Source: Argopecten irradians | Taxonomy: Eukaryota > Mollusca > Bivalvia > Pectinida > Pectinidae | Direction of reading: 5' to 3' | Assembly (NCBI RefSeq): GCF_041381155.1 | Contig: NC_091134.1 | Location: 5,942,255-6,006,254 of the forward strand | Length of the DNA: 64,000 nucleotides | Shown here: positions 1 through 64,000 of the stretch, piece by piece | How the letters are laid out: each line of letters begins with the position of its first letter | How positions within the stretch are numbered: the stretch's first letter is position 1 | Program-made: the position numbers and the translations under genes | The notes under the pieces: model-generated | The model's database searches: none | What the model was told of the DNA's origin: nothing | What the model saw: only the letters and a program-made list of their open reading frames with translations

Positions 1-2
1 AC

Positions 3-215
3 GAAACCTTCGCATTCGACATACCAGGTCAGGAGCTCAACAATGTTTACTTTTGTGCAGCTGTCATTCATGCGAATAAAGAGCTGAGACAACACAGACT
101 TATAGGCCGGATGTATTTGGGACCGAGTTTTAGCACAGATGCGCATGCGCACTGGGTTGAAATGACACAAAACCAACGGAAACAAGTGACATGTTGGCAT
201 AAACTCCACTGTTAA
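3..215 (+). CDS. Synaptotagmin-like protein, C-terminal exon (end of C2B domain), partial
   Basis: Reading from base 3, the strand is open for 70 codons to a TAA at 213-215. The translation begins ETFAFDIPGQELNNVYFCA, continues with LIGRMYLGPSF and HWVEMTQNQRK, and ends VTCWHKLHC. This is the usual end of a synaptotagmin C2B domain: an E-x-F-x-F-x-(V/I)-P strand, an IGR-x-x-(L/V)-G strand, an HW-x-x-M helix and a terminal WH-x-L. Synaptotagmins are membrane-anchored C2 proteins that act in vesicle trafficking and fusion. The rest of the gene lies to the left of the window. The LIGRM and NQRK-V wording recalls synaptotagmin-15-type members, but I am not sure of the subtype. The WHxL motif is intact, so the exon looks functional. 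Confidence 0.85.
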   Translation, partial: ETFAFDIPGQELNNVYFCAAVIHANKELRQHRLIGRMYLGPSFSTDAHAHWVEMTQNQRKQVTCWHKLHC

Positions 216-384
216 TGTCTCCTACTTCTAGACACATATGTCACAAAACATTCGGCCGACAAAATGGGAACAACTTGGTCAACCACTGGCCAATAATGGT
301 GATAATTGAGCAACTCTTAACATACATCATGTTTTTGCGTAGAGCAATATACCAATTACAGTACAGTTCAGGCGCAGCAACACA

Positions 385-455
385 TTGCACACATGGGAGG
401 CCGTCCCTCAAAGACTCTGATAATAGAATATTAATAAATTACTCAAACCAAACAG
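385..455 (+). repeat. Decayed copy of a dispersed SINE-type tail
   Basis: The stretch reading CACATGGGAGGCCGTCC, followed at about 427 by AATATTAATAAA, matches in reverse complement the tail of the dispersed repeat seen at 24335, 31125 and 59160. It is short and diverged and lies in the presumed 3' untranslated region of the synaptotagmin-like gene. Confidence 0.4.
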
Positions 456-636
456 AGAACATTGTGTTAAGCTTTCAGCCAAGGTCATTTAGGGCCTTGG
501 TAGATGGACAATATTAAAATCAAGATAAGAAGTTCATTATTTGTTTTAGAAATAGTCATTTTTTGTCAAGGATGTATAAAAGGTTGTGGATGGTAAAATG
601 ATTTTTTATCGATTAAAACAAATAACCAATGATTAA

Positions 637-992
637 AGATGCTCCACCGCCGACAGAGCATACATGATATTCATCACTTGAACAGTAATTGGTGTTTAAT
701 CTTGTATATATTTGTATAATTAGCACAAAAAATGTAATAAAATAATTTATTTTGCCTTTGGTGCATAAGCAATCAGTATTTCATTCCATATAGGATATAG
801 TGACATGGGATTTTTTCGGGATGCAATTAATTATTTCTCATATTTTTAACTTAAAGTAAAATTAGAAGCTCAAACTTTTCAATGGTGGTAATCGTGTAAA
901 GTAAGTAACTTTTTTAACTGAAGAAAAATACTTAATCGTCTGCTCATATTTTTGATAGTGAAAAAATAACGTTTGTCAGCGATGGAGCATCT
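637..992. mobile_element. TTAA-flanked MITE (356 bp), complete copy
   Basis: The element starts AGATGCTCCACCGCCGACAG and ends CTGTCAGCGATGGAGCATCT in slightly variant form; the two ends are inverted repeats that match over about 19 bases with two mismatches. It is flanked on both sides by TTAA (633-636 and 993-996), as expected for a target-site duplication of the piggyBac or Kolobok type. It holds no open reading frame of note and is AT-rich inside, so it is a non-autonomous element. A second, 3'-truncated copy lies at 63178-63400. Confidence 0.85.
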
Positions 993-996
993 TTAA

Positions 997-3018
997 CAAA
1001 AAGAGTCACAGGATGCTATCATGCTAAAATTTACATCTTGTAACATTTGGAAAATGCTTTGGAAGCAATTGTAGCATTAGTGGCATTATTATTTAGTATT
1101 ACCTCAAAGATAATGGGTGTACAGATGATATAATTTATGTTAGGCTTAAATAGTATGTAGTTTTCAATAAGTGGTTATGACACTGTTCATGGCTTTTGTG
1201 TAGTCCTAAGTTATCCATATCTAACGTATTAGGGCTATATATTAATTTGTATCTTCAGTTGTGATATTTAGAAAGTGCTTCGCGTGTCTGGGTAGACTAG
1301 GAAGCTTTTTTATTGTTTTTACCCGAGATGACGTCACGTGTTGATTATTTCAGTATTGTTGGAGTGAGTATTACATTTTATACATATGTTAAATATATAT
1401 TGAATTATTAAATTCTGTTTTAATTATGTAACAAATGTTATTCTCGTGCAGTAATTATGGATGAGTCTGTAATTGTTTGATCAAAAAAATAACCATATGT
1501 GACCTAGGCACCGTTACGATATCGTCATTAAAATGATAATATGACGTCAGAAATGACAATTGTACGGGAAAAATGTTTTTAATTACCAAAATGTTTTTTT
1601 CTTTCAAAAAATACCGACATTAATGGTGTTTTTTTTCGTTTTTTTCCCAAATCTGTATCCGTCTTCTTTGAGATTTTATGACAATCGTCTCAATATATCC
1701 ATGCTCGCTCGTCAAGCTCACTGAAACAAAATAAAAATTGAGACTTGTTTTATAGAATTTCATATCAGATGGACACAGATTTCTGATATTTGATATATCC
1801 GAAAAAAATCTATCTTTTGATAGTAGTAATAGCTGTATACATAAAGAGTGTATTAAATATTCAGTACTGTAATTCTTTTCACAAATATAATACTTTATGT
1901 TACATTTGTATTGCAATTACTGTGTTATATATTCTGTACACCTGCTCTACCGATATCAGAATACCACAAATTGTATCATACAGGGCTATTGTCACGCCGC
2001 TGTTACACGATGGCGTGGGTGATGTTAGTTCCCGTATAGCATATACCACTTAACTGAATGGGCGGACCCGGACCTGGTCTACCGGTTATAAGACTTCCTG
2101 GTTCTCGGAATCGTGATACGGATGTGTCTTTAAAACGTCTTCAAGTCAAGTTTCCATTGTTCAAGATTTCTCATTTTTTTACATTATTATCATCGCCCTG
2201 CTACGCTTGAAATAGATATAACTATTTAGATATATAATCGCTTGCACGATGGTGTGATAGTCTTGAGCGACAGCTGTACGATGGAGCAGATACATGTAGA
2301 TATCAATTATTGAGTTATATTCAGCTTTTGTAATCTGAGATATAGTCAGAAATTCAAAAGTAATTTTGTTCATACTGTATGATCTGTTTGTTTTCCCAAA
2401 ATAAAAGTAAAATAACAAATCAAATGTTTTCTCTGTTCAAAGCTATGGCGATTTAAATACGTTAATGAGCTTGTGTCTTTAGAGCAGTAATATGATTCAA
2501 ACAAAATCAAAATATTAATACCGATCAAGAAAAGTGAGTTACAGTGAAATTGAAATATTCGAAATGCCTGTGATTACTACTCATCCACCTGTACATTGAC
2601 ACGTACATTTCATGTCCTGTTACAGACGACTTAACGTCGTGCATCACAACTGTCGGCCCCAAACATTACATGGGAATCGGATGACGAAACAGCCGCATGA
2701 TGTAGTCGAATGATATCAGGTAACCCATACTATATATCTTATCTAGGCCGATCTGTAATTATACACTTGGTCACCAGTAGTGTCTATTTTCATATTGCGC
2801 ATACTGAACGCATCAAACAAATGTCAGGAATTTTATCATTTTGTCCTATGTTTCAACTCATGATGTAAGAACGCATCATGTTCCCTATGAAAATTTAATA
2901 CCCCTTAAGGCTCACATAGCGACGGCTTACACGCAAGAGTGATTTTAAAAACAAGTTCTACGCGTGTGTTACAATCATTATAAAATGCCTTACAAAGCCG
3001 GATACTAAGTAATCAAAG
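997..3018. other. AT-rich intergenic DNA, no gene seen
   Basis: No convincing exon on either strand. Short open frames here (for example 1620-1916 minus and 1790-2053 plus) are low-complexity and show no domain. The segment includes a CRE/E-box-like TGACGTCACGTG at about 1329-1340. It probably holds the promoter and 5' untranslated sequence of the receptor gene that follows, but I see no TATA box I would defend. Confidence 0.5.
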
Positions 3019-4824
3019 ATGATGACCGAAGCGGACGGAATAGTTTCCGATCACACTAAAGTGTTGAAAATGTGGTTATATACATTATGGTTGTATGCCA
3101 TTATTTCCGTTAAGAGTACCATTGGAAATCAACTAACGAAAATATCAGGATCACCATATCAATGTTCTAGCACCTGGAATATCGCCAGCTCAGCCGTAGA
3201 TCTTAATTGCTTCATTACAGACAATTCTAATTGGACGTTCCAAATAGTGCAGAAATGGGCTGAGGAACATACGGTAGAAAATATGACTGTTTATATAAAG
3301 TGTGGCCAAAATGGAAGTATCATTCTTCGCCAACCTGTGAAGTCACATGGCCTTGCAGCATTGTACATCGAGACATGTAAAATACATCAATATTACAGAT
3401 ATGACTTGTCTAAAGATATTCGATTACTTCCATTTACAATCAAAACAATGGAGGTAGTAGAATCTATACATGTGATAACATACCAAGAACTAAGTAAGCT
3501 GTATTCTCAACATAGTGCGGAGGTGAATTCTCTGTATCCCTGCTACATCCCACCCTCTCTGGAAAGGTATGTGGAACGTAACGTATCTGTGACCGCCATC
3601 AGAAATGGATATATCGATCATGATGACAGAATACGACACCGCAAACGTATCCCAACCTGTAATTATACTCATCTTAGTTATTATGAAAAGTCCATTTCGA
3701 CCAGAAGCAAATTGAAATTCGTGAGTAGGTTCCTGGATAAAGGTTATTTCCCGCTTATTCGAGTGTTGAATTTCACACGGCTACATTTAGCGACAATACC
3801 ACAAAAACTTCGTGGATATGAATTGAGTTCTGAACATTTCATCAAGCAATACTACATAGATCTCTCCTATAACAGAATATCCCAAGTTGAGTTTGGATCG
3901 TTTAATAACACCAACAGAAACCAGTTTACCATTGATTTGAGCCACAATAATGTCCGCGTTATAACTCCACTGTTAATATCAACATTGGAAGCAATATACC
4001 CTGGAGTCCTTCTGTTTTACAGTAACCCGTTTTCATGCAAATGTGACCAACATAGTTTGATAGAGTTTCTGAAAAACTCGCCAAAGACGCTTGTATTGAA
4101 TTACAAATACATATATCGGGAAAAATGCAAGACACCCATAAGGTACAAGGGACATGTTTTGAGTGATGTGCCTTTTGAAAAAGAATGCCATCCTTTGGAA
4201 AGTAATGGTAACGATATAACGATTACTGTTATATGCGTAGTAGGTGCTGTTATTAGTGTCTTTGTCGTTATAGCCTATCTATGTTACAACAAATATTTTG
4301 TTTGTTTGCGATATAAAAGACTTACACAGAAACGGGACACTATATCGTCAAACAATTACGAATATGATGCCTTCATTTCGTACAGCAGCGAGGACGAATC
4401 CTGGGTAAAGATGATGTGTGGACGTTTGGGGGGACCGCCATATCACGCGAAACTTTGTCTTCATGACCACCATTTTGTGCCGGGAGTGACCATCGCTGAT
4501 AATATATTTGATGCAGTAAGATCCAGCCGTCTTACGGTGGCAGTGATGTCAGAACACTTCCTTAGTAGTCAGTGGTGTATGATGGAGTTCAGGGAGGCCA
4601 GCTATAAAAGTATGTTACAGACCCAGAGTCGTGTCCTTGTTATAGTATTAGACGACTTGGATGGACTAAAAGCGTCACTTCCGCCGGATGTTGATCTTTT
4701 TCTTAAGACTCACACATATCTCCGTGTGACAGAATATGGATTCTGGGAGAAGTTGGTGAATGGTATCGTACAGGCTCGTAAAGACAGCGATACACGTACA
4801 TATGACAATACTACAGAAGTATGA
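3019..4824 (+). CDS. Toll-like receptor, short ectodomain, single exon
   Basis: A 601-residue type I membrane protein. A hydrophobic segment at residues 18-35 (MWLYTLWLYAIISVK) is the likely signal peptide, so the in-frame ATG at 3070 may be the true start. Leucine-rich repeats are recognisable at about 250-335 (IDLSYNRISQVEFGSF, IDLSHNNVRVI) and are followed by a cysteine-rich LRRCT cap from about 336 (NPFSCKCDQ, EKC, EC). A transmembrane helix spans about 400-423. The TIR domain spans 447-588, with box 1 YDAFISYSSED, a BB loop FVPG (box 2) and box 3 FW in YGFWEKL. TIR receptors signal through MyD88-type adaptors in innate immunity. The ectodomain is short for a TLR (few clear LRRs). The stop TGA falls inside the first unit of the adjacent 21-bp minisatellite, so the extreme C-terminus is formed at the array edge. 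Orientation and completeness suggest a working gene. Confidence 0.93.
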   Translation: MMTEADGIVSDHTKVLKMWLYTLWLYAIISVKSTIGNQLTKISGSPYQCSSTWNIASSAVDLNCFITDNSNWTFQIVQKWAEEHTVENMTVYIKCGQNGSIILRQPVKSHGLAALYIETCKIHQYYRYDLSKDIRLLPFTIKTMEVVESIHVITYQELSKLYSQHSAEVNSLYPCYIPPSLERYVERNVSVTAIRNGYIDHDDRIRHRKRIPTCNYTHLSYYEKSISTRSKLKFVSRFLDKGYFPLIRVLNFTRLHLATIPQKLRGYELSSEHFIKQYYIDLSYNRISQVEFGSFNNTNRNQFTIDLSHNNVRVITPLLISTLEAIYPGVLLFYSNPFSCKCDQHSLIEFLKNSPKTLVLNYKYIYREKCKTPIRYKGHVLSDVPFEKECHPLESNGNDITITVICVVGAVISVFVVIAYLCYNKYFVCLRYKRLTQKRDTISSNNYEYDAFISYSSEDESWVKMMCGRLGGPPYHAKLCLHDHHFVPGVTIADNIFDAVRSSRLTVAVMSEHFLSSQWCMMEFREASYKSMLQTQSRVLVIVLDDLDGLKASLPPDVDLFLKTHTYLRVTEYGFWEKLVNGIVQARKDSDTRTYDNTTEV

Positions 4825-6225
4825 TAGTTATGACGAGAGGTATGATAGTTATGACGAGAGGTATGATAGTTATGACGATAAGTATGATAGTTATGACGAG
4901 ATGTATGATAGTTATGACGACATTATGATAGTTATGACGAGAGGTATGATAGTTATGACGAGAGGTATGATATTTATGACGACAAGTATGATAGTTATGA
5001 CGAGAGGTATGATATTTATGACGATAAGTATGATATTTATGACGACAAGTATGATAGTTATGACGAGAGGTATGATAGTTATGACGATAGGTATGATAGT
5101 TATGACGATAAGTATGATAGTTATGACGATAAGTATGATAGTTATGACGAGAGGTATGATAGTTACGACGACATTATGATAGTTATGACGATAAGTATGA
5201 TAGTTACGACGACATTATGATAGTTATGACGACAAGTATGATAGGTATGACGACAAGTATGATAGTTATGACGACAAGTATGATAGTTATGACGACAAGT
5301 ATGATAGGTATGACGACAGGTATGATAGTTATGACGAGAGGTATGATAGTTATGACGACACGTATGATAGTTATGACGAGAAGTATGATAGTTATGACGA
5401 GAAGTATGATAGCTATGACGAGAGGTATGATAGTTATGACGACAAGTATGATAGCTATGACGAGAGGTATGATAGTTATGACGACAAGTATGATAGTTAT
5501 GACGAGAGATATGATAGTTATGACGAGAAGTATGATAGCTATGACGAGAGGTATGATAGTTACGACGACATTATGATAGTTATGACGACACGTATGATAG
5601 TTATGACGAGAAGTATGATAGTTATGACGAGAAGTATGATAGCTATGACGAGAGGTATGATAGTTATGACGACAAGTATGATAGCTATGACGAGAGGTAT
5701 GATAGTTATGACGACAAGTATGATAGTTATGACGAGAGGTATGATAGTTATGACGAGAGGTTTGATAGATACGACGAGAGGTATGATAGGTATGACGACA
5801 AGTATGATAGTTATGACGACAAGTATGATAGGTATGACGACAAGTATGATAGTTATGACGACAGGTATGATAGTTATGACGACACGTATGATAGTTATGA
5901 CGAGAAGTATGATAGTTATGACGAGAAGTATGATAGCTATGACGAGAGGTATGATAGTTATGACGACAAGTATGATAGCTTTGACGAGAGGTATGATAGT
6001 TATGACGACAAGTATGATAGTTATGACGAGAGGTATGATAGTTATGACGAGAGTTTGATAGATACGACGAGAGGTATGATAGGTATGACGACAAGTATGA
6101 TAGTTATGACGACAAGTATGATAGTTATAACGAGAGGTATGAGTATGATAGTTACGACGACAATTACGATAGTTATGACGACAACTATGATAGGTATGAC
6201 GAGAAGTATGATAGTTATGATAGAG
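4817..6225. repeat. 21-bp minisatellite (about 67 copies) abutting the TLR gene
   Basis: The unit is TATGATAGTTATGACGAGAG plus one G, with variants GACAAG, GATAAG and GACACG in the last third and a few 20-bp units. Since 21 is a multiple of three, several frames stay open for long stretches on both strands. On the plus strand one frame reads the heptapeptide YDSYDER and another MIVMTRG; on the minus strand a 296-codon frame reads NYHTSRH. There is no domain in these frames and the frame changes at 20-bp units, so I treat them as by-products of the repeat. Confidence 0.95.
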
Positions 6226-6450
6226 AAAACCACTTCAATAGTTTACGCATATTTACTTTTGATATTTTAGCTCACTCACAAACTCTGGTAACTTTTAACA
6301 AATTTAAGACAAGCCAAAGTAATGAATTACTTGTTATGTTGTTTGTGGTTGTTTTATTATAATAATTTGCACCCTGATCCAAATATAGAATGGCTTATTC
6401 ATCAGCTTTCTTTACTACGTCGAATCTACAGTATATTAATAGACTCATAA

Positions 6451-6585
6451 ATGGGTTTTTCAAGTGGACAGGGATATCTCAACCCGAGTGAAAGATTTTG
6501 GCAGGTCAACCCGAGGTTTGCCGAGGTTTGGCGGCCAATATCATTCACGAGGGTTGAGATAGTCCTGTCAAATTGATAAACCCAT
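6451..6585. mobile_element. Hairpin-type MITE-like repeat
   Basis: Two imperfect inverted arms (6451-6489 and 6545-6585; outer sequence ATGGGTTT and core GATATCTCAACCC) surround a loop containing CCCGAGGTTTGCCGAG. A relative with the same loop motif lies at 63568-63692. No coding capacity. Confidence 0.65.
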
Positions 6586-7318
6586 GTTTGATTCTTTTTC
6601 TCCCATGCTTTCATGAAACATTATGAAAATGCAGTTTTAAGAAACATTTCCAAAGGGCCGCCATCATAGGAGCGTCGCAGTGCGTCAAAATTTATGACGT
6701 CGCCGAAAAAAACCGCAGGTATTGATGAAGTCACGTCATTGTCTGGCGCGTGTGAGCTGTCTTTCCCCTACCCCGGTAAAAAACAGAGTTACCTTTTCCT
6801 TTGCTTCCGCGGGATAACCCTGTCAAGTATGGCAGAAAAGCTGTCCACCCAGTGTGATCTCATCCAGACGTGACTCCTTGTCTACCAAGCAATCACTACA
6901 AAAGTGGAGAGGAAAGTAGTTCCTAAAGAAAGTAGTTCCTAAAGATAAAACATAAAGGATTTTCCTACGGATTCGTGTTTATACACAGGCAAAATATCTT
7001 CCGCTCAATTTTACCAGATATCCATCTGAAATTTACTTGAAAATGATGTAAATTTCACATAAGAAAACTTCATTTCAAGTCAATCTGGTGGTCTGAAAAC
7101 TTCTTCATATCAAATTCAAGTTAGGATTTTGACCTTAATTGATTTTTTGCTATTATTTTCAAATAAATTTGATCTCATTTTAAGCTTAATTTACATGAAG
7201 ACATATACTGTGTATATTCCAGTGTTACTGAATAATTTGCTTTCAAACCAATGGAAAACAGACAGAAATTAGTTGCAATTTTTTATACAAAGAGCTATGA
7301 CTACCACAGCCTGTATAC
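6586..7318. other. Intergenic DNA, no gene seen
   Basis: No exon or RNA gene recognised. There is a small direct duplication of AGGAAAGTAGTTCCTAAAG at about 6910-6945. The segment from 6650 to 6780 is GC-richer (GGGCCGCCATCATAGG) and may be part of the repeat to its left. Confidence 0.4.
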
Positions 7319-7410
7319 TTTGTTTATTTGATATATTAACGTCCTATTAACGGCTATGGTCATATAAGGATGGCCTCCCATGTATGCGGTGTATTGCATC
7401 ACAGCCGAAT
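7319..7410 (-). repeat. Dispersed repeat, SINE-type tail copy
   Basis: Contains CGTCCTATTAACGGCTATGG followed by GGATGGCCTCCCATGTATGC, the shared tail and first body segment of the dispersed family also found at 24335, 31125, 32545 and 59160. Relative to the SINE at 43279 it is in reverse orientation. The copy breaks off after about 90 bp into a local tandem repeat. Confidence 0.6.
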
Positions 7411-8095
7411 GGAAACTTATGACTGAATAATAGATGGCAATATAAAACTATGAACATCACAGTCGAAAGGAAGCTAGTTACTGAACAAAACATGCCAATA
7501 TTTAAGCATTAAACTACCTTCCTATTGCATATATGGTCTATTATGAGATGATTGTTTGCAAAGCTCTGGCATCTATATAGACCATAGATACCATAGGGAG
7601 ATAGTTTAATGCTTATATTTACATTATCAACTCATTTTGGGGTCTTTGCATTTACACTGTTTAAGCGAGACCAGGAAAACCGTTAATCAACGACGATTTA
7701 ATCCACAAAAATGGAACAGCCATTTTTATGGTGAACATTAGTGGCGTCATAATGGTCACGTTTTGGGTGTCAGTTATACCGTCATATACTTCACTTTGCC
7801 TTGATTAGTTTATATAGTAGAAGTGTCAAGAAAATGTAAATATAAAACAATAAATATCACAGCCGAATGGAAACACTTATTACTGAAAAAATAGATGACA
7901 ATATAAAAACTATCAATATCACAGACGAATGGAAACTAATTACTGAACGATAGATGACAATATAAAAACTATCAATATCACAGACGAATGGAAACTAATT
8001 ACTGAACGATAGATGACAATATAAAAAACTATCACAGACAAACAATATCACAGACGAATGGAAACTAATTACTGAACGATAGATGACAATATAAA
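7395..8095. repeat. Tandem repeat of about 57 bp, interrupted by an inverted-repeat insert
   Basis: Units contain ATCACAGACGAATGGAAACT and GATAGATGACAATATAAA. Two diverged units lie at about 7395-7503 and four to five at about 7850-8095, three of them almost identical. Between the two groups is an element with inverted ends (7504-7541 and 7578-7614; AAGCATTAAACTA...TAGTTTAATGCTT) plus unrelated sequence. Confidence 0.75.
7504..7614. mobile_element. Short foldback (MITE-like) element
   Basis: The left arm AAGCATTAAACTACCTTCCT and the right arm, whose reverse complement begins AAGCATTAAACTATCTCCCT, are about 37 bp each and pair well around a loop of some 36 bp. The arms also share ATGGTCTAT at their inner ends. 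No coding content. Confidence 0.6.
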
Positions 8096-8099
8096 CAAT

Positions 8100-9917
8100 T
8101 TAAACATATACGTATATATATCTTATATGACATTCTGCAAACATTGATTATGAGGGCTATTTCCAAATTATATATATTAAGTCAATGTTTGTGTAATCTG
8201 TAAATATAACCTAATAAACTCATTAGTGCCCGCATACAAGTTAAAATTGTTTCTTTGTCTTTCCGTTTCGAGATTTTGCTGTATAATCCAATTGGTTTTA
8301 AAGCAAGAAAATGTATCCATTTGCGTTTTTTTGAAGTTGATTTAAATTTCTTCTCATCTGAAGTCTTTACTGATAAAGCAAACTAATTACATCTGTAAAT
8401 AGGATGTGAAGGTTATTTCAATCAATTGAAAGCAACATTCATTTAAACTTGTAATAATATTGATGCCTATTTGTTTTATTACAATGGTAAACAGACACAC
8501 GGCTATGTCATTTATCACGATATTGAGCATTACAATTCAACAAGCACATCTACTTTAAAAGGTTTGTAGCAACAATATAAATTATTCTTGAAAAAATGAT
8601 ATATTAATCTGTTCATATTTTGAAAATGAATATCTCCCTACATGAAGTTAAACCCAATCCGTTTAACAGAATGTGTACATGGTAACTAAACCAGCCTGTG
8701 TACACAAAAAGAAACAAATCAACTTATACTGGGTAATGACATAGCATCAATACATGTACTAATATACATCGCAAAGCTAATACAACGATACAATATCTAC
8801 AAAAATAAATTCATAGATCGATATTGCCTGTATTTCAAATGAGTTCGTCACGTGACAGAATACTGACTTCAGAGTGCCTACACACATGGGTACTTAATAC
8901 TTAACAGGGACTACTCAATTGGATTGAAATGACAAAATTTATATTAAAATACGAAAAAAGTCCAAGACTGAAGTAATGCACATATGTTGACAAACTAGCC
9001 TACTTTTCAGGGAATAGAGATTTTATTACCAGAAAAAAACTGAAAGACAAATTCAGAACTAATTATACAAATAATCATCTCTGCCTGAAATAGAAGTCAC
9101 TTGTTTGCAGTATAATTACATGGATCTGAAGATAACATTATGCGATGGCTCTTGAACAATTTATGTTCTTATGTAAGAAGTGAAAAAGAGAGCGATTATA
9201 AATGACTTCTGTAATAAACCCATTATGGCCTGGTTAACAGTATACTGCTGCTTCATAGCAATGTATCGTGATGGGATATTGTTCTTCATTGACCTTGGCA
9301 TTCGTTTAGTAATGTTCATCTTTCAATTTTCACTGTACATGACATGGTTCTTGTGCTTCAATGATGACATTGCCATCTGCAATAGACAGAAGCATGATAG
9401 TTCAAACTCTAACGAAAAAGTAATGGTTAACCAATTGCTTGCAAAATATATTCTAGAATTTAGTATTATTATTAAATTCGTTACGTGTAACAATTGGTCC
9501 GCACTTTAATGAAATGTTGTGGCTTGGACAGAAACAACATCTTAATGCTAAATGTAATTATTTTAGATGTTTTATTTCTGCCATTTTGCTTTTCCGTCAG
9601 CTTCCAAATATCATATTCAAGCCTAGATCCAAATTTCAATCGTCAAAATCTAAGAAGGCTATCTGTCGATCACGTTTTCCTTGCTGGTTGACCCTAAATA
9701 TAATAGCATATTCTGATAAGTAACAATTAAAACAACTTTAAAACCTTCGATGGCTACTACCGGTTGGCTATGTTTCGATGGGTCCTAAAGCGAGGGACCA
9801 AAAGAACCATTCAAATGATATATCTCTTTAGTACCTAACCTTTGGAGATACAGCTATAATGATAATTGGTTACGAACGGGCGGGAGACGATTCTAGGACT
9901 AAAAGTCACTTAATAAA
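8100..9917. other. AT-rich intergenic DNA, no gene seen
   Basis: An open frame of 109 codons at 9180-9509 (plus) is rich in Ile, Phe and Met and resembles nothing I recognise; I take it as chance in AT-rich DNA. No RNA gene seen. Confidence 0.45.
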
Positions 9918-12900
9918 TTGAGTACCAATACTGTCTGTTGGTATTATACAACAATAGTCCACTGTCTGTTACATTATACAGCAATAGCCCACTGTCTGTG
10001 GTATTATACAACAATAGCCCACTGTCTGTTGTATTATACAACAATAGCCCACTGTCTGTTATATTATACAACAATAGCCCACTGTCTGTGGTATTATACA
10101 ACAATAGCCCACTGTCTGTTACATTATACAGCAATAGCCCACTGTCTGTGGTATTATACAACAATAACCCTCTGTTTGTTGTATTATAAAACAATAGCCG
10201 ACTGTCTGTTGATATTATACAACAACAGCCCACTGCCTGTGGTATTGTACAATAATAGCCCACTGTCTGTTAGATTATGCAACAATAGCACACTGTCTGT
10301 TGTATGATACAACAATAACCCACTGTCTGTTAGAGTATGCAACAATAGCACACTGTCTGTTGTATTATACAACAATAGCCCACTGTCTGTTGGTATTATA
10401 CAACAATAGCCCACTGTCTGTTGTATTATACAACAATAGCCCACTGTCTGTTGGTATTATACAACAATAGCCCACTGTCTGTTGTATTATACAACAATAG
10501 CCCACTGTCTGTTGTATTATACAACAATAGCCCACTGTCTGTTGTATTATACAACAATAGCCCACTGTCTGTTGTATTATACAACAATAGCCCACTGTCT
10601 GTTGTATTATACAACAATAGCCCACTGTCTGTTGTATTATACAACAATAGCCCACTGTCTGTTGTATTATACAACAATAGCCCACTGTCTGTTATATTAT
10701 ACAACAATAGCCCACTGTCTGTTGGTATTATAACAATAGCCCACTGTTTGTTGTATTATACATCAATAGCCCACTGTCTGTTATATTATACAACAATAGC
10801 CCACTGTATGTTGGTATTATACAACAATAGCCCACTGTCTGTTGGTATTATACAACAATAGCCCACTGTCTGTTTTATCATACAGCAATAGCCCACTGTC
10901 TGGTATATTATACAACAATAGCCCACTGTCTGTTGGTATCGTACAACAATAGCCCACTGTTTGTTGGTATTATACAACAATAGTCCACTGTCTGTTACAT
11001 TATACAGCAATAGCCCACTGTCTTTTAGTATTATACAACAATAGCCCACTGTTTGTTGTATTATACAACAATAGCCCACTGTCTGTTATATTATACAACA
11101 ATAGCCCACTGTCTTTTAGTATTATACAACAATAGCCCACTGTCTGTTATATTATACAACAATAGCCCACTGTCTGTTGTATTATACAACAATAGTCCAC
11201 TGTCTTTTAGTATTATACAACAATAGCCCACTGTCTGTGTATTATACAACAATAGCCCACTGTCTTTTAGTATTATACAACAATAGCCCACTGTCTTTTA
11301 GTATTATACAACAATAGCCCACTGTCTGTTGTATTATACAACAATAGCCCACTGTCTTTTAGTATTATACAACAATAGCCCACTGTCTGTTGGTATTATA
11401 CAACAATAGTCCACTGTCTGTTGGTATTATACAACAATAGCCCACTGTCTGTTATATTATACAACAATAGCCCACTGTCTTTTAGTATTATACAACAACA
11501 GCCCACTGTCTGTTGTATTATACAACAATAACCAACTGTCTGTTATATTATACAACAATATCCCACTGTCTGTTGTATTATACAAATATAGCCCACTGTC
11601 TGTTGTATTATACAACAATAGCCCACTGTCTGTTGGTATTATACAACAATAGCCCACTGTCTGTTATATTATACAACAATAGCCCACTGTCTGTTGTATT
11701 ATACAACAATAGCCCACTGTCTGTTATATTATACAACAATAGCCCACTGTCTTTTAGTATTATACAACAATAGCCCACTGTCTTTTAGTATTATACAACA
11801 ATAGCCCACTGTCTTTTAGTATTATACAACAATAGCCCACTGTCTTTTAGTATTATACAACAATAGCCCACTGTCTTTTAGTATTATACAACAAAAGCCC
11901 ACTGTCTTTTAGTATTATACAACAATAGCCCACTGTCTTTTAGTATTATACATCAATATCTCACTGTCTGTTGTATTATACAACAATAGCCCACTGTCTG
12001 TGTATTATACAACAATAGCCCACTGTCTGTGTATTATACAACAATAGCCCACCGTCTGTGTATTATACAACAAAGCCCACAGTCTGTTGTATTATGCAAC
12101 AATAGCCCACTGCCTGTTGTATTATACAACAAAGCCCACAGTCTGTTGTGTTATACAACAATAACCCACTGTCTGGTATATTATACAACAATAGCCCACT
12201 GTCTGTGGTATCATACAACAATAGCCCACTGTATGTTGGTATTATACACCAATAGCCCACTGTCTGTTATACTATACAACAATAGCCCTCTGTTTGTTGT
12301 ATTATACAACAATAGCTGACTGTCTGTTATATTATACAACAATAGCCCATTGTCTGTGGTATCATACAACAATAGCCCACTGTCTGTTGTATTATACAAC
12401 AATAACCCACTGTCTGTTATATCATACAACAATAGCCCACTGTCTGTGGTATCATACAACAATAGCCCACTGTCTGTTGTATTATACAACAATAGCCCAC
12501 AGTCTGTTGGTATTATACAACAATAGCCCAGTGTCTGTTGGTATTATACAACAATAGCCCACTGTCTGTTGGTATTATACAACAATAGCCCACTGTCTGT
12601 TGGTATTATACAACAATAGCCCACTGTCTGTTGGTATTATACAACAATAGCCCACTGTCTGTTATATTATACAACAATAGTCCACTGTCTGTTGGTATTA
12701 TACAACAATAGCCCACTGTCTGTTGGTATTATACAACAATAGCCCACTGTCTGTTGGTATTATACAACAATAGCCCACTGTCATATTATACAACAATAGC
12801 CCACTGTCTGTTGTATTATACAACAATAGCCCACTGTCTGTTATATTATACAACAATAGCCCACTGTCTGTTGTATTATACAACAATAGCCCACTGTTAT

Positions 12901-15900
12901 ATTATACATCAATATCCCACTGTCTGTTGAGTTATACAACAAAAGCCCACTGTCTGTTGGTATCATACAATTATAGCCCACTGTCCGTTATATTATACAA
13001 CAATAGCCCACTGTCTGTTGGTATTATACAACAATAGCCCACTGTTATATTATACATCAATATCCCACTGTCTGTTGAGTTATACAACAATAGCCCACTG
13101 TCTGTTGTATTATACAACAATAGCCCACTGTCTGTTGGTATTATACAACAATAGCCCACTGTCTGTTGGTATTATACAACAATAGCCCACTGTCTGTTAT
13201 ATTATACAACAATAGCCCACTGTCTGTTGGTATCATACAATAATAGCACACTGTCTGTTGGTATTATACAACAATAGCACACTGTCTGTTGGTATTATAC
13301 AACAATAGCCCACTGTCTGTTGGTATCATACAATAATAGCACACTGTCTGTTGGTTTTATACAACAATAGCCCACTGTCTGTTGTTATTATACAACAATA
13401 GCCCACTGTCTGTTATATTATACATCAATAGCCCACTGTCTGTTATATTATACAACAATAGCCCACTGTCTGTTGGTATTTTACAACAATAACCCACTGT
13501 CTGTTATATTATACAGCAATATCTCACTGTCTGTTGTATTATACAACAATAGTCCACTGTCTTTTAGTATTATACAACAATAGCCCACTGTCTTTTAGTA
13601 TTATACATCAATATCTCACTGTCTGTTGTATTATACAACAATAGCCCACTGTCTGTGTATTATACAACAATAGCCCACTGTCTGTGTATTATACAACAAT
13701 AGCCCACTGTCTGTGTATTATACAACAATAGCCCACCGTCTGTGTATTATACAACAAAGCCCACAGTCTGTTGTATTATGCAACAATAGCCCACTGCCTG
13801 TTGTATTATACAACAAAGCCCACAGTCTGTTGTGTTATACAACAATAACCCACTGTCTGGTATATTATACAACAATAGCCCACTGTCTGTGGTATCATAC
13901 AACAATAGCCCACTGTATGTTGGTATTATACACCAATAGCCCACTGTCTGTTATATTATACAACAATAGCCCTCTGTCTGTTGTATTATACAACAATAGC
14001 CCACTGTCTGTTATATTATACAACAATAGCCCACTGTCTGTGGTATTATACAACAATAGCCCACTGTCTGTTGTATTATACAACAATAGCCCACTGTCTG
14101 TTATATTATACAACAATAGCCCACTGTCTGTGGTATTATACAACAATAGCCCACTGTCTGTTGTATTATACAACAATAGCCCACTGTCTGTTGTATTATA
14201 CAACAATAGCCCACTGTCTGTTGTATTATACAACAATAGCCCACTGTCTGTTGTATTATACAACAATAGCCCACTGTCTGTTGGTATTATACAACAATAG
14301 CCCACTGTCTGTTGGTATTATACAACAATAGCCCACTGTCTGTTGGTATTATACAACAATAGCCCACTGTCTGTTGGTATTATACAACAATAGCCCACTG
14401 TCTGTTGGTATTATACAACAATAGCCCACTGTCTGTTATATTATACAACAATAGCCCACTGTCTGTTGGTATTATACAACAATAGCCCACTGTCTGTTGG
14501 TATTATACAACAATAGCCCACTGTCTGTTGTATTATACAACAATAGCCCACTGTCTGTTGTATTATACAACAATAGCCCACTGTCTGTTGGTATTATACA
14601 ACAATAGCCCACTGTCTGTTATATTATACAACAATAGCCCACTGTCTGTTGGTATTATACAACAATAGCCCACTGTTATATTATACATCAATATCCCACT
14701 GTCTGTTGAGTTATACAACAAAAGCCCACTGTCTGTTGGTATCATACAATTATAGCCCACTGTCCGTTATATTATACAACAATAGCCCACTGTCTGTTGG
14801 TATCGTACAACAATAGCCCACTGTTATATTATACATCAATATCCCACTGTCTGTTGAGTTATACAACAATAGCCCACTGTCTGTTGGTATTATACAACAA
14901 TAGCCCACTGTCTGTTGGTATTATACAACAATAGCCCACTGTCTGTTGGTATTATACATCAATATCCCACTGTCCGTTATATTATACAACAATAGCCCAC
15001 TGTCTGTTGGTATCATACAATAATAGCACACTGTCTGTTGGTATTATACAACAATAGCCCACTGTCTGTTGGTATCATACAATAATAGCACACTGTCTGT
15101 TGGTTTTATACAACAATAGCCCACTGTCTGTTGTTATTATACAAAAATAGCCCACTGTCTGTTATATTATACATCAATAGCCCACTGTCTGTTATATTAT
15201 ACAACAATAGCCCACTGTCTGTTGGTATTATACAACAATAGCCCACTGTCTGTTGTATTATACAACAATAGCCCACTGTCTGTTGTATTATACAACAATA
15301 GCCCACTGTCTGTTGTATTATACAACAATAGCCCACTGTCTGTTGGTATTATACAACAATAGCCCACTGTCTGTTGTATTATACAACAATAGCCCACTGT
15401 CTGTTGTATTATACAACAATAGCCCACTGTCTGTTGGTATTATACAACAATAGCCCACTGTCTGTTGTATTATACAACAATAGCCTACTGTCTGTTGTAT
15501 TATACAACAATAGCCCATTGTCTGTTATATTATACAACAATAGACTACTGTCTGTTATATTATACAACAATAGCCCACTGTCTGTTGGTATTATACAACA
15601 ATAGCCCACTGTCTGTTGGTATCATACAACAACAGTCCACTGTCTGTTGTATTATACAACAATAGCACACTGTCTGTTGTATTATACAACAATAGCACAC
15701 TGTATGTTGGTATCATACAACAACAGTCCACTATCTGTTGTATTATACAACAATAGCCCACTGTATGTTGGTATTATACAACAATAGCCCACTGTCTGTT
15801 GGTATTATACAACAATAGCCCACTGTCTGTTGTATTATACAACAATAGCCCACTGTCTGTTGTATTATACAACAATAGCCCACTGTCTGTTGTATTATAC

Positions 15901-15987
15901 AACAATAGCCCACTGTTATACAACAATAGCCCACTGTCTGTTGGTAATATACATCAATAGCACACTGTCTGTTGGGATTATACAATA
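9918..15987. repeat. 30-bp minisatellite (about 200 copies), 6.1 kb
   Basis: The unit is GCCCACTGTCTGTTGTATTA plus TACAACAATA, with common 31-bp variants (GTTGGTATTATACAAC, CTTTTAGTATTATAC) and 29-bp variants. Each unit holds a near-palindrome GTTGTATTATACAAC. Because 30 is a multiple of three, both strands give long open frames (YNNSPLSVVL on plus, TDSGLLLYNT on minus) that carry no domain. Higher-order structure is visible: the block around 12029-12290 recurs at 13713-13974 (offset 1684), and the TTATATTATACATCAATATC-containing block at about 12897 recurs at about 14676. The array ends about 75 bp from the last RING codons of the minus-strand ligase gene. Confidence 0.97.
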
Positions 15988-16061
15988 AAATTTAATGGAC
16001 ATATCTTACAAAGATCATACATCTGTAATGTTCTACCAAATACGTTGGTAAAGTGTTATTA

Positions 16062-16299
16062 TCAAATTAGATTTAAAAATGATTTTACCGTTACTTTCCT
16101 TTTCTCTATAGTCCTGTAGCAGACTGGACATGCGTCAGAGTAAAAGGTACACTGCAAGCAATGTGCTTTGTGTTTGCAGGGTTCATATGTTATCTCCGCT
16201 GGATCGATCCCGCATTCTACACAGTTTCTCCTCTGAGAGAAAAGCATCTTCTCTCTACTTGCGGATGTTGGTCGACGACTTGCCAGTGCCGCTGGTTTT
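16062..16299 (-). CDS. Gene A, C-terminal RING finger exon
   Basis: Entered in phase 2 after a TTGCAG acceptor. The translation gives [20 protein letters not shown] and then a complete C3HC4 RING of spacing C-x2-C-x11-C-x-H-x3-C-x2-C-x6-C-x2-C (CVEC, CKH, CLQC, CPVC). The RING is the E2-binding catalytic module. After [11 protein letters not shown] there is a possible donor GTAAAA at 16088; reading through instead gives VKSFLNLI and a stop at 16062. In the paralogue at 60769-61300 the matching exon has a strong donor and a final 15-codon exon (ending NFCNPQ). I cannot find that final exon for gene A; the 30-bp array occupies the place where it would be expected. Confidence 0.88.
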
Positions 16300-19200
16300 C
16301 TGCAATGATCAGTGCTGGTTATTTGTAGATTATCTATGTGTTTGACATGCTATAAGTTATAAATGATGGCGCCTTTGATCATTGTTTTTTTATTAATGAA
16401 GCCGATTTGATCATTATTTTTGACGACATTGGTTGTAATACAGAGAACAATATATTGTGTTGGAACGTTTCAATGCCGAACACAAACACGGTAAAACAGG
16501 ACATACATTCAGAATCAATCAGGAGAAGTGGCATTGCAATAGCACAATAAATTCAGGAACATATAAAATTCAATTTTTGTCAATACTCTAAAATTGACGC
16601 TCGTCGTACATCGACATTTGACCTATGAATTATCAAGAATAGCATCAATATGTTACATATAACACAGAAGATAAATAACGTGTTTTTTACTTTACATACG
16701 ACAAACAAACCCTGAGTTAACGTACATTTGTGCTGCACAGTCGACAATTGCCCTTCGTACGTTTAGATCTGAGCACACATCTATAGGAGTTTTCCCATCG
16801 GTGTTCCGTACGTCGATTTTCGCGCCAGACTGTACCAAAAGACATCCGATCTTGACCTTTTCTATTTGGCTCACTCTTGGCATTGGCATGAGAAGATGAA
16901 GCAGCTTTAACAGAAATAAAAATATTCGACAGATTATAAAATGTTGGTAAATCAGATAAAATAATTTATCAAATAGCCCGACACACAGAAGTATTAGTGT
17001 TACATAAATTTCTATCCAACATTAACCATGTAATGTCCAATACTTTAAGTTGCTAATGAAAGGCTTTAAGAAAGCTAAAACAACCGAAAATTCATGACAG
17101 CAAAACCGAAACTCCTTCCTAATGCCTGACCTTTGGTCGAAACACCAGTATCTAAGAAAGTTATGATTATGTTTATCGCAGTTTTGCAGTATAGTGTTAT
17201 CGTAAATCCGGTTAAAACAGACAGTATTTTGTTGTAAAAATATCATGAATAAAAGGAATGTTATTCATTAGTCTTGGATAAGGAACACATGCATACATTG
17301 GTAAAGCATACTGATAGATACATTGGTAAAGCATACTGATAGAACATTTCTCAATCAATAAACATATCACGATATTCATTTTATTTTAATTTTCTCTTTT
17401 TATGATTAGATGAATCATACTTAGATATTTTTCTAATCAAATATATCGCGATTAAATCATATAAAGAATATTGCAGTGTAATTTTATGTAATAATATTGT
17501 TATGCAACCAGTGAATAGTTGGTGTGTGACGATGTTTCGCTGTCTAGTGCGATGTGTACAAAGTCATTTTCATCAGACAGATGACTAGTAAGATGTGTAC
17601 ACTGTCACCTTCATCAGACAATTGACTAGTATGATGTGCACACTGTCACCTGCATCAGTCAAATGACTAGTACGAGTATGATATATACACTGTCATCTTC
17701 ATCAGACAAATGACTAGTTGGATGTGTACACTGTCACTTTCATCAAACAAATGACTGGTACGATGTGTACCCTGTCACATTCATCAGACAAATGACTAGC
17801 ACGATGTGAACACTGTCACTTTCGTCAGACAAATGACTGGTACGATTTGAACACTGTCACCTTTATCAGATAAATAACTTATACGATGTATTCCCTGTCA
17901 CCTTCATCAGACAAATGACTAGTAAGATTTGTGCACTGTCACCTTCATCGTCCGACAATTGACTTGTACGATGTGTACACTGTAACCTTCATTAGACAAA
18001 TGACTAGTATGATGTGTATACTGTCCCCTTCATCAGACAAATGACTAGTACGATGTGTAACTGACCCTTCATCAGACAGATGACTAGTACGATGTGTACA
18101 CTGTCACCTTCATCAGACAAATGACTAGTACGATGTGTACACTGTCCCCTTCATCAGACAGATGACTAGTACGATGTGTACACTATAAATATTCATCAGA
18201 CAAATGACTAGTATGATGTGTACACTGTCACCTTCATCAGACAGATGACTAGTACGATGTGTACACTATAAATCTTCATCAGACAAATGACTAGTATGAT
18301 GTGTACACTGTCACCTTCATCAGACAGATGACTATTACGATGTGTACACTATAAATCTTCATCAGACAAATGACTAGTATGATGTGTACACTGTCCCCTT
18401 CATCAGACAAATGACTAGTACGATGTGTACACTGACCCTTCATCAGACAATTGACTTGTACGATGTGTACACTGTAACCTTCATCAGACAAATGACTAGT
18501 ATGATGTTTACACTAAAAATCTTCATCAGACAAATGACTAAGATGATGTGTACACTGTCACCTTCATCAGACAAATGACTAATATGATGTGTACACTGAC
18601 CCTTCATCAGACAAATGACTAGGACGATGTGTACACTATAACTCTTCATCAGACAAATGACTAGGATGATGTGTACACTGTCACCTTCATCAGACAAATG
18701 ACTAGTATGATGTGTACACTGTCACCTTCATCAGACAAATGGCTAGTATGATGTGTACACTGTCACCTTCATCAGACAAATGACTACTACGATGTGTATA
18801 CTGTCCCCTTCATCAGACAAATGACTAGTACGATGTGTAACTGACCCTTCATCAGACAGATGACTAGTACGATGTGTACACTATAAATCTTCATCAGACA
18901 AATGACTAGTATGATGTGTACACTGTCACCTTCATCAGACAAATGACTAGTACGATGTGTACACTGTCCCCTTCATCAGACAGATGACTAGTACGATGTG
19001 TACACTATAAATATTCATCAGACAAATGACTAGTATGATGTGTACACTGTCACCTTCATCAGACAGATGACTAGTACGATGTGTACACTATAAATCTTCA
19101 TCAGACAAATGACTAGTATGATGTGTACACTGTCACCTTCATCAGACAGATGACTATTACGATGTGTACACTATAAATCTTCATCAGACAAATGACTAGT

Positions 19201-22200
19201 ATGATGTGTACACTGTCCCCTTCATCAGACAAATGACTAGTACGATGTGTACACTGACCCTTCATCAGACAATTGACTTGTACGATGTGTACACTGTAAC
19301 CTTCATCAGACAAATGACTAGTATGATGTGTACACTAAAAATCTTCATCAGACAAATGACTAAGATGATGTGTACACTGTCACCTTCATCAGACAAATGA
19401 CTAATATGATGTGTACACTGACCCTTCATCAGACAAATGACTAGGACGATGTGTACACTATAAATCTTCATCAGACAAATGACTAGGATGATGTGTACAC
19501 TGTCACCTTCATCAGACAAATGACTAGTATGATGTGTACACTGTCACCTTCATCAGACAAATGACTAGTATGATGTGTACACTGTCCCCTTCATCAGACA
19601 GATGACTAGTACGATGTGTACACTATAAATATTCATCAGACAAATGACTAGTATGATGTGTACACTGTCACCTTCATCAGACAGATGACTAGTACGATGT
19701 GTACACTATAAATCTTCATCAGACAAATGACTAGTATGATGTGTACACTGTCACCTTCATCAGACAGATGACTATTACGATGTGTACACTATAAATCTTC
19801 ATCAGACAAATGACTAGTATGATGTGTACACTGTCCCCTTCATCAGACAAATGACTAGTACGATGTGTACACTGACCCTTCATCAGACAATTGACTTGTA
19901 CGATGTGTACACTGTAACCTTCATCAGACAAATGACTAGTATGATGTTTACACTAAAAATCTTCATCAGACAAATGACTAAGATGATGTGTACACTGTCA
20001 CCTTCATCAGACAAATGACTAATATGATGTGTACACTGACCCTTCATCAGACAAATGACTAGGACGATGTGTACACTATAACTCTTCATCAGACAAATGA
20101 CTAGGATGATGTGTACACTGTCACCTTCATCAGACAAATGACTAGTATGATGTGTACACTGTCACCTTCATCAGACAAATGACTAGTATGATGTGTACAC
20201 TGTCACCTTCATCAGACAAATGACTACTACGATGTGTATACTGTCCCCTTCATCAGACAAATGACTAGTACGATGTGTAACTGACCCTTCATCAGACAGA
20301 TGACTAGTACGATGTGTACACTATAAATCTTCATCAGACAAATGACTAGTATGATGTGTACACTGTCACCTTCATCAGACAAATGACTAGTACGATGTGT
20401 ACACTGTCCCCTTCATCAGACAGATGACTAGTACGATGTGTACACTATAAATATTCATCAGACAAATGACTAGTATGATGTGTACACTGTCACCTTCATC
20501 AGACAGATGACTAGTACGATGTGTACACTATAAATCTTCATCAGACAAATGACTAGTATGATGTGTACACTGTCACCTTCATCAGACAGATGACTATTAC
20601 GATGTGTACACTATAAATCTTCATCAGACAAATGACTAGTATGATGTGTACACTGTCCCCTTCATCAGACAAATGACTAGTACGATGTGTACACTGACCC
20701 TTCATCAGACAATTGACTTGTACGATGTGTACACTGTAACCTTCATCAGACAAATGACTAGTATGATGTGTACACTAAAAATCTTCATCAGAACAAATGA
20801 CTAAGATGATGTGTACACTGTCACCTTCATCAGACAAATGACTAATATGATGTGTACACTGACCCTTCATCAGACAAATGACTAGGACGATGTGTACACT
20901 ATAAATCTTCATCAGACAAATGACTAGGATGATGTGTACACTGTCACCTTCATCAGACAAATGACTAGTATGATGTGTACACTGTCACCTTCATCAGACA
21001 AATGGCTAGTATGATGTGTACACTGTCACCTTCATCAGACAAATGACTACTACGATGTGTACACTATAAATCTTCATCAGACAAATGACTAGTATGATGT
21101 GTACACTGTCACCTTCATCAGACAAATGACTAGTATGATGTGTACACTGTCACCTTCATCAGACAAATGACTACTACGATGTGTACACTATAAATCTTCA
21201 TCAGACAAATGACTAGGATGATGTGTACACTGTCACCTTCATCAGACAAATGGCTAGTATGATGAATACACTGTCACCTTCATCAGACAAATGACTACTA
21301 CGATGTGTACACTATAAATCTTCATCAGACAAATGACTAGTATGATGTGTACACTGTCCCCTTCATCAGACAAATGACTAGGAAGATGTGTACACTGCCC
21401 CCTTCATCAGGCAAATGACTAGTACGATGTGTACACTGTCCCCTTCATCAGACAAGTGACTAGGACGATGTGTACACTCTCATTTTCATAAGACAAATTA
21501 CTACTACGATGTGAACACTGTCGACTTCGTCAGACAAATGATTGAACGATATGTACACTTTCATCTTCATCGTATAAATGACTAGTACAATATGTACACT
21601 GTCACCTGCGTCAGACAGATGACTAGTACGATGCGTACACTGTCACTTTCATCAGACAGATGGTATTGATTACCGTTTGCTGCGACATGTCTGCACCAAG
21701 AACGACGTGGAGGGATGTATTTCCACCTTTATCCTGAAGTTTCACATCCGCCGCTGTAAAACAATAGTCAATATCAAAAATATTGAATGATCAAAAACAA
21801 TATTTTCTCGAAAAGTAATTAAATAAAAAATGTGAATTAAATTACGATGATCATAAGTATTTTAATTCTTATGTTAGATCCCCCCTAACAACAGGTAATG
21901 ATGGCTTTATGATCTTCCCTGGCCGAGACTATCTTAATCTAAATTAGAGCGAAAACAAATACATTCCTACAGAGACGAACAGTATAGAGACACTTACTGT
22001 GGTCAAGGAGAAGTTTAACCATAGTGTAGTGGCACTTCCCTGCCGCCAGATGGAGTGGTGTCTCCTCTCTATTAGTCCGGATATTTACATCTGCAGATCC
22101 CTGTGAAGTATTTATATTGTAAAATACCATGTCGATGTTTGTGTGAGTAGAAATGAAAGAAAAAAAAGACTGCTATTGTGAGCAACATTGTTCATATTTC

Positions 22201-25200
22201 ACACGAAATAAACACAACAGAAAAAATAAAATAAAATGCCCTTAACAAGACTGCGATCGATGTCTTTCCTTCTTTGACATGGAAATCTATGTTAGGAATC
22301 AGATCAGATACTTTGTTTCTATAAAAGGACGATTTTACATTCATTCGATTTATTTGGTAGTTTTTGTAGCAATCTAATAAAGTCAAAATGTGTTTATTTT
22401 AGCGTCTTAAGATGTTACCTTATAATGTTAGTAAATATTTGTACAAGTAATATTCTTTCGACAAATGAAATTTAAAAGTTTGAATCCCAAGAAACGCACA
22501 TCCGAATAAAATGAACCCCAATTAGCATATACTTACTAGCGTACTAGCATCGATTCTATCATTTCCAAACTTTGCATTATTACTGGACAGATTTTGTCAT
22601 TTTTTTCTAAAAGTTTGGTTGCTGTACGCTTTGACTAGTGGGCTGCCAGTAAAACCTATCAATAGATCTCCACTTCCTCACAATTTTAATACTTTATAGT
22701 AAATTCATGTTCATACCATTGATTCTACCATCAGATATATGTTTTCCTCACGTTTACTAACTCAAGTCTGACTAAGCCTTACGATGTGGTTGATAGCCCT
22801 ATTGAATAGTAACAAAATAACGACTCCAATTAAAAGAAAAATAATATTAAACTTTGCTTTTAAAATCTTAATAATCTTCAAACATTACAATGATACACGT
22901 ACCTTTATTAAGAGGTGAGAAGAGACCTGGATGTGGTTGTTGACAGCAGCGATGTGAAGCGCCGCAAAACCTCCATTGTTCTTTACATCAGCTATATCCT
23001 TGTTCTTACCGAGAATTCTATCGACTGCGCTATTTTAAAATTGGAAACTATTGGAAATTATCATGATAAGATAAACAAATATTTTTTTATGAAATAATTG
23101 AATATATAAACTTAACTGCATTATACATTTAGAAATAAACAAATTTCAAGAAATTATGTCGTCCTGAAGGTAAATATATAAATTTTCTGATTTCACAATT
23201 CGTACCTGAAATTGTTATGATACGCCGCCCAGTGTAAAGCATTCATGCCACGTTTGTTCTGTTTCAGGAGGTCAACAGTGGCCGAACTTACTAGCAAATC
23301 AACGACTTTGTTATGGTAACCAAAGATGGCGTCATGCAATGGTGTGTTTCCAAGGTTGTCCTGTGAAATACCACAAGTTATCATTATCTTGAAGTCAACG
23401 GACCATTAAAAGTCTTTAAAGAGTTATCAGATATATACATATTTCAATACTAGTATGCACATCCTCAATACATGGAAAAGTTCTTTAGAGTAATTAAATG
23501 TTAACATTTGAATTTGTATAATGTTTATAATAATGTTTAAATTGGTTTTATTATATTAAAAACGTTCAAAACAATACCTAACCTGTAAATTGACGTCACA
23601 CTTCCTGTCGAGTAAGAGTTTGACTAACGCCTGCTCTCCAGCATTAGATGCCGCGTGGAGCGCTGTACGACCTTTAAGGTTGGCGGTATTGATACTCGCT
23701 CCAGCGTCAAGTAGAATAGCTGTTGTACTGGCCTGCTTTCTGGTTTGTAATATAGATATGACTTAGTGGAGAAACCAAACAAGTATTGGCGAATTCCTAA
23801 GGAGTCACTTTTAGAATAAACCTGACGATATTCTACGAAGAACAAATTGATCAAATACAAATTAGTATAAAGTAAAGTATAAATTCTGGTATTTGAGAAT
23901 GCAATATGATTTTGTTGTTACAAGTGTAACATACTGTATTGTGTTTTAACAATCGTTGTCTAAGATAATTCGCTTAGAATTTAAATAAAAACAAAAAACT
24001 CCAGTAATATTCGAATGAAATCATTAATGCAACTTACCCTAAAACAGCAGCTAGTAGAGGTTTGTACATATCACAACTTACCCTACAACAGCGGCGAGTA
24101 GAGGTGTGTTCCCCTCATCAGTTGTCTGGTTGGGTTTCGCGTTGTACTGTAGTACGTAGCGTCCTCACTACCGTGTTGTGCCCTTCATGACTAGCCAACA
24201 CCAGAGCGGTTGTTCCCTTAATCACTTCATTGGCCTGCATAAACAAACCCAAGTTAACTATTATCTGAATTTCATTTTATTCCTTTATGTTCTACTCTCT
24301 CGTGGTTTTTTTTCTATGAATACGTTTGATGGTTGGTTTGTTGTTTTATTGACGTCATATTAACAGCCAGAGCAATTTAAGTGTGGCCTCTTCTGTATGC
24401 AGTGTGGTTGTGTTAATGCGGTATGTGTGTGTTGTGTGTCTTTGCCATAGTGGAAACTCGTACCTATTTTAAAGTGCTACATCACTGAAGGATACCGCCA
24501 GACACTGAACAGCACACCCCACCCGGTCACATTTTACTGTTAACGGAAAAACAAGTCGTCCCACTTTATTTATGCTGAATGCTAAACAGGAACAGAAACC
24601 ACAACTTTTAAAGATGATGGTTATTCTCGGTCAGGGGACAGAACCCAGGGACTACCTCACAAGGACGAACGTTCAAAGTCATGCCAAATGTGTGACGGTA
24701 TGAAGGGAGACGTAAGGAAGACGAAGGTTAGTTATGAAGAAAACACAAGATAAGATTCTACATTTAATCATCTTTTAAGTTGGTGACGGAAAACGAAAAA
24801 ATAAGTTCATAGATAAGTCGCCCTTTTACGATATCGTGCAATAGGGACAGCAGGTATATGTCTAACATCAAAAGGATCGCGCATTTAAATGAAAAAAACA
24901 ACAATATTATATTGGTTTATTATTAAATATTTCAATATCTATTTTCAAAGATAATTAGAGTGTATTTTCATGCAACGATCCATGTTGACCCCTCCCCTGC
25001 TTTGACCTGGCACATCTCATATACTACCGAGTGGGTGTGGTTGTTTGCTGTTTTTTGCATGCTTCAATTCACATCTTTACATGTACTTACATTTGTATAA
25101 TACAGTTGTCTTAAGACATTTGTGAATTCCTAACTGGTGCATAATCGCTAATCAAGTAATCATTTTATTTTCAGTGAGGATGCATTTATTGTCTTACCAA

Positions 25201-28200
25201 CTGTGGATTGGACTTTAAGATTTTGACAATGAGATCGTCATCTCCTCTGGCAGCTGCCTGCAAAAAATCTTCAGGACCGACAACTCTTACACCTCCTCCA
25301 CCGAGAAGCATTTGTGCCAACATCAAACCAAGAATATCACCCAGTCCTGCTGCAGCTGTATAAACAAATGTTACATGTGAGAATTGATTTTTCACACTTT
25401 AAGTGACGGATGATGAATGTCATTTATACACACATTACATTTTAACCTCATTTTAATTGCATATCACATTTATTTTGTGAAGTGTGGATACTGTTTACTA
25501 GAAGAATTGATATCACACTCATTGAAATAGAGGGGATTTTAAAAAGTTTATTTACATTTTAACTCTATCGAGCAAACATGAATCGACTGATACCATTGTA
25601 TTATATCCTAATAGCATTTCCATGTAACGTTGATAAACTTTGAACTATTCTATTGCTGTGACTGTTACCGATTTACAGCCAATAGAATGATATACCAAGG
25701 TATTTGTATTTCAATTTTTCTTGAAATGAGCATTTGCATTGGTTTGGAATTACTTAATCATCTAATAATAAGGTATATGTAGCTATTTCCGCGGGGATGA
25801 TATTTTTTTGATGATCGACGACGATATTAATAAATGGTTTGATATAAGCTCCAAATTAAGAAACTTAACCTGCTATTATATTTTTCGTTTTAGGTGAAAT
25901 TTTGACCTGAAGGGAGAGGAAGAGTAAATCTGGAAATTTATAAAAGTAGTAGTTGTTGTGTGTTTGGCGCACGTATGTAGCGTACATTGGATTACCTATA
26001 AAAATGCAATATTGTATACACGTGTTCATCTTTATATATGTGTGTAGCTCAATGAATACATAGATAAACATTATAACCACTTATAGTAAGAATCTGTTAC
26101 CGCATCAATTTATTTATTAACACATCAACTCGTTTTAGCAAGTATCAACAGTGTAAATGCATTATTAACACACGTTGTTGATGCTAACATTAGTTTGAAC
26201 TTGAAGGCAATAACAAAATAATTATCCGCTACTGATTGGTTCACTTACATTGCTGAGCACCCGAAGAGATCGGATCAATTTCAAATATCTGCCCCTCTGG
26301 ATCAGGTATGAGACAGGCGGGATGGAAGATCCAGGTTTTCCTCCCGAACGCCACTACTACATCTTTCTTCGGGGTGATACGCACAGCTTTACCTACTTTA
26401 CCAAGGACCTGCAAACCAATTATCATAACCTTCAAACCTGAGTAGGTGAGTTTTATGTGACTGGTTTTATTGATCACCATATCATTGCATTTTTATTTTT
26501 CATTTCTGTTAACAGCTGTTAACTACCTCAAAAGTTCCTAAGGCGGTGACAGAAAGACGATTTTGATCTTATTTCTTGTTTAAAGCAATACCCTTGTAGT
26601 TCCAATTGGACAATTCAGGAAAAATTGTTATTCTTTATCAAAAAAAATATTTTCTTTCATGCGTTGTCATTTTATTAGGCGTTTTAAGTTTCTAGTAATT
26701 TGCTATTTTGTGATTACTACGTACCATATCCATATCGTCGACCCATCCACCGTGGTCCTGTTGTACTGTTTGTACAAACTTCCGGTCATCTGACACCCTT
26801 ACAATGTCACCAATATCGACATCGTAAACCTAGGAAAGTGTCAAATGTCATCAAATCTATAGACATGTATGTGCAATGAATCTCAATGTGATATATGTGG
26901 TACAATTCTTACAATGTTTTAAGGGTAGACATATATAAAATAAGAATTGACAATGAAATAGTGAAAAATATTTGAAATAATAATGAAGACTTTAATTGTT
27001 AAAGCCAAAATAGGAGTTATTAAACTAAGAAAAATAAATGATAACTTCATAAAATTAGGCGCTAACACAAATACTACGACATTTTATACTTTGTTTTAAA
27101 TAGTGTCTTTGTATTTTATTTTTATACCTTGACCAAAGCATCTGGGTTGAGAATCCACTTGTTCATGCCGATCTCAACAACGGCATCGCCAGATCGAGAA
27201 AACTTCAGTAATTTGCCCATACATCCTGGTAGCTGTGTGGAAGTCAACAATAACTTTTGTTAAAGTAAATAATATTTTGTTAATTCAAAACTTCATGATA
27301 ATAGATATCTTGTCTGAAAAATAAAAGCCAACGTTTATCCAAACATGTTAATATGTGCGCGATGTAGATATATTTGTTTATTTCGCTTAATGTAAATACT
27401 AACTTGTATATCGACAATATAAACAAGGTTATCTTGACTCTCGCGCGATAAAATTTGTATAACAGGAAACATGCAAGTGTCCGGTACATTGGTGCAATGT
27501 CATTCGGTAATACTTAATTTGCTTAAACCCCGTGAAATTCACTTTCTTCCAAACAGCTTTCTATGTTTATCATCTTCCTTGAGCCAAAACGAATAACTAT
27601 TGCTTTGAGGATAAAGACCTACGTCATTCATTCGTACTGTCCAGCCGCCATGTTTATCTTGTGCACTCTTCAAATCTTCCCTTGACATGCCCACACAAAT
27701 CATATCATTGACTTTAATTGAAGATGAAGTATCTGTATATTTTGCTAAAATGTCGCCATCTGGAAAAGTATGTAAACAAATGACTAGTTTGAGAAATTAG
27801 GGTTGAAAAAAAACTTAAGTCGTACTCACGACCGCACTTCAAGGATCACATAATAAGATACTATAAGTAAAAGAAATATTAAAAATCAGTATCAAAATAT
27901 TGTTTCATATTCGCATTTAGAATCAACTCTCACATATCATATGCTAGTCCTTCCCCAGCGATAATAATCAGAATTGATACGTTCAGGTATTTTATCTTAC
28001 ATCTATCTACCTACCAAGAAGAGGAAGATGTTCTTTGTAATACTCGTAACCAGGGGCTTCGCCGTCTACCATGCATTTAAGGTCGACCTTGCCCTCGAAT
28101 CCCACCCGGTAGTTTGCAGTTTTTTGTGTCTTTTCCCACGTGACTGTAACGCTGTTTCGATCACCAATGCCCTCCTCGTATGATCGCAGTCCTGTCACTT

Positions 28201-30204
28201 TACCGGGGCTCCCAGCTCCTCCTAAACAGCACTATATAAGTTTATATAAACACAAATACTGAAAGTTGTCACGACTGCTTGTTGGCGGCTAGTGTCATAA
28301 AATAGAAATCACTGTTTCATTTTTTCAATATACAGAAAATATAAGTTATTTATGAAAGTATGGACTCGGTGTCAGTTTGGATGACCGTGTTGTTATCGGG
28401 TGGAAGTCATATTTCCTCTACAGTATTCTTTTTGGGTAGATCTAACAGAAATATCCTTTTTTAGCGAGAAACACATAATTGTGGTAGATTGTTAACCCTT
28501 TACATCAGGATTGGTTGGTGGGAACTCTTGGCATTTTTATAGTGTATCTCACTAAGTATATCGTCGTAGACACTAAACAAGCACACCCCACTGACAACGG
28601 CCAAACCATTCGTCCCACTCCCTTTATGCTGAGATGTCCCATAAATTATGTTAGTATTCAAAATTGTTATCACTTTCGACACACATAATATATTTTGATA
28701 TTTCGGCACTTCAAAAGGACGTTATATCGGCACTGAAAAATGTTTCATACTTGTGAATCATGGCGTTACTGTTGTTATTACTGAGGTAATTAGTAAAATA
28801 CTGATGTTTGTTTTTAAGGAGCAAAATAAGAATTTAAACATGCTTAAGGAAACTCGATAATACTTCGTGGACAGTTTTTGGTTCAACTGCAGATGAGATT
28901 CTGAAAATGTCCCTCCTGTAACGATGTCTCATTATTGTAATTTTATATGTCATTGAACTTACCTATTCATTTACAGCGTAATCGAACACGCTAGTACTGT
29001 TACACAATTTATGATTACGTCATTGGTTGTTGTGAAGAGCACATGGGAAGAATATACAAGATGAGAACCTGTACAACCGTGTTTATTATTTGATACTGTA
29101 CGTGGTAAGACAGTTATAGGCTAGCACAAATAACGTAACACCTCCGGCGAAAATAAACAGCTATGAGAATTCTGTTCATTTAACATACATTCTTACCATC
29201 CTGCCACGAGAATTCTGTTCCTCTAACATACATTCTTACCATCCTGCCACGAGAATTCTGTTCCTCTAACATACATTCTTACCATCCTGCTCAGCCCAAC
29301 TCCAGTCAGTACCACGAGCGACCGTTGCTCCTGGGAAGATCCCAAGGGATTTCTGTTTCTGCGAGATGAAGCGCTTCGGAACCTTCACTCTGAAATATTT
29401 ACATTATACAACTGTGCAATATCTATATAAATGTATAATCTTTGCAATATGTGCCAAATGCAGATTTCATATTTTAATAATTCAAATATCATAAACAAGG
29501 CGTAACCATTGGAAACATTTATAACTATCATCAAGACATCATGCTTAATGTTTATCAAAGAAAGGAATTACTTCAAACTACGAACATAATTTTCAATCAT
29601 AGAATTAAATGTGTTTGCTCATGTATAAGAGTACAACTTATTGAATACCAGGTATAATATTTTTTAAATAAAGAAATGTTTAATTATTAGACACTTAATT
29701 GCCTTACCCGATCGATCCTGGACTGAAGTATCTGATAAACTCGTGCCTCTCGTCATGTCTCCCTTTAATGTAACACACACTACAGAGACAAACATCTTCA
29801 CATTCCCTACAGTTCCACTTCATGCCAACACACCGTCTACTTTACACTCAAAACATTTGGAGGAACCAAACCGTATCCCTGTATTCATGAAATGAAATAG
29901 ATGTATAGACAATACAAAAACAAAACCCATAACAAAGCACTGTTATAGAAATGCATTTAAAATATTTTGGAATGCGATACTTCATCAAGTCGATAGCATT
30001 ACCTATTGGACCGTTGTCCAGGATACGGAGATCACATTTACCGTCCTGTCCCGCGCGACAGTTCGTCCTTGACCCCATGTCCCACACAACCGTGACGTTG
30101 TCATCACCGTTGTACTCCACCACAGTTCCAAGATGGCCGTCACCACCATCCTCGTTCCCTAGATTACAGTCCGGTCCTCTCACCACCCTCAGTCCCAGAA
30201 CCAT
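16062..30204 (-). CDS. Mind-bomb-type E3 ubiquitin ligase (gene A), 17 exons, frame-broken
   Basis: I reconstruct 17 exons joined by GT-AG introns with matching phases: 30003-30204, 29708-29878, 29283-29389, 28015-28221, 27623-27759, 27128-27232, 26725-26829, 26249-26408, 25198-25355, 24082-24234, 23583-23739, 23206-23360, 22903-23029, 21998-22100, 21674-21753, 16726-16904 and 16089-16299, about 840 residues. The order MIB_HERC2, ZZ, MIB_HERC2, MIB/REP repeats, ankyrin repeats, RING is that of MIB1/MIB2, which ubiquitinate Notch ligands and signalling adaptors. Only one C-terminal RING is seen; MIB2 usually has two. Two breaks in frame occur: one G too few in the ZZ exon at about 29837, and four extra bases in an ankyrin exon at about 24155. 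The gene is thus a pseudogene or the assembly has indel errors. The start ATG at 30202-30204 gives [12 protein letters not shown], as in MIB proteins. The closer match is to MIB2-like genes, but the subtype is an inference. Confidence 0.9.
16726..24234 (-). CDS. Gene A, ankyrin-repeat module
   Basis: Seven exons encode consecutive ankyrin repeats with the usual TPLH-type cores: [11 protein letters not shown] (24082-24234), [13 protein letters not shown] (23583-23739), [13 protein letters not shown] and [11 protein letters not shown] (23206-23360), [11 protein letters not shown] (22903-23029), [11 protein letters not shown] (21998-22100), [16 protein letters not shown] (21674-21753) and [20 protein letters not shown] (16726-16904). 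The repeats are expected to bind substrate or scaffold proteins. The first exon carries four extra bases at about 24155, after which the next frame reads [20 protein letters not shown] 41-bp minisatellite fills most of the 4.8-kb intron between the last two exons and starts 12 bp from the donor of the exon at 21674. Confidence 0.9.
17281..17345. repeat. 27-bp direct duplication in intron of gene A
   Basis: ATACATTGGTAAAGCATACT plus GATAG occurs twice in a row. Small and local. Confidence 0.8.
17550..21662. repeat. 41-bp minisatellite (about 100 copies), intronic, with nested higher-order repeats
   Basis: The unit is TGACTAGTACGATGTGTACA followed by CTGTCACCTTCATCAGACAAA, with variants CTATAAATCTTCATC, CTGACCCTTCATC and CTGTCCCCTTCATC. 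Blocks starting at 18291, 19113, 19731 and 20553 carry the same order of variants, giving offsets of 822, 618 and 822. Thus a 1440-bp block (about 18120-19559) is repeated directly at 19560-20999. Private variants (ATGATGTTTACAC, ATAACTCTTC) are shared by the 18291 and 19731 blocks and absent from the other two. The array lies inside the intron between the exons at 21674-21753 and 16726-16904 of the minus-strand ligase gene. Confidence 0.97.
24031..24105 (-). repeat. 44-bp duplication of an exon end and splice donor in gene A
   Basis: AACTTACCCTACAACAGCGG at 24075 (donor and last codons of the exon 24082-24234) is repeated in diverged form at 24031 (AACTTACCCTAAAACAGCAG). The second donor lies downstream in transcript direction, so a longer exon with 44 extra bases could be made. 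Confidence 0.75.
24335..24860 (-). repeat. Dispersed repeat of about 500 bp with SINE-type tail, full-length-like copy
   Basis: Runs from GACGTCATATTAACAGCCAG through CAGGGGACAGAACCCAGGGA to TCGCCCTTTTACGATATCGT and GCAATAGGGACAGC. The same order of blocks is seen at 31125-31455, with partial copies at 7319, 28500, 32545 and 59160. The copy sits in an intron of gene A. No protein is encoded. The left end is the reverse complement of the tail of the tRNA-derived SINE at 43279. Confidence 0.75.
25198..27759 (-). CDS. Gene A, middle module: MIB/REP repeats and linker
   Basis: Five exons. 27623-27759 and 26725-26829 each end a repeat with a GGW core ([12 protein letters not shown] and [11 protein letters not shown]), the typical heart of the MIB repeat. 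27128-27232 ([20 protein letters not shown]) and 26249-26408 ([20 protein letters not shown], then [10 protein letters not shown]) are the matching G-x-V/L-x-K strands. 25198-25355 is a Gly/Leu/Met-rich linker ([18 protein letters not shown]) that leads into the first ankyrin helix ([19 protein letters not shown]). Two exons are exactly 105 bp, both in phase 0. No frame break was found in this module. Confidence 0.9.
28015..30204 (-). CDS. Gene A, N-terminal module: MIB_HERC2 - ZZ - MIB_HERC2
   Basis: Exon 1 (30003-30204) encodes [20 protein letters not shown] and later [14 protein letters not shown], a full first MIB_HERC2 domain. Exon 2 (29708-29878) is a ZZ zinc finger: [11 protein letters not shown], then a frame slip, then [18 protein letters not shown] and RHEFIRY with its Cys pairs and His. 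Exon 3 (29283-29389) begins [18 protein letters not shown] and enters the second MIB_HERC2 domain ([17 protein letters not shown]), which exon 4 (28015-28221) completes ([24 protein letters not shown]). In MIB proteins this part binds the N-box and C-box of Jagged/Delta tails. Splice phases agree at every junction. The donor of exon 3 is present three times in a 43-bp tandem repeat. Confidence 0.9.
28500..28640 (-). repeat. Dispersed repeat, internal fragment
   Basis: Matches the middle of the 24335 family: GACACTAAACAAGCACACCC, CATTCGTCCCACTCC and TTTATGCTGA correspond to the block around 24500-24580. The tail is missing. Confidence 0.55.
29163..29290 (-). repeat. 43-bp tandem triplication carrying a splice donor of gene A
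   Basis: GAGAATTCTGTTC(CT/AT)T(C/T)TAACATACATTC followed by TTACCATCCTG occurs three times with a 43-bp period. Read on the minus strand each copy has CAGGATG|GTAAGAATG, so there are three identical donor sites, at 29282, about 29239 and about 29196. Use of the inner donor (29282) keeps the frame; each later donor would add 43 nt. Confidence 0.85.
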
Positions 30205-31124
30205 TTCGGTTTTATATGCCTATGACATGATAAAAGCCGCATCAGATGAATTTACTTGTAAAAATACAAAATGGTCTAGAAGCAGCTATGACCATTTAAA
30301 GACATTATGTCTAATCATCCAATCAAAGTCATACTAGATCTTAGTTAAGAAAAGTGTTTTTTTCTCGCCAGTGTTTATTTTCGCTAATTTCGCCTAAACA
30401 GAGCGTGGACAGCGTACATGTTTTCATTCGTATGCCATATCGCCCGTGACCAATCAAATATCGGTATATAATATCGCCCGATTTGTTTTTCGCTATAATT
30501 ATATAGACGACACCATGATCAGTGTCAATTGTTAAATAATGTGTGTGTTAAAAACACAAGTAGAAATACTCTCTACACTATCGCAGCCGCCGTGTACGTG
30601 TTGGATGTATCTGATGTGTAACTGTGCAGTAAAAATGTCTTATATTGTAAAATAAGTTTTGTTATACCTTCTTCATATATATACGTAATTATACACCTTT
30701 TCTGGTGAACCGTTAGGTTTAAAAAACAAAGAATTGAATTGAGTTGTCAATCACAAAATCCTGATTAACAGTTGTATTTTAGCCACCCACCATTATCAGA
30801 TAGTGGTCTATTCAAATAGCCTTCTGTCCGTCCTTCCTTCCGTAAAAAGGAAACAGCCATCTTGGATTTTGTCACTTTTTCAATAAGTACTTAAAAGGTA
30901 TATATTCCTCAAATTAAACTAGGGTATTGTTGGTCCCGAGTTCTGCATATCAATTTTGGCAGTGTCAGATTAAACGACAATTTAAGTGACTGTTTCTGCT
31001 AAAGCCACTTCCTGTGAGTAACCTTTATGTGAAGCATTCATATGTGCATTCAATATTTGAAAGGGAGAGGGAAAAGAACAGAATTGATTTCTCTTTCCTA
31101 TGTCAAGCATAGGTGCGGGCCCGG
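30205..31124. other. Presumed promoter/5' region of gene A, no further exon seen
   Basis: On the minus strand CATGTCATAG just upstream of the start ATG could be an acceptor, so a non-coding first exon may lie further right. A donor-like GAGGTAAGTG at about 33223-33232 (minus) is one candidate, unproven. I see no other structure. Confidence 0.3.
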
Positions 31125-31455
31125 CTTGTTTGTTTGTTTTGATTATTTTCAACACCTATTAACAGCCAGAGTCATGAAAGGACGGCCTCCCATGTATGCG
31201 GTGTGTAGCGTGTGTTCGCTGAGCGCTAAGCAGGAGAAGAAACTACCACTTTTATAAACTTCGGTGTTTCTCGGCCAGGGGACAGAACCCAGAGCCTTCC
31301 ACACTGGGATGAACGCTCAACTCAAGGCCAAAAGTGAGGCGGTGCCAAGGAAGGCATTAGCAAACATAAAGTCAGTTAGGAAGGAGAGATAAGATAAAAG
31401 ATAAGATCCAATATTTAGTCGCCTTTTACGATTATGCAATAGGGGCATTTAACAT
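31125..31455 (-). repeat. Dispersed repeat with SINE-type tail, near complete
   Basis: Contains CCTATTAACAGCCAGAGTCA, GGACGGCCTCCCATGTATGC, GGCCAGGGGACAGAACCCAG and TCGCCTTTTACGATTATGCA in the same order as the 24335 copy, with an internal deletion of about 150 bp. A 71-codon frame through it (31042-31257) is a by-product. Confidence 0.75.
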
Positions 31456-31989
31456 AGACTTGAGTAAAAATATGTCTGAGAAACATTTCTGGTGCTGGGC
31501 CTAGTCGTTGGTAGGCGCCCCTCTGGGACCTCTTTTTCCAGTAACAAATATTTACAGTGGGTTATAGACTTAATCAGTTGGCAAAAATTGTGTGTGTTTA
31601 ACATTAACAAATTCAATAATTCATAGTTGGACTTTAACCAATGATAATTTGCAATTTGTTAAAATGAAATGCACAATTTAATGACATATTAACCTTGTGA
31701 AATTCCGCAAAATCTGACAGCTAATACAAACACCGACAGCCTTGTAGTTAAATGCTCAAATGATTAATCTACTCTGACGGAATGTGTTTACATGTAAATC
31801 GAACACCAGGACATTAATATACAATGTACATAATATATCGTATTTAGTTTTAAATACCAATTAAATCATTTTCTTTGCAATATCGGTGCGTCACGACTCA
31901 ATGCTTCGGACATTTTCATAATTAGGTTACATATAACGCTTGTGTCATCAATATACGCGTATTCTGTCTAAGTAGCACGTTGTAAAGAG

Positions 31990-32095
31990 GTCAGATATGT
32001 TGATGCATCCCTATGGAAGCAAACAATACACAAATACAGATATGTTAATGCATCCCTATGGAAGCAAACAATACACAAATACAGATATGTTAATT
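31990..32095. repeat. 47-bp direct duplication
   Basis: AGATATGTTRATGCATCCCT followed by ATGGAAGCAAACAATACACA occurs twice in tandem and starts a third time. Confidence 0.8.
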
Positions 32096-32544
32096 GTCAA
32101 ACTGACATAAAAGCATATTTGGTTTGCTTTTTTTATTTTTCAGAAAATAATAATCAGTGTAATTCCTGTTATGGCGTAAGTGGAGTATATAAAAACCTAG
32201 AACAAGAAAACGATTTAAGGGATATTATTTTGTTCGTTTCAGTAGGTTTGAAACACCCATTGTATCCGAAAAGTGGAAGGTAAAATCGTTGCATGTATCC
32301 ATAGATACGCTTACGTTCACTCAAAGTCAACGTAAACTCGACATTCTTATTATTCTTTTTTCAGAAATATTCCTTTTATTTTATTTTCATAATTTCACAA
32401 TATATATATAATGTCTAAATAAATTGCCTATGGCTAAAACATTGTGGTCTATGGCAGATTCAATCACAAAATATAAATAATTATATACATTGGTGTTAAA
32501 TCTTAAACGCATCAACCTTTCATTTAAGGATTATATTGATTTGA

Positions 32545-33400
32545 TTTGTTTTACGTCCTATTAACAGCCAGGGTCATTTCATGACGTGCCAGGTTTGATG
32601 TAGAGGAAAACTGGATTACCCACAGAAAAACCACTGAACAACAGTCAGTACATGATAATTGCCCCCAGTAGTGTGATATGCGTGTTTTGGGAGACTGCGT
32701 TATATTCGTGTTGTATAGTGGAACTGTTGCCATTTGTATAGTGCTATATCACTGAATCATGCCGCCGAAGACACCAAGCACCACACCCCAACCTATGAGC
32801 TGGTCAATATTGTTATAAGTATGTTTACACTGTTGGAAATTGTAATGTTAAATGCTAAATGATGACCATTTTCATTTTGCGCACAATGGCGATAAGAAAA
32901 CAGTGGATAAAAGTCACTATGACAATACAGCTCACATAAAACGGATCGTATTAACAGGATTTAATAGCATGATTTCATTATAACTCGATTTGAGAGTACA
33001 TTTTTGTATCCCGGTTGAAGTATAGCATACATTAAAGGCATTGAATTTACAATTTTACAAAAGACATGATTGAACTTGTTCATATTACATTCTTGTCAAA
33101 ACATCATTTTCGAAATAATTGTTCTTGTATTTAAACAGTTAAAGGTTATTGTGCTAACAAACTGATGGGTGCTGAGTGAGACACGTAATTGCTGAGTAAC
33201 ACACGAAAGTGCTGTGACAGACACTTACCTCACGTTACCGCTCACCGTATACCTCCTGCCACCTTTACAGGTAACTTCCTTGTTTGTTTCCATGTATTAT
33301 AAATCACATGACAGTACACGATTCTTTATTGATCCACTTTTCTGAGAATCCTTTTATTTTGAAATAACAAAAGGTCAAATGTGTGACGGTATCAAGGAAG
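32545..33400 (-). repeat. Dispersed repeat with SINE-type tail, diverged copy
   Basis: Begins TTTTACGTCCTATTAACAGC and has TAGTGCTATATCACTGAATC and CCGAAGACACCAAGCACCAC, the middle block of the family. A far fragment, CAAATGTGTGACGGTATCAA at 33374, matches the 3' part of the 24335 copy (about 24688) and directly precedes the 70-bp array, so the array may lie next to or inside a disrupted copy. Confidence 0.55.
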
Positions 33401-33489
33401 AGATAATAGAAGCAGCAGGCATAGTTCTAATAAATACCTGAAAACGTTTGTAACAGTTATTTTGGAGACGGGTAGTAGCTGATAGTGAA

Positions 33490-36400
33490 CGCTTAGTAAG
33501 ATCAGACATAACTGACGTTATTAACTTCATCTGTTTTGGCCCTAGAGCCCTCCGCACATTGGCGAACGCTTAATAATGACACTACTATAGTAATCTTTGT
33601 CTGTTTTGCCCCTAGAGCCTTCCTCACATGGGCTAACGCTTACCCTGGACACTACTATTATTAACTTCGTCTGTCTTGGCCCTCGAGCCTTCTTTTTTTC
33701 GGCGAACGCTTAACATGGACACTACTATTATTCGTCTGTTTTGGTCCTAGAGCCTTTCTTACATGGGGGACATCTTAACATTGACACCTCTATTATTAAC
33801 TTCGTCTGTCTTGGCCCTAGATCCTTCCTCACATGGGCGAACGCTTGAAGTGTAACATGGACACTACTATTTTTAATTTCGTCTGTTTTTGCCATCGAGC
33901 CTTCCTCACATGGGCGATTGATTAACATTGACACTACTATTTTTAACTTCGTCTGTCTTGGCCCTAGAGCCTTCCTCACATGGGCAAACGCATAACATTG
34001 ACACTTTTATTATTAACTTCGTCTGTCTTGGCCCTAGAGCCTTCTTCACATGGGCAAACGCTTTCAGTGTAACATGGGCACCACTATTATTAACTTCGTC
34101 TGTTTTGGCCAAAGAGCCTTCCTCACATGGGCGATCGATTAACATGGACACTGCTATTATTAATTTCGTCTGTCTTGGCCCTAGAGCCTTCCTAACATGG
34201 GCAAATGCTTAACATGGACACTACTATTGTTGACTTCGTCTGTCTTGGCCCTAGAGCCTTCCTCACATGGGCAAATGCTTAACATGGACACTACTATAAT
34301 TAACTTTGTCTGTCTTGGCCCTAGAGCCATCCTTAAATGGGTGACATCTTAACATCGACACTACTATTGTTGACTTCGTCTGTCTTGGCCCTAGAGCCTT
34401 CCTTTCATGGGTGACATATTAACACGGACACTTATATTGCTGACTTTGTCTGTCTTGGCCGTAGAGCCTTCCTCACATGGGTGATTACTTAACACTTACA
34501 CTACTACAAAATCTATGATTAACTTCGTCTGTCTTGGCCCTAGAACCTTCCTCACTTGGGTTAACGCTTATTATGGACACTACCATTGTTAACTTCGTCT
34601 ATCTTGGCCCTAGAACCTTCCTCACATGGGCGAACGCTTATTATGGACACTACTATTGTTAACTTTGTCTGTCTTGACCCTAGAGCCTTCCTCACATGGG
34701 CAAATGCTTAACATGGACACTTTTGTTATTTACTTCGTTTGTCTTGGCCCTAGAGCCTTCCTAACATGGGCAAATGCTTAACATGGACACTACTATTATT
34801 AACTTCGTCTGTCTTGGCCCTAGAGCCTTCCTCACATGGGCAAATGCTTAACATGGACACTACTATTATTAACTTCGTCTGTCTTGGCCCTAGAGCCTTC
34901 CTTTCATGGATGACATCTTAACACGGACACTAATATTGCTGACTTTGTCTGTCTTGGCCGTAGAGCCTTCCTCACATGGGTGATTACTTAACACTTACAC
35001 TACTACAGAATCTATTATTAACTTCGTCTGTCTTGGCCCTAGAACCTTCCTCACATGGGCGAACGCTTATTATGGACCATACTATTGTTAACTTTGTCTG
35101 TCTTGGCCCTAGAACCTTCCTAACATGGGCAAATGCTTAACGTTGACACTACTATTATTTATTTCGTCTGTCTTGGCCCTATAGCCTTCCTGACATGGGC
35201 GAACGCTTACTATGGACACTACTATTGTTGACTTCGTCTGTTTTGGCCAAAGAGCCTTCCTCATATGGGCGATCGATTAACATGAACACTGCTATTATTG
35301 CTTTCGTCTGTCTTGCCCCTAGAACCTTCCTCACATGGGAAAATGCTTAACATGGACACTACTATCATTAACTTCGTCTCTCTTGGCCCTAGAGCCTTCC
35401 ACACATGGGCAAATGCTTAACATGGACACTTTTATTTCTTACTTCGTCTGTCTTGATCCTAGAGCCTTCCTCACATGGGCAAAGGCTTAACATGGACACT
35501 ACTATAATTAACTTTGTCTGTCTTAACCCTAGAGCCATCCTTAAATGGTTGACATCTTAACATCGACACTTCTATTGTTGACTTCGTCTGTCTAGGCCCT
35601 AGAGCCTTCCTAACTTGGATTAACGCTTAACATGAACACTGCTATTATTAATTTCGTCTGTCTTGGCCCTAGAACCTTCCTCACATGGGCGAACGCTTAA
35701 CCTGGACACCACTATTGTTAACTTCGTCTGTCTTGGCCCTAGCGCCTTCCTCACATGGGAAAATGCTTAACATGGACACTACTATTATTAACTTCGTCTC
35801 TCTTGGCCCTAGAGCCTTCCTCGCATGGGCAAATGCCTTACATGGACACTACTATTATTAACTACGTCTGTTTTGGCCCCAGAGCCTTCCTCACATAGGC
35901 AAATGCTTAACATGGACACTTTTATTACTAATTTCGTCTGTCTTGGCTCTAGAGCCTTCCTTACATGGGCAAATACTTAACATTGACACTACTATTATCA
36001 ACCTCATCTGTCTTGGCCCTAGAGCCTTCTTCACATGGGCGATCGATTAACATGGACACTGCTATTATTAATTTCGTCTGTCTTGGGCCTAGAACCTTCC
36101 TCACATGGGCGAACGCTTAACCTGGACACTACTATTGTTAACTTCGTCTGTCTTGGCCCTAGAGCCTTCCTAACATGGGCAAATGCTTAACATGGACACT
36201 ACTATTGTTGACTTCGTCTGTCTTGGCCCTAGAGCCTTCCTCACATGGGCAAATGCTTAACATGGACACTACTATAATTAACTTTGTCTGTCTTGGCCCT
36301 AGAGCCATCCTTAAATTGGTGACATCTTAACATCGACACTACTATTGTTGACTTCGTCTGTCTTGGCCCTAGAGCCTTCCTTTCATGGGTGACATATTAA

Positions 36401-38734
36401 CACGGACACTTATATTGCTGACTTTGTCTGTCTTGGCCGTAGAGCCTTCCTCACATGGGTGATTACTTAACACTTACACTACTACAAAATCTATGATTAA
36501 CTTCGTCTGTCTTGGCCCTAGAACCTTCCTCACTTGGGTTAACGCTTATTATGGACACTACCATTGTTAACTTCGTCTGTCTTGGCCCTAGAACCTTCCT
36601 CACATGGGCGAACGCTTATTATGGACACTGCTATTGTTAACTTTGTCTGTCTTGACCCTAGAGCCTTCCTCACTTGGGTTAACGCTTAACATGGACACTA
36701 CTATTATTAACTTCGTCTGCCTTGGCCCTGGTGCCTTCCTCACATGGGCAAATGCTTAACATGGACACTTTTGTTATTTACTTCGTTTGTCTTGGCCCTA
36801 GAGCCTTCCTAACATGGGCAAATGCTTAACATGGACACTACTATTATTAACTTCGTCTGTCTTGGCCCTAGAGCCTTCCTTTCATGGGTGACATCTTAAC
36901 ACGGACACTAATATTGCTGACTTTGTCTGTCTTGGCCGTAGAGCCTTCCTCACATGGGTGATTACTTAACACTTACACTACTACAGAATCTATTATTAAC
37001 TTCGTCTGTCTTGGCCCTAGAATCTTCCTCACATGGACGAACGCTTATTATGGACCCTACTATTGTTAACTTTGTCTGTCTTGACCCTAGAGCCTTCCTC
37101 ACTTGGGTTAACGCTTAACATGGACACTACTATTATTAACTTCGTCTGTCTTGGCTCTAAAACCTTCCTCACATGGGCAAATGCTTAACGTTGACACTAC
37201 TATTATTAATTTCGTCTGTCTTGGCCCTATAGCCTTCCTGACATGGGCGAACGCTTACTATGGACACTACTATTGTTGACTTCGTCTGTCTTGACCCTAG
37301 AGCCTTCCTCACATGGGCAAATGCTTAACATGGACACTACTATAATTAACTTTGTTTGTCTTAACCCTAGAGCCATCCTTAAATGGTTGACATCTTAACA
37401 TCGACACTTCTATTGTTGACTTCGTCTGTCTAGGCCCTAGAGCCTTCCTAACTTGGATTAACGCTTAACATAAACACTGCTATTGTTGACTTCGTCTGTC
37501 TTGGCCCTAGCGCCTTCCTCTCATGGGCAAATGATTAACATGGACACTACTATTATTAACTTCGTCTGTCTTGGCCCTAGAGCCTTCTTCACATGGGCAA
37601 ATGCTTAACATGGACACTACTATTATTAACTACGTCTGTTTTGGCCCCAGAGCCTTCCTCACATAGGCAAATGCTTAACATGGACACTTCTATTACTAAT
37701 TTCGTCTGTCTTGGCTCTAGAGCCTTCCTCACATGGGCGAACGCTTAACATTCGACACTACTATTGTTGACTTCGTCTGTCTTGGCCCTAGCGCCTTCCT
37801 TACATGGGCAAATACTTAACATTGACACTACTATTATCAACCTCATCTGTCTTGGCATCAGAGCCTTCTTCAAATGAGCAAATGCTTAACATGGACACTA
37901 CTATTATTAACTACGTCTGTCTTGGCCCCAGAGCCTTCCTCACATGGGCAAATGCTTAACATGGACACTACTATTATTAACTTCATCTGTCTTGGCCGTA
38001 GAGCCTTCTTTACATGGGCAAATGCTTAACATGGACACTACTATTATTAACTACGTCTGTCTTGGCCCCAGAGCCTTCCTCACATGGGCAAATGCTTAAC
38101 ATGGACACTACTATTATTAACTTCGTCTGTCTTGGCCCCAGAGCCTTCCTCACATGGGCAAACACTTAACATGGACACTTTTATTATTTACTTCGTCTGT
38201 CTTGGCCCTAGAGCCTTCCTCACATGGACAAATGCTTAACATGGACACTACTATTATTAACTTCGTCTGTCTTGGCCCTAGAGCCTTCCTCACATGGGCA
38301 AACACTTAACATGGACACTTTTATTATTTACTTCGTCTGTCTTGGCCCTAGAGCCTTCCTCACATGGACAAATGCTTAACATGGACACTACTATTATTAA
38401 CTTCGTCTGTCTTGGCCCTAGAGCCTTCCTCACATGGGCAAATGCTTAACATGGTCACTAATATTACTGACTGCGTCTGCCTTGGCCCTAGAGCCTTCCT
38501 CACTTGGGTTAACGCTTAACATAGACATTACTATTATTAACTTCGTATGTCTTGGCCCTAGAACCTTCCTTGCATGAGTGACATCTTAACATGGACACTT
38601 ATATTACTGACTTTGTCTGTCTTGGCCGTAGAGCCTATCTCACATGGGTAATTACTTAACACGGACACTACTACATAATATATGATTAACTTCGTCTGTC
38701 TTGGACCTAGAGCCTTCCTCACACGGGTTAACGC
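33490..38734. repeat. 70-bp minisatellite, left block (about 75 copies)
   Basis: The unit is CTTAACATGGACACTACTAT, TATTAACTTCGTCTGTCTTG, GCCCTAGAGCCTTCCTCACA, TGGGCAAATG. Variant units with GGCCGTAGAGCC and CACTACTACAGAATCTATTA recur with an offset of about 1978 bp (34190-34960 against 36170-36940), so the block has higher-order structure. It stops cleanly at ...GGTTAACGC, in the middle of a unit, at the left end of the 12.2-kb insert. The same unit, in the same orientation, resumes at 50952. Confidence 0.96.
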
Positions 38735-38738
38735 CTAA

Positions 38739-38932
38739 AGTGTACACGGAATGGTTTGGTATATAAGGCTAAATAAATGTGTCATTGTATAAAATTTAGA
38801 ATGGAGAAAGTACGAGTTTCATAGCGAATACGGTATTAGAGATAATGCGACTTTTCTCTAGAACACACCTGAAGCCCAAAGCCATTGACCCCGATTCGGG
38901 ACCCCTGACCTGTGACGTCACGAGGACAACGG
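38739..38932 (+). repeat. Left terminal inverted region of the 12.2-kb element
   Basis: A 16-bp perfect terminal repeat (AGTGTACACGGAATGG) and, 172 bp further in, TGTGACGTCACGAGGACAAC. The sequence between is diverged from the right end, though of similar length. Confidence 0.8.
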
Positions 38933-39530
38933 GACCTACTCTACTCGCATAAGATAGAGTGGCGATTTTCTGTGTCTGCCATCTAATATAAACAATCTGT
39001 TTGTAAATATCGATTTTTACAGACACAAGTACCTCTGTACATGTCCGATACCTATTTAATATTATCCTCAATCACAGATATGAGTTTGGAATACGCTTGA
39101 AAATAGGGATTTATACCATGCATATATTGATGTACCTGTCGTAGATAAATAAACGTCTATATTTATAGACAATTTTTTGCACAATTATTCGCCCCTCTTT
39201 ATAATATTTATTTGATAGTTTAATCATTAATCCCGAGTTTCGGTCCGTCCGTTTGTCGATTTCGAAATTTTAGCTGACTGGTGACCCCGTGGGCACTTTA
39301 CCTTTGGGTAGCCCCACAGCGGCCCCACAGCTAACCCCTTATAGAGACGCCATCTTTAAAAATCATCACAGCCAAAAACGCTCCAGAGTAATGGCTCAAT
39401 TGTTCTCATTTTAACAAAAATATTTGGACAAAGCAAGTGAGTATTTACATTGTTTACATTATTAGTATCCTTTTGTGATATTTTGAGAGGTTATCTCTCG
39501 GTTTAACGGTTTTATTCAAGATAATCCGTT

Positions 39531-39713
39531 ATGGCAGGTCGAGGGAGGCAAGCTTTGGTGTTGGGGCATAGTTTCATAGCGCGTTTAGAGCGTTATGCTT
39601 TAGACTTACACGGGCAGGCTAATTTAGGTCTCGATCGGGATTACGTCACCTTTCATGGCTTGCCGGGAGCTCAGATCTGTCGTATTCGATCAGCCCTCAG
39701 GTGGCGGCGATAA
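39531..39713 (+). CDS. Short SGNH-hydrolase-like fragment, 60 residues
   Basis: The frame reads MAGRGRQALVLGHSFIARLE, then NLGLDRDYVTFHGLPGAQ. A VLGHSF(I/V)xRL start followed by a FHG(L/V)xG step is a pattern I associate with SGNH/GDSL-like domains carried by repetitive-element proteins of molluscs and other invertebrates; that association is from memory and not checked. At 60 residues it is far shorter than an SGNH domain (about 180-200), so it is a fragment, or the first exon of something whose rest is lost. It lies in the spacer of the composite repeat. Function unknown. Confidence 0.4.
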   Translation: MAGRGRQALVLGHSFIARLERYALDLHGQANLGLDRDYVTFHGLPGAQICRIRSALRWRR

Positions 39714-39743
39714 CCTGCCTTAATTTCTTCGTTAAGGCAGGTT
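39712..39743. other. Perfect 12-bp stem-loop after the SGNH-like fragment
   Basis: AACCTGCCTTAA, an 8-base loop (TTTCTTCG), then TTAAGGCAGGTT. It begins at the stop codon of the 60-codon frame. Could be an end signal or a recombination-site-like structure of the small element. Confidence 0.6.
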
Positions 39744-40660
39744 CTCTTGTGGCGGTATTTTAGCCGCACCTTCACACAAAAAACTTATATTTTGATAAAA
39801 AAGTAAGATTTTAATCGACTTTATTATTAATAAATCCGGCCACCCCGGCTGGGGTGAGCCATGAACGCCATTACCTTGTTGCATTGATCATTTTGTGTGA
39901 ACAGAGCTATGCTGCAGGGAAGACGATGTAGTCCAAGTAGTAGTTTAGAGCTGTATAAGAATGAGCAGGGCAAAAATAAACGTCTATATTTATAGACAAT
40001 TTTTTGCACAATTATTCGCCCCTCTTTATAATATTTATTTGATAGTTTAATCATTAATCCCGAGTTTCGGTCCGTCCGTTTGTCGATTTTCGAAATTTTA
40101 GCTGACTGGTGACCCCGTGGGCACTTTACCTTTGGGTAGCCCCACAGCGGCCCCACAGCTAACCCCTTATAGAGACGCCATCTTTAAAAATCATCACAGC
40201 CAAAAACGCTCCAGAGTAATGGCTCAATTGTTCTCATTTTAACAAAAACCCTCCCTCCACAAGCCCTTCTTTTCTTATCAGCTCCATTTAGTTTTTGGTT
40301 CACTTTAATTTTATGTATTATGGAACCGATCAGTATTATTTTCATGATGTTACATTCAATATGATGCATTTTATTAATAGATTTTAAGTAAGTTGTTCTA
40401 GTCAAAGGTTGTGTTTATATTTACCATAAGTTTGGCGGTATTTTAGCCGCACCTTCACACAAAAAACTTATATTTTGATAAAAAAGTAAGATTTTAATCG
40501 ACTTTATTATTAATAAATCCGGCCACCCCGGCTGGGGTGAGCCATGAACGCCATTACCTTGTTGCATTGATCATTTTGTGTGAACAGAGCTATGCTGCAG
40601 GGAAGACGATGTAGTCCAAGTAGTAGTTTAGAGCTGTATAAGAATGAGCAGGGCAAAAAT

Positions 40661-42229
40661 GAACATTTCTGCGCGATTTCTGCACAATATTATACAACAT
40701 AATGTGTATAATAATCCACGTACGTTGTAAATCTACGGTATTAGGAACCACATATACATGAATATTATGTAAAGGATTCTTGACTATGTTATCCAAAACC
40801 CGACTCGGGTCGTTGTACTGGTCTTTTCATATAACCTACCCATACGAATTAAGTTATGATTCTAAACAGAATATTTTGCATATATGTAAATGCATCTACT
40901 AATTGCGTTATATCTGAAATCGATCCATTTTTTTGACGAATTTATACATTCAGTTTTTATATAATACAATACATCCGACGACTTGTTGATATTTCGCTCA
41001 AATTCATTTATTAGTGTCTTCAATTGAAAAAATAAATCATGCACGAGTCAGACAAAAAAAAGACTGAAGATGTCTATGTATAATCCAAGTTGCAGATATC
41101 AAGTACAGAACAAAATCAGAACTGTACTTCCGAAAAGCCAATGTCGTGCTGCGTTTATCTCTTTACCTGTATACTGCAGTAACTAAAACGCGTGGTCAAC
41201 CGAGACTAATGAGGGGGCTAATAACCAGATTACGTAAGAAAGGTGTTTAGTGACCTGTCACGCTTCGTTGATTAGCTCACGTCAGGTGTCAAAAGTAAGA
41301 TCACAGGTAAGTTAGCGATGGACCATCATTTAATTGTTGTATAATCTCATATTTGTTTACACTTATAGATCCTTGGTTTACAGTAAAATATACCGTTCGA
41401 ACATAACATATAACAAGAGTATAAATCACTAGATGTATACATAATTGTATATTTCAGAATGACCAATGTATACATTTGTCTCGTATATATATTTCTAGTT
41501 ATGTATATGAATTCTTATATCAGAAACTACAAAATTATTTACAAATGGCATGTCGAGAAAGAACAATGCAAATATGATGCACAATGTCAGAATTTTGATA
41601 TTTCTGGTAGTTGCTAGATTTTGGATATCCAATTCTTTGTGAATTTTGGTCAATATCGATCATTATATAATACTAATAATGATAATCTATATGACCAATA
41701 AATGTACTGTTGAATATTGTTAAAATAACACATGTTCTCATACATGTACTCGTACATGTAGCTATAAAAGGAAGATAGACTCGTTACAGCTATAAATGAA
41801 TTATGTATTTTAAATTCAATTTCTCAAATGGTTTATTTTTTTACCCCCTCCCAATTTATGTCTATGATATTTACGTGTATTGAACTATGAAATACATTTA
41901 ACACCTTTTCTTTTCGTTATGCTGATTCTTGAAATAGGCCAAGTGAATTTTTATTTATACAGAAACATATTCAAATGGATAATTATATGACCATCATTTT
42001 TCAAATTCGTCTCTTTTTATATGACATTATGAAAATTGAATATTCCCAGGTTTGAAAATTTAGTAAGCTGTTAAAACAGAGATAAGATCTCTACTTAAAA
42101 GTTTTTACACAAGGTACACCTGGCTTATACCAGAAACATAAATAACTTATAATTTCCGCTCATATCACGAAAACGCGCGCTTTTCTGATCTTGGTACCAA
42201 CAGAGTTAGCTGCCCTTCCCTAAAACAGC
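40661..42229. other. AT-rich DNA inside the 12.2-kb element, probable promoter side of its gene
   Basis: No exon found on either strand. GC content rises just before 42230 (CAAGATGGCGACGCGCAGCC), as at a promoter-proximal first exon. No TATA box is claimed. Confidence 0.35.
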
Positions 42230-45200
42230 ATGGGAAACAAGATGGCGACGCGCAGCCCAAGGCTTCGACAAATAAAATCCAAAAATGGTGATGTTGTTGA
42301 TTCGTACCAGTAAGTATATTGTAAGTACATGCATAAATATAGCGTTTAGATCGATAACCATTCAACAAAAGTAGAAATATATGCATGTTTTGTCGTGAAA
42401 TTGTGTTTATCTGTTGTGAAATGTTGACGCCCGGTGTCTACGAAAAAATGTACCACCACTTCATGGCTGCGGCAATATAAATACATATGGAATTCATATT
42501 TACCTTGATTATTTTAGCCTTCACAATAAACTAAACTCCATACTTTTTATCCCTTTATCTTACGCTGCAAAAAAAAGCAATAAAATCATACTTTATTCTT
42601 ATAGACTATTAGATTAAATGTTTTCAGTGTTTTGTTTCAACTTTGAAACGAAAAACTGAGTGACGTGGGGCCCGGGTTGGGGCACCGTGATGGAGGTTGA
42701 GATGTAAGCTTAGTCTGGTATACAGAATTTAAAGCTGACAGTTAATTTTTGGAAATTTTGTTGCACAAAAGTGTTCACAGTAATTAATTAATACTTTCGC
42801 TGATAATTTCGAAACATTGGTTTTTACTAATCACACACCAAGCAAATCACTCGGCTTCCTGAAACGCAATGGTTTTTACTAATCACACACCAAGCAAATC
42901 ACTCGGCTTCCTGAAACGCAACCTAAAAATCAACTCACCAGAGTACTAGGCTAGTCACCACACATAAAAGAACATGCATGCAAGGCAATCACTTGACCCA
43001 AACTGGAATACTGCTCTCCCGTATGGGACCCCTACCACACACACAGATCACAAACTAAACTACATACTTTTTATCCTTTTATCTTAAGCTGCACAAAAAG
43101 AAATTAAAAAAAATCCTTAATTTCACAACTGTACATAACATTTCACACGCCCCTGCATGGGCGTATCCCAGATCTTAAATCGTCACTATTGACGACTCGA
43201 TCTCCTAACAAGAAGAAGAACCTCGGGATTATCAGCTCTCATATGCAGTGATACGACTTCACACACATCATAACATGCGGTGGCCGGGTGCTTCAGATGT
43301 ACCGACGTATATACTAGCACAATTTAAGCTCTCCATATGTGGGCTGTGAGTTCAAATCCCATGTGGGGCAGTTGCCGGTACTGACAACTGGTCGGTGATT
43401 TTTCTCCAGGTACTCCGGCTTTCCTCCAACAACAAACCTAGCTGGTACGTCGTTACATGACGCGACATCAGGATATCAAGGAAGGCAGGACAAAATGTGA
43501 TAAAAGTACTTAAATTTGTGCTCATGTGAAATTTTATGAAATTCGTCTTAAAAGTTTTAAATTTTTGCACGCTAAGGCTCGCAAAATTTAAAAAAAAATT
43601 AGACTCGATTCATGAATTTTCTTATGAAATGAAAACTCATTTAAAGATCCTATAAAATAAGTATTTAGTTACAAGTTAATTTTTATTGTTTCAGTGAGCT
43701 GAACAACACTGCACATTTTCCAATTGCAAGGGCTAGGCCTAGACAATTAGAGAGCTGGACCACAGGAATATACCCCGTCGAAATTTTGCATAATGATCAT
43801 GAGAGATCCGGATATGTGAAAGTCCATTACATTGGTAAGTATTCACCATTTCTCTTTGTAACATTTTTTAAGGTAAATTTAAATAAAGAGATCATAGGCT
43901 CCAAATTAATGCATAAGTTTCTGTATCTTATAATTATGATGTAGGCATTGGTGACTTTACCAGGCTAAATAACATTGAGACAATTTAACATTAATGTTGA
44001 GATATTACTAGTTTGTTCGCCATTGTCATACGTAAGGATTGACCATTAAAATATGTTTTTAGAGAGATAATAAGTTTTCAAAAATTGTAAGGATGAATAA
44101 TTGTATATGTACGTGTCCATGCATTATTCATGTGTTAAAATTGTCCAATTGGCTTGCCAGTTGTTTATATTAACAACATGGCGCACCCTAAGAGTGCTCT
44201 AACTTGCCCAATGTACCAATGTTCAACTTTGTCCTAAAATGTTTGACCTTCTATTCATTGCCTTTTTTCTCTCAATTTTTCAGGATGGAACAAAAAATAT
44301 GATGAGACAATAAAAACTGAAGAAATTGTCACACTCCCAAGACCTTTCACTACATTCTCGAAGAAACTTGCTGTAGCAATCAAAGAAAGTTTGGGTCCTT
44401 GTTCAAAGGTAGACAGCCTGGTAAAGTTGAAGCTACCAATTAGTGAGGAGGAGTACAACCTATTGTCAAATTCAGGGACACCCCACAAAGTTACACGAAC
44501 AAAAACAGTCTACAAAATATCCAGTCGAAACCAGTTAAATCACTACCTAGGTGAAGGATGGGATTACAGAATTTGTAACGAAGAATGTGATAACATCTAT
44601 GTATTAACATCAACGGTAAAATTTTACCTTCATGTAAGGAAACCCCTGGAAGATTATCAACTATTTCCAGATCATGTGGAAAAGTACAGGATTGACCGAG
44701 GATTTCAGCTAACATTTTCATTTGTCCGTAAGTGCGGAAACAGATCTGATGTTAACAAACTACTAAACAGCGACAAGTTGTAATGTGTTGACTTTGTCAC
44801 TACCTTGTAGTTGATGTGAAAAAGTAGCTTTTTCTGAGTGGTTTACATCCCTTATGTTTGGCTGATCGTTTTTCGTCTGTCACTACCTAGGTGAAGGATG
44901 GGATTACAGAATTTGTAACGAAGAATGTGATAACATCTATGTATTAACATCAACGGTAAAATTTTACCTTCATGTAAGGAAACCCCTGGAAGATTATCAA
45001 CTATTTCCAGATCATGTGGAAAAGTACAGGATTGACCGAGGATTTCAGCTAACATTTTCATTTGTCCGTAAGTGCGGAAACCGATCTGATGTTAACAAAC
45101 TACTAAACAGCGACAAGTTGTAATGTGTTGACTTTGTCACTACCTTGTAGTTGATGTGAAATAGTAGCTTTTTCTGAGTGGTTTACATCCCTTATGTTTG

Positions 45201-47789
45201 GCTGATCGTTTTTTGTCTGTCACTACCTAGGTGAAGGATGGGATTACAGAATTTGTAACGAAGAATGTGATAACATCTATGTATTAACATCAACGGTAAA
45301 ATTTTACCTTCATGTAAGGAAACCCCTGGAAGATTATCAACTATTTCCAGATCATGTGGAAAAGTACAGGATTGACCGAGGATTTCAGCTAACATTTTCA
45401 TTTGTCCGTAAGTGCGGAAACCGATCTGATGTTAACAAACTACTAAACAGCGACAAGTTGTAATGTGTTGACTTTGTCACTACCTTGTAGTTGATGTGAA
45501 ATAGTAGCTTTTTCTGAGTGGTTTACATCCCTTATGTTTGGCTGATCGTTTTTCGTCTGTCGTCTTTTTGCCCCAATTTATTTTGTCCATCACAAATTTT
45601 TGTTTTTTTTTTTTTTAATTATGGTGGTTTTGTCTAAATCCACTCTTTTTTCTTTGTTAGAGGAGCAATGGAAGGAGCCAATCACATTAGATGTTGTCAA
45701 AAAAATTAAAAGTAAGTTAGAAAATGAACTTTCACTTTCATTTCAGACAAATGATAAAGATCTTAACATTTTAAGAGCAGAACTCTATAGGCTGAAAAAG
45801 AATGGCCTGCGAGCCAAAGTTAAAGGCGGAAATCAATTTCGACGCTTTAAAAATTCCATTAGTCTTTCCAAATTTTCCTGGGATGTATCATTGGCCCTCC
45901 ATGAAACTGAAATACGAGTCGAAGAAATGAAAAGTAAACTTTTGAAATGTGTTGAAGAAAAAAATATTATTGAGGGGAAGTTTTGTAATTTTGTAAGTAA
46001 TACCAAGAAAAAAGAACAGAAGTTTGTTCAAAAGATTTCATCTTTGGAAAATGAATTGAACAAATCTTCAACTGGAAACAAACAATGTGATACTAAGTAT
46101 GAGAATGACTGTAGTGCTAGAAAAAGGAAATCAATACAAGAGTGTTCTCCTTCATATCGGACAAAAATGAAAAAAAAAGATAATGAGAAATGTAAAAATG
46201 CCCTTGAAAACTTACAACTCAATGGTTGTAAACCAGTTAGTGTTACTGTTCTTAGAAATGGTAAAGAAGAAGTTATTAAACTTTTTCAGGCAGATGAGGA
46301 TGATATGGAAAATGTAGATGAAACTAAGCTAGATAGTATTAATGCTTTATTGTATATTTTGGATACATTTAATGTGTCTCGGGAAGCCTATCATGAGTTA
46401 AGTTCACTGTTTAAGAGTATGCCCCGTGCTCATAATATAGCGGAGTATATTAAAAGTCTGAATCAAGGGTTTGAAATCATCAACACACCAGATGGTCTTG
46501 GGGTACAGCAGTCATTGAAACAGAGACTAGTTGATGTAGTTTCACAGTTATTGTTAGAAAACGATGACCTCATTCCTGATAACAATTTGAAGGTAAAAAT
46601 ATCGGGCGATGGCACTCGGGTTGGGAAAAGGTTACATGTGGTTAACTTCGCTTTTAATATTGTCAATGAAGGTTCAGCACATCAAATTTGCTATCCACTA
46701 TGTATAGTTCAAACAAAGGAGAAGTATGCAGAACTAAACATAGCACTAGATGATCTGCAGCGGGATGTAGCAGAATTACAGGGTAGTAAACTGAAGGTTG
46801 GTGATCGAGAGTTCACAGTGAATATTTACTTAGGTGGTGATTATAAATTCTTGTTAGTTGCTGTTGGAATTTCTTCAGTTGCAGCTACACATTCCTGTAT
46901 ATACTGCAAATGTGAGAAAAAGGAAAGAATAAATTTAACAAAGCGGTGGTCGATGAAAGACCCGGTTCTTGGTGCAAGGTTATCGTACACGTCATCAGAG
47001 CCTGTGGATACCCCGGCAAGAGGCAGGTCCTCTAAACGGAAAAAAGTACAGTCTTATTCTATTGTAAATCAACCTCTTTTTCCATGTATTACACCCTTTC
47101 AAGTAGTATTAGATCAGCTACATCTCTTCCTGAGAATAACTGACAAGCTCTTTAACCTTTTAGTTTCAGAACTGAGAGTGTTGGATAATATTTCACAGCA
47201 GACAACATTTGTTGAATTAGATAGAGCAAAAATCAAGCATGTTGCTGCATTAGAGAGTGTATTACAGCAAATGGGTATTCCATTTGAACTTTTTGTTAAC
47301 AAAGATACAAGAAAGTTAGAGTACAGAGATTTGACTGGGCCAGAAAAACTAACACTGATGGACAAATTTCAGGCATCTGATCTTCTTCCTGACAAAGATA
47401 GAGCTGACCAGATACAGAAGTTGTGGGATGATTTTTCAGAAATAAATGTACTTCTGAGATCTGAATCCCCCAATCCAGAAGATTTCCAGTTTAAAGCTGA
47501 AAGCTGGTGCAACATTTATGTTTCTTTATACCAATGTCGGGACATAACTCCTTATATACACACACTTCGGTACCATGTCAGTGAGTTGTTACAGCTTCAT
47601 GGAAACCTTGTCAGATTTTCACAACAAGGGCTAGAAAAAATGAATGATATCATTACTAAGAGCTACTTCAGGGCAACAAACCACAGAGGCCTTTCTGCCC
47701 TGAAACAAGTAATGGAAAAACAAAACAGACTTGTTCTTTTGGCAAGACATAAAAGGAAAAAACGTGTATACAAAGATAGAAAGCAATAG
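42230..47789 (+). CDS. Multi-exon transposase-like protein with chromo-barrel/Tudor-knot-like N-terminus
   Basis: Four exons with matching phases: 42230-42309, 43695-43834, 44284-44727 and 45661-47789, about 930 residues. Exon 1 is basic (MATRSPRLRQIKSKNG). Exons 2-3 give YPVEILHNDHERSGYVKVHY and then IGWNKKYDE, the core of chromo-barrel/Tudor-knot folds that bind modified histones or RNA. Early exon 4 is Lys/Glu-rich and coiled-coil-like. The C-terminal half has SGDGTRVGKRLHVVNFAF, YLGGDYKFLLVAVG, CIYCKC and RFSQQGLEKMNDIITKS. I propose D (codon 46608), D (46839) and E (47634) as an RNase-H-type DDE triad with a zinc-like CxxCxC between; this is inference. The frame is intact over 700 codons. 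The gene is the only large one in the 12.2-kb element, so it is its probable transposase. Alternative: a host gene of transposase origin. The ATG at 42242 has a good context too. Confidence 0.75.
42530..43120. repeat. About 55-bp direct repeats bounding a LINE-bearing segment
   Basis: AACTCCATACTTTTTATCCC and following TTATCTTACGCTGCAAAAAA (from about 42533) recur in diverged form at about 43061 (AACTACATACTTTTTATCCT). Inside, TTTTTACTAATCACACACCA plus about 35 bp is itself duplicated in tandem (42820-42922). Confidence 0.7.
42825..43060 (+). mobile_element. LINE reverse-transcriptase C-terminal fragment
   Basis: Frames give TPSKSLGFLKRNLKINSPE (about 42839-42948) and, after a frame change, LEYCSPVWDPYHTHTDHKLN (about 43003-43062). 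These match the conserved 'LGFLRRNL' and 'P-LEYxxxVWDPY' region after the RT active site of non-LTR elements of the jockey/CR1 type. Only some 80 residues remain, with a duplication and a frame change, so it is a dead fragment in intron 1 of the transposase-like gene. Confidence 0.75.
43279..43500 (+). mobile_element. tRNA-derived SINE
   Basis: The head GGTGGCCGGGTGCTTCAGAT (A-box region) and GTGAGTTCAAATCCC (B box, consensus GTTCAAATCC) are spaced as in a tRNA with a long variable arm. The core continues GTGGGGCAGTTGCC, TTTTTCTCCAGGTACTCCGG and CTTTCCTCCAACAAC, and the tail CTGGTACGTCGTTACATGAC. This resembles a SINE widespread in bivalves. It lies in intron 1 of the transposase-like gene. 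Confidence 0.8.
44541..45560 (+). repeat. 340-bp exact tandem triplication of the end of exon 3
   Basis: CACTACCTAGGTGAAGGATG begins at 44541, 44881 and 45221, and the third copy ends at 45560, so there are three copies of exactly 340 bp. Copies 2 and 3 differ at only a few bases from each other and from copy 1. Each contains a TCCGTAAGTGC donor (44728, 45068, 45408). In copies 2 and 3 the sequence before GGTGAAGG (TTTTTCGTCTGTCACTACCTAG) could act as an acceptor. The segment from that AG to the donor is 177 nt (59 codons), entering and leaving in phase 1. Confidence 0.93.
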
Positions 47790-48060
47790 ATAGATTTGAA
47801 ATATTTACTGGTTACATAGATATATCATGACTGCTGATCTGGTCATCATCTAGGTGTTTTAACAAACAAACCATCCTTTGTTATCATCATGAGTATAGTA
47901 TATGTGTGTCACACAGTCATTTTGAATTGTCATATAGACAAGTGATATTACTTGGTGTACACATGTACATGATATACTGGTACATGTGTATGTACCAATT
48001 TTTTCAATGTTGAGTTTTTATTTTCTTTGTTATTACTGTTTATATTTTCGTTAATTTTAT
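47790..48060. other. Probable 3' untranslated region of the transposase-like gene
   Basis: AT-rich with repeated TACATGT steps. No canonical AATAAA close to the stop was found; ATTAATAAATTTGG occurs at about 48740. Nothing else seen. Confidence 0.3.
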
Positions 48061-48440
48061 ATCATTTTTAGTAGCACAAGAAGTGCATGTGATGTAAATT
48101 GTGCAATATATTGTAAGTGCTGAATCATAAATGTATGAATGTGCATGTAATGTACATGTGTCCATGCAATATAAAATGTGATTTCTCTTAAATACATGCA
48201 AGTTTCACATTCAAATATTCCATTACATGGATGCATATGCATTATATGAATAACATTAATTCAGAATTGTGGTGATATTTTGGTTATTTTAATTTATTTT
48301 TGATAGCAAAAGGAGTGCATGTGATGTCAATTGTGCATTAAATTGTAAGTGTTGACAATCAAATGTGTCTGAATGTATATGTAATGTACATGTGTCAAAT
48401 ATATAATCATATATAAATGTTCCATTCCATATGCATATGA
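48061..48440. repeat. Diverged direct duplication (period about 238 bp)
   Basis: AGTGCATGTGATGTAAATTG and ATGTAATGTACATGTGTC at 48083-48165 recur at 48312-48397. The two copies differ by many substitutions and small gaps, so the duplication is old. Confidence 0.65.
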
Positions 48441-49068
48441 ATAACAGGAATTCAAAATCGAATATCTTAATATTGCATGGCAGCAAAACTTTTCAAGTTT
48501 TAAGTGATATATATGCAGTAATCATTAATATTGTTGTGTTGTTTTGATATGTCGTATTGGTATGATGATTATCAAAACATACAGACTGTACTCTGCATAT
48601 GAATGTGCCAAAATATAAGTGTTGACTCCGGAAACCAGAAACATACATGTTTCTGACAGGTGAAGTTAAGCTCTATAAAGAATTTGCTTATTTTGAAACT
48701 AAACCATTCCATTAATACATTTTAATGATGTTTGTTTTTAATTAATAAATTTGGTGCTTATTAAACATTTGATTTAGTTTTGCGTTATATTTTTACCTAC
48801 ATGTGTATCAAATAACAATGTAACCCAAGATTGCTGGGACTTCCAATTAGGAATTAAAGATAGTGGAAAGGTCTACTCACGGAGGGAATTTGAACATGTA
48901 CATCTTAATATGTTACCTACAGGTAACCATGTTCTGACAGTTATTTTAATTTTTTAAATGGATCGAACAAGGTTTCATATTTTAAAAGCATGTTGTGGAC
49001 AGCAAGTCTTGTCATGAACATGCATGCCTAATGTCGAAAACCATATTTCAACTTTGCTATATGTGGTT

Positions 49069-49176
49069 TAGTCCGCTAAACCTGCCTATATTATTAGGCT
49101 TTTTTTATTATTTTTATATATTAGGCAAAAAAATAAATTTAAAAAGCCTAATAATATAGGCAGGTTTAGCGGACTG
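49069..49176. mobile_element. Foldback MITE with 35-bp perfect arms and 9-bp direct repeats
   Basis: The left arm 49070-49104 (AGTCCGCTAAACCTGCCTAT then ATTATTAGGCTTTTT) is the exact reverse complement of 49141-49175. TATGTGGTT occurs directly before (49060-49068) and after (49177-49185), consistent with an 8-9 bp target-site duplication of the hAT or Mutator type. The 36-bp loop is A/T only apart from a TTAGGC step. Perfect arms suggest a recent insertion. Confidence 0.85.
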
Positions 49177-49185
49177 TATGTGGTT

Positions 49186-50737
49186 AGCTACAAGGAACAA
49201 TAACAAAAAGACCATACAGTTCAATGTCTGACCATCAGCTAATAAAGGTAAATGAAAATATTTTGAACTCGGAGAACTGTGAAATGTGTTCCATATGAAT
49301 GAGCATCTCCATATGTAACTGTATTATCTGAAATATGGCAAAACATATATGCACTATATGTACTTTGTAGATGTAAATGAACAATATAAAAAAAATATGT
49401 GCATAAGCCATATGAATATCAATAATTGATTTACGTATAGGTCTATGAATATTTCATCTTTATTTGTGGATTGATTTTATCAGAGATTTAGATAGTATAC
49501 TATTACTATTTAATATTCAATATTGGATACCAATAAATTTCCCAAATTACATCACTGATATCTAGAGATTTATGAATAAAAAAATAAAATAATAATAAAC
49601 ACATTTACAGAGCCATGCAAATTCATTGCTTTTTCCACCTTGTCCGTATCTTTGATTTCATTACCATAGTAAGGCCAAAACAAAATATATATCTGTTTAG
49701 GGTTACCTTACCTACCCTCATTTTCCCTCACTTTTCTACGGAAAAAAAAGATCTCAGACTCCGGTTCCGGTCATTATTTTAGTGTGAAAGACACTAAAAA
49801 AATATATGACCCTAATTTTTGTTTGCCAATATTTTTTTGGCCTAATCTGAATTATTTTCTTTATGTAAGTGGTGTCCTGAATATCAATTTCTGGTCGAAA
49901 AAATTGCCAAGATTCGAAATATAAAGCAAGAAAACTATTTTCTATATATCTGAATAATTCAATTACCGTAAATAATCCAGACAATTTACATATCGACCTT
50001 TTAAACGTATGGACATAAAGTAGACCCGGAACAAACGTACGGGGTACGATTTCCTATGTACACACACTAAGTTACCAGGATTTCCCTTCTATAAATACGG
50101 GTTTTATTTTAGACTTTGAATTACGACACCTGATTGGTTGTTTAGAAAAATATTCGTTCTACGTCACATTCGTTGTAACTAAATAAAGGATGTGGGAAAC
50201 TTCCGAAACATCCGATAGAGTTGACCCTTGTCAGGTTTCAGGATGGCTTTGCTTGTCAAAATCGCTCTGGATGCCATCTCCTAATAATGAAAATACGGTA
50301 TTTATATTGAAGCGATACCGATTTTATTTTCAGAAATCGATAACATTTGTTTTGAAGTACACATGATCGGTAGTAATAGAGAGGGACAAAATGATGTAAT
50401 AATCAACAACAGGTTTTACAGCTATTTTCGCAAAGGAATTTAGAGAGGGAAAGCTCTTTTCATCATACAGAGGGCGCTATCAGGGGCGATAACTCATATA
50501 AAAGATAGTCATTTCGTGATATGATTTACTTATGTATTTGGCATGATTTCAGTTGCAATATTTCCTATTTTATATATGATTAAATTTTCACAATAACTGT
50601 ATACTGTATATCAAGGATTTATAAGTGAGACTCATATACGTCCTTGTGTATATATATCTGTAAAATTCTCGTAACCCCATTTTAGGAATACATATGTCCA
50701 CCTTTGTGCTATAACCCCACTACCAAACACCTCACTG
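49186..50737. other. AT-rich DNA inside the 12.2-kb element, no gene seen
   Basis: No exon recognised on either strand. A short open frame at 49754-49984 (minus) shows no domain. The part after 50500 is the approach to the right terminal region. Confidence 0.4.
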
Positions 50738-50951
50738 CCGTTGTCCTCGTGACGTCACATCCGGTTATTCCCCAAATCAGCGTGAGCGGCCGATTCCCTG
50801 ATTAGCAGTTGATATACAGGTAAAAATCGAGCACTTCAGAGGGCGGTATCTCGGTACTGAAGCGGCCGATTTTGATGCGGTTTTCAACATTCTTGTCAGG
50901 AGATCAAACAGAATAACATATCTAAATATCATTTTCCATTCCGTGTACACT
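50738..50951 (-). repeat. Right terminal inverted region of the 12.2-kb element
   Basis: Read on the minus strand it starts AGTGTACACGGAATGG, as does the left end on plus, and at 192 bp reaches TGTGACGTCACGAGGACAAC. Between lie GC-richer segments such as CGGCCGCTTCAGTACCGAGA that the left end lacks, so the two ends have diverged or been partly replaced. Confidence 0.8.
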
Positions 50952-53900
50952 TTAACATGGTCACTACTATTATTAACTTCGTCTGTCTTGGCCCTAGAAC
51001 CTTCCTCACATGGGCGAATGCTTAACCTGAACATTACTATTGTTAACTTCGTCTGTCTTGGCCCTAGAGCATTCTGACATGGTCGAATGCTTAATCTGGA
51101 CACTACTATTGTTAACTTTGTCTGTCTTGACCCTAGAGCCTTCTTCACATGGGCAAATGCTTAACATGGACACTACTATTATTAACTTCGTCTGTCTTGG
51201 CCCTAGAGCCTTCCTTACATGGTTGACATCTTAACATGGTCACTAATATTACTGACTGCGTCTGCCTTGGCCCTAGAGCCTTCCTCACATGGGTTAACGC
51301 TTAACATGGACACTACTATTATTAACTTCGTCTGTCTTGGCCCTAGAGCCTTCCTCACTTTGGCGATCGATTAACATGGACACTACTATTATTAACTTCA
51401 TTTGTATTGGCACTAGAGCCTTCCTTACATGGGCGAACGCTTACAGTGTAACATGGACACTACTATGGTTAAATTCGTCTGTCTTGGCCATAAAGCCTTC
51501 CTCACGTGGACTGAGGCCTAACTTGGACACTATTATTTTAAACTACGTCTATTTTTGTCCTAGAACCTTCCTGACATGGGCGAACACTTAACCTGGACAA
51601 TGTTGTTGTTAATTTCGTCTGTCTTGGCTCTAAAGCCTTGCTCACATAGGCAAACGCTTAACATGGGCACTACTATTATTAACTTCGTTTGTCATGGCTC
51701 TAAAACCTTCCTCACACGGGCGAACGCTTAACATTGACACTACTATTGTTAACTTCGTCTGTTTTGGCCCCAGAGCCTTCCGTACATGAGCGAACGCTTA
51801 ACAAGGACACTACTATTGTTGACTTCGTCTGTCTTGGCCCTAGCGCCTTCCTCACACCGGCGAACGCTTAACATGGACACTACTATTGTTAACTTCGTCT
51901 GTTTTGGCCCCAGAGCCTTCCGTACATGAGCGAACGCTTAACAAGGACACTACTATTGTTGACTTCGTCTGTCTTGGCCCTAGCGCCTTCCTCACATGGG
52001 CAAACGCTTAACATTGACACTACTATGGTTAAATCCGTCTGTCTTGGCCCTAAAGCCTTACTCACGTGGACTGACGCCTAACTTGGACACTATTATTTCA
52101 AACAACGTCTATTTTTGTCCTAGAACCTTCCTGACATGGGCGAACACTTAACCTGGACAATGTTGTTGTTAACTTCGTCTGTCTTGGCTCTAAAGCCTTG
52201 CTCACATAGACAAACGCTTAACATGGGCACTACTATTATTAACTTCGTTTGTCTTGGCTCTAAAACCTTCCTCACACGGGCGAACGCTTAACATTGACAC
52301 TACTATTGTTAACTTCGTCTGTTTTGGCCCCAGAGTTTTCCGTACATGAGCGAACGCAAGGTCACTACTATTGTTGACTTCGTCTGTCTTGGCCCTAGCG
52401 CCTTCCTCACATGGGCAAACGCTTAACATTGACACTACTATTATTGACTTCATCTGTATTCGCTCTAGAGCCTTCCTCACATGGGCGAACGATTACAGTG
52501 TAACATGGACTTCGTCTGTCTTGACCCTAGAGCCTTCCTCACTTGGGTTAACGCTTAACATGGACACTACTATTATTAACTTCGTCTGTATTGGCCCTAG
52601 AGCCTTCCTCACTTGGGTTAACGCTTTAGTGTAACATGGACACTACTATTATTAGCTTCGTCTGTCTTGGCCCTAGAGCCTTCCTCACTTGGGTTAACGC
52701 TTAACATAGACACTACTATTATTAACTTCGTCTGTATTGGCCCTAGAGCCTTCCTCACTTGGGTTAACGCTTTAGTGTAACATGGACACTACTATTATTA
52801 ACTTTGTCTGTCTTGACCCTAGGGCCTTCCTCACTTGAGTTAACGCTTAACATAGACACTACTACTATTAACTTCGTCTGTATTGGCCCTAGAGCCTTCC
52901 TCACTTGGGTTAACGCTTTAGTGTAACATGGACACTACTACTATTATTAGCTTCGTCTGTCTTGGCCCTAGGGCCTTCCTCACTTGGGTTAACGCTTAAC
53001 ATGGACACTACTATTATTAACTTCGTCTGTATTGGCCCTAGAGCCTTCCTCACTTGGGTTAACGCTTTAGTGTAACATGGACACTACTATTATTAGCTTC
53101 GTCTGTCTTGGCCCTAGGGCCTTCCTCACTTGGGTTAACGCTTAACATGGACACTACTATTATTAACTTCGTCTGTATTGGCCCTAGAGCCTTCCTCACT
53201 TGGGTTAACGCTTAACATGGACACTACTATTATTAACTTCGTCTGTATTGGCCCTAGAGCCTTCCTCACTTGGGTTAACGCTTAACATAGACACTACTAT
53301 TATTAACTTCGTATGTCTTGGCCCTAGAGCCTTCCTTACATGGTTGACATCTTAACATGGACACTAATATTACTGACTTCGTCTGTCTTGGCCGTAGAGC
53401 CTTCCTCACATGGGTAATAACTTAACACGGACAATGCTACAGAATATATGATTAACTTCGTCTGTCTTTGCCCTAGAGCTTTCCTCACTTGGGTTAACGC
53501 TTAACATGGACACTACTATTATTAACTTCGTCTGTCATGGCCCTAGAACCTTCCTCACTTGGGCGAGCGCTTATTATGGACACTACTATTGGTAACTTTG
53601 TCTGTCTTGACCCTAGAGCCTTCCTCACATGGGCGACCGCTTATTATGGACACTACTATTATTAACTTCGTCTGTCTTGGCCCTAGAGCCTTCCTCACAT
53701 GGGCGAGCGCTTATTATGGACACTACTATTGTTAACTTTGTCTGTCTTGACCCTAGAGCCTTCCTCACTTGGATTAACGCTTAACATGGACACTACTATT
53801 ATTAACTTCGTCTGTCTTGGCCCTAGAGCCTTCCTCACATGGGCAAATGCTTAACGCTTAACATGGACACTACTATTATTAACTTCGTCTGTCTTGGCCC

Positions 53901-56900
53901 TTGAGCCTTCCTCACATGGGCAAATGCTTAACATGAACATGGACAATACTATTATTAACTTCGTCTGTCTTGGCCCTAGAACCTTTCTCACATGGGCAAA
54001 TGCTTAACGTTGACACTACTATTATTAACTTCGTCTGTCTTGATACTAGAGCCTTCCTAAAATGGGTGAACGCTTACTATGGACACTACTATTGTTAAGT
54101 TCGTCTGTCTTGGCCCCAGAGCATTCTGACATGGTCGAATGCTTAACCTGGACACTACTATTGTTAAGTTCGTCTGCCTTTGCCCTAGAGCCTTCCTGAC
54201 ATGGGCAAATGCTTAACATGGACACTACTTTTATAAATTTCATCTGTCTTGGCCCTAGAGCCTTCGTTGCATGGGCAAATGCTTAACATGGACACTTTTA
54301 TTATTAACTTCGTCTGTCTTGGCCCCAGAGCCTTCTTCACATGGGCGACTTCTTAACATGGACACTACTATTGTTAACTTCGTCTGTCTTGTCCCTAGAG
54401 CCTTCCTGACATAGACGAAGGCTTAAAGTGGACACTTCTATTGTTAAATTCGTCTGTCTTGGCCCTTGAGATTTCCTCACGTTTACCGACGCCTAAGATG
54501 GACACTTTTATTTTAAACTACGCCTGTTTTTGTCCTAGAACCTTCCCTAGAGAATTCCTCACATGGGCAAACGCTTAACATGGACACTTCTATGGTAAAC
54601 TTTGTCTATCTTGGCCCTAGAGCCTTCCTAACATGGACAAACACTTTATATGGACACTACTATTTTTAACTTCGTTTTGGCCTTAGAGCCTTCTTCACAT
54701 GGGCAAATGCTTAACATGGACACTGCTATTATTAATTTCGTCTGTCTTGGCCCTAGAGCCTTCCTCACTTGTGTTAACGCTAAACAAAGACACTACTATC
54801 ATTAACTTCGTCTGTCTTGGCCTTAGAGCATTACTTACATGGTTGACATCTTAACATGGACACTAATATTACTGACTTCGTCTGTCTTGGCCGTAGCGCC
54901 TTCCTCACATGGGTAATTACTTAACACGGACACTACTACAGAATATATGATTAACTTCGTCTGTCTTGGCCCTAGAGTTTTCCTCACTTGGGTTAACGCT
55001 TAACATGGACACTACTATTATTAACTTCGTCTGTCTTGGCCCTAGAGCCTTCCTCACATGGGCGAGCGCTTATTATGGACACTACTATTGTTAACTTTGA
55101 CTGTCTTGACCCTAGAGCCTTCCTCACATGGGCGAGCGCTTATTATGGACACTACTATTGTTAACTTTGTCTGTCTTGACCCTAGAGCCTTCCTCACATG
55201 GGCGAGCGCTTATTATGGACACTACTATTATTAACTTCGTCTGTCTTGGCCCTAGAGCCTTCCTCACATGGGCGAGCGCTTATTATGGACACTACTATAA
55301 TTAACTTCGTCTGTCTTGGCCCTAGAACCTTTCTCACATGGGCAAATGCTTAACGTTGACACTACTATTGTTAACTTTGTCTGTCTTGACCCTAGAGCCT
55401 TCCTAAAATGGGCGAACGCTTACTATGGACACTACTATTGTTAAGTTCGTCTGTCTTGACCCTAGAGCCTCCCTAAAATGGGCGAACGCTTAACATGGAC
55501 ACTACTATTGTTAAGTTCGTCTGCCTTGGCCCTAGAGCCTTCCTGGCATGGGCAAATGCTTAACATGGACACTAGTATTATTTATTTCATCTGTCTTGGC
55601 CCTAGAGCCTTCTTCACATGGGCAAATGCTTAACATGGACACTTTTATTATTAACTTCGTCTGCCTTGGCCCCAGAGCCTTCTTCACATGGGCAAATGCT
55701 TAACATGGACACTGCTATTATTAATTTCGTCTGTCTTGGGCCTAGAACCTTCCTCACATGGGCGAACGCTTAACCTGGACACTACTATTGTTAACTTCGT
55801 CTGTCTTGGCCCTAGAGCCTTCCTAACATGGGCAAATGCTTAACATGGACACTTTTATTATTAACTTCGTCTGTCTTGGCATCAGAGCCTTCTTCACATG
55901 GGCAAATGCTTAACATGGACACTTGTATTATTAACTTCGTCTGTCTTGGCCCCAGAGCCTTCTTCACATTGGCGACTTCTTAACATGGACACTACGATTG
56001 TTAACTTCGTCTGTCTTGTCCCTAGAGCCTTCCTGACATAGACGAAGGCTTAAAGTGGACACTTCTATTGTTAAATTCGTCTGTCTTGGCCCTAGATATT
56101 TCCTCACGTGTACCGACGCTTAAGATGGACACTATTATTTTAAACTACGTCTGTTTTTGTCCTAGAACCTTCCCTAGAGAATTCCTCACATGGGCGAGCG
56201 CTTATTATGGACACTACTATTGTTAACTTTGTCTGTCTTGACCCTAGAGCCTTCCTCACATGGGCGAGCGCTTATTATGGACACTACTATTGTTAACTTT
56301 GTCTGTCTTGACCCTAGAGCCTTCCTCACATGGGCGAGCGCTTATTATGGACACTACTATTATTAACTTCGTCTGTCTTGGCCCTAGAGCCTTCCTCACA
56401 TGGGCGAGCGCTTATTATGGACACTACTATAATTAACTTCGTCTGTCTTGGCCCTAGAACCTTTCTCACATGGGCAAATGCTTAACGTTGACACTACTAT
56501 TGTTAACTTTGTCTGTCTTGACCCTAGAGCCTTCCTAAAATGGGCGAACGCTTACTATGGACACTACTATTGTTAAGTTCGTCTGTCTTGACCCTAGAGC
56601 CTCCCTAAAATGGGCGAACGCTTAACATGGACACTACTATTGTTAAGTTCGTCTGCCTTGGCCCTAGAGCCTTCCTGGCATGGGCAAATGCTTAACATGG
56701 ACACTAGTATTATTTATTTCATCTGTCTTGGCCCTAGAGCCTTCTTCACATGGGCAAATGCTTAACATGGACACTTTTATTATTAACTTCGTCTGCCTTG
56801 GCCCCAGAGCCTTCTTCACATGGGCAAATGCTTAACATGGACACTGCTATTATTAATTTCGTCTGTCTTAGGCCTAGAACCTTCCTCACATGGGCGAACG

Positions 56901-58290
56901 CTTAACCTGGACACTACTATTGTTAACTTCGTCTGTCTTGGCCCTAGAGCCTTCCTAACATGGGCAAATGCTTAACATGGACACTTTTATTATTAACTTC
57001 GTCTGTCTTGGCATCAGAGCCTTCTTCACATGGGCAAATGCTTAACATGGACACTTGTATTATTAACTTCGTCTGTCTTGGCCCCAGAGCCTTCTTCACA
57101 TTGGCGACTTCTTAACATGGACACTACGATTGTTAACTTCGTCTGTCTTGTCCCTAGAGCCTTCCTGACATAGACGAAGGCTTAAAGTGGACACTTCTAT
57201 TGTTAAATTCGTCTGTCTTGGCCCTAGATATTTCCTCACGTGTACCGACGCTTAAGATGGACACTATTATTTTAAACTACGTCTGTTTTTGTCCTAGAAC
57301 CTTCCCTAGAGAATTCCTCACATGGGCAAACGCTTAACATGGACACTGCTATGGTAAACTTCGTCTATCTTGGCCCTAGAGCCATCCTCACAGATGCGAA
57401 CGTTTAACCTTGACAATGCTATTCTTTACTTCGCCTGTCTTGGCTCTAAAGCCTTCCTCACATGGTCGAACGCTTTAACTTAAACACTACTATTGTTAAA
57501 TTCGTCTGTCTTGGCTCCAGAGCCTTCCTAACATGGACAAACACTTTATATGGACACTACTTTTTTAACTTCGTTTTGGCCCTAGAGCCTTCCTCACAAG
57601 GGCGAACGCTTAACATGGACACTACTATTGTTAACTTAGTCTGTCTTGGCCCTAGAGCCTTCCTCAAATGAACGAACGCTTTTATATGGACACTGCTATT
57701 GTTAACTTCGGCTGTTTTGGCCCCAGAGCCTTCCGCACATGGGCGACATCTAAACATGGGCACTACATTGTACTATCATTAATTGCGTCTGTCTGGTAAC
57801 TGGAGCCTTCCTCACGTTAGCAAACGCTTAACATTGACACTTTTATTATTAACGTCGTCTGTCATGGCCCTAAAGTCCCCCTCACATGAATGAACGCTTT
57901 TACATTGACACTACGATTGTTAATTTCGTCTGTTTTGGCCCCAGAGCCTTCCTCACATGGGCGACATCTCAACATGGGCACTCCATTGTACTATTATTTA
58001 CTTCGTCTGTCTTGGCCCTAGAGCCTTCCTCACATCGGCGACCGCTTAACATGGACACTACTATTGTCAACTTCGTCTGTCTTTGCCCAAGAGCCTTCCC
58101 CACATGGGCAAATGCTTAACATGGACACTACTATTGTTAACTTCTTCGGTCTTGGCCCTAGAGCCTTCCTGACATAGGTGAACGCTTAAAATGGACACTA
58201 CTATTTTTAAATTCGTCTGTTTTGGTCCTAGAACCTTCCTCATATGGACGAACGCTTAACCTGGACAATGTTATTGTTATTTAGTTGCTG
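50952..58290. repeat. 70-bp minisatellite, right block (about 105 copies)
   Basis: Same unit and orientation as 33490-38734, resuming with TTAACATGGTCACTACTATT. An 1132-bp block (about 55060-56190) is repeated directly at 56193-57320, shown by the rare units CTTCCTGGCATGGGC and CCCTAGAGAATTCCTCAC. A smaller duplication of GCGAACGCTTAACAAGGACA-containing units is at 51790 and 51910. Open frames such as INFVCLGPRAFLTWANA are repeat by-products. Confidence 0.96.
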
Positions 58291-60768
58291 TCTTGGCCAA
58301 GATCCCAACTACAGTCCATCCTGAACTTATCGGATCGGATATTATCGCGGATCCGAGGACCTATAGTCGTCATTAACGACGAGGAAAGGTGGGGCAGATA
58401 CAATTCTAACGCTCTGTATGTCCAGTTAATATCATCAGTTTCATCATAAGTAGGCAGTTTACGTTCTCTCTAAAGAAAGGGCAAATGTAACAATCGCAAA
58501 AACTGTTTTGAAATAACCTTATATGTTCTTGGCATTTAGAAAAGGAAACAAAATATTTGAGGTGATTGTTTTAGCAATTTTAATGAACATGTTTCTATTT
58601 TGTTTTAAACTTATTCAGTCAAATGGATAAACATCATTTGTGAAATAGCAATAACATGAACTAAATAACAGTTGATATTACAAAGAAGTCAACAATAGCC
58701 AAACATTAAACTTAAATGAGCTCCAATTACACTAAGATAATAAAAGAACAGTTCAGTAGACGTCATATGGTAACACCCAAAGCAAAGGGGCCCAATCTCT
58801 CTGACCGATTATGGTATAAACAAAATAGTAAATTCACCTTCACAGTATGTTGTAAACAAAACGTAAAGAGAATCTAAATAATTACACAGATATTGTATTT
58901 AATAATATTTCGTCTTCTTAATAATCCCAATCTATACATCATCGATTTGCCTTCATCCAGGATAGTAAGAAAAACAATAGAACTTATTGATCCAAATTCT
59001 TGGCTTATAAACATATGATATCCTTCCACCCAATAATGTTTTATGTCAAAATTTATTGAGTCTATTATAGATAGTTGCGACTTAACTGGGCAGTTTTCAG
59101 ACAGACAGACAGACAGACAGGCGGGCGTGTATTAGCTGTACGACGCCTTAAGCCAGGCTGTCTTTTGTTTGTTTGATTAAATTAATGTCATATTGACAGA
59201 AAGGGTCATGTAAGGACGACTTCCTATGTATGCATTGTGTGGCATGGTGCATATTTTGGGAGACTGTTGTATACTCGTGTTGTGTCTTGTATAGTGCTAC
59301 ATTACTTAAGCATGCAGTCGAAGACACCAAGTCACGTATAGTATAATAAAGTATAGCAGTTTAGTTAGTATCATACCACACACTAAAACCAAATACAAAA
59401 ATATGTATGCTACATTTCAACACATGCAAGTCAAATATTAGTTAAGTAATAGCAATATTTCTACGTATAAAAGGGGCCTTACCGTTCACCCCAGTTATGA
59501 TACGAAATAACACAAAGATGTGATTTTGGCTCCTTGCACCCATCAGCCTGGGTCAGTAGCAATATGAGCATGTATAGTATCAAAAATGGACCCTATGAAC
59601 CATTGTAAATGTTATTATAAGTAAACACTGAATACTCTTGTATTATTGACTTTACTTAATCGACTTAATTATATATAAAAATAAAATATTTTAAAAGATT
59701 TAGTCATTTTAACCTCAGGACTTATTCGGCTATCATGGTAAATAATAGTCAAAGCTAATGGTTTTAACCAAACAGATAATGCTCTAAAATGTTATTTTTC
59801 TATATAAACTTGTCAATTTGACTAATAGGAATTCTTTTATTCAAACATTATTAAAATGTATTATGCTTTTCGATGATATTAATATAATCTATCTATTTAT
59901 TTATACCGTTATGATGCACACAAGTCAAGCGTTTGTATTATAGAAAAAGAATATATTTAAGCCATAAATTGTTACCAGATTTGATATATATTAATTGTAT
60001 GTCCAACGCGTAACATTTTATTAATCAAATTTCCTTTACGATTAATGACATTCAAAACTACATACGTGTATATCTTTTAAATTTCCCGTTTGCGCTATTG
60101 TTGACGTCACCAAGTTGAAAAAAACGGAACAGCTTCTGAATATTAGTCCTCCCAAAACGGTTTGAAAAAAGCAAACAAATGAAAACTATGCGATAATATT
60201 TTTTAATACATGCTGTTTTGTCAACACAATAATTCTATTGAAATATAAAGACCACTCAACTAAAAACTACTTTTAAATTATTAGACCGAAATGTATGCAT
60301 ATTTGACCAGATGGGAACTCAAAGCCTGATATTTCCCATCTGGTTATACATGTATTAAACGGGAAACTAAAAAAAGAAGAGTTGAGATATTTGAGTTTAC
60401 GTTCTTAGGATTTCATAATATGCTAATAACGCTATATCATAACAAATGTGTTCTACAGGAGAACTCATTTCAATGCTCAAAAACATTCATGTTTGAACAA
60501 CAACGTTGGTAGAGTCCCTGATCATCCAAAAGTTATGAAGACCCCAGATAAATTCATTAATTCATTATCTGTTAGGTACTTTATTACCTAATCTTTAAGA
60601 ATGAGCAAATTATCTTCAAAACAAATAAACAAAACCTAACAACAAAAATCAATATCAAGAAATGCATTATTTTCCACGACTGATGCATAAAAGTTCAAAA
60701 TATGTCACGGCAATCATTAATGTTTGAGAATTCTTGTGAAAAGTATCTTAAAAATGCATATCCCAATT
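58291..60768. other. Intergenic DNA 3' of gene B, with small repeats only
   Basis: Contains a GACA microsatellite (59098-59120), a dispersed repeat copy (59160-59335), and a perfect 12-bp stem-loop ACCAGATGGGAA / TTCCCATCTGGT (60306-60317 and 60333-60344). No exon found. The segment 58300-58440 is GC-richer than its surroundings but shows no protein similarity I recognise. Confidence 0.5.
59160..59335 (-). repeat. Dispersed repeat with SINE-type tail, partial copy
   Basis: AATGTCATATTGACAGAAAG, GGGTCATGTAAGGACGACTT and CCTATGTATGCATTGTGTGG are followed by GAAGACACCAAG. This matches the first half of the 24335/32545 family. Confidence 0.65.
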
Positions 60769-62009
60769 CTACTGTGGGTTACAGAAGTTCACAGCTGGGA
60801 TGATAATAGAGCCATCTGAAAGTAAACAAATGGAATTATGTATCTTCAAAGCATGAGGTTGTATAACTTGAACTGAAATCCGCCATATACATGTATTTTA
60901 CATGTATCTAGCATTTAACGATATCTTTTTACATTCCGAACACAAAGTGAAACTACATTCAATTTAGATTCCGACAACAAGGCATACAAAGGCAAAAGAG
61001 ATACGACTTTTGAGAGCAGTATGAGTAATGAAAGAGGCAATTAGATGTTTAATGATATAATCCAATTAAATAGCCTGAAATACCTTACCTTTGTCCTTTC
61101 GCATTTCGATATCTTTGTAGCAGACTGGACACTTGTCGCAGTCTGAGGTACATTGCATGCAATGTGCCCTGTGCTTGCATGGTTCATAAGTTACTTCCGC
61201 CGGATTGTCCCCGCACTCTAAACAGTTGATGCTCCTTAAGGAGAAAACTGCACTAATTCTGCTGGCTGAGTTAGGGCGACCTCTTGGTGTTTGCATTTTT
61301 CTAAAAAAAAGTAACCAATAACAAAACTATGCATCATAGGAAGCAGACGATATATGAATCGGTACTATTTATCTGAGAATAAAGCTGATATCATGCTTCC
61401 CCCTGACTAATGCTGTACTTGTGAGGTAAGATTTACTGAAATTTGGCATTTTTTATGCTAAAAATTGAATTTTCTTCTAAAATTAAAATTGTGGTTGGTA
61501 ATTTTGGCATCTTTCTAAACACAAAGCCGTTTTAAGAACTGCATTTGGAATACAGCGCCAGTAAAAAAAAACACTAAAGTATTTTCTTTACGATTTGTCT
61601 CCAACCAGTATACTGTCAAATTATGCACATATTATATAAGTTAATTTTATGTTATTAGAAAACTGACTAAAACCTTTTTAACTATTACTGTAAGATATTT
61701 ATTTATGTTTTTTATATGATATAATTTAACGGCATTTACATGTTTTGTTTGAAATTGTGTGTTATAGATACTAAATGAAAATGCATAAAATTGCAAACTG
61801 ATATCCCGAATTGATTTTGTTTTTACTTACTTCTTCTCGGCACAAAGGACGATGGCTCTCCGCACAGCTATGTCATCACAAATATCGATGGGAGTTTTGC
61901 CAGAAGAGTTCCGAACATCAATTTTGGCGCCAGATTCAACCAAAAGACACGCGATCTTGATCTTTTCCACTTGGGTGCCCTTCATACTTGACATAAGTGC
62001 AGTTAGAAG
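60769..62009 (-). CDS. Mind-bomb-type E3 ubiquitin ligase (gene B), 3' part, partial
   Basis: Three exons with matching phases: 61831-62009 (last ankyrin repeat: [20 protein letters not shown] and KTPIDICDDIAVRRAIVLCA), 61089-61300 (RPNSASRISAVFSLRSINCL, then a C3HC4 RING: CLEC, CKH, CMQC, CPVC), and 60769-60815 (DGSIIIPAVNFCNPQ, stop TAG at 60769-60771). The ankyrin exon has the same length (179 bp) and phase as its counterpart in gene A, and the RING exon differs by one base. All donors and acceptors look sound (for example AAAG|GTAAGG). The 5' exons lie beyond the right edge of the window or in an intron longer than 2 kb. Role: RING-dependent ubiquitin transfer, with ankyrin repeats for partner binding. 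Gene B looks functional, unlike gene A. Confidence 0.9.
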
Positions 62010-63173
62010 CTTAAATGATACAGAATCGATGTATTTCGTCATTTAAGCATCTATCAATAAGTATAAAACATTAATGTCAAAACAACTCGCACATTTGATA
62101 AAATAAAAATTAATCCACCACACAAGGACTTAACTACTGACATATTCTTTTTAATGATTCTTGAATTTGGAATAAAATAAGAAACAAATCAGACTGTTAT
62201 AAAAACTCGATTTCAATAGCTATTGACTACATGTAGTGCGTTATATTTCAATGAATAGTCTAGTTTCGCTTATTGAACGTTATAGTTGGCGTTTGATTAA
62301 AGTTATATGTGCCGTATTTTTCATAGTGACGAATCAAGAGCTTTTAATATGTTATTCAACTCCAAAAGTTACCAACATTTTGAGAATTACAATACTTTCA
62401 ATGTATAGGATTTAGTTTTACGAGTACAAAAGAGAGCTGAAAATGATTTTGGCAGTACTGCCAAAAATCATTATATTAACATCTTCAGTGTAGTGAAATG
62501 AGTTCATACGGTCAGACCATGAAGTCATATTGTTGTCCACAATTTCATTGCACATTTTTACAGTATTATTAATAATTGTAAAGTGATTTCTGAAGGTATG
62601 TCTCCATCTAAACGTGTATTAGGCATAAAAAAAAAACAAGAATTTCACAGTGCATAACCTATGGGTTCCAACTAACGTTTATAAGGCATTATATATGTTT
62701 GTCTGTCCATTTGAATGATTTTCACAGCTTTATTCATTAAAACTTATGGTTTTAAATAGATAATTGAAGAAAAAATAACATGTCCAAATTTTCGGCCAGT
62801 TACGGCACATATAACTTTAAAATATAACAATGACGCCTATCAATTTCAAAATTTGATCATAAATTAATAATATCTATTTCGAAAACAAAACCAAGACGGA
62901 ATGGTTATGTATCATTGACAGAGTAGTGATGCGGTCCGATGCGAAGCTAGCCGCCATATTTGATTTTCACCCGAGAAGTTATTGTTACTGCCTATTGATG
63001 GCATGACAGATGAGCTGTTGATTGTATGTCATGGCTGTATAGGTCTACGTACGCAATATACATCCGAAACCAATTTTTTCATTGTCATAAGTTAATTTGA
63101 TTGTACGGATGATGGACAAGTGTTTGCATGGTGTATGCATTTTAAATGCGAAGGCGGAGAATAAAGCTGGTGA
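62010..63173. other. Intron (5' side) of gene B or intergenic, no exon seen
   Basis: AT-rich. The only structure is a 12-bp perfect palindrome GGCAGTACTGCC inside a near-perfect 31-bp palindrome (62442-62472). No ankyrin exon was recognised up to the right edge. Confidence 0.4.
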
Positions 63174-63177
63174 TTAA

Positions 63178-63400
63178 AGATGCTCCACCACCGACAGAGC
63201 ATAAATGATATTCATCAATTGAACAATATTGGTGTTTAATCGTGCATATATATGTCTAATTAACACAAAAATAATATAAAAATAATTTGTATTTGCCCTT
63301 GGTGCCTGCGCATTCCTTCATTCCATATAGGATATAGTGCTACAGATTTTTTTCGGGATGCAATTAATGATTTTTTTTTTATATTTTTAAGCTAAAAAAT
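63178..63400. mobile_element. TTAA-flanked MITE, second copy, 3'-truncated
   Basis: Starts AGATGCTCCACCACCGACAG after TTAA (63174-63177) and follows the 637-992 element for about 220 bp through CATTCCATATAGGATATAGT and TTTTTTCGGGATGCAATTAA. Similarity stops at about 63400 and no right terminal repeat is found. Confidence 0.8.
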
Positions 63401-63567
63401 CGGCAAACCTCAGGTTGATTAACCAAAATCTTTATTTTAGATTTTCAACACAAAAAGGTGTTTGAAAAATCAAATTTAAGGAGAAATGAACACTTTTGGG
63501 AAAAAACCAAACCTTTGCTCTTTGTCATCTCATTTCACCCTGTTACGGGTTTTCCCCCATTTAATAT

Positions 63568-63692
63568 GTGGATAAGAAGGATAGGGATATTCTACCCGAG
63601 GGTCACAAAATGTAGTAAAACCCGAGGCTTGCCGAGTGTTTTGCAGCATTTTGTGATCCCGAGGGTAGAATATCCCAATCCTTCATATCCAC
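63568..63692. mobile_element. Hairpin-type MITE-like repeat, second copy
   Basis: The arms GTGGATAAGAAGGATAGGGA (63568) and, in reverse complement, GTGGATATGAAGGATTGGGA (to 63692) continue into GATATTCTACCC on both sides. The loop has CCCGAGGCTTGCCGAG, shared with the element at 6451-6585. Confidence 0.65.
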
Positions 63693-64000
63693 TTATGAAA
63701 GAGTATTTTTTTCATACCTCGACGTTTTATTGCAATTTTACAACTATAATATCCCACCATTTTGAAATAAATTCGAAGAAATCCACGACTAGAAGTCAAT
63801 TTTCCATACATAAAAATTACGTGATCATTTCAACACCAATTCCATTGTTTGCATCTTTTATAGTAAAACAAGTCATATTTGTGGGAAAAAATGTTTAAAT
63901 TTTACCGAGGAAATAGAGATTTTGTTGACGCCACGACGTGTCGAGGCTTTATTGCATGGGTAGACATGTAATACAGCCTCAGGCGACATGAGTGTATTGC

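Follow-up and report, generated by a model that had tools for sequence, protein, structure and literature searches.

What has interrupted a 70-bp minisatellite in the scallop Argopecten irradians, and could the interruption be mobile? RAG1 is the enzyme that assembles human antibody genes, RAG1 and RAG2 are thought to descend from a transposon with two genes, and one question is how a transposase of the RAG type became dependent on a partner that reads chromatin. In the window (the whole 64,000-nucleotide stretch of DNA that was analysed), the minisatellite is broken by an insert of approximately 12.2 kb, and we suggest, with a probability of roughly 0.8, that this insert is an autonomous cut-and-paste DNA transposon with a RAG1-like transposase of the EnSpm-Mirage-Chapaev-Transib (CMCT) clade. 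Its most notable feature, missed by an earlier note on this DNA, is the combination of that transposase with a chromobarrel-like partner gene; if true, dependence on such a partner could be tested independently in a second RAG1-like lineage, one whose reader-like protein is of another kind.

The arrays, the target copies and the element ends are arranged as follows.

33519..38734, + strand: left block of the 70-bp minisatellite, the target array (TRF), in phase with the right block across the join
38735..38738, + strand: left target copy, CTAA; compared with the right copy, an exact duplicate only for TA with symmetric ends, and TTAA with one mismatch
38739..38754, + strand: left terminal inverted repeat, AGTGTACACGGAATGG, 16/16 match with the right end
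38911..38932, + strand: left subterminal inverted block, TGTGACGTCACGAGGACAACGG, 22/22, including the palindrome TGACGTCA
50738..50759, - strand: right subterminal inverted block, 22/22
50936..50951, - strand: right terminal inverted repeat, 16/16 match with the left end
50952..50955, + strand: right target copy, TTAA, from the junction reading and the flank join
50956..58279, + strand: right block of the same 70-bp minisatellite (TRF), in phase with the left block
51440..53075, + strand: six right-block units in which an extra 6-7 bp with AGTG at the end, a candidate excision scar, sits where the element is inserted in its own unit

The 70-bp arrays that TRF reports at 33519-38738 and 50952-58279 have near-identical consensus sequences on the same strand, bearing out the earlier note's view of one minisatellite split into two blocks of the same orientation. 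The left junction reads GGTTAACGCCTAA followed by AGTGTACACGGAATGG, and the right junction CCATTCCGTGTACACT followed by TTAACATGG. Joining the flanks in a script gave an in-phase unit, with 70 bp from the landmark TCTGTCTTGG to the next one across the join. Arrays are difficult to assemble, so that an assembly join or tandem-array artefact might be put forward in place of an insertion; a false join, however, would not place perfect inverted ends at both breaks, duplicate a TA, or leave the unit in phase once the insert is taken out, and both proteins were also placed on a contig of identical size (75,513,862 bp). We regard such an artefact as highly improbable.

The array had been described as broken exactly at TTAA by a cut-and-paste insertion that left a TTAA duplication. 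The right copy is indeed TTAA, but the left is CTAA, and a TTAA duplication is one possible reading. That a cut-and-paste element inserted into the minisatellite is well supported because the empty site is in phase, the inverted ends are paired, and the transposase is intact with a complete catalytic signature. The consensus array unit at the insertion point is CTTAAC, relative to which either reading of the target site duplication (TSD) requires one T-to-C change on the left, inside the duplicated copy if the TSD is TTAA, and in the flank if it is TA (ends AAGTG...CACTT). Of the 166 array sites that match AACGCTTAACATGG with no more than four mismatches, 118 have CTTAA and 3 have CCTAA. The duplication is either TA or TTAA, and the single copy fits both. 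A 3-bp TAA duplication was rejected, as it requires asymmetric ends, while symmetric ends allow only TA or TTAA. Two further units with an extra 6-7 bp ending in AGTG lie in the left block, at 33844 and 34061, and the extra bases in all eight units are candidate excision scars.

Both sets of inverted repeats reported earlier were recovered, the 16-bp ends as a perfect repeat (19 bp when TAA/TTA is included) and the 22-bp block, placed by the note about 170-190 bp inside, at 172 and 192 bp. The terminal 16-mer alone is not rare, because at up to three mismatches it has two matches in the window versus 0.58 expected, and 11 of 100 shuffles give at least two; both of its matches are nevertheless exact and lie precisely at the two array breaks. 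The subterminal block has two matches versus none expected (100 shuffles), and the longest chance inverted match between the two 250-bp subterminal stretches was 13 bp in 2000 mononucleotide shuffles. Moving the boundary to an inner CAC (CACGG...CCGTG, with TA as the target) would produce CA..TG ends, but this alternative demands an unexplained palindromic target and was set aside. Two exact 20-base end patterns had no match in IMG/VR.

Two genes in the same orientation lie between these ends, and the multi-exon coding proposed earlier holds for the first of them, whose predicted splice product is identical to the annotated protein P0027.

42230..42309, + strand: ORF1 exon 1, with ATG start and donor CCA/gtaagtat
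43695..43834, + strand: ORF1 exon 2, acceptor ttgtttcag/TGAG and donor TTG/gtaagtat, where the chromobarrel-like part begins
44284..44783, + strand: ORF1 exon 3, to the stop, completing a 239-aa chromobarrel/Tudor-knot-like protein
45621..47789, + strand: ORF2, an intact 722-aa RAG1-like DDE transposase, stop included

The ORF2 protein (searched as 45618-47786, with one extra codon at the start) has a RAG1-type fold and keeps all seven signature residues, D330, D407, C426, C429, H647, H652 and E672. Among 22 aligned proteins, C426/C429 and H647 are found in 22, H652 in 20 and E672 in 21. The C(2)C and H(3-4)H pairs that CMCT transposases carry between the second D and the E are thus present, and the transposase places the element in this broad clade, which includes RAG1 and was compared as EnSpm, Mirage, Chapaev, Transib/RAG1, Plavaka, ESTA and Lanisha. 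Relatives occur in other scallops and in more distant animals, with at least 26 proteins in a single-sequence search versus at least 14 in a profile search, each search scoring only the approximately 8000 candidates that shared most words. The protein had no match in Pfam, which counts against our reading, or in NCBIfam, none in BFVD at E≤0.001 that would indicate a viral origin, and no chain of piggyBac, a TTAA family, among the structural matches listed. Of 39 pattern matches in IMG/VR contigs and 12 in GTDB contigs (records of the same or a near genome possibly excluded), none was confirmed as a relative.

The closeness of ORF2 to a Pecten maximus protein (91% identity over 722 aa, and 96% in residues 321-430) could also indicate a host-conserved, domesticated RAG1-like gene that no longer mobilises DNA and lies in a recently moved or duplicated segment. 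Consistent with this, P0001-P0003 are each listed on one contig and all lack the C-terminal zinc knuckle. RAG1L carries Cx2Cx3GHx4C near its C-terminus, according to PMC7204232; of 32 ORF2 relatives, fragments included, 12 have C-x2-C-x3-[GDT]H-x4-C within their final 120 residues (9 of the 12 with GH), but it is absent from ORF2 and its two closest scallop relatives, a point against our reading that could reflect loss of an end-binding part. The perfect paired ends, an empty site that is in phase although the array varies, the retention of all seven residues and the presence of other lineages of the family in the same species make domestication unlikely in our judgement.

The best matches of ORF1 are chromobarrel/Tudor-knot domains, at 20 bits versus a Pfam cut-off of 28 bits, and the predicted structure (pLDDT 39) was not used; both weaken the assignment. 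Neither a kelch domain nor a PHD finger was matched in ORF1, PHD finger protein 20 entries reaching at most 17 bits, with E values no better than 0.03, in chains 66-88 residues long, and exon 3 had no match in NCBIfam. With RAGL, TransibSU and ProtoRAG the scallop element has in common the RAG1 fold, the acidic plus Cys-Cys/His-His signature, and a second protein with a domain of the chromatin-reader type. RAGL differs in its CAC ends, 5-bp TSD, convergent genes and RAG2-like kelch-PHD partner, of which none was seen here (ORF1 fully and other ORFs partly examined).

The ends fit known families less neatly. The CMCT range of 2-5 bp TSDs accommodates both an exact TA and a TTAA with one mismatch in this one copy, but the AGTG...CACT ends differ from the 5'-CA..TG-3' that PMC12730594 gives for 'most cases', a usual rather than invariable feature, and they violate the CAC rule of RAG, Transib and Chapaev. 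Transib has CAC ends and a 5-bp TSD, and the scallop element also has a second gene. ESTA elements, according to PMC12730594, are fungal, EnSpm-like, with TA TSDs and a transposase that is RAG1-like by HHpred; compared by description only, they resemble the scallop element in transposase and target, but those reported come with TET/JBP genes. Chapaev and Chapaev3 have the clade signature in common with ORF2, but the invariable 5'-CAC/GTG-3' ends described for Chapaev are not seen here, nor is the Chapaev3 target between A and T (A-TWA-T; TSD TWA in PMC4079192).

Since the ends are seen as one copy, they could have come from a different element that carries the genes along, such as a Kolobok-like TTAA-specific element in which the RAG1-like pair is cargo or a nested insertion. 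Kolobok, according to PMC9587614, has a TTAA target, 5'-RR ends and accessory genes in several lineages, and the AG ends (AA with a TA target), the near-TTAA duplication (CTAA/TTAA, one copy) and the nested pieces inside the insert agree with this. No second transposase was found, however (Pfam was blank in 8 further ORFs of 117 of at least 40 aa), and the RAG1-like gene is intact and mid-element beside its partner. ORF2 is further set apart, by description, through its lack of the conserved Cys finger that the same text places between C/DxxH and E in almost all Kolobok but Kolobok1: its DxxH is at 498-501 in 22 of 22 proteins, its CxxC lies upstream (426-429), and residues 502 to 672 hold no invariant or nearly invariant Cys among the 22. 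Carriage by such an element therefore appears improbable.

If the insert is an autonomous RAG1-like transposon, its transposase would bind the 16-bp ends and probably also the 22-bp subterminal block, and its DDE active site would excise the element, perhaps leaving hairpinned flanks by analogy with RAG1/Transib. Insertion would occur at TA within the TTAA of a minisatellite unit and would duplicate either TA or TTAA. Less confidently, we propose that ORF1 may encode a co-factor reading histone marks for target choice or regulation, its reader part comparable to the RAG2 PHD finger. More tentatively, and at rather less than even odds, the locus may represent a metazoan lineage of the RAG1 branch that independently gained a chromobarrel partner, AGTG ends and a TA-in-TTAA target, and that entered and left one minisatellite point repeatedly, leaving AGTG scars. 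No published description of the element was found in the open-licence literature, represented mostly by titles and abstract openings. With intact genes and a known repeat as its target, the element lends itself to direct scoring of insertions, excisions and empty sites among scallop populations.

The remainder of the insert includes repeats of its own.

39147..40664, no strand assigned: nested duplicated blocks in the 5' non-coding part, three pairs with lengths of 232, 161 and 125 nt and identities of 97-100%
44540..45559, + strand: three tandem copies of a 340-bp unit that repeats the ORF1 3' end, with 1-3 differences between copies
49070..49175, no strand assigned: nested MITE-like hairpin, with 46-nt arms 91% complementary and a 14-nt loop gap

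The 340-bp copies are placed between ORF1 and the transposase gene. Rfam gave no match at gathering score within 38735-50955. The window also holds a 41-bp array, in which GTGTACACT occurs 79 times.

The 12,213 bp lying between two blocks of a 70-bp minisatellite are an insertion rather than a coincidence, and the parts discussed here are as follows.

33519-38738, left block of the 70-bp minisatellite
38739-50951, element between the minisatellite blocks, 12,213 bp
50952-58279, right block of the 70-bp minisatellite
42230-42309, 43695-43834 and 44284-44783, three exons of the second gene, ORF1, canonical splice sites, 239 aa

With the flanks joined minus one target copy, the array continues without a phase shift, its landmarks 70 bp apart, confirming the earlier note's proposal that a single array was interrupted. 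The inverted ends it described are also present, as the element starts with AGTGTACACGGAATGG and ends with the exact reverse complement. Its second inverted block is an exact 22-bp pair, 172 bp from the left end and 192 bp from the right, and exceeds shuffle expectation (two matches against 0 expected in 100 shuffles; longest chance inverted match 13 bp in 2000 shuffles). This block (38911-38932 and 50738-50759) contains TGACGTCA, a known bZIP/CREB site sequence.

The left flank terminates in GCCTAA and the right flank opens with TTAACATGG. If the ends are symmetric, two readings are possible. In one, a TA duplication flanks the ends AAGTG...CACTT; in the other, the ends are AGTG...CACT and the duplication is TTAA, its left copy altered by one T-to-C change. 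Both require the same single T-to-C change relative to the consensus unit, so this single copy accommodates either. Among 166 array sites that lie within 4 mismatches of the 14-base site, CTTAA is carried by 118 and CCTAA by three. The TTAA duplication claimed earlier is thus matched on the right side, but the left copy is CTAA, and in this one copy a TA duplication fits equally well.

Alignment of both arrays to the consensus revealed eight units (two left, six right) with an additional 6–7 bp at the element's target point, in every case ending in AGTG before TAACATGG; the arrays hold 12 AGTG in all, eight of them here. The variants are GA-AGTG and TC-AGTG on the left, and AC-AGTG (two units) and T-AGTG (four units) on the right. 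The T-AGTG units are 0.92–0.99 alike and so were probably amplified together. Outside that group flank similarity is 0.67–0.86 (0.91 for the two left units) versus a mean of 0.84 in random pairs (400 pairs drawn from 69 sites), and because these flanks, the two left ones excepted, match no better than ordinary units, the eight units may stem from about three events. The pattern is suggestive of excision residue from elements sharing this end, and the one absent T would, if so, favor a TA rather than a TTAA duplication. The reading stays suggestive, as a Tc1/mariner element with CAGTG ends could produce an identical residue and the A before AGTG is retained in only one of the four variants. Other indels likewise recur in the array: unit position 15/16 repeatedly carries 6–9 bp insertions of the CTACAAAAT and TACAGAATA types (34504, 35003, 36482, 36981, 38672, 53441 and 54937).

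The transposase translated from the window is identical to the database protein P0001. Named homologues come from Pecten, Ylistrum, Mizuhopecten, pearl oyster, two stony corals, one acorn worm and one sponge, and a profile search added six more proteins. In a tree built from 24 of the 32 proteins, the scallop group (A. irradians, Pecten, Ylistrum and Mizuhopecten; seven rows) plus one further row has 100/100 support, with two lineages within A. irradians and three within Ylistrum.

Spliced ORF1 is identical to the database protein P0027, named as Argopecten irradians, and its search matched four proteins, namely this one, two from Mizuhopecten and one other. Going by the names given, Mizuhopecten LOC110466641 yields a transposase as its X1 isoform (P0007) and, as its X3 isoform (P0030), an ORF1 homologue, so the pairing exists beyond this insertion. 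With the ORF1 profile, ARID4A is matched at 1.2e-4 and Mortality factor 4-like protein 1 at 1.2e-3. Pfam MSL3_chromo-like matches all four family members at E<=1, the lowest value being 2.1e-4, and the one from the window falls under the curated cut-off; any role of ORF1 proposed from this weak domain match would be putative. The remainder is conserved among members without domain assignment. The 3' end of ORF1 occurs in three copies as 340-bp units, 1–3 differences apart.

In one account, C(2)C and H(3-4)H, CA..TG ends in most members and target-site duplications of 2–5 bp mark the CMCT clade, and fungal ESTA elements have TA duplications and RAG1-like transposases (PMC12730594). The scallop element has the clade's transposase features and a duplication within that range, but not CA..TG ends. 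It also lacks the 5-bp duplication and CAC ends of RAG/Transib (PMC7204232, PMC4411706) and the CAC ends of Chapaev (PMC4079192). Of the Kolobok features, it has the 5'-RR ends and a TTAA-like target but lacks the zinc-finger arrangement (PMC9587614). Among the 762 DDE families in a curated bivalve library, two are listed as CMC, with Transib not named in the excerpted text (PMC10294476). A prior Repbase deposit of the element may exist.

Other repeats occur in and near the element. Its 5' part (39147-40664) holds three near-identical block pairs, which look like nested repeats, and a short ORF, MAGRGRQALVLGHSF..., and a 106-bp near-perfect, MITE-like hairpin lies at 49070-49175. Outside it are a 21-bp array (67 copies, 4815-6220) whose frames give KYDSYDE/D-type repeats with several frame shifts, and a 30-bp unit, repeated about 200 times, that includes an imperfect palindrome, TTGTATTATACAA (9930-15985). 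GTGTACACT, which forms the outermost 9 bp at the right end of the element, recurs without mismatch 79 times in a 41-bp array (about 100 copies, 17544-21662), perhaps by chance because GTGTACAC is palindromic.
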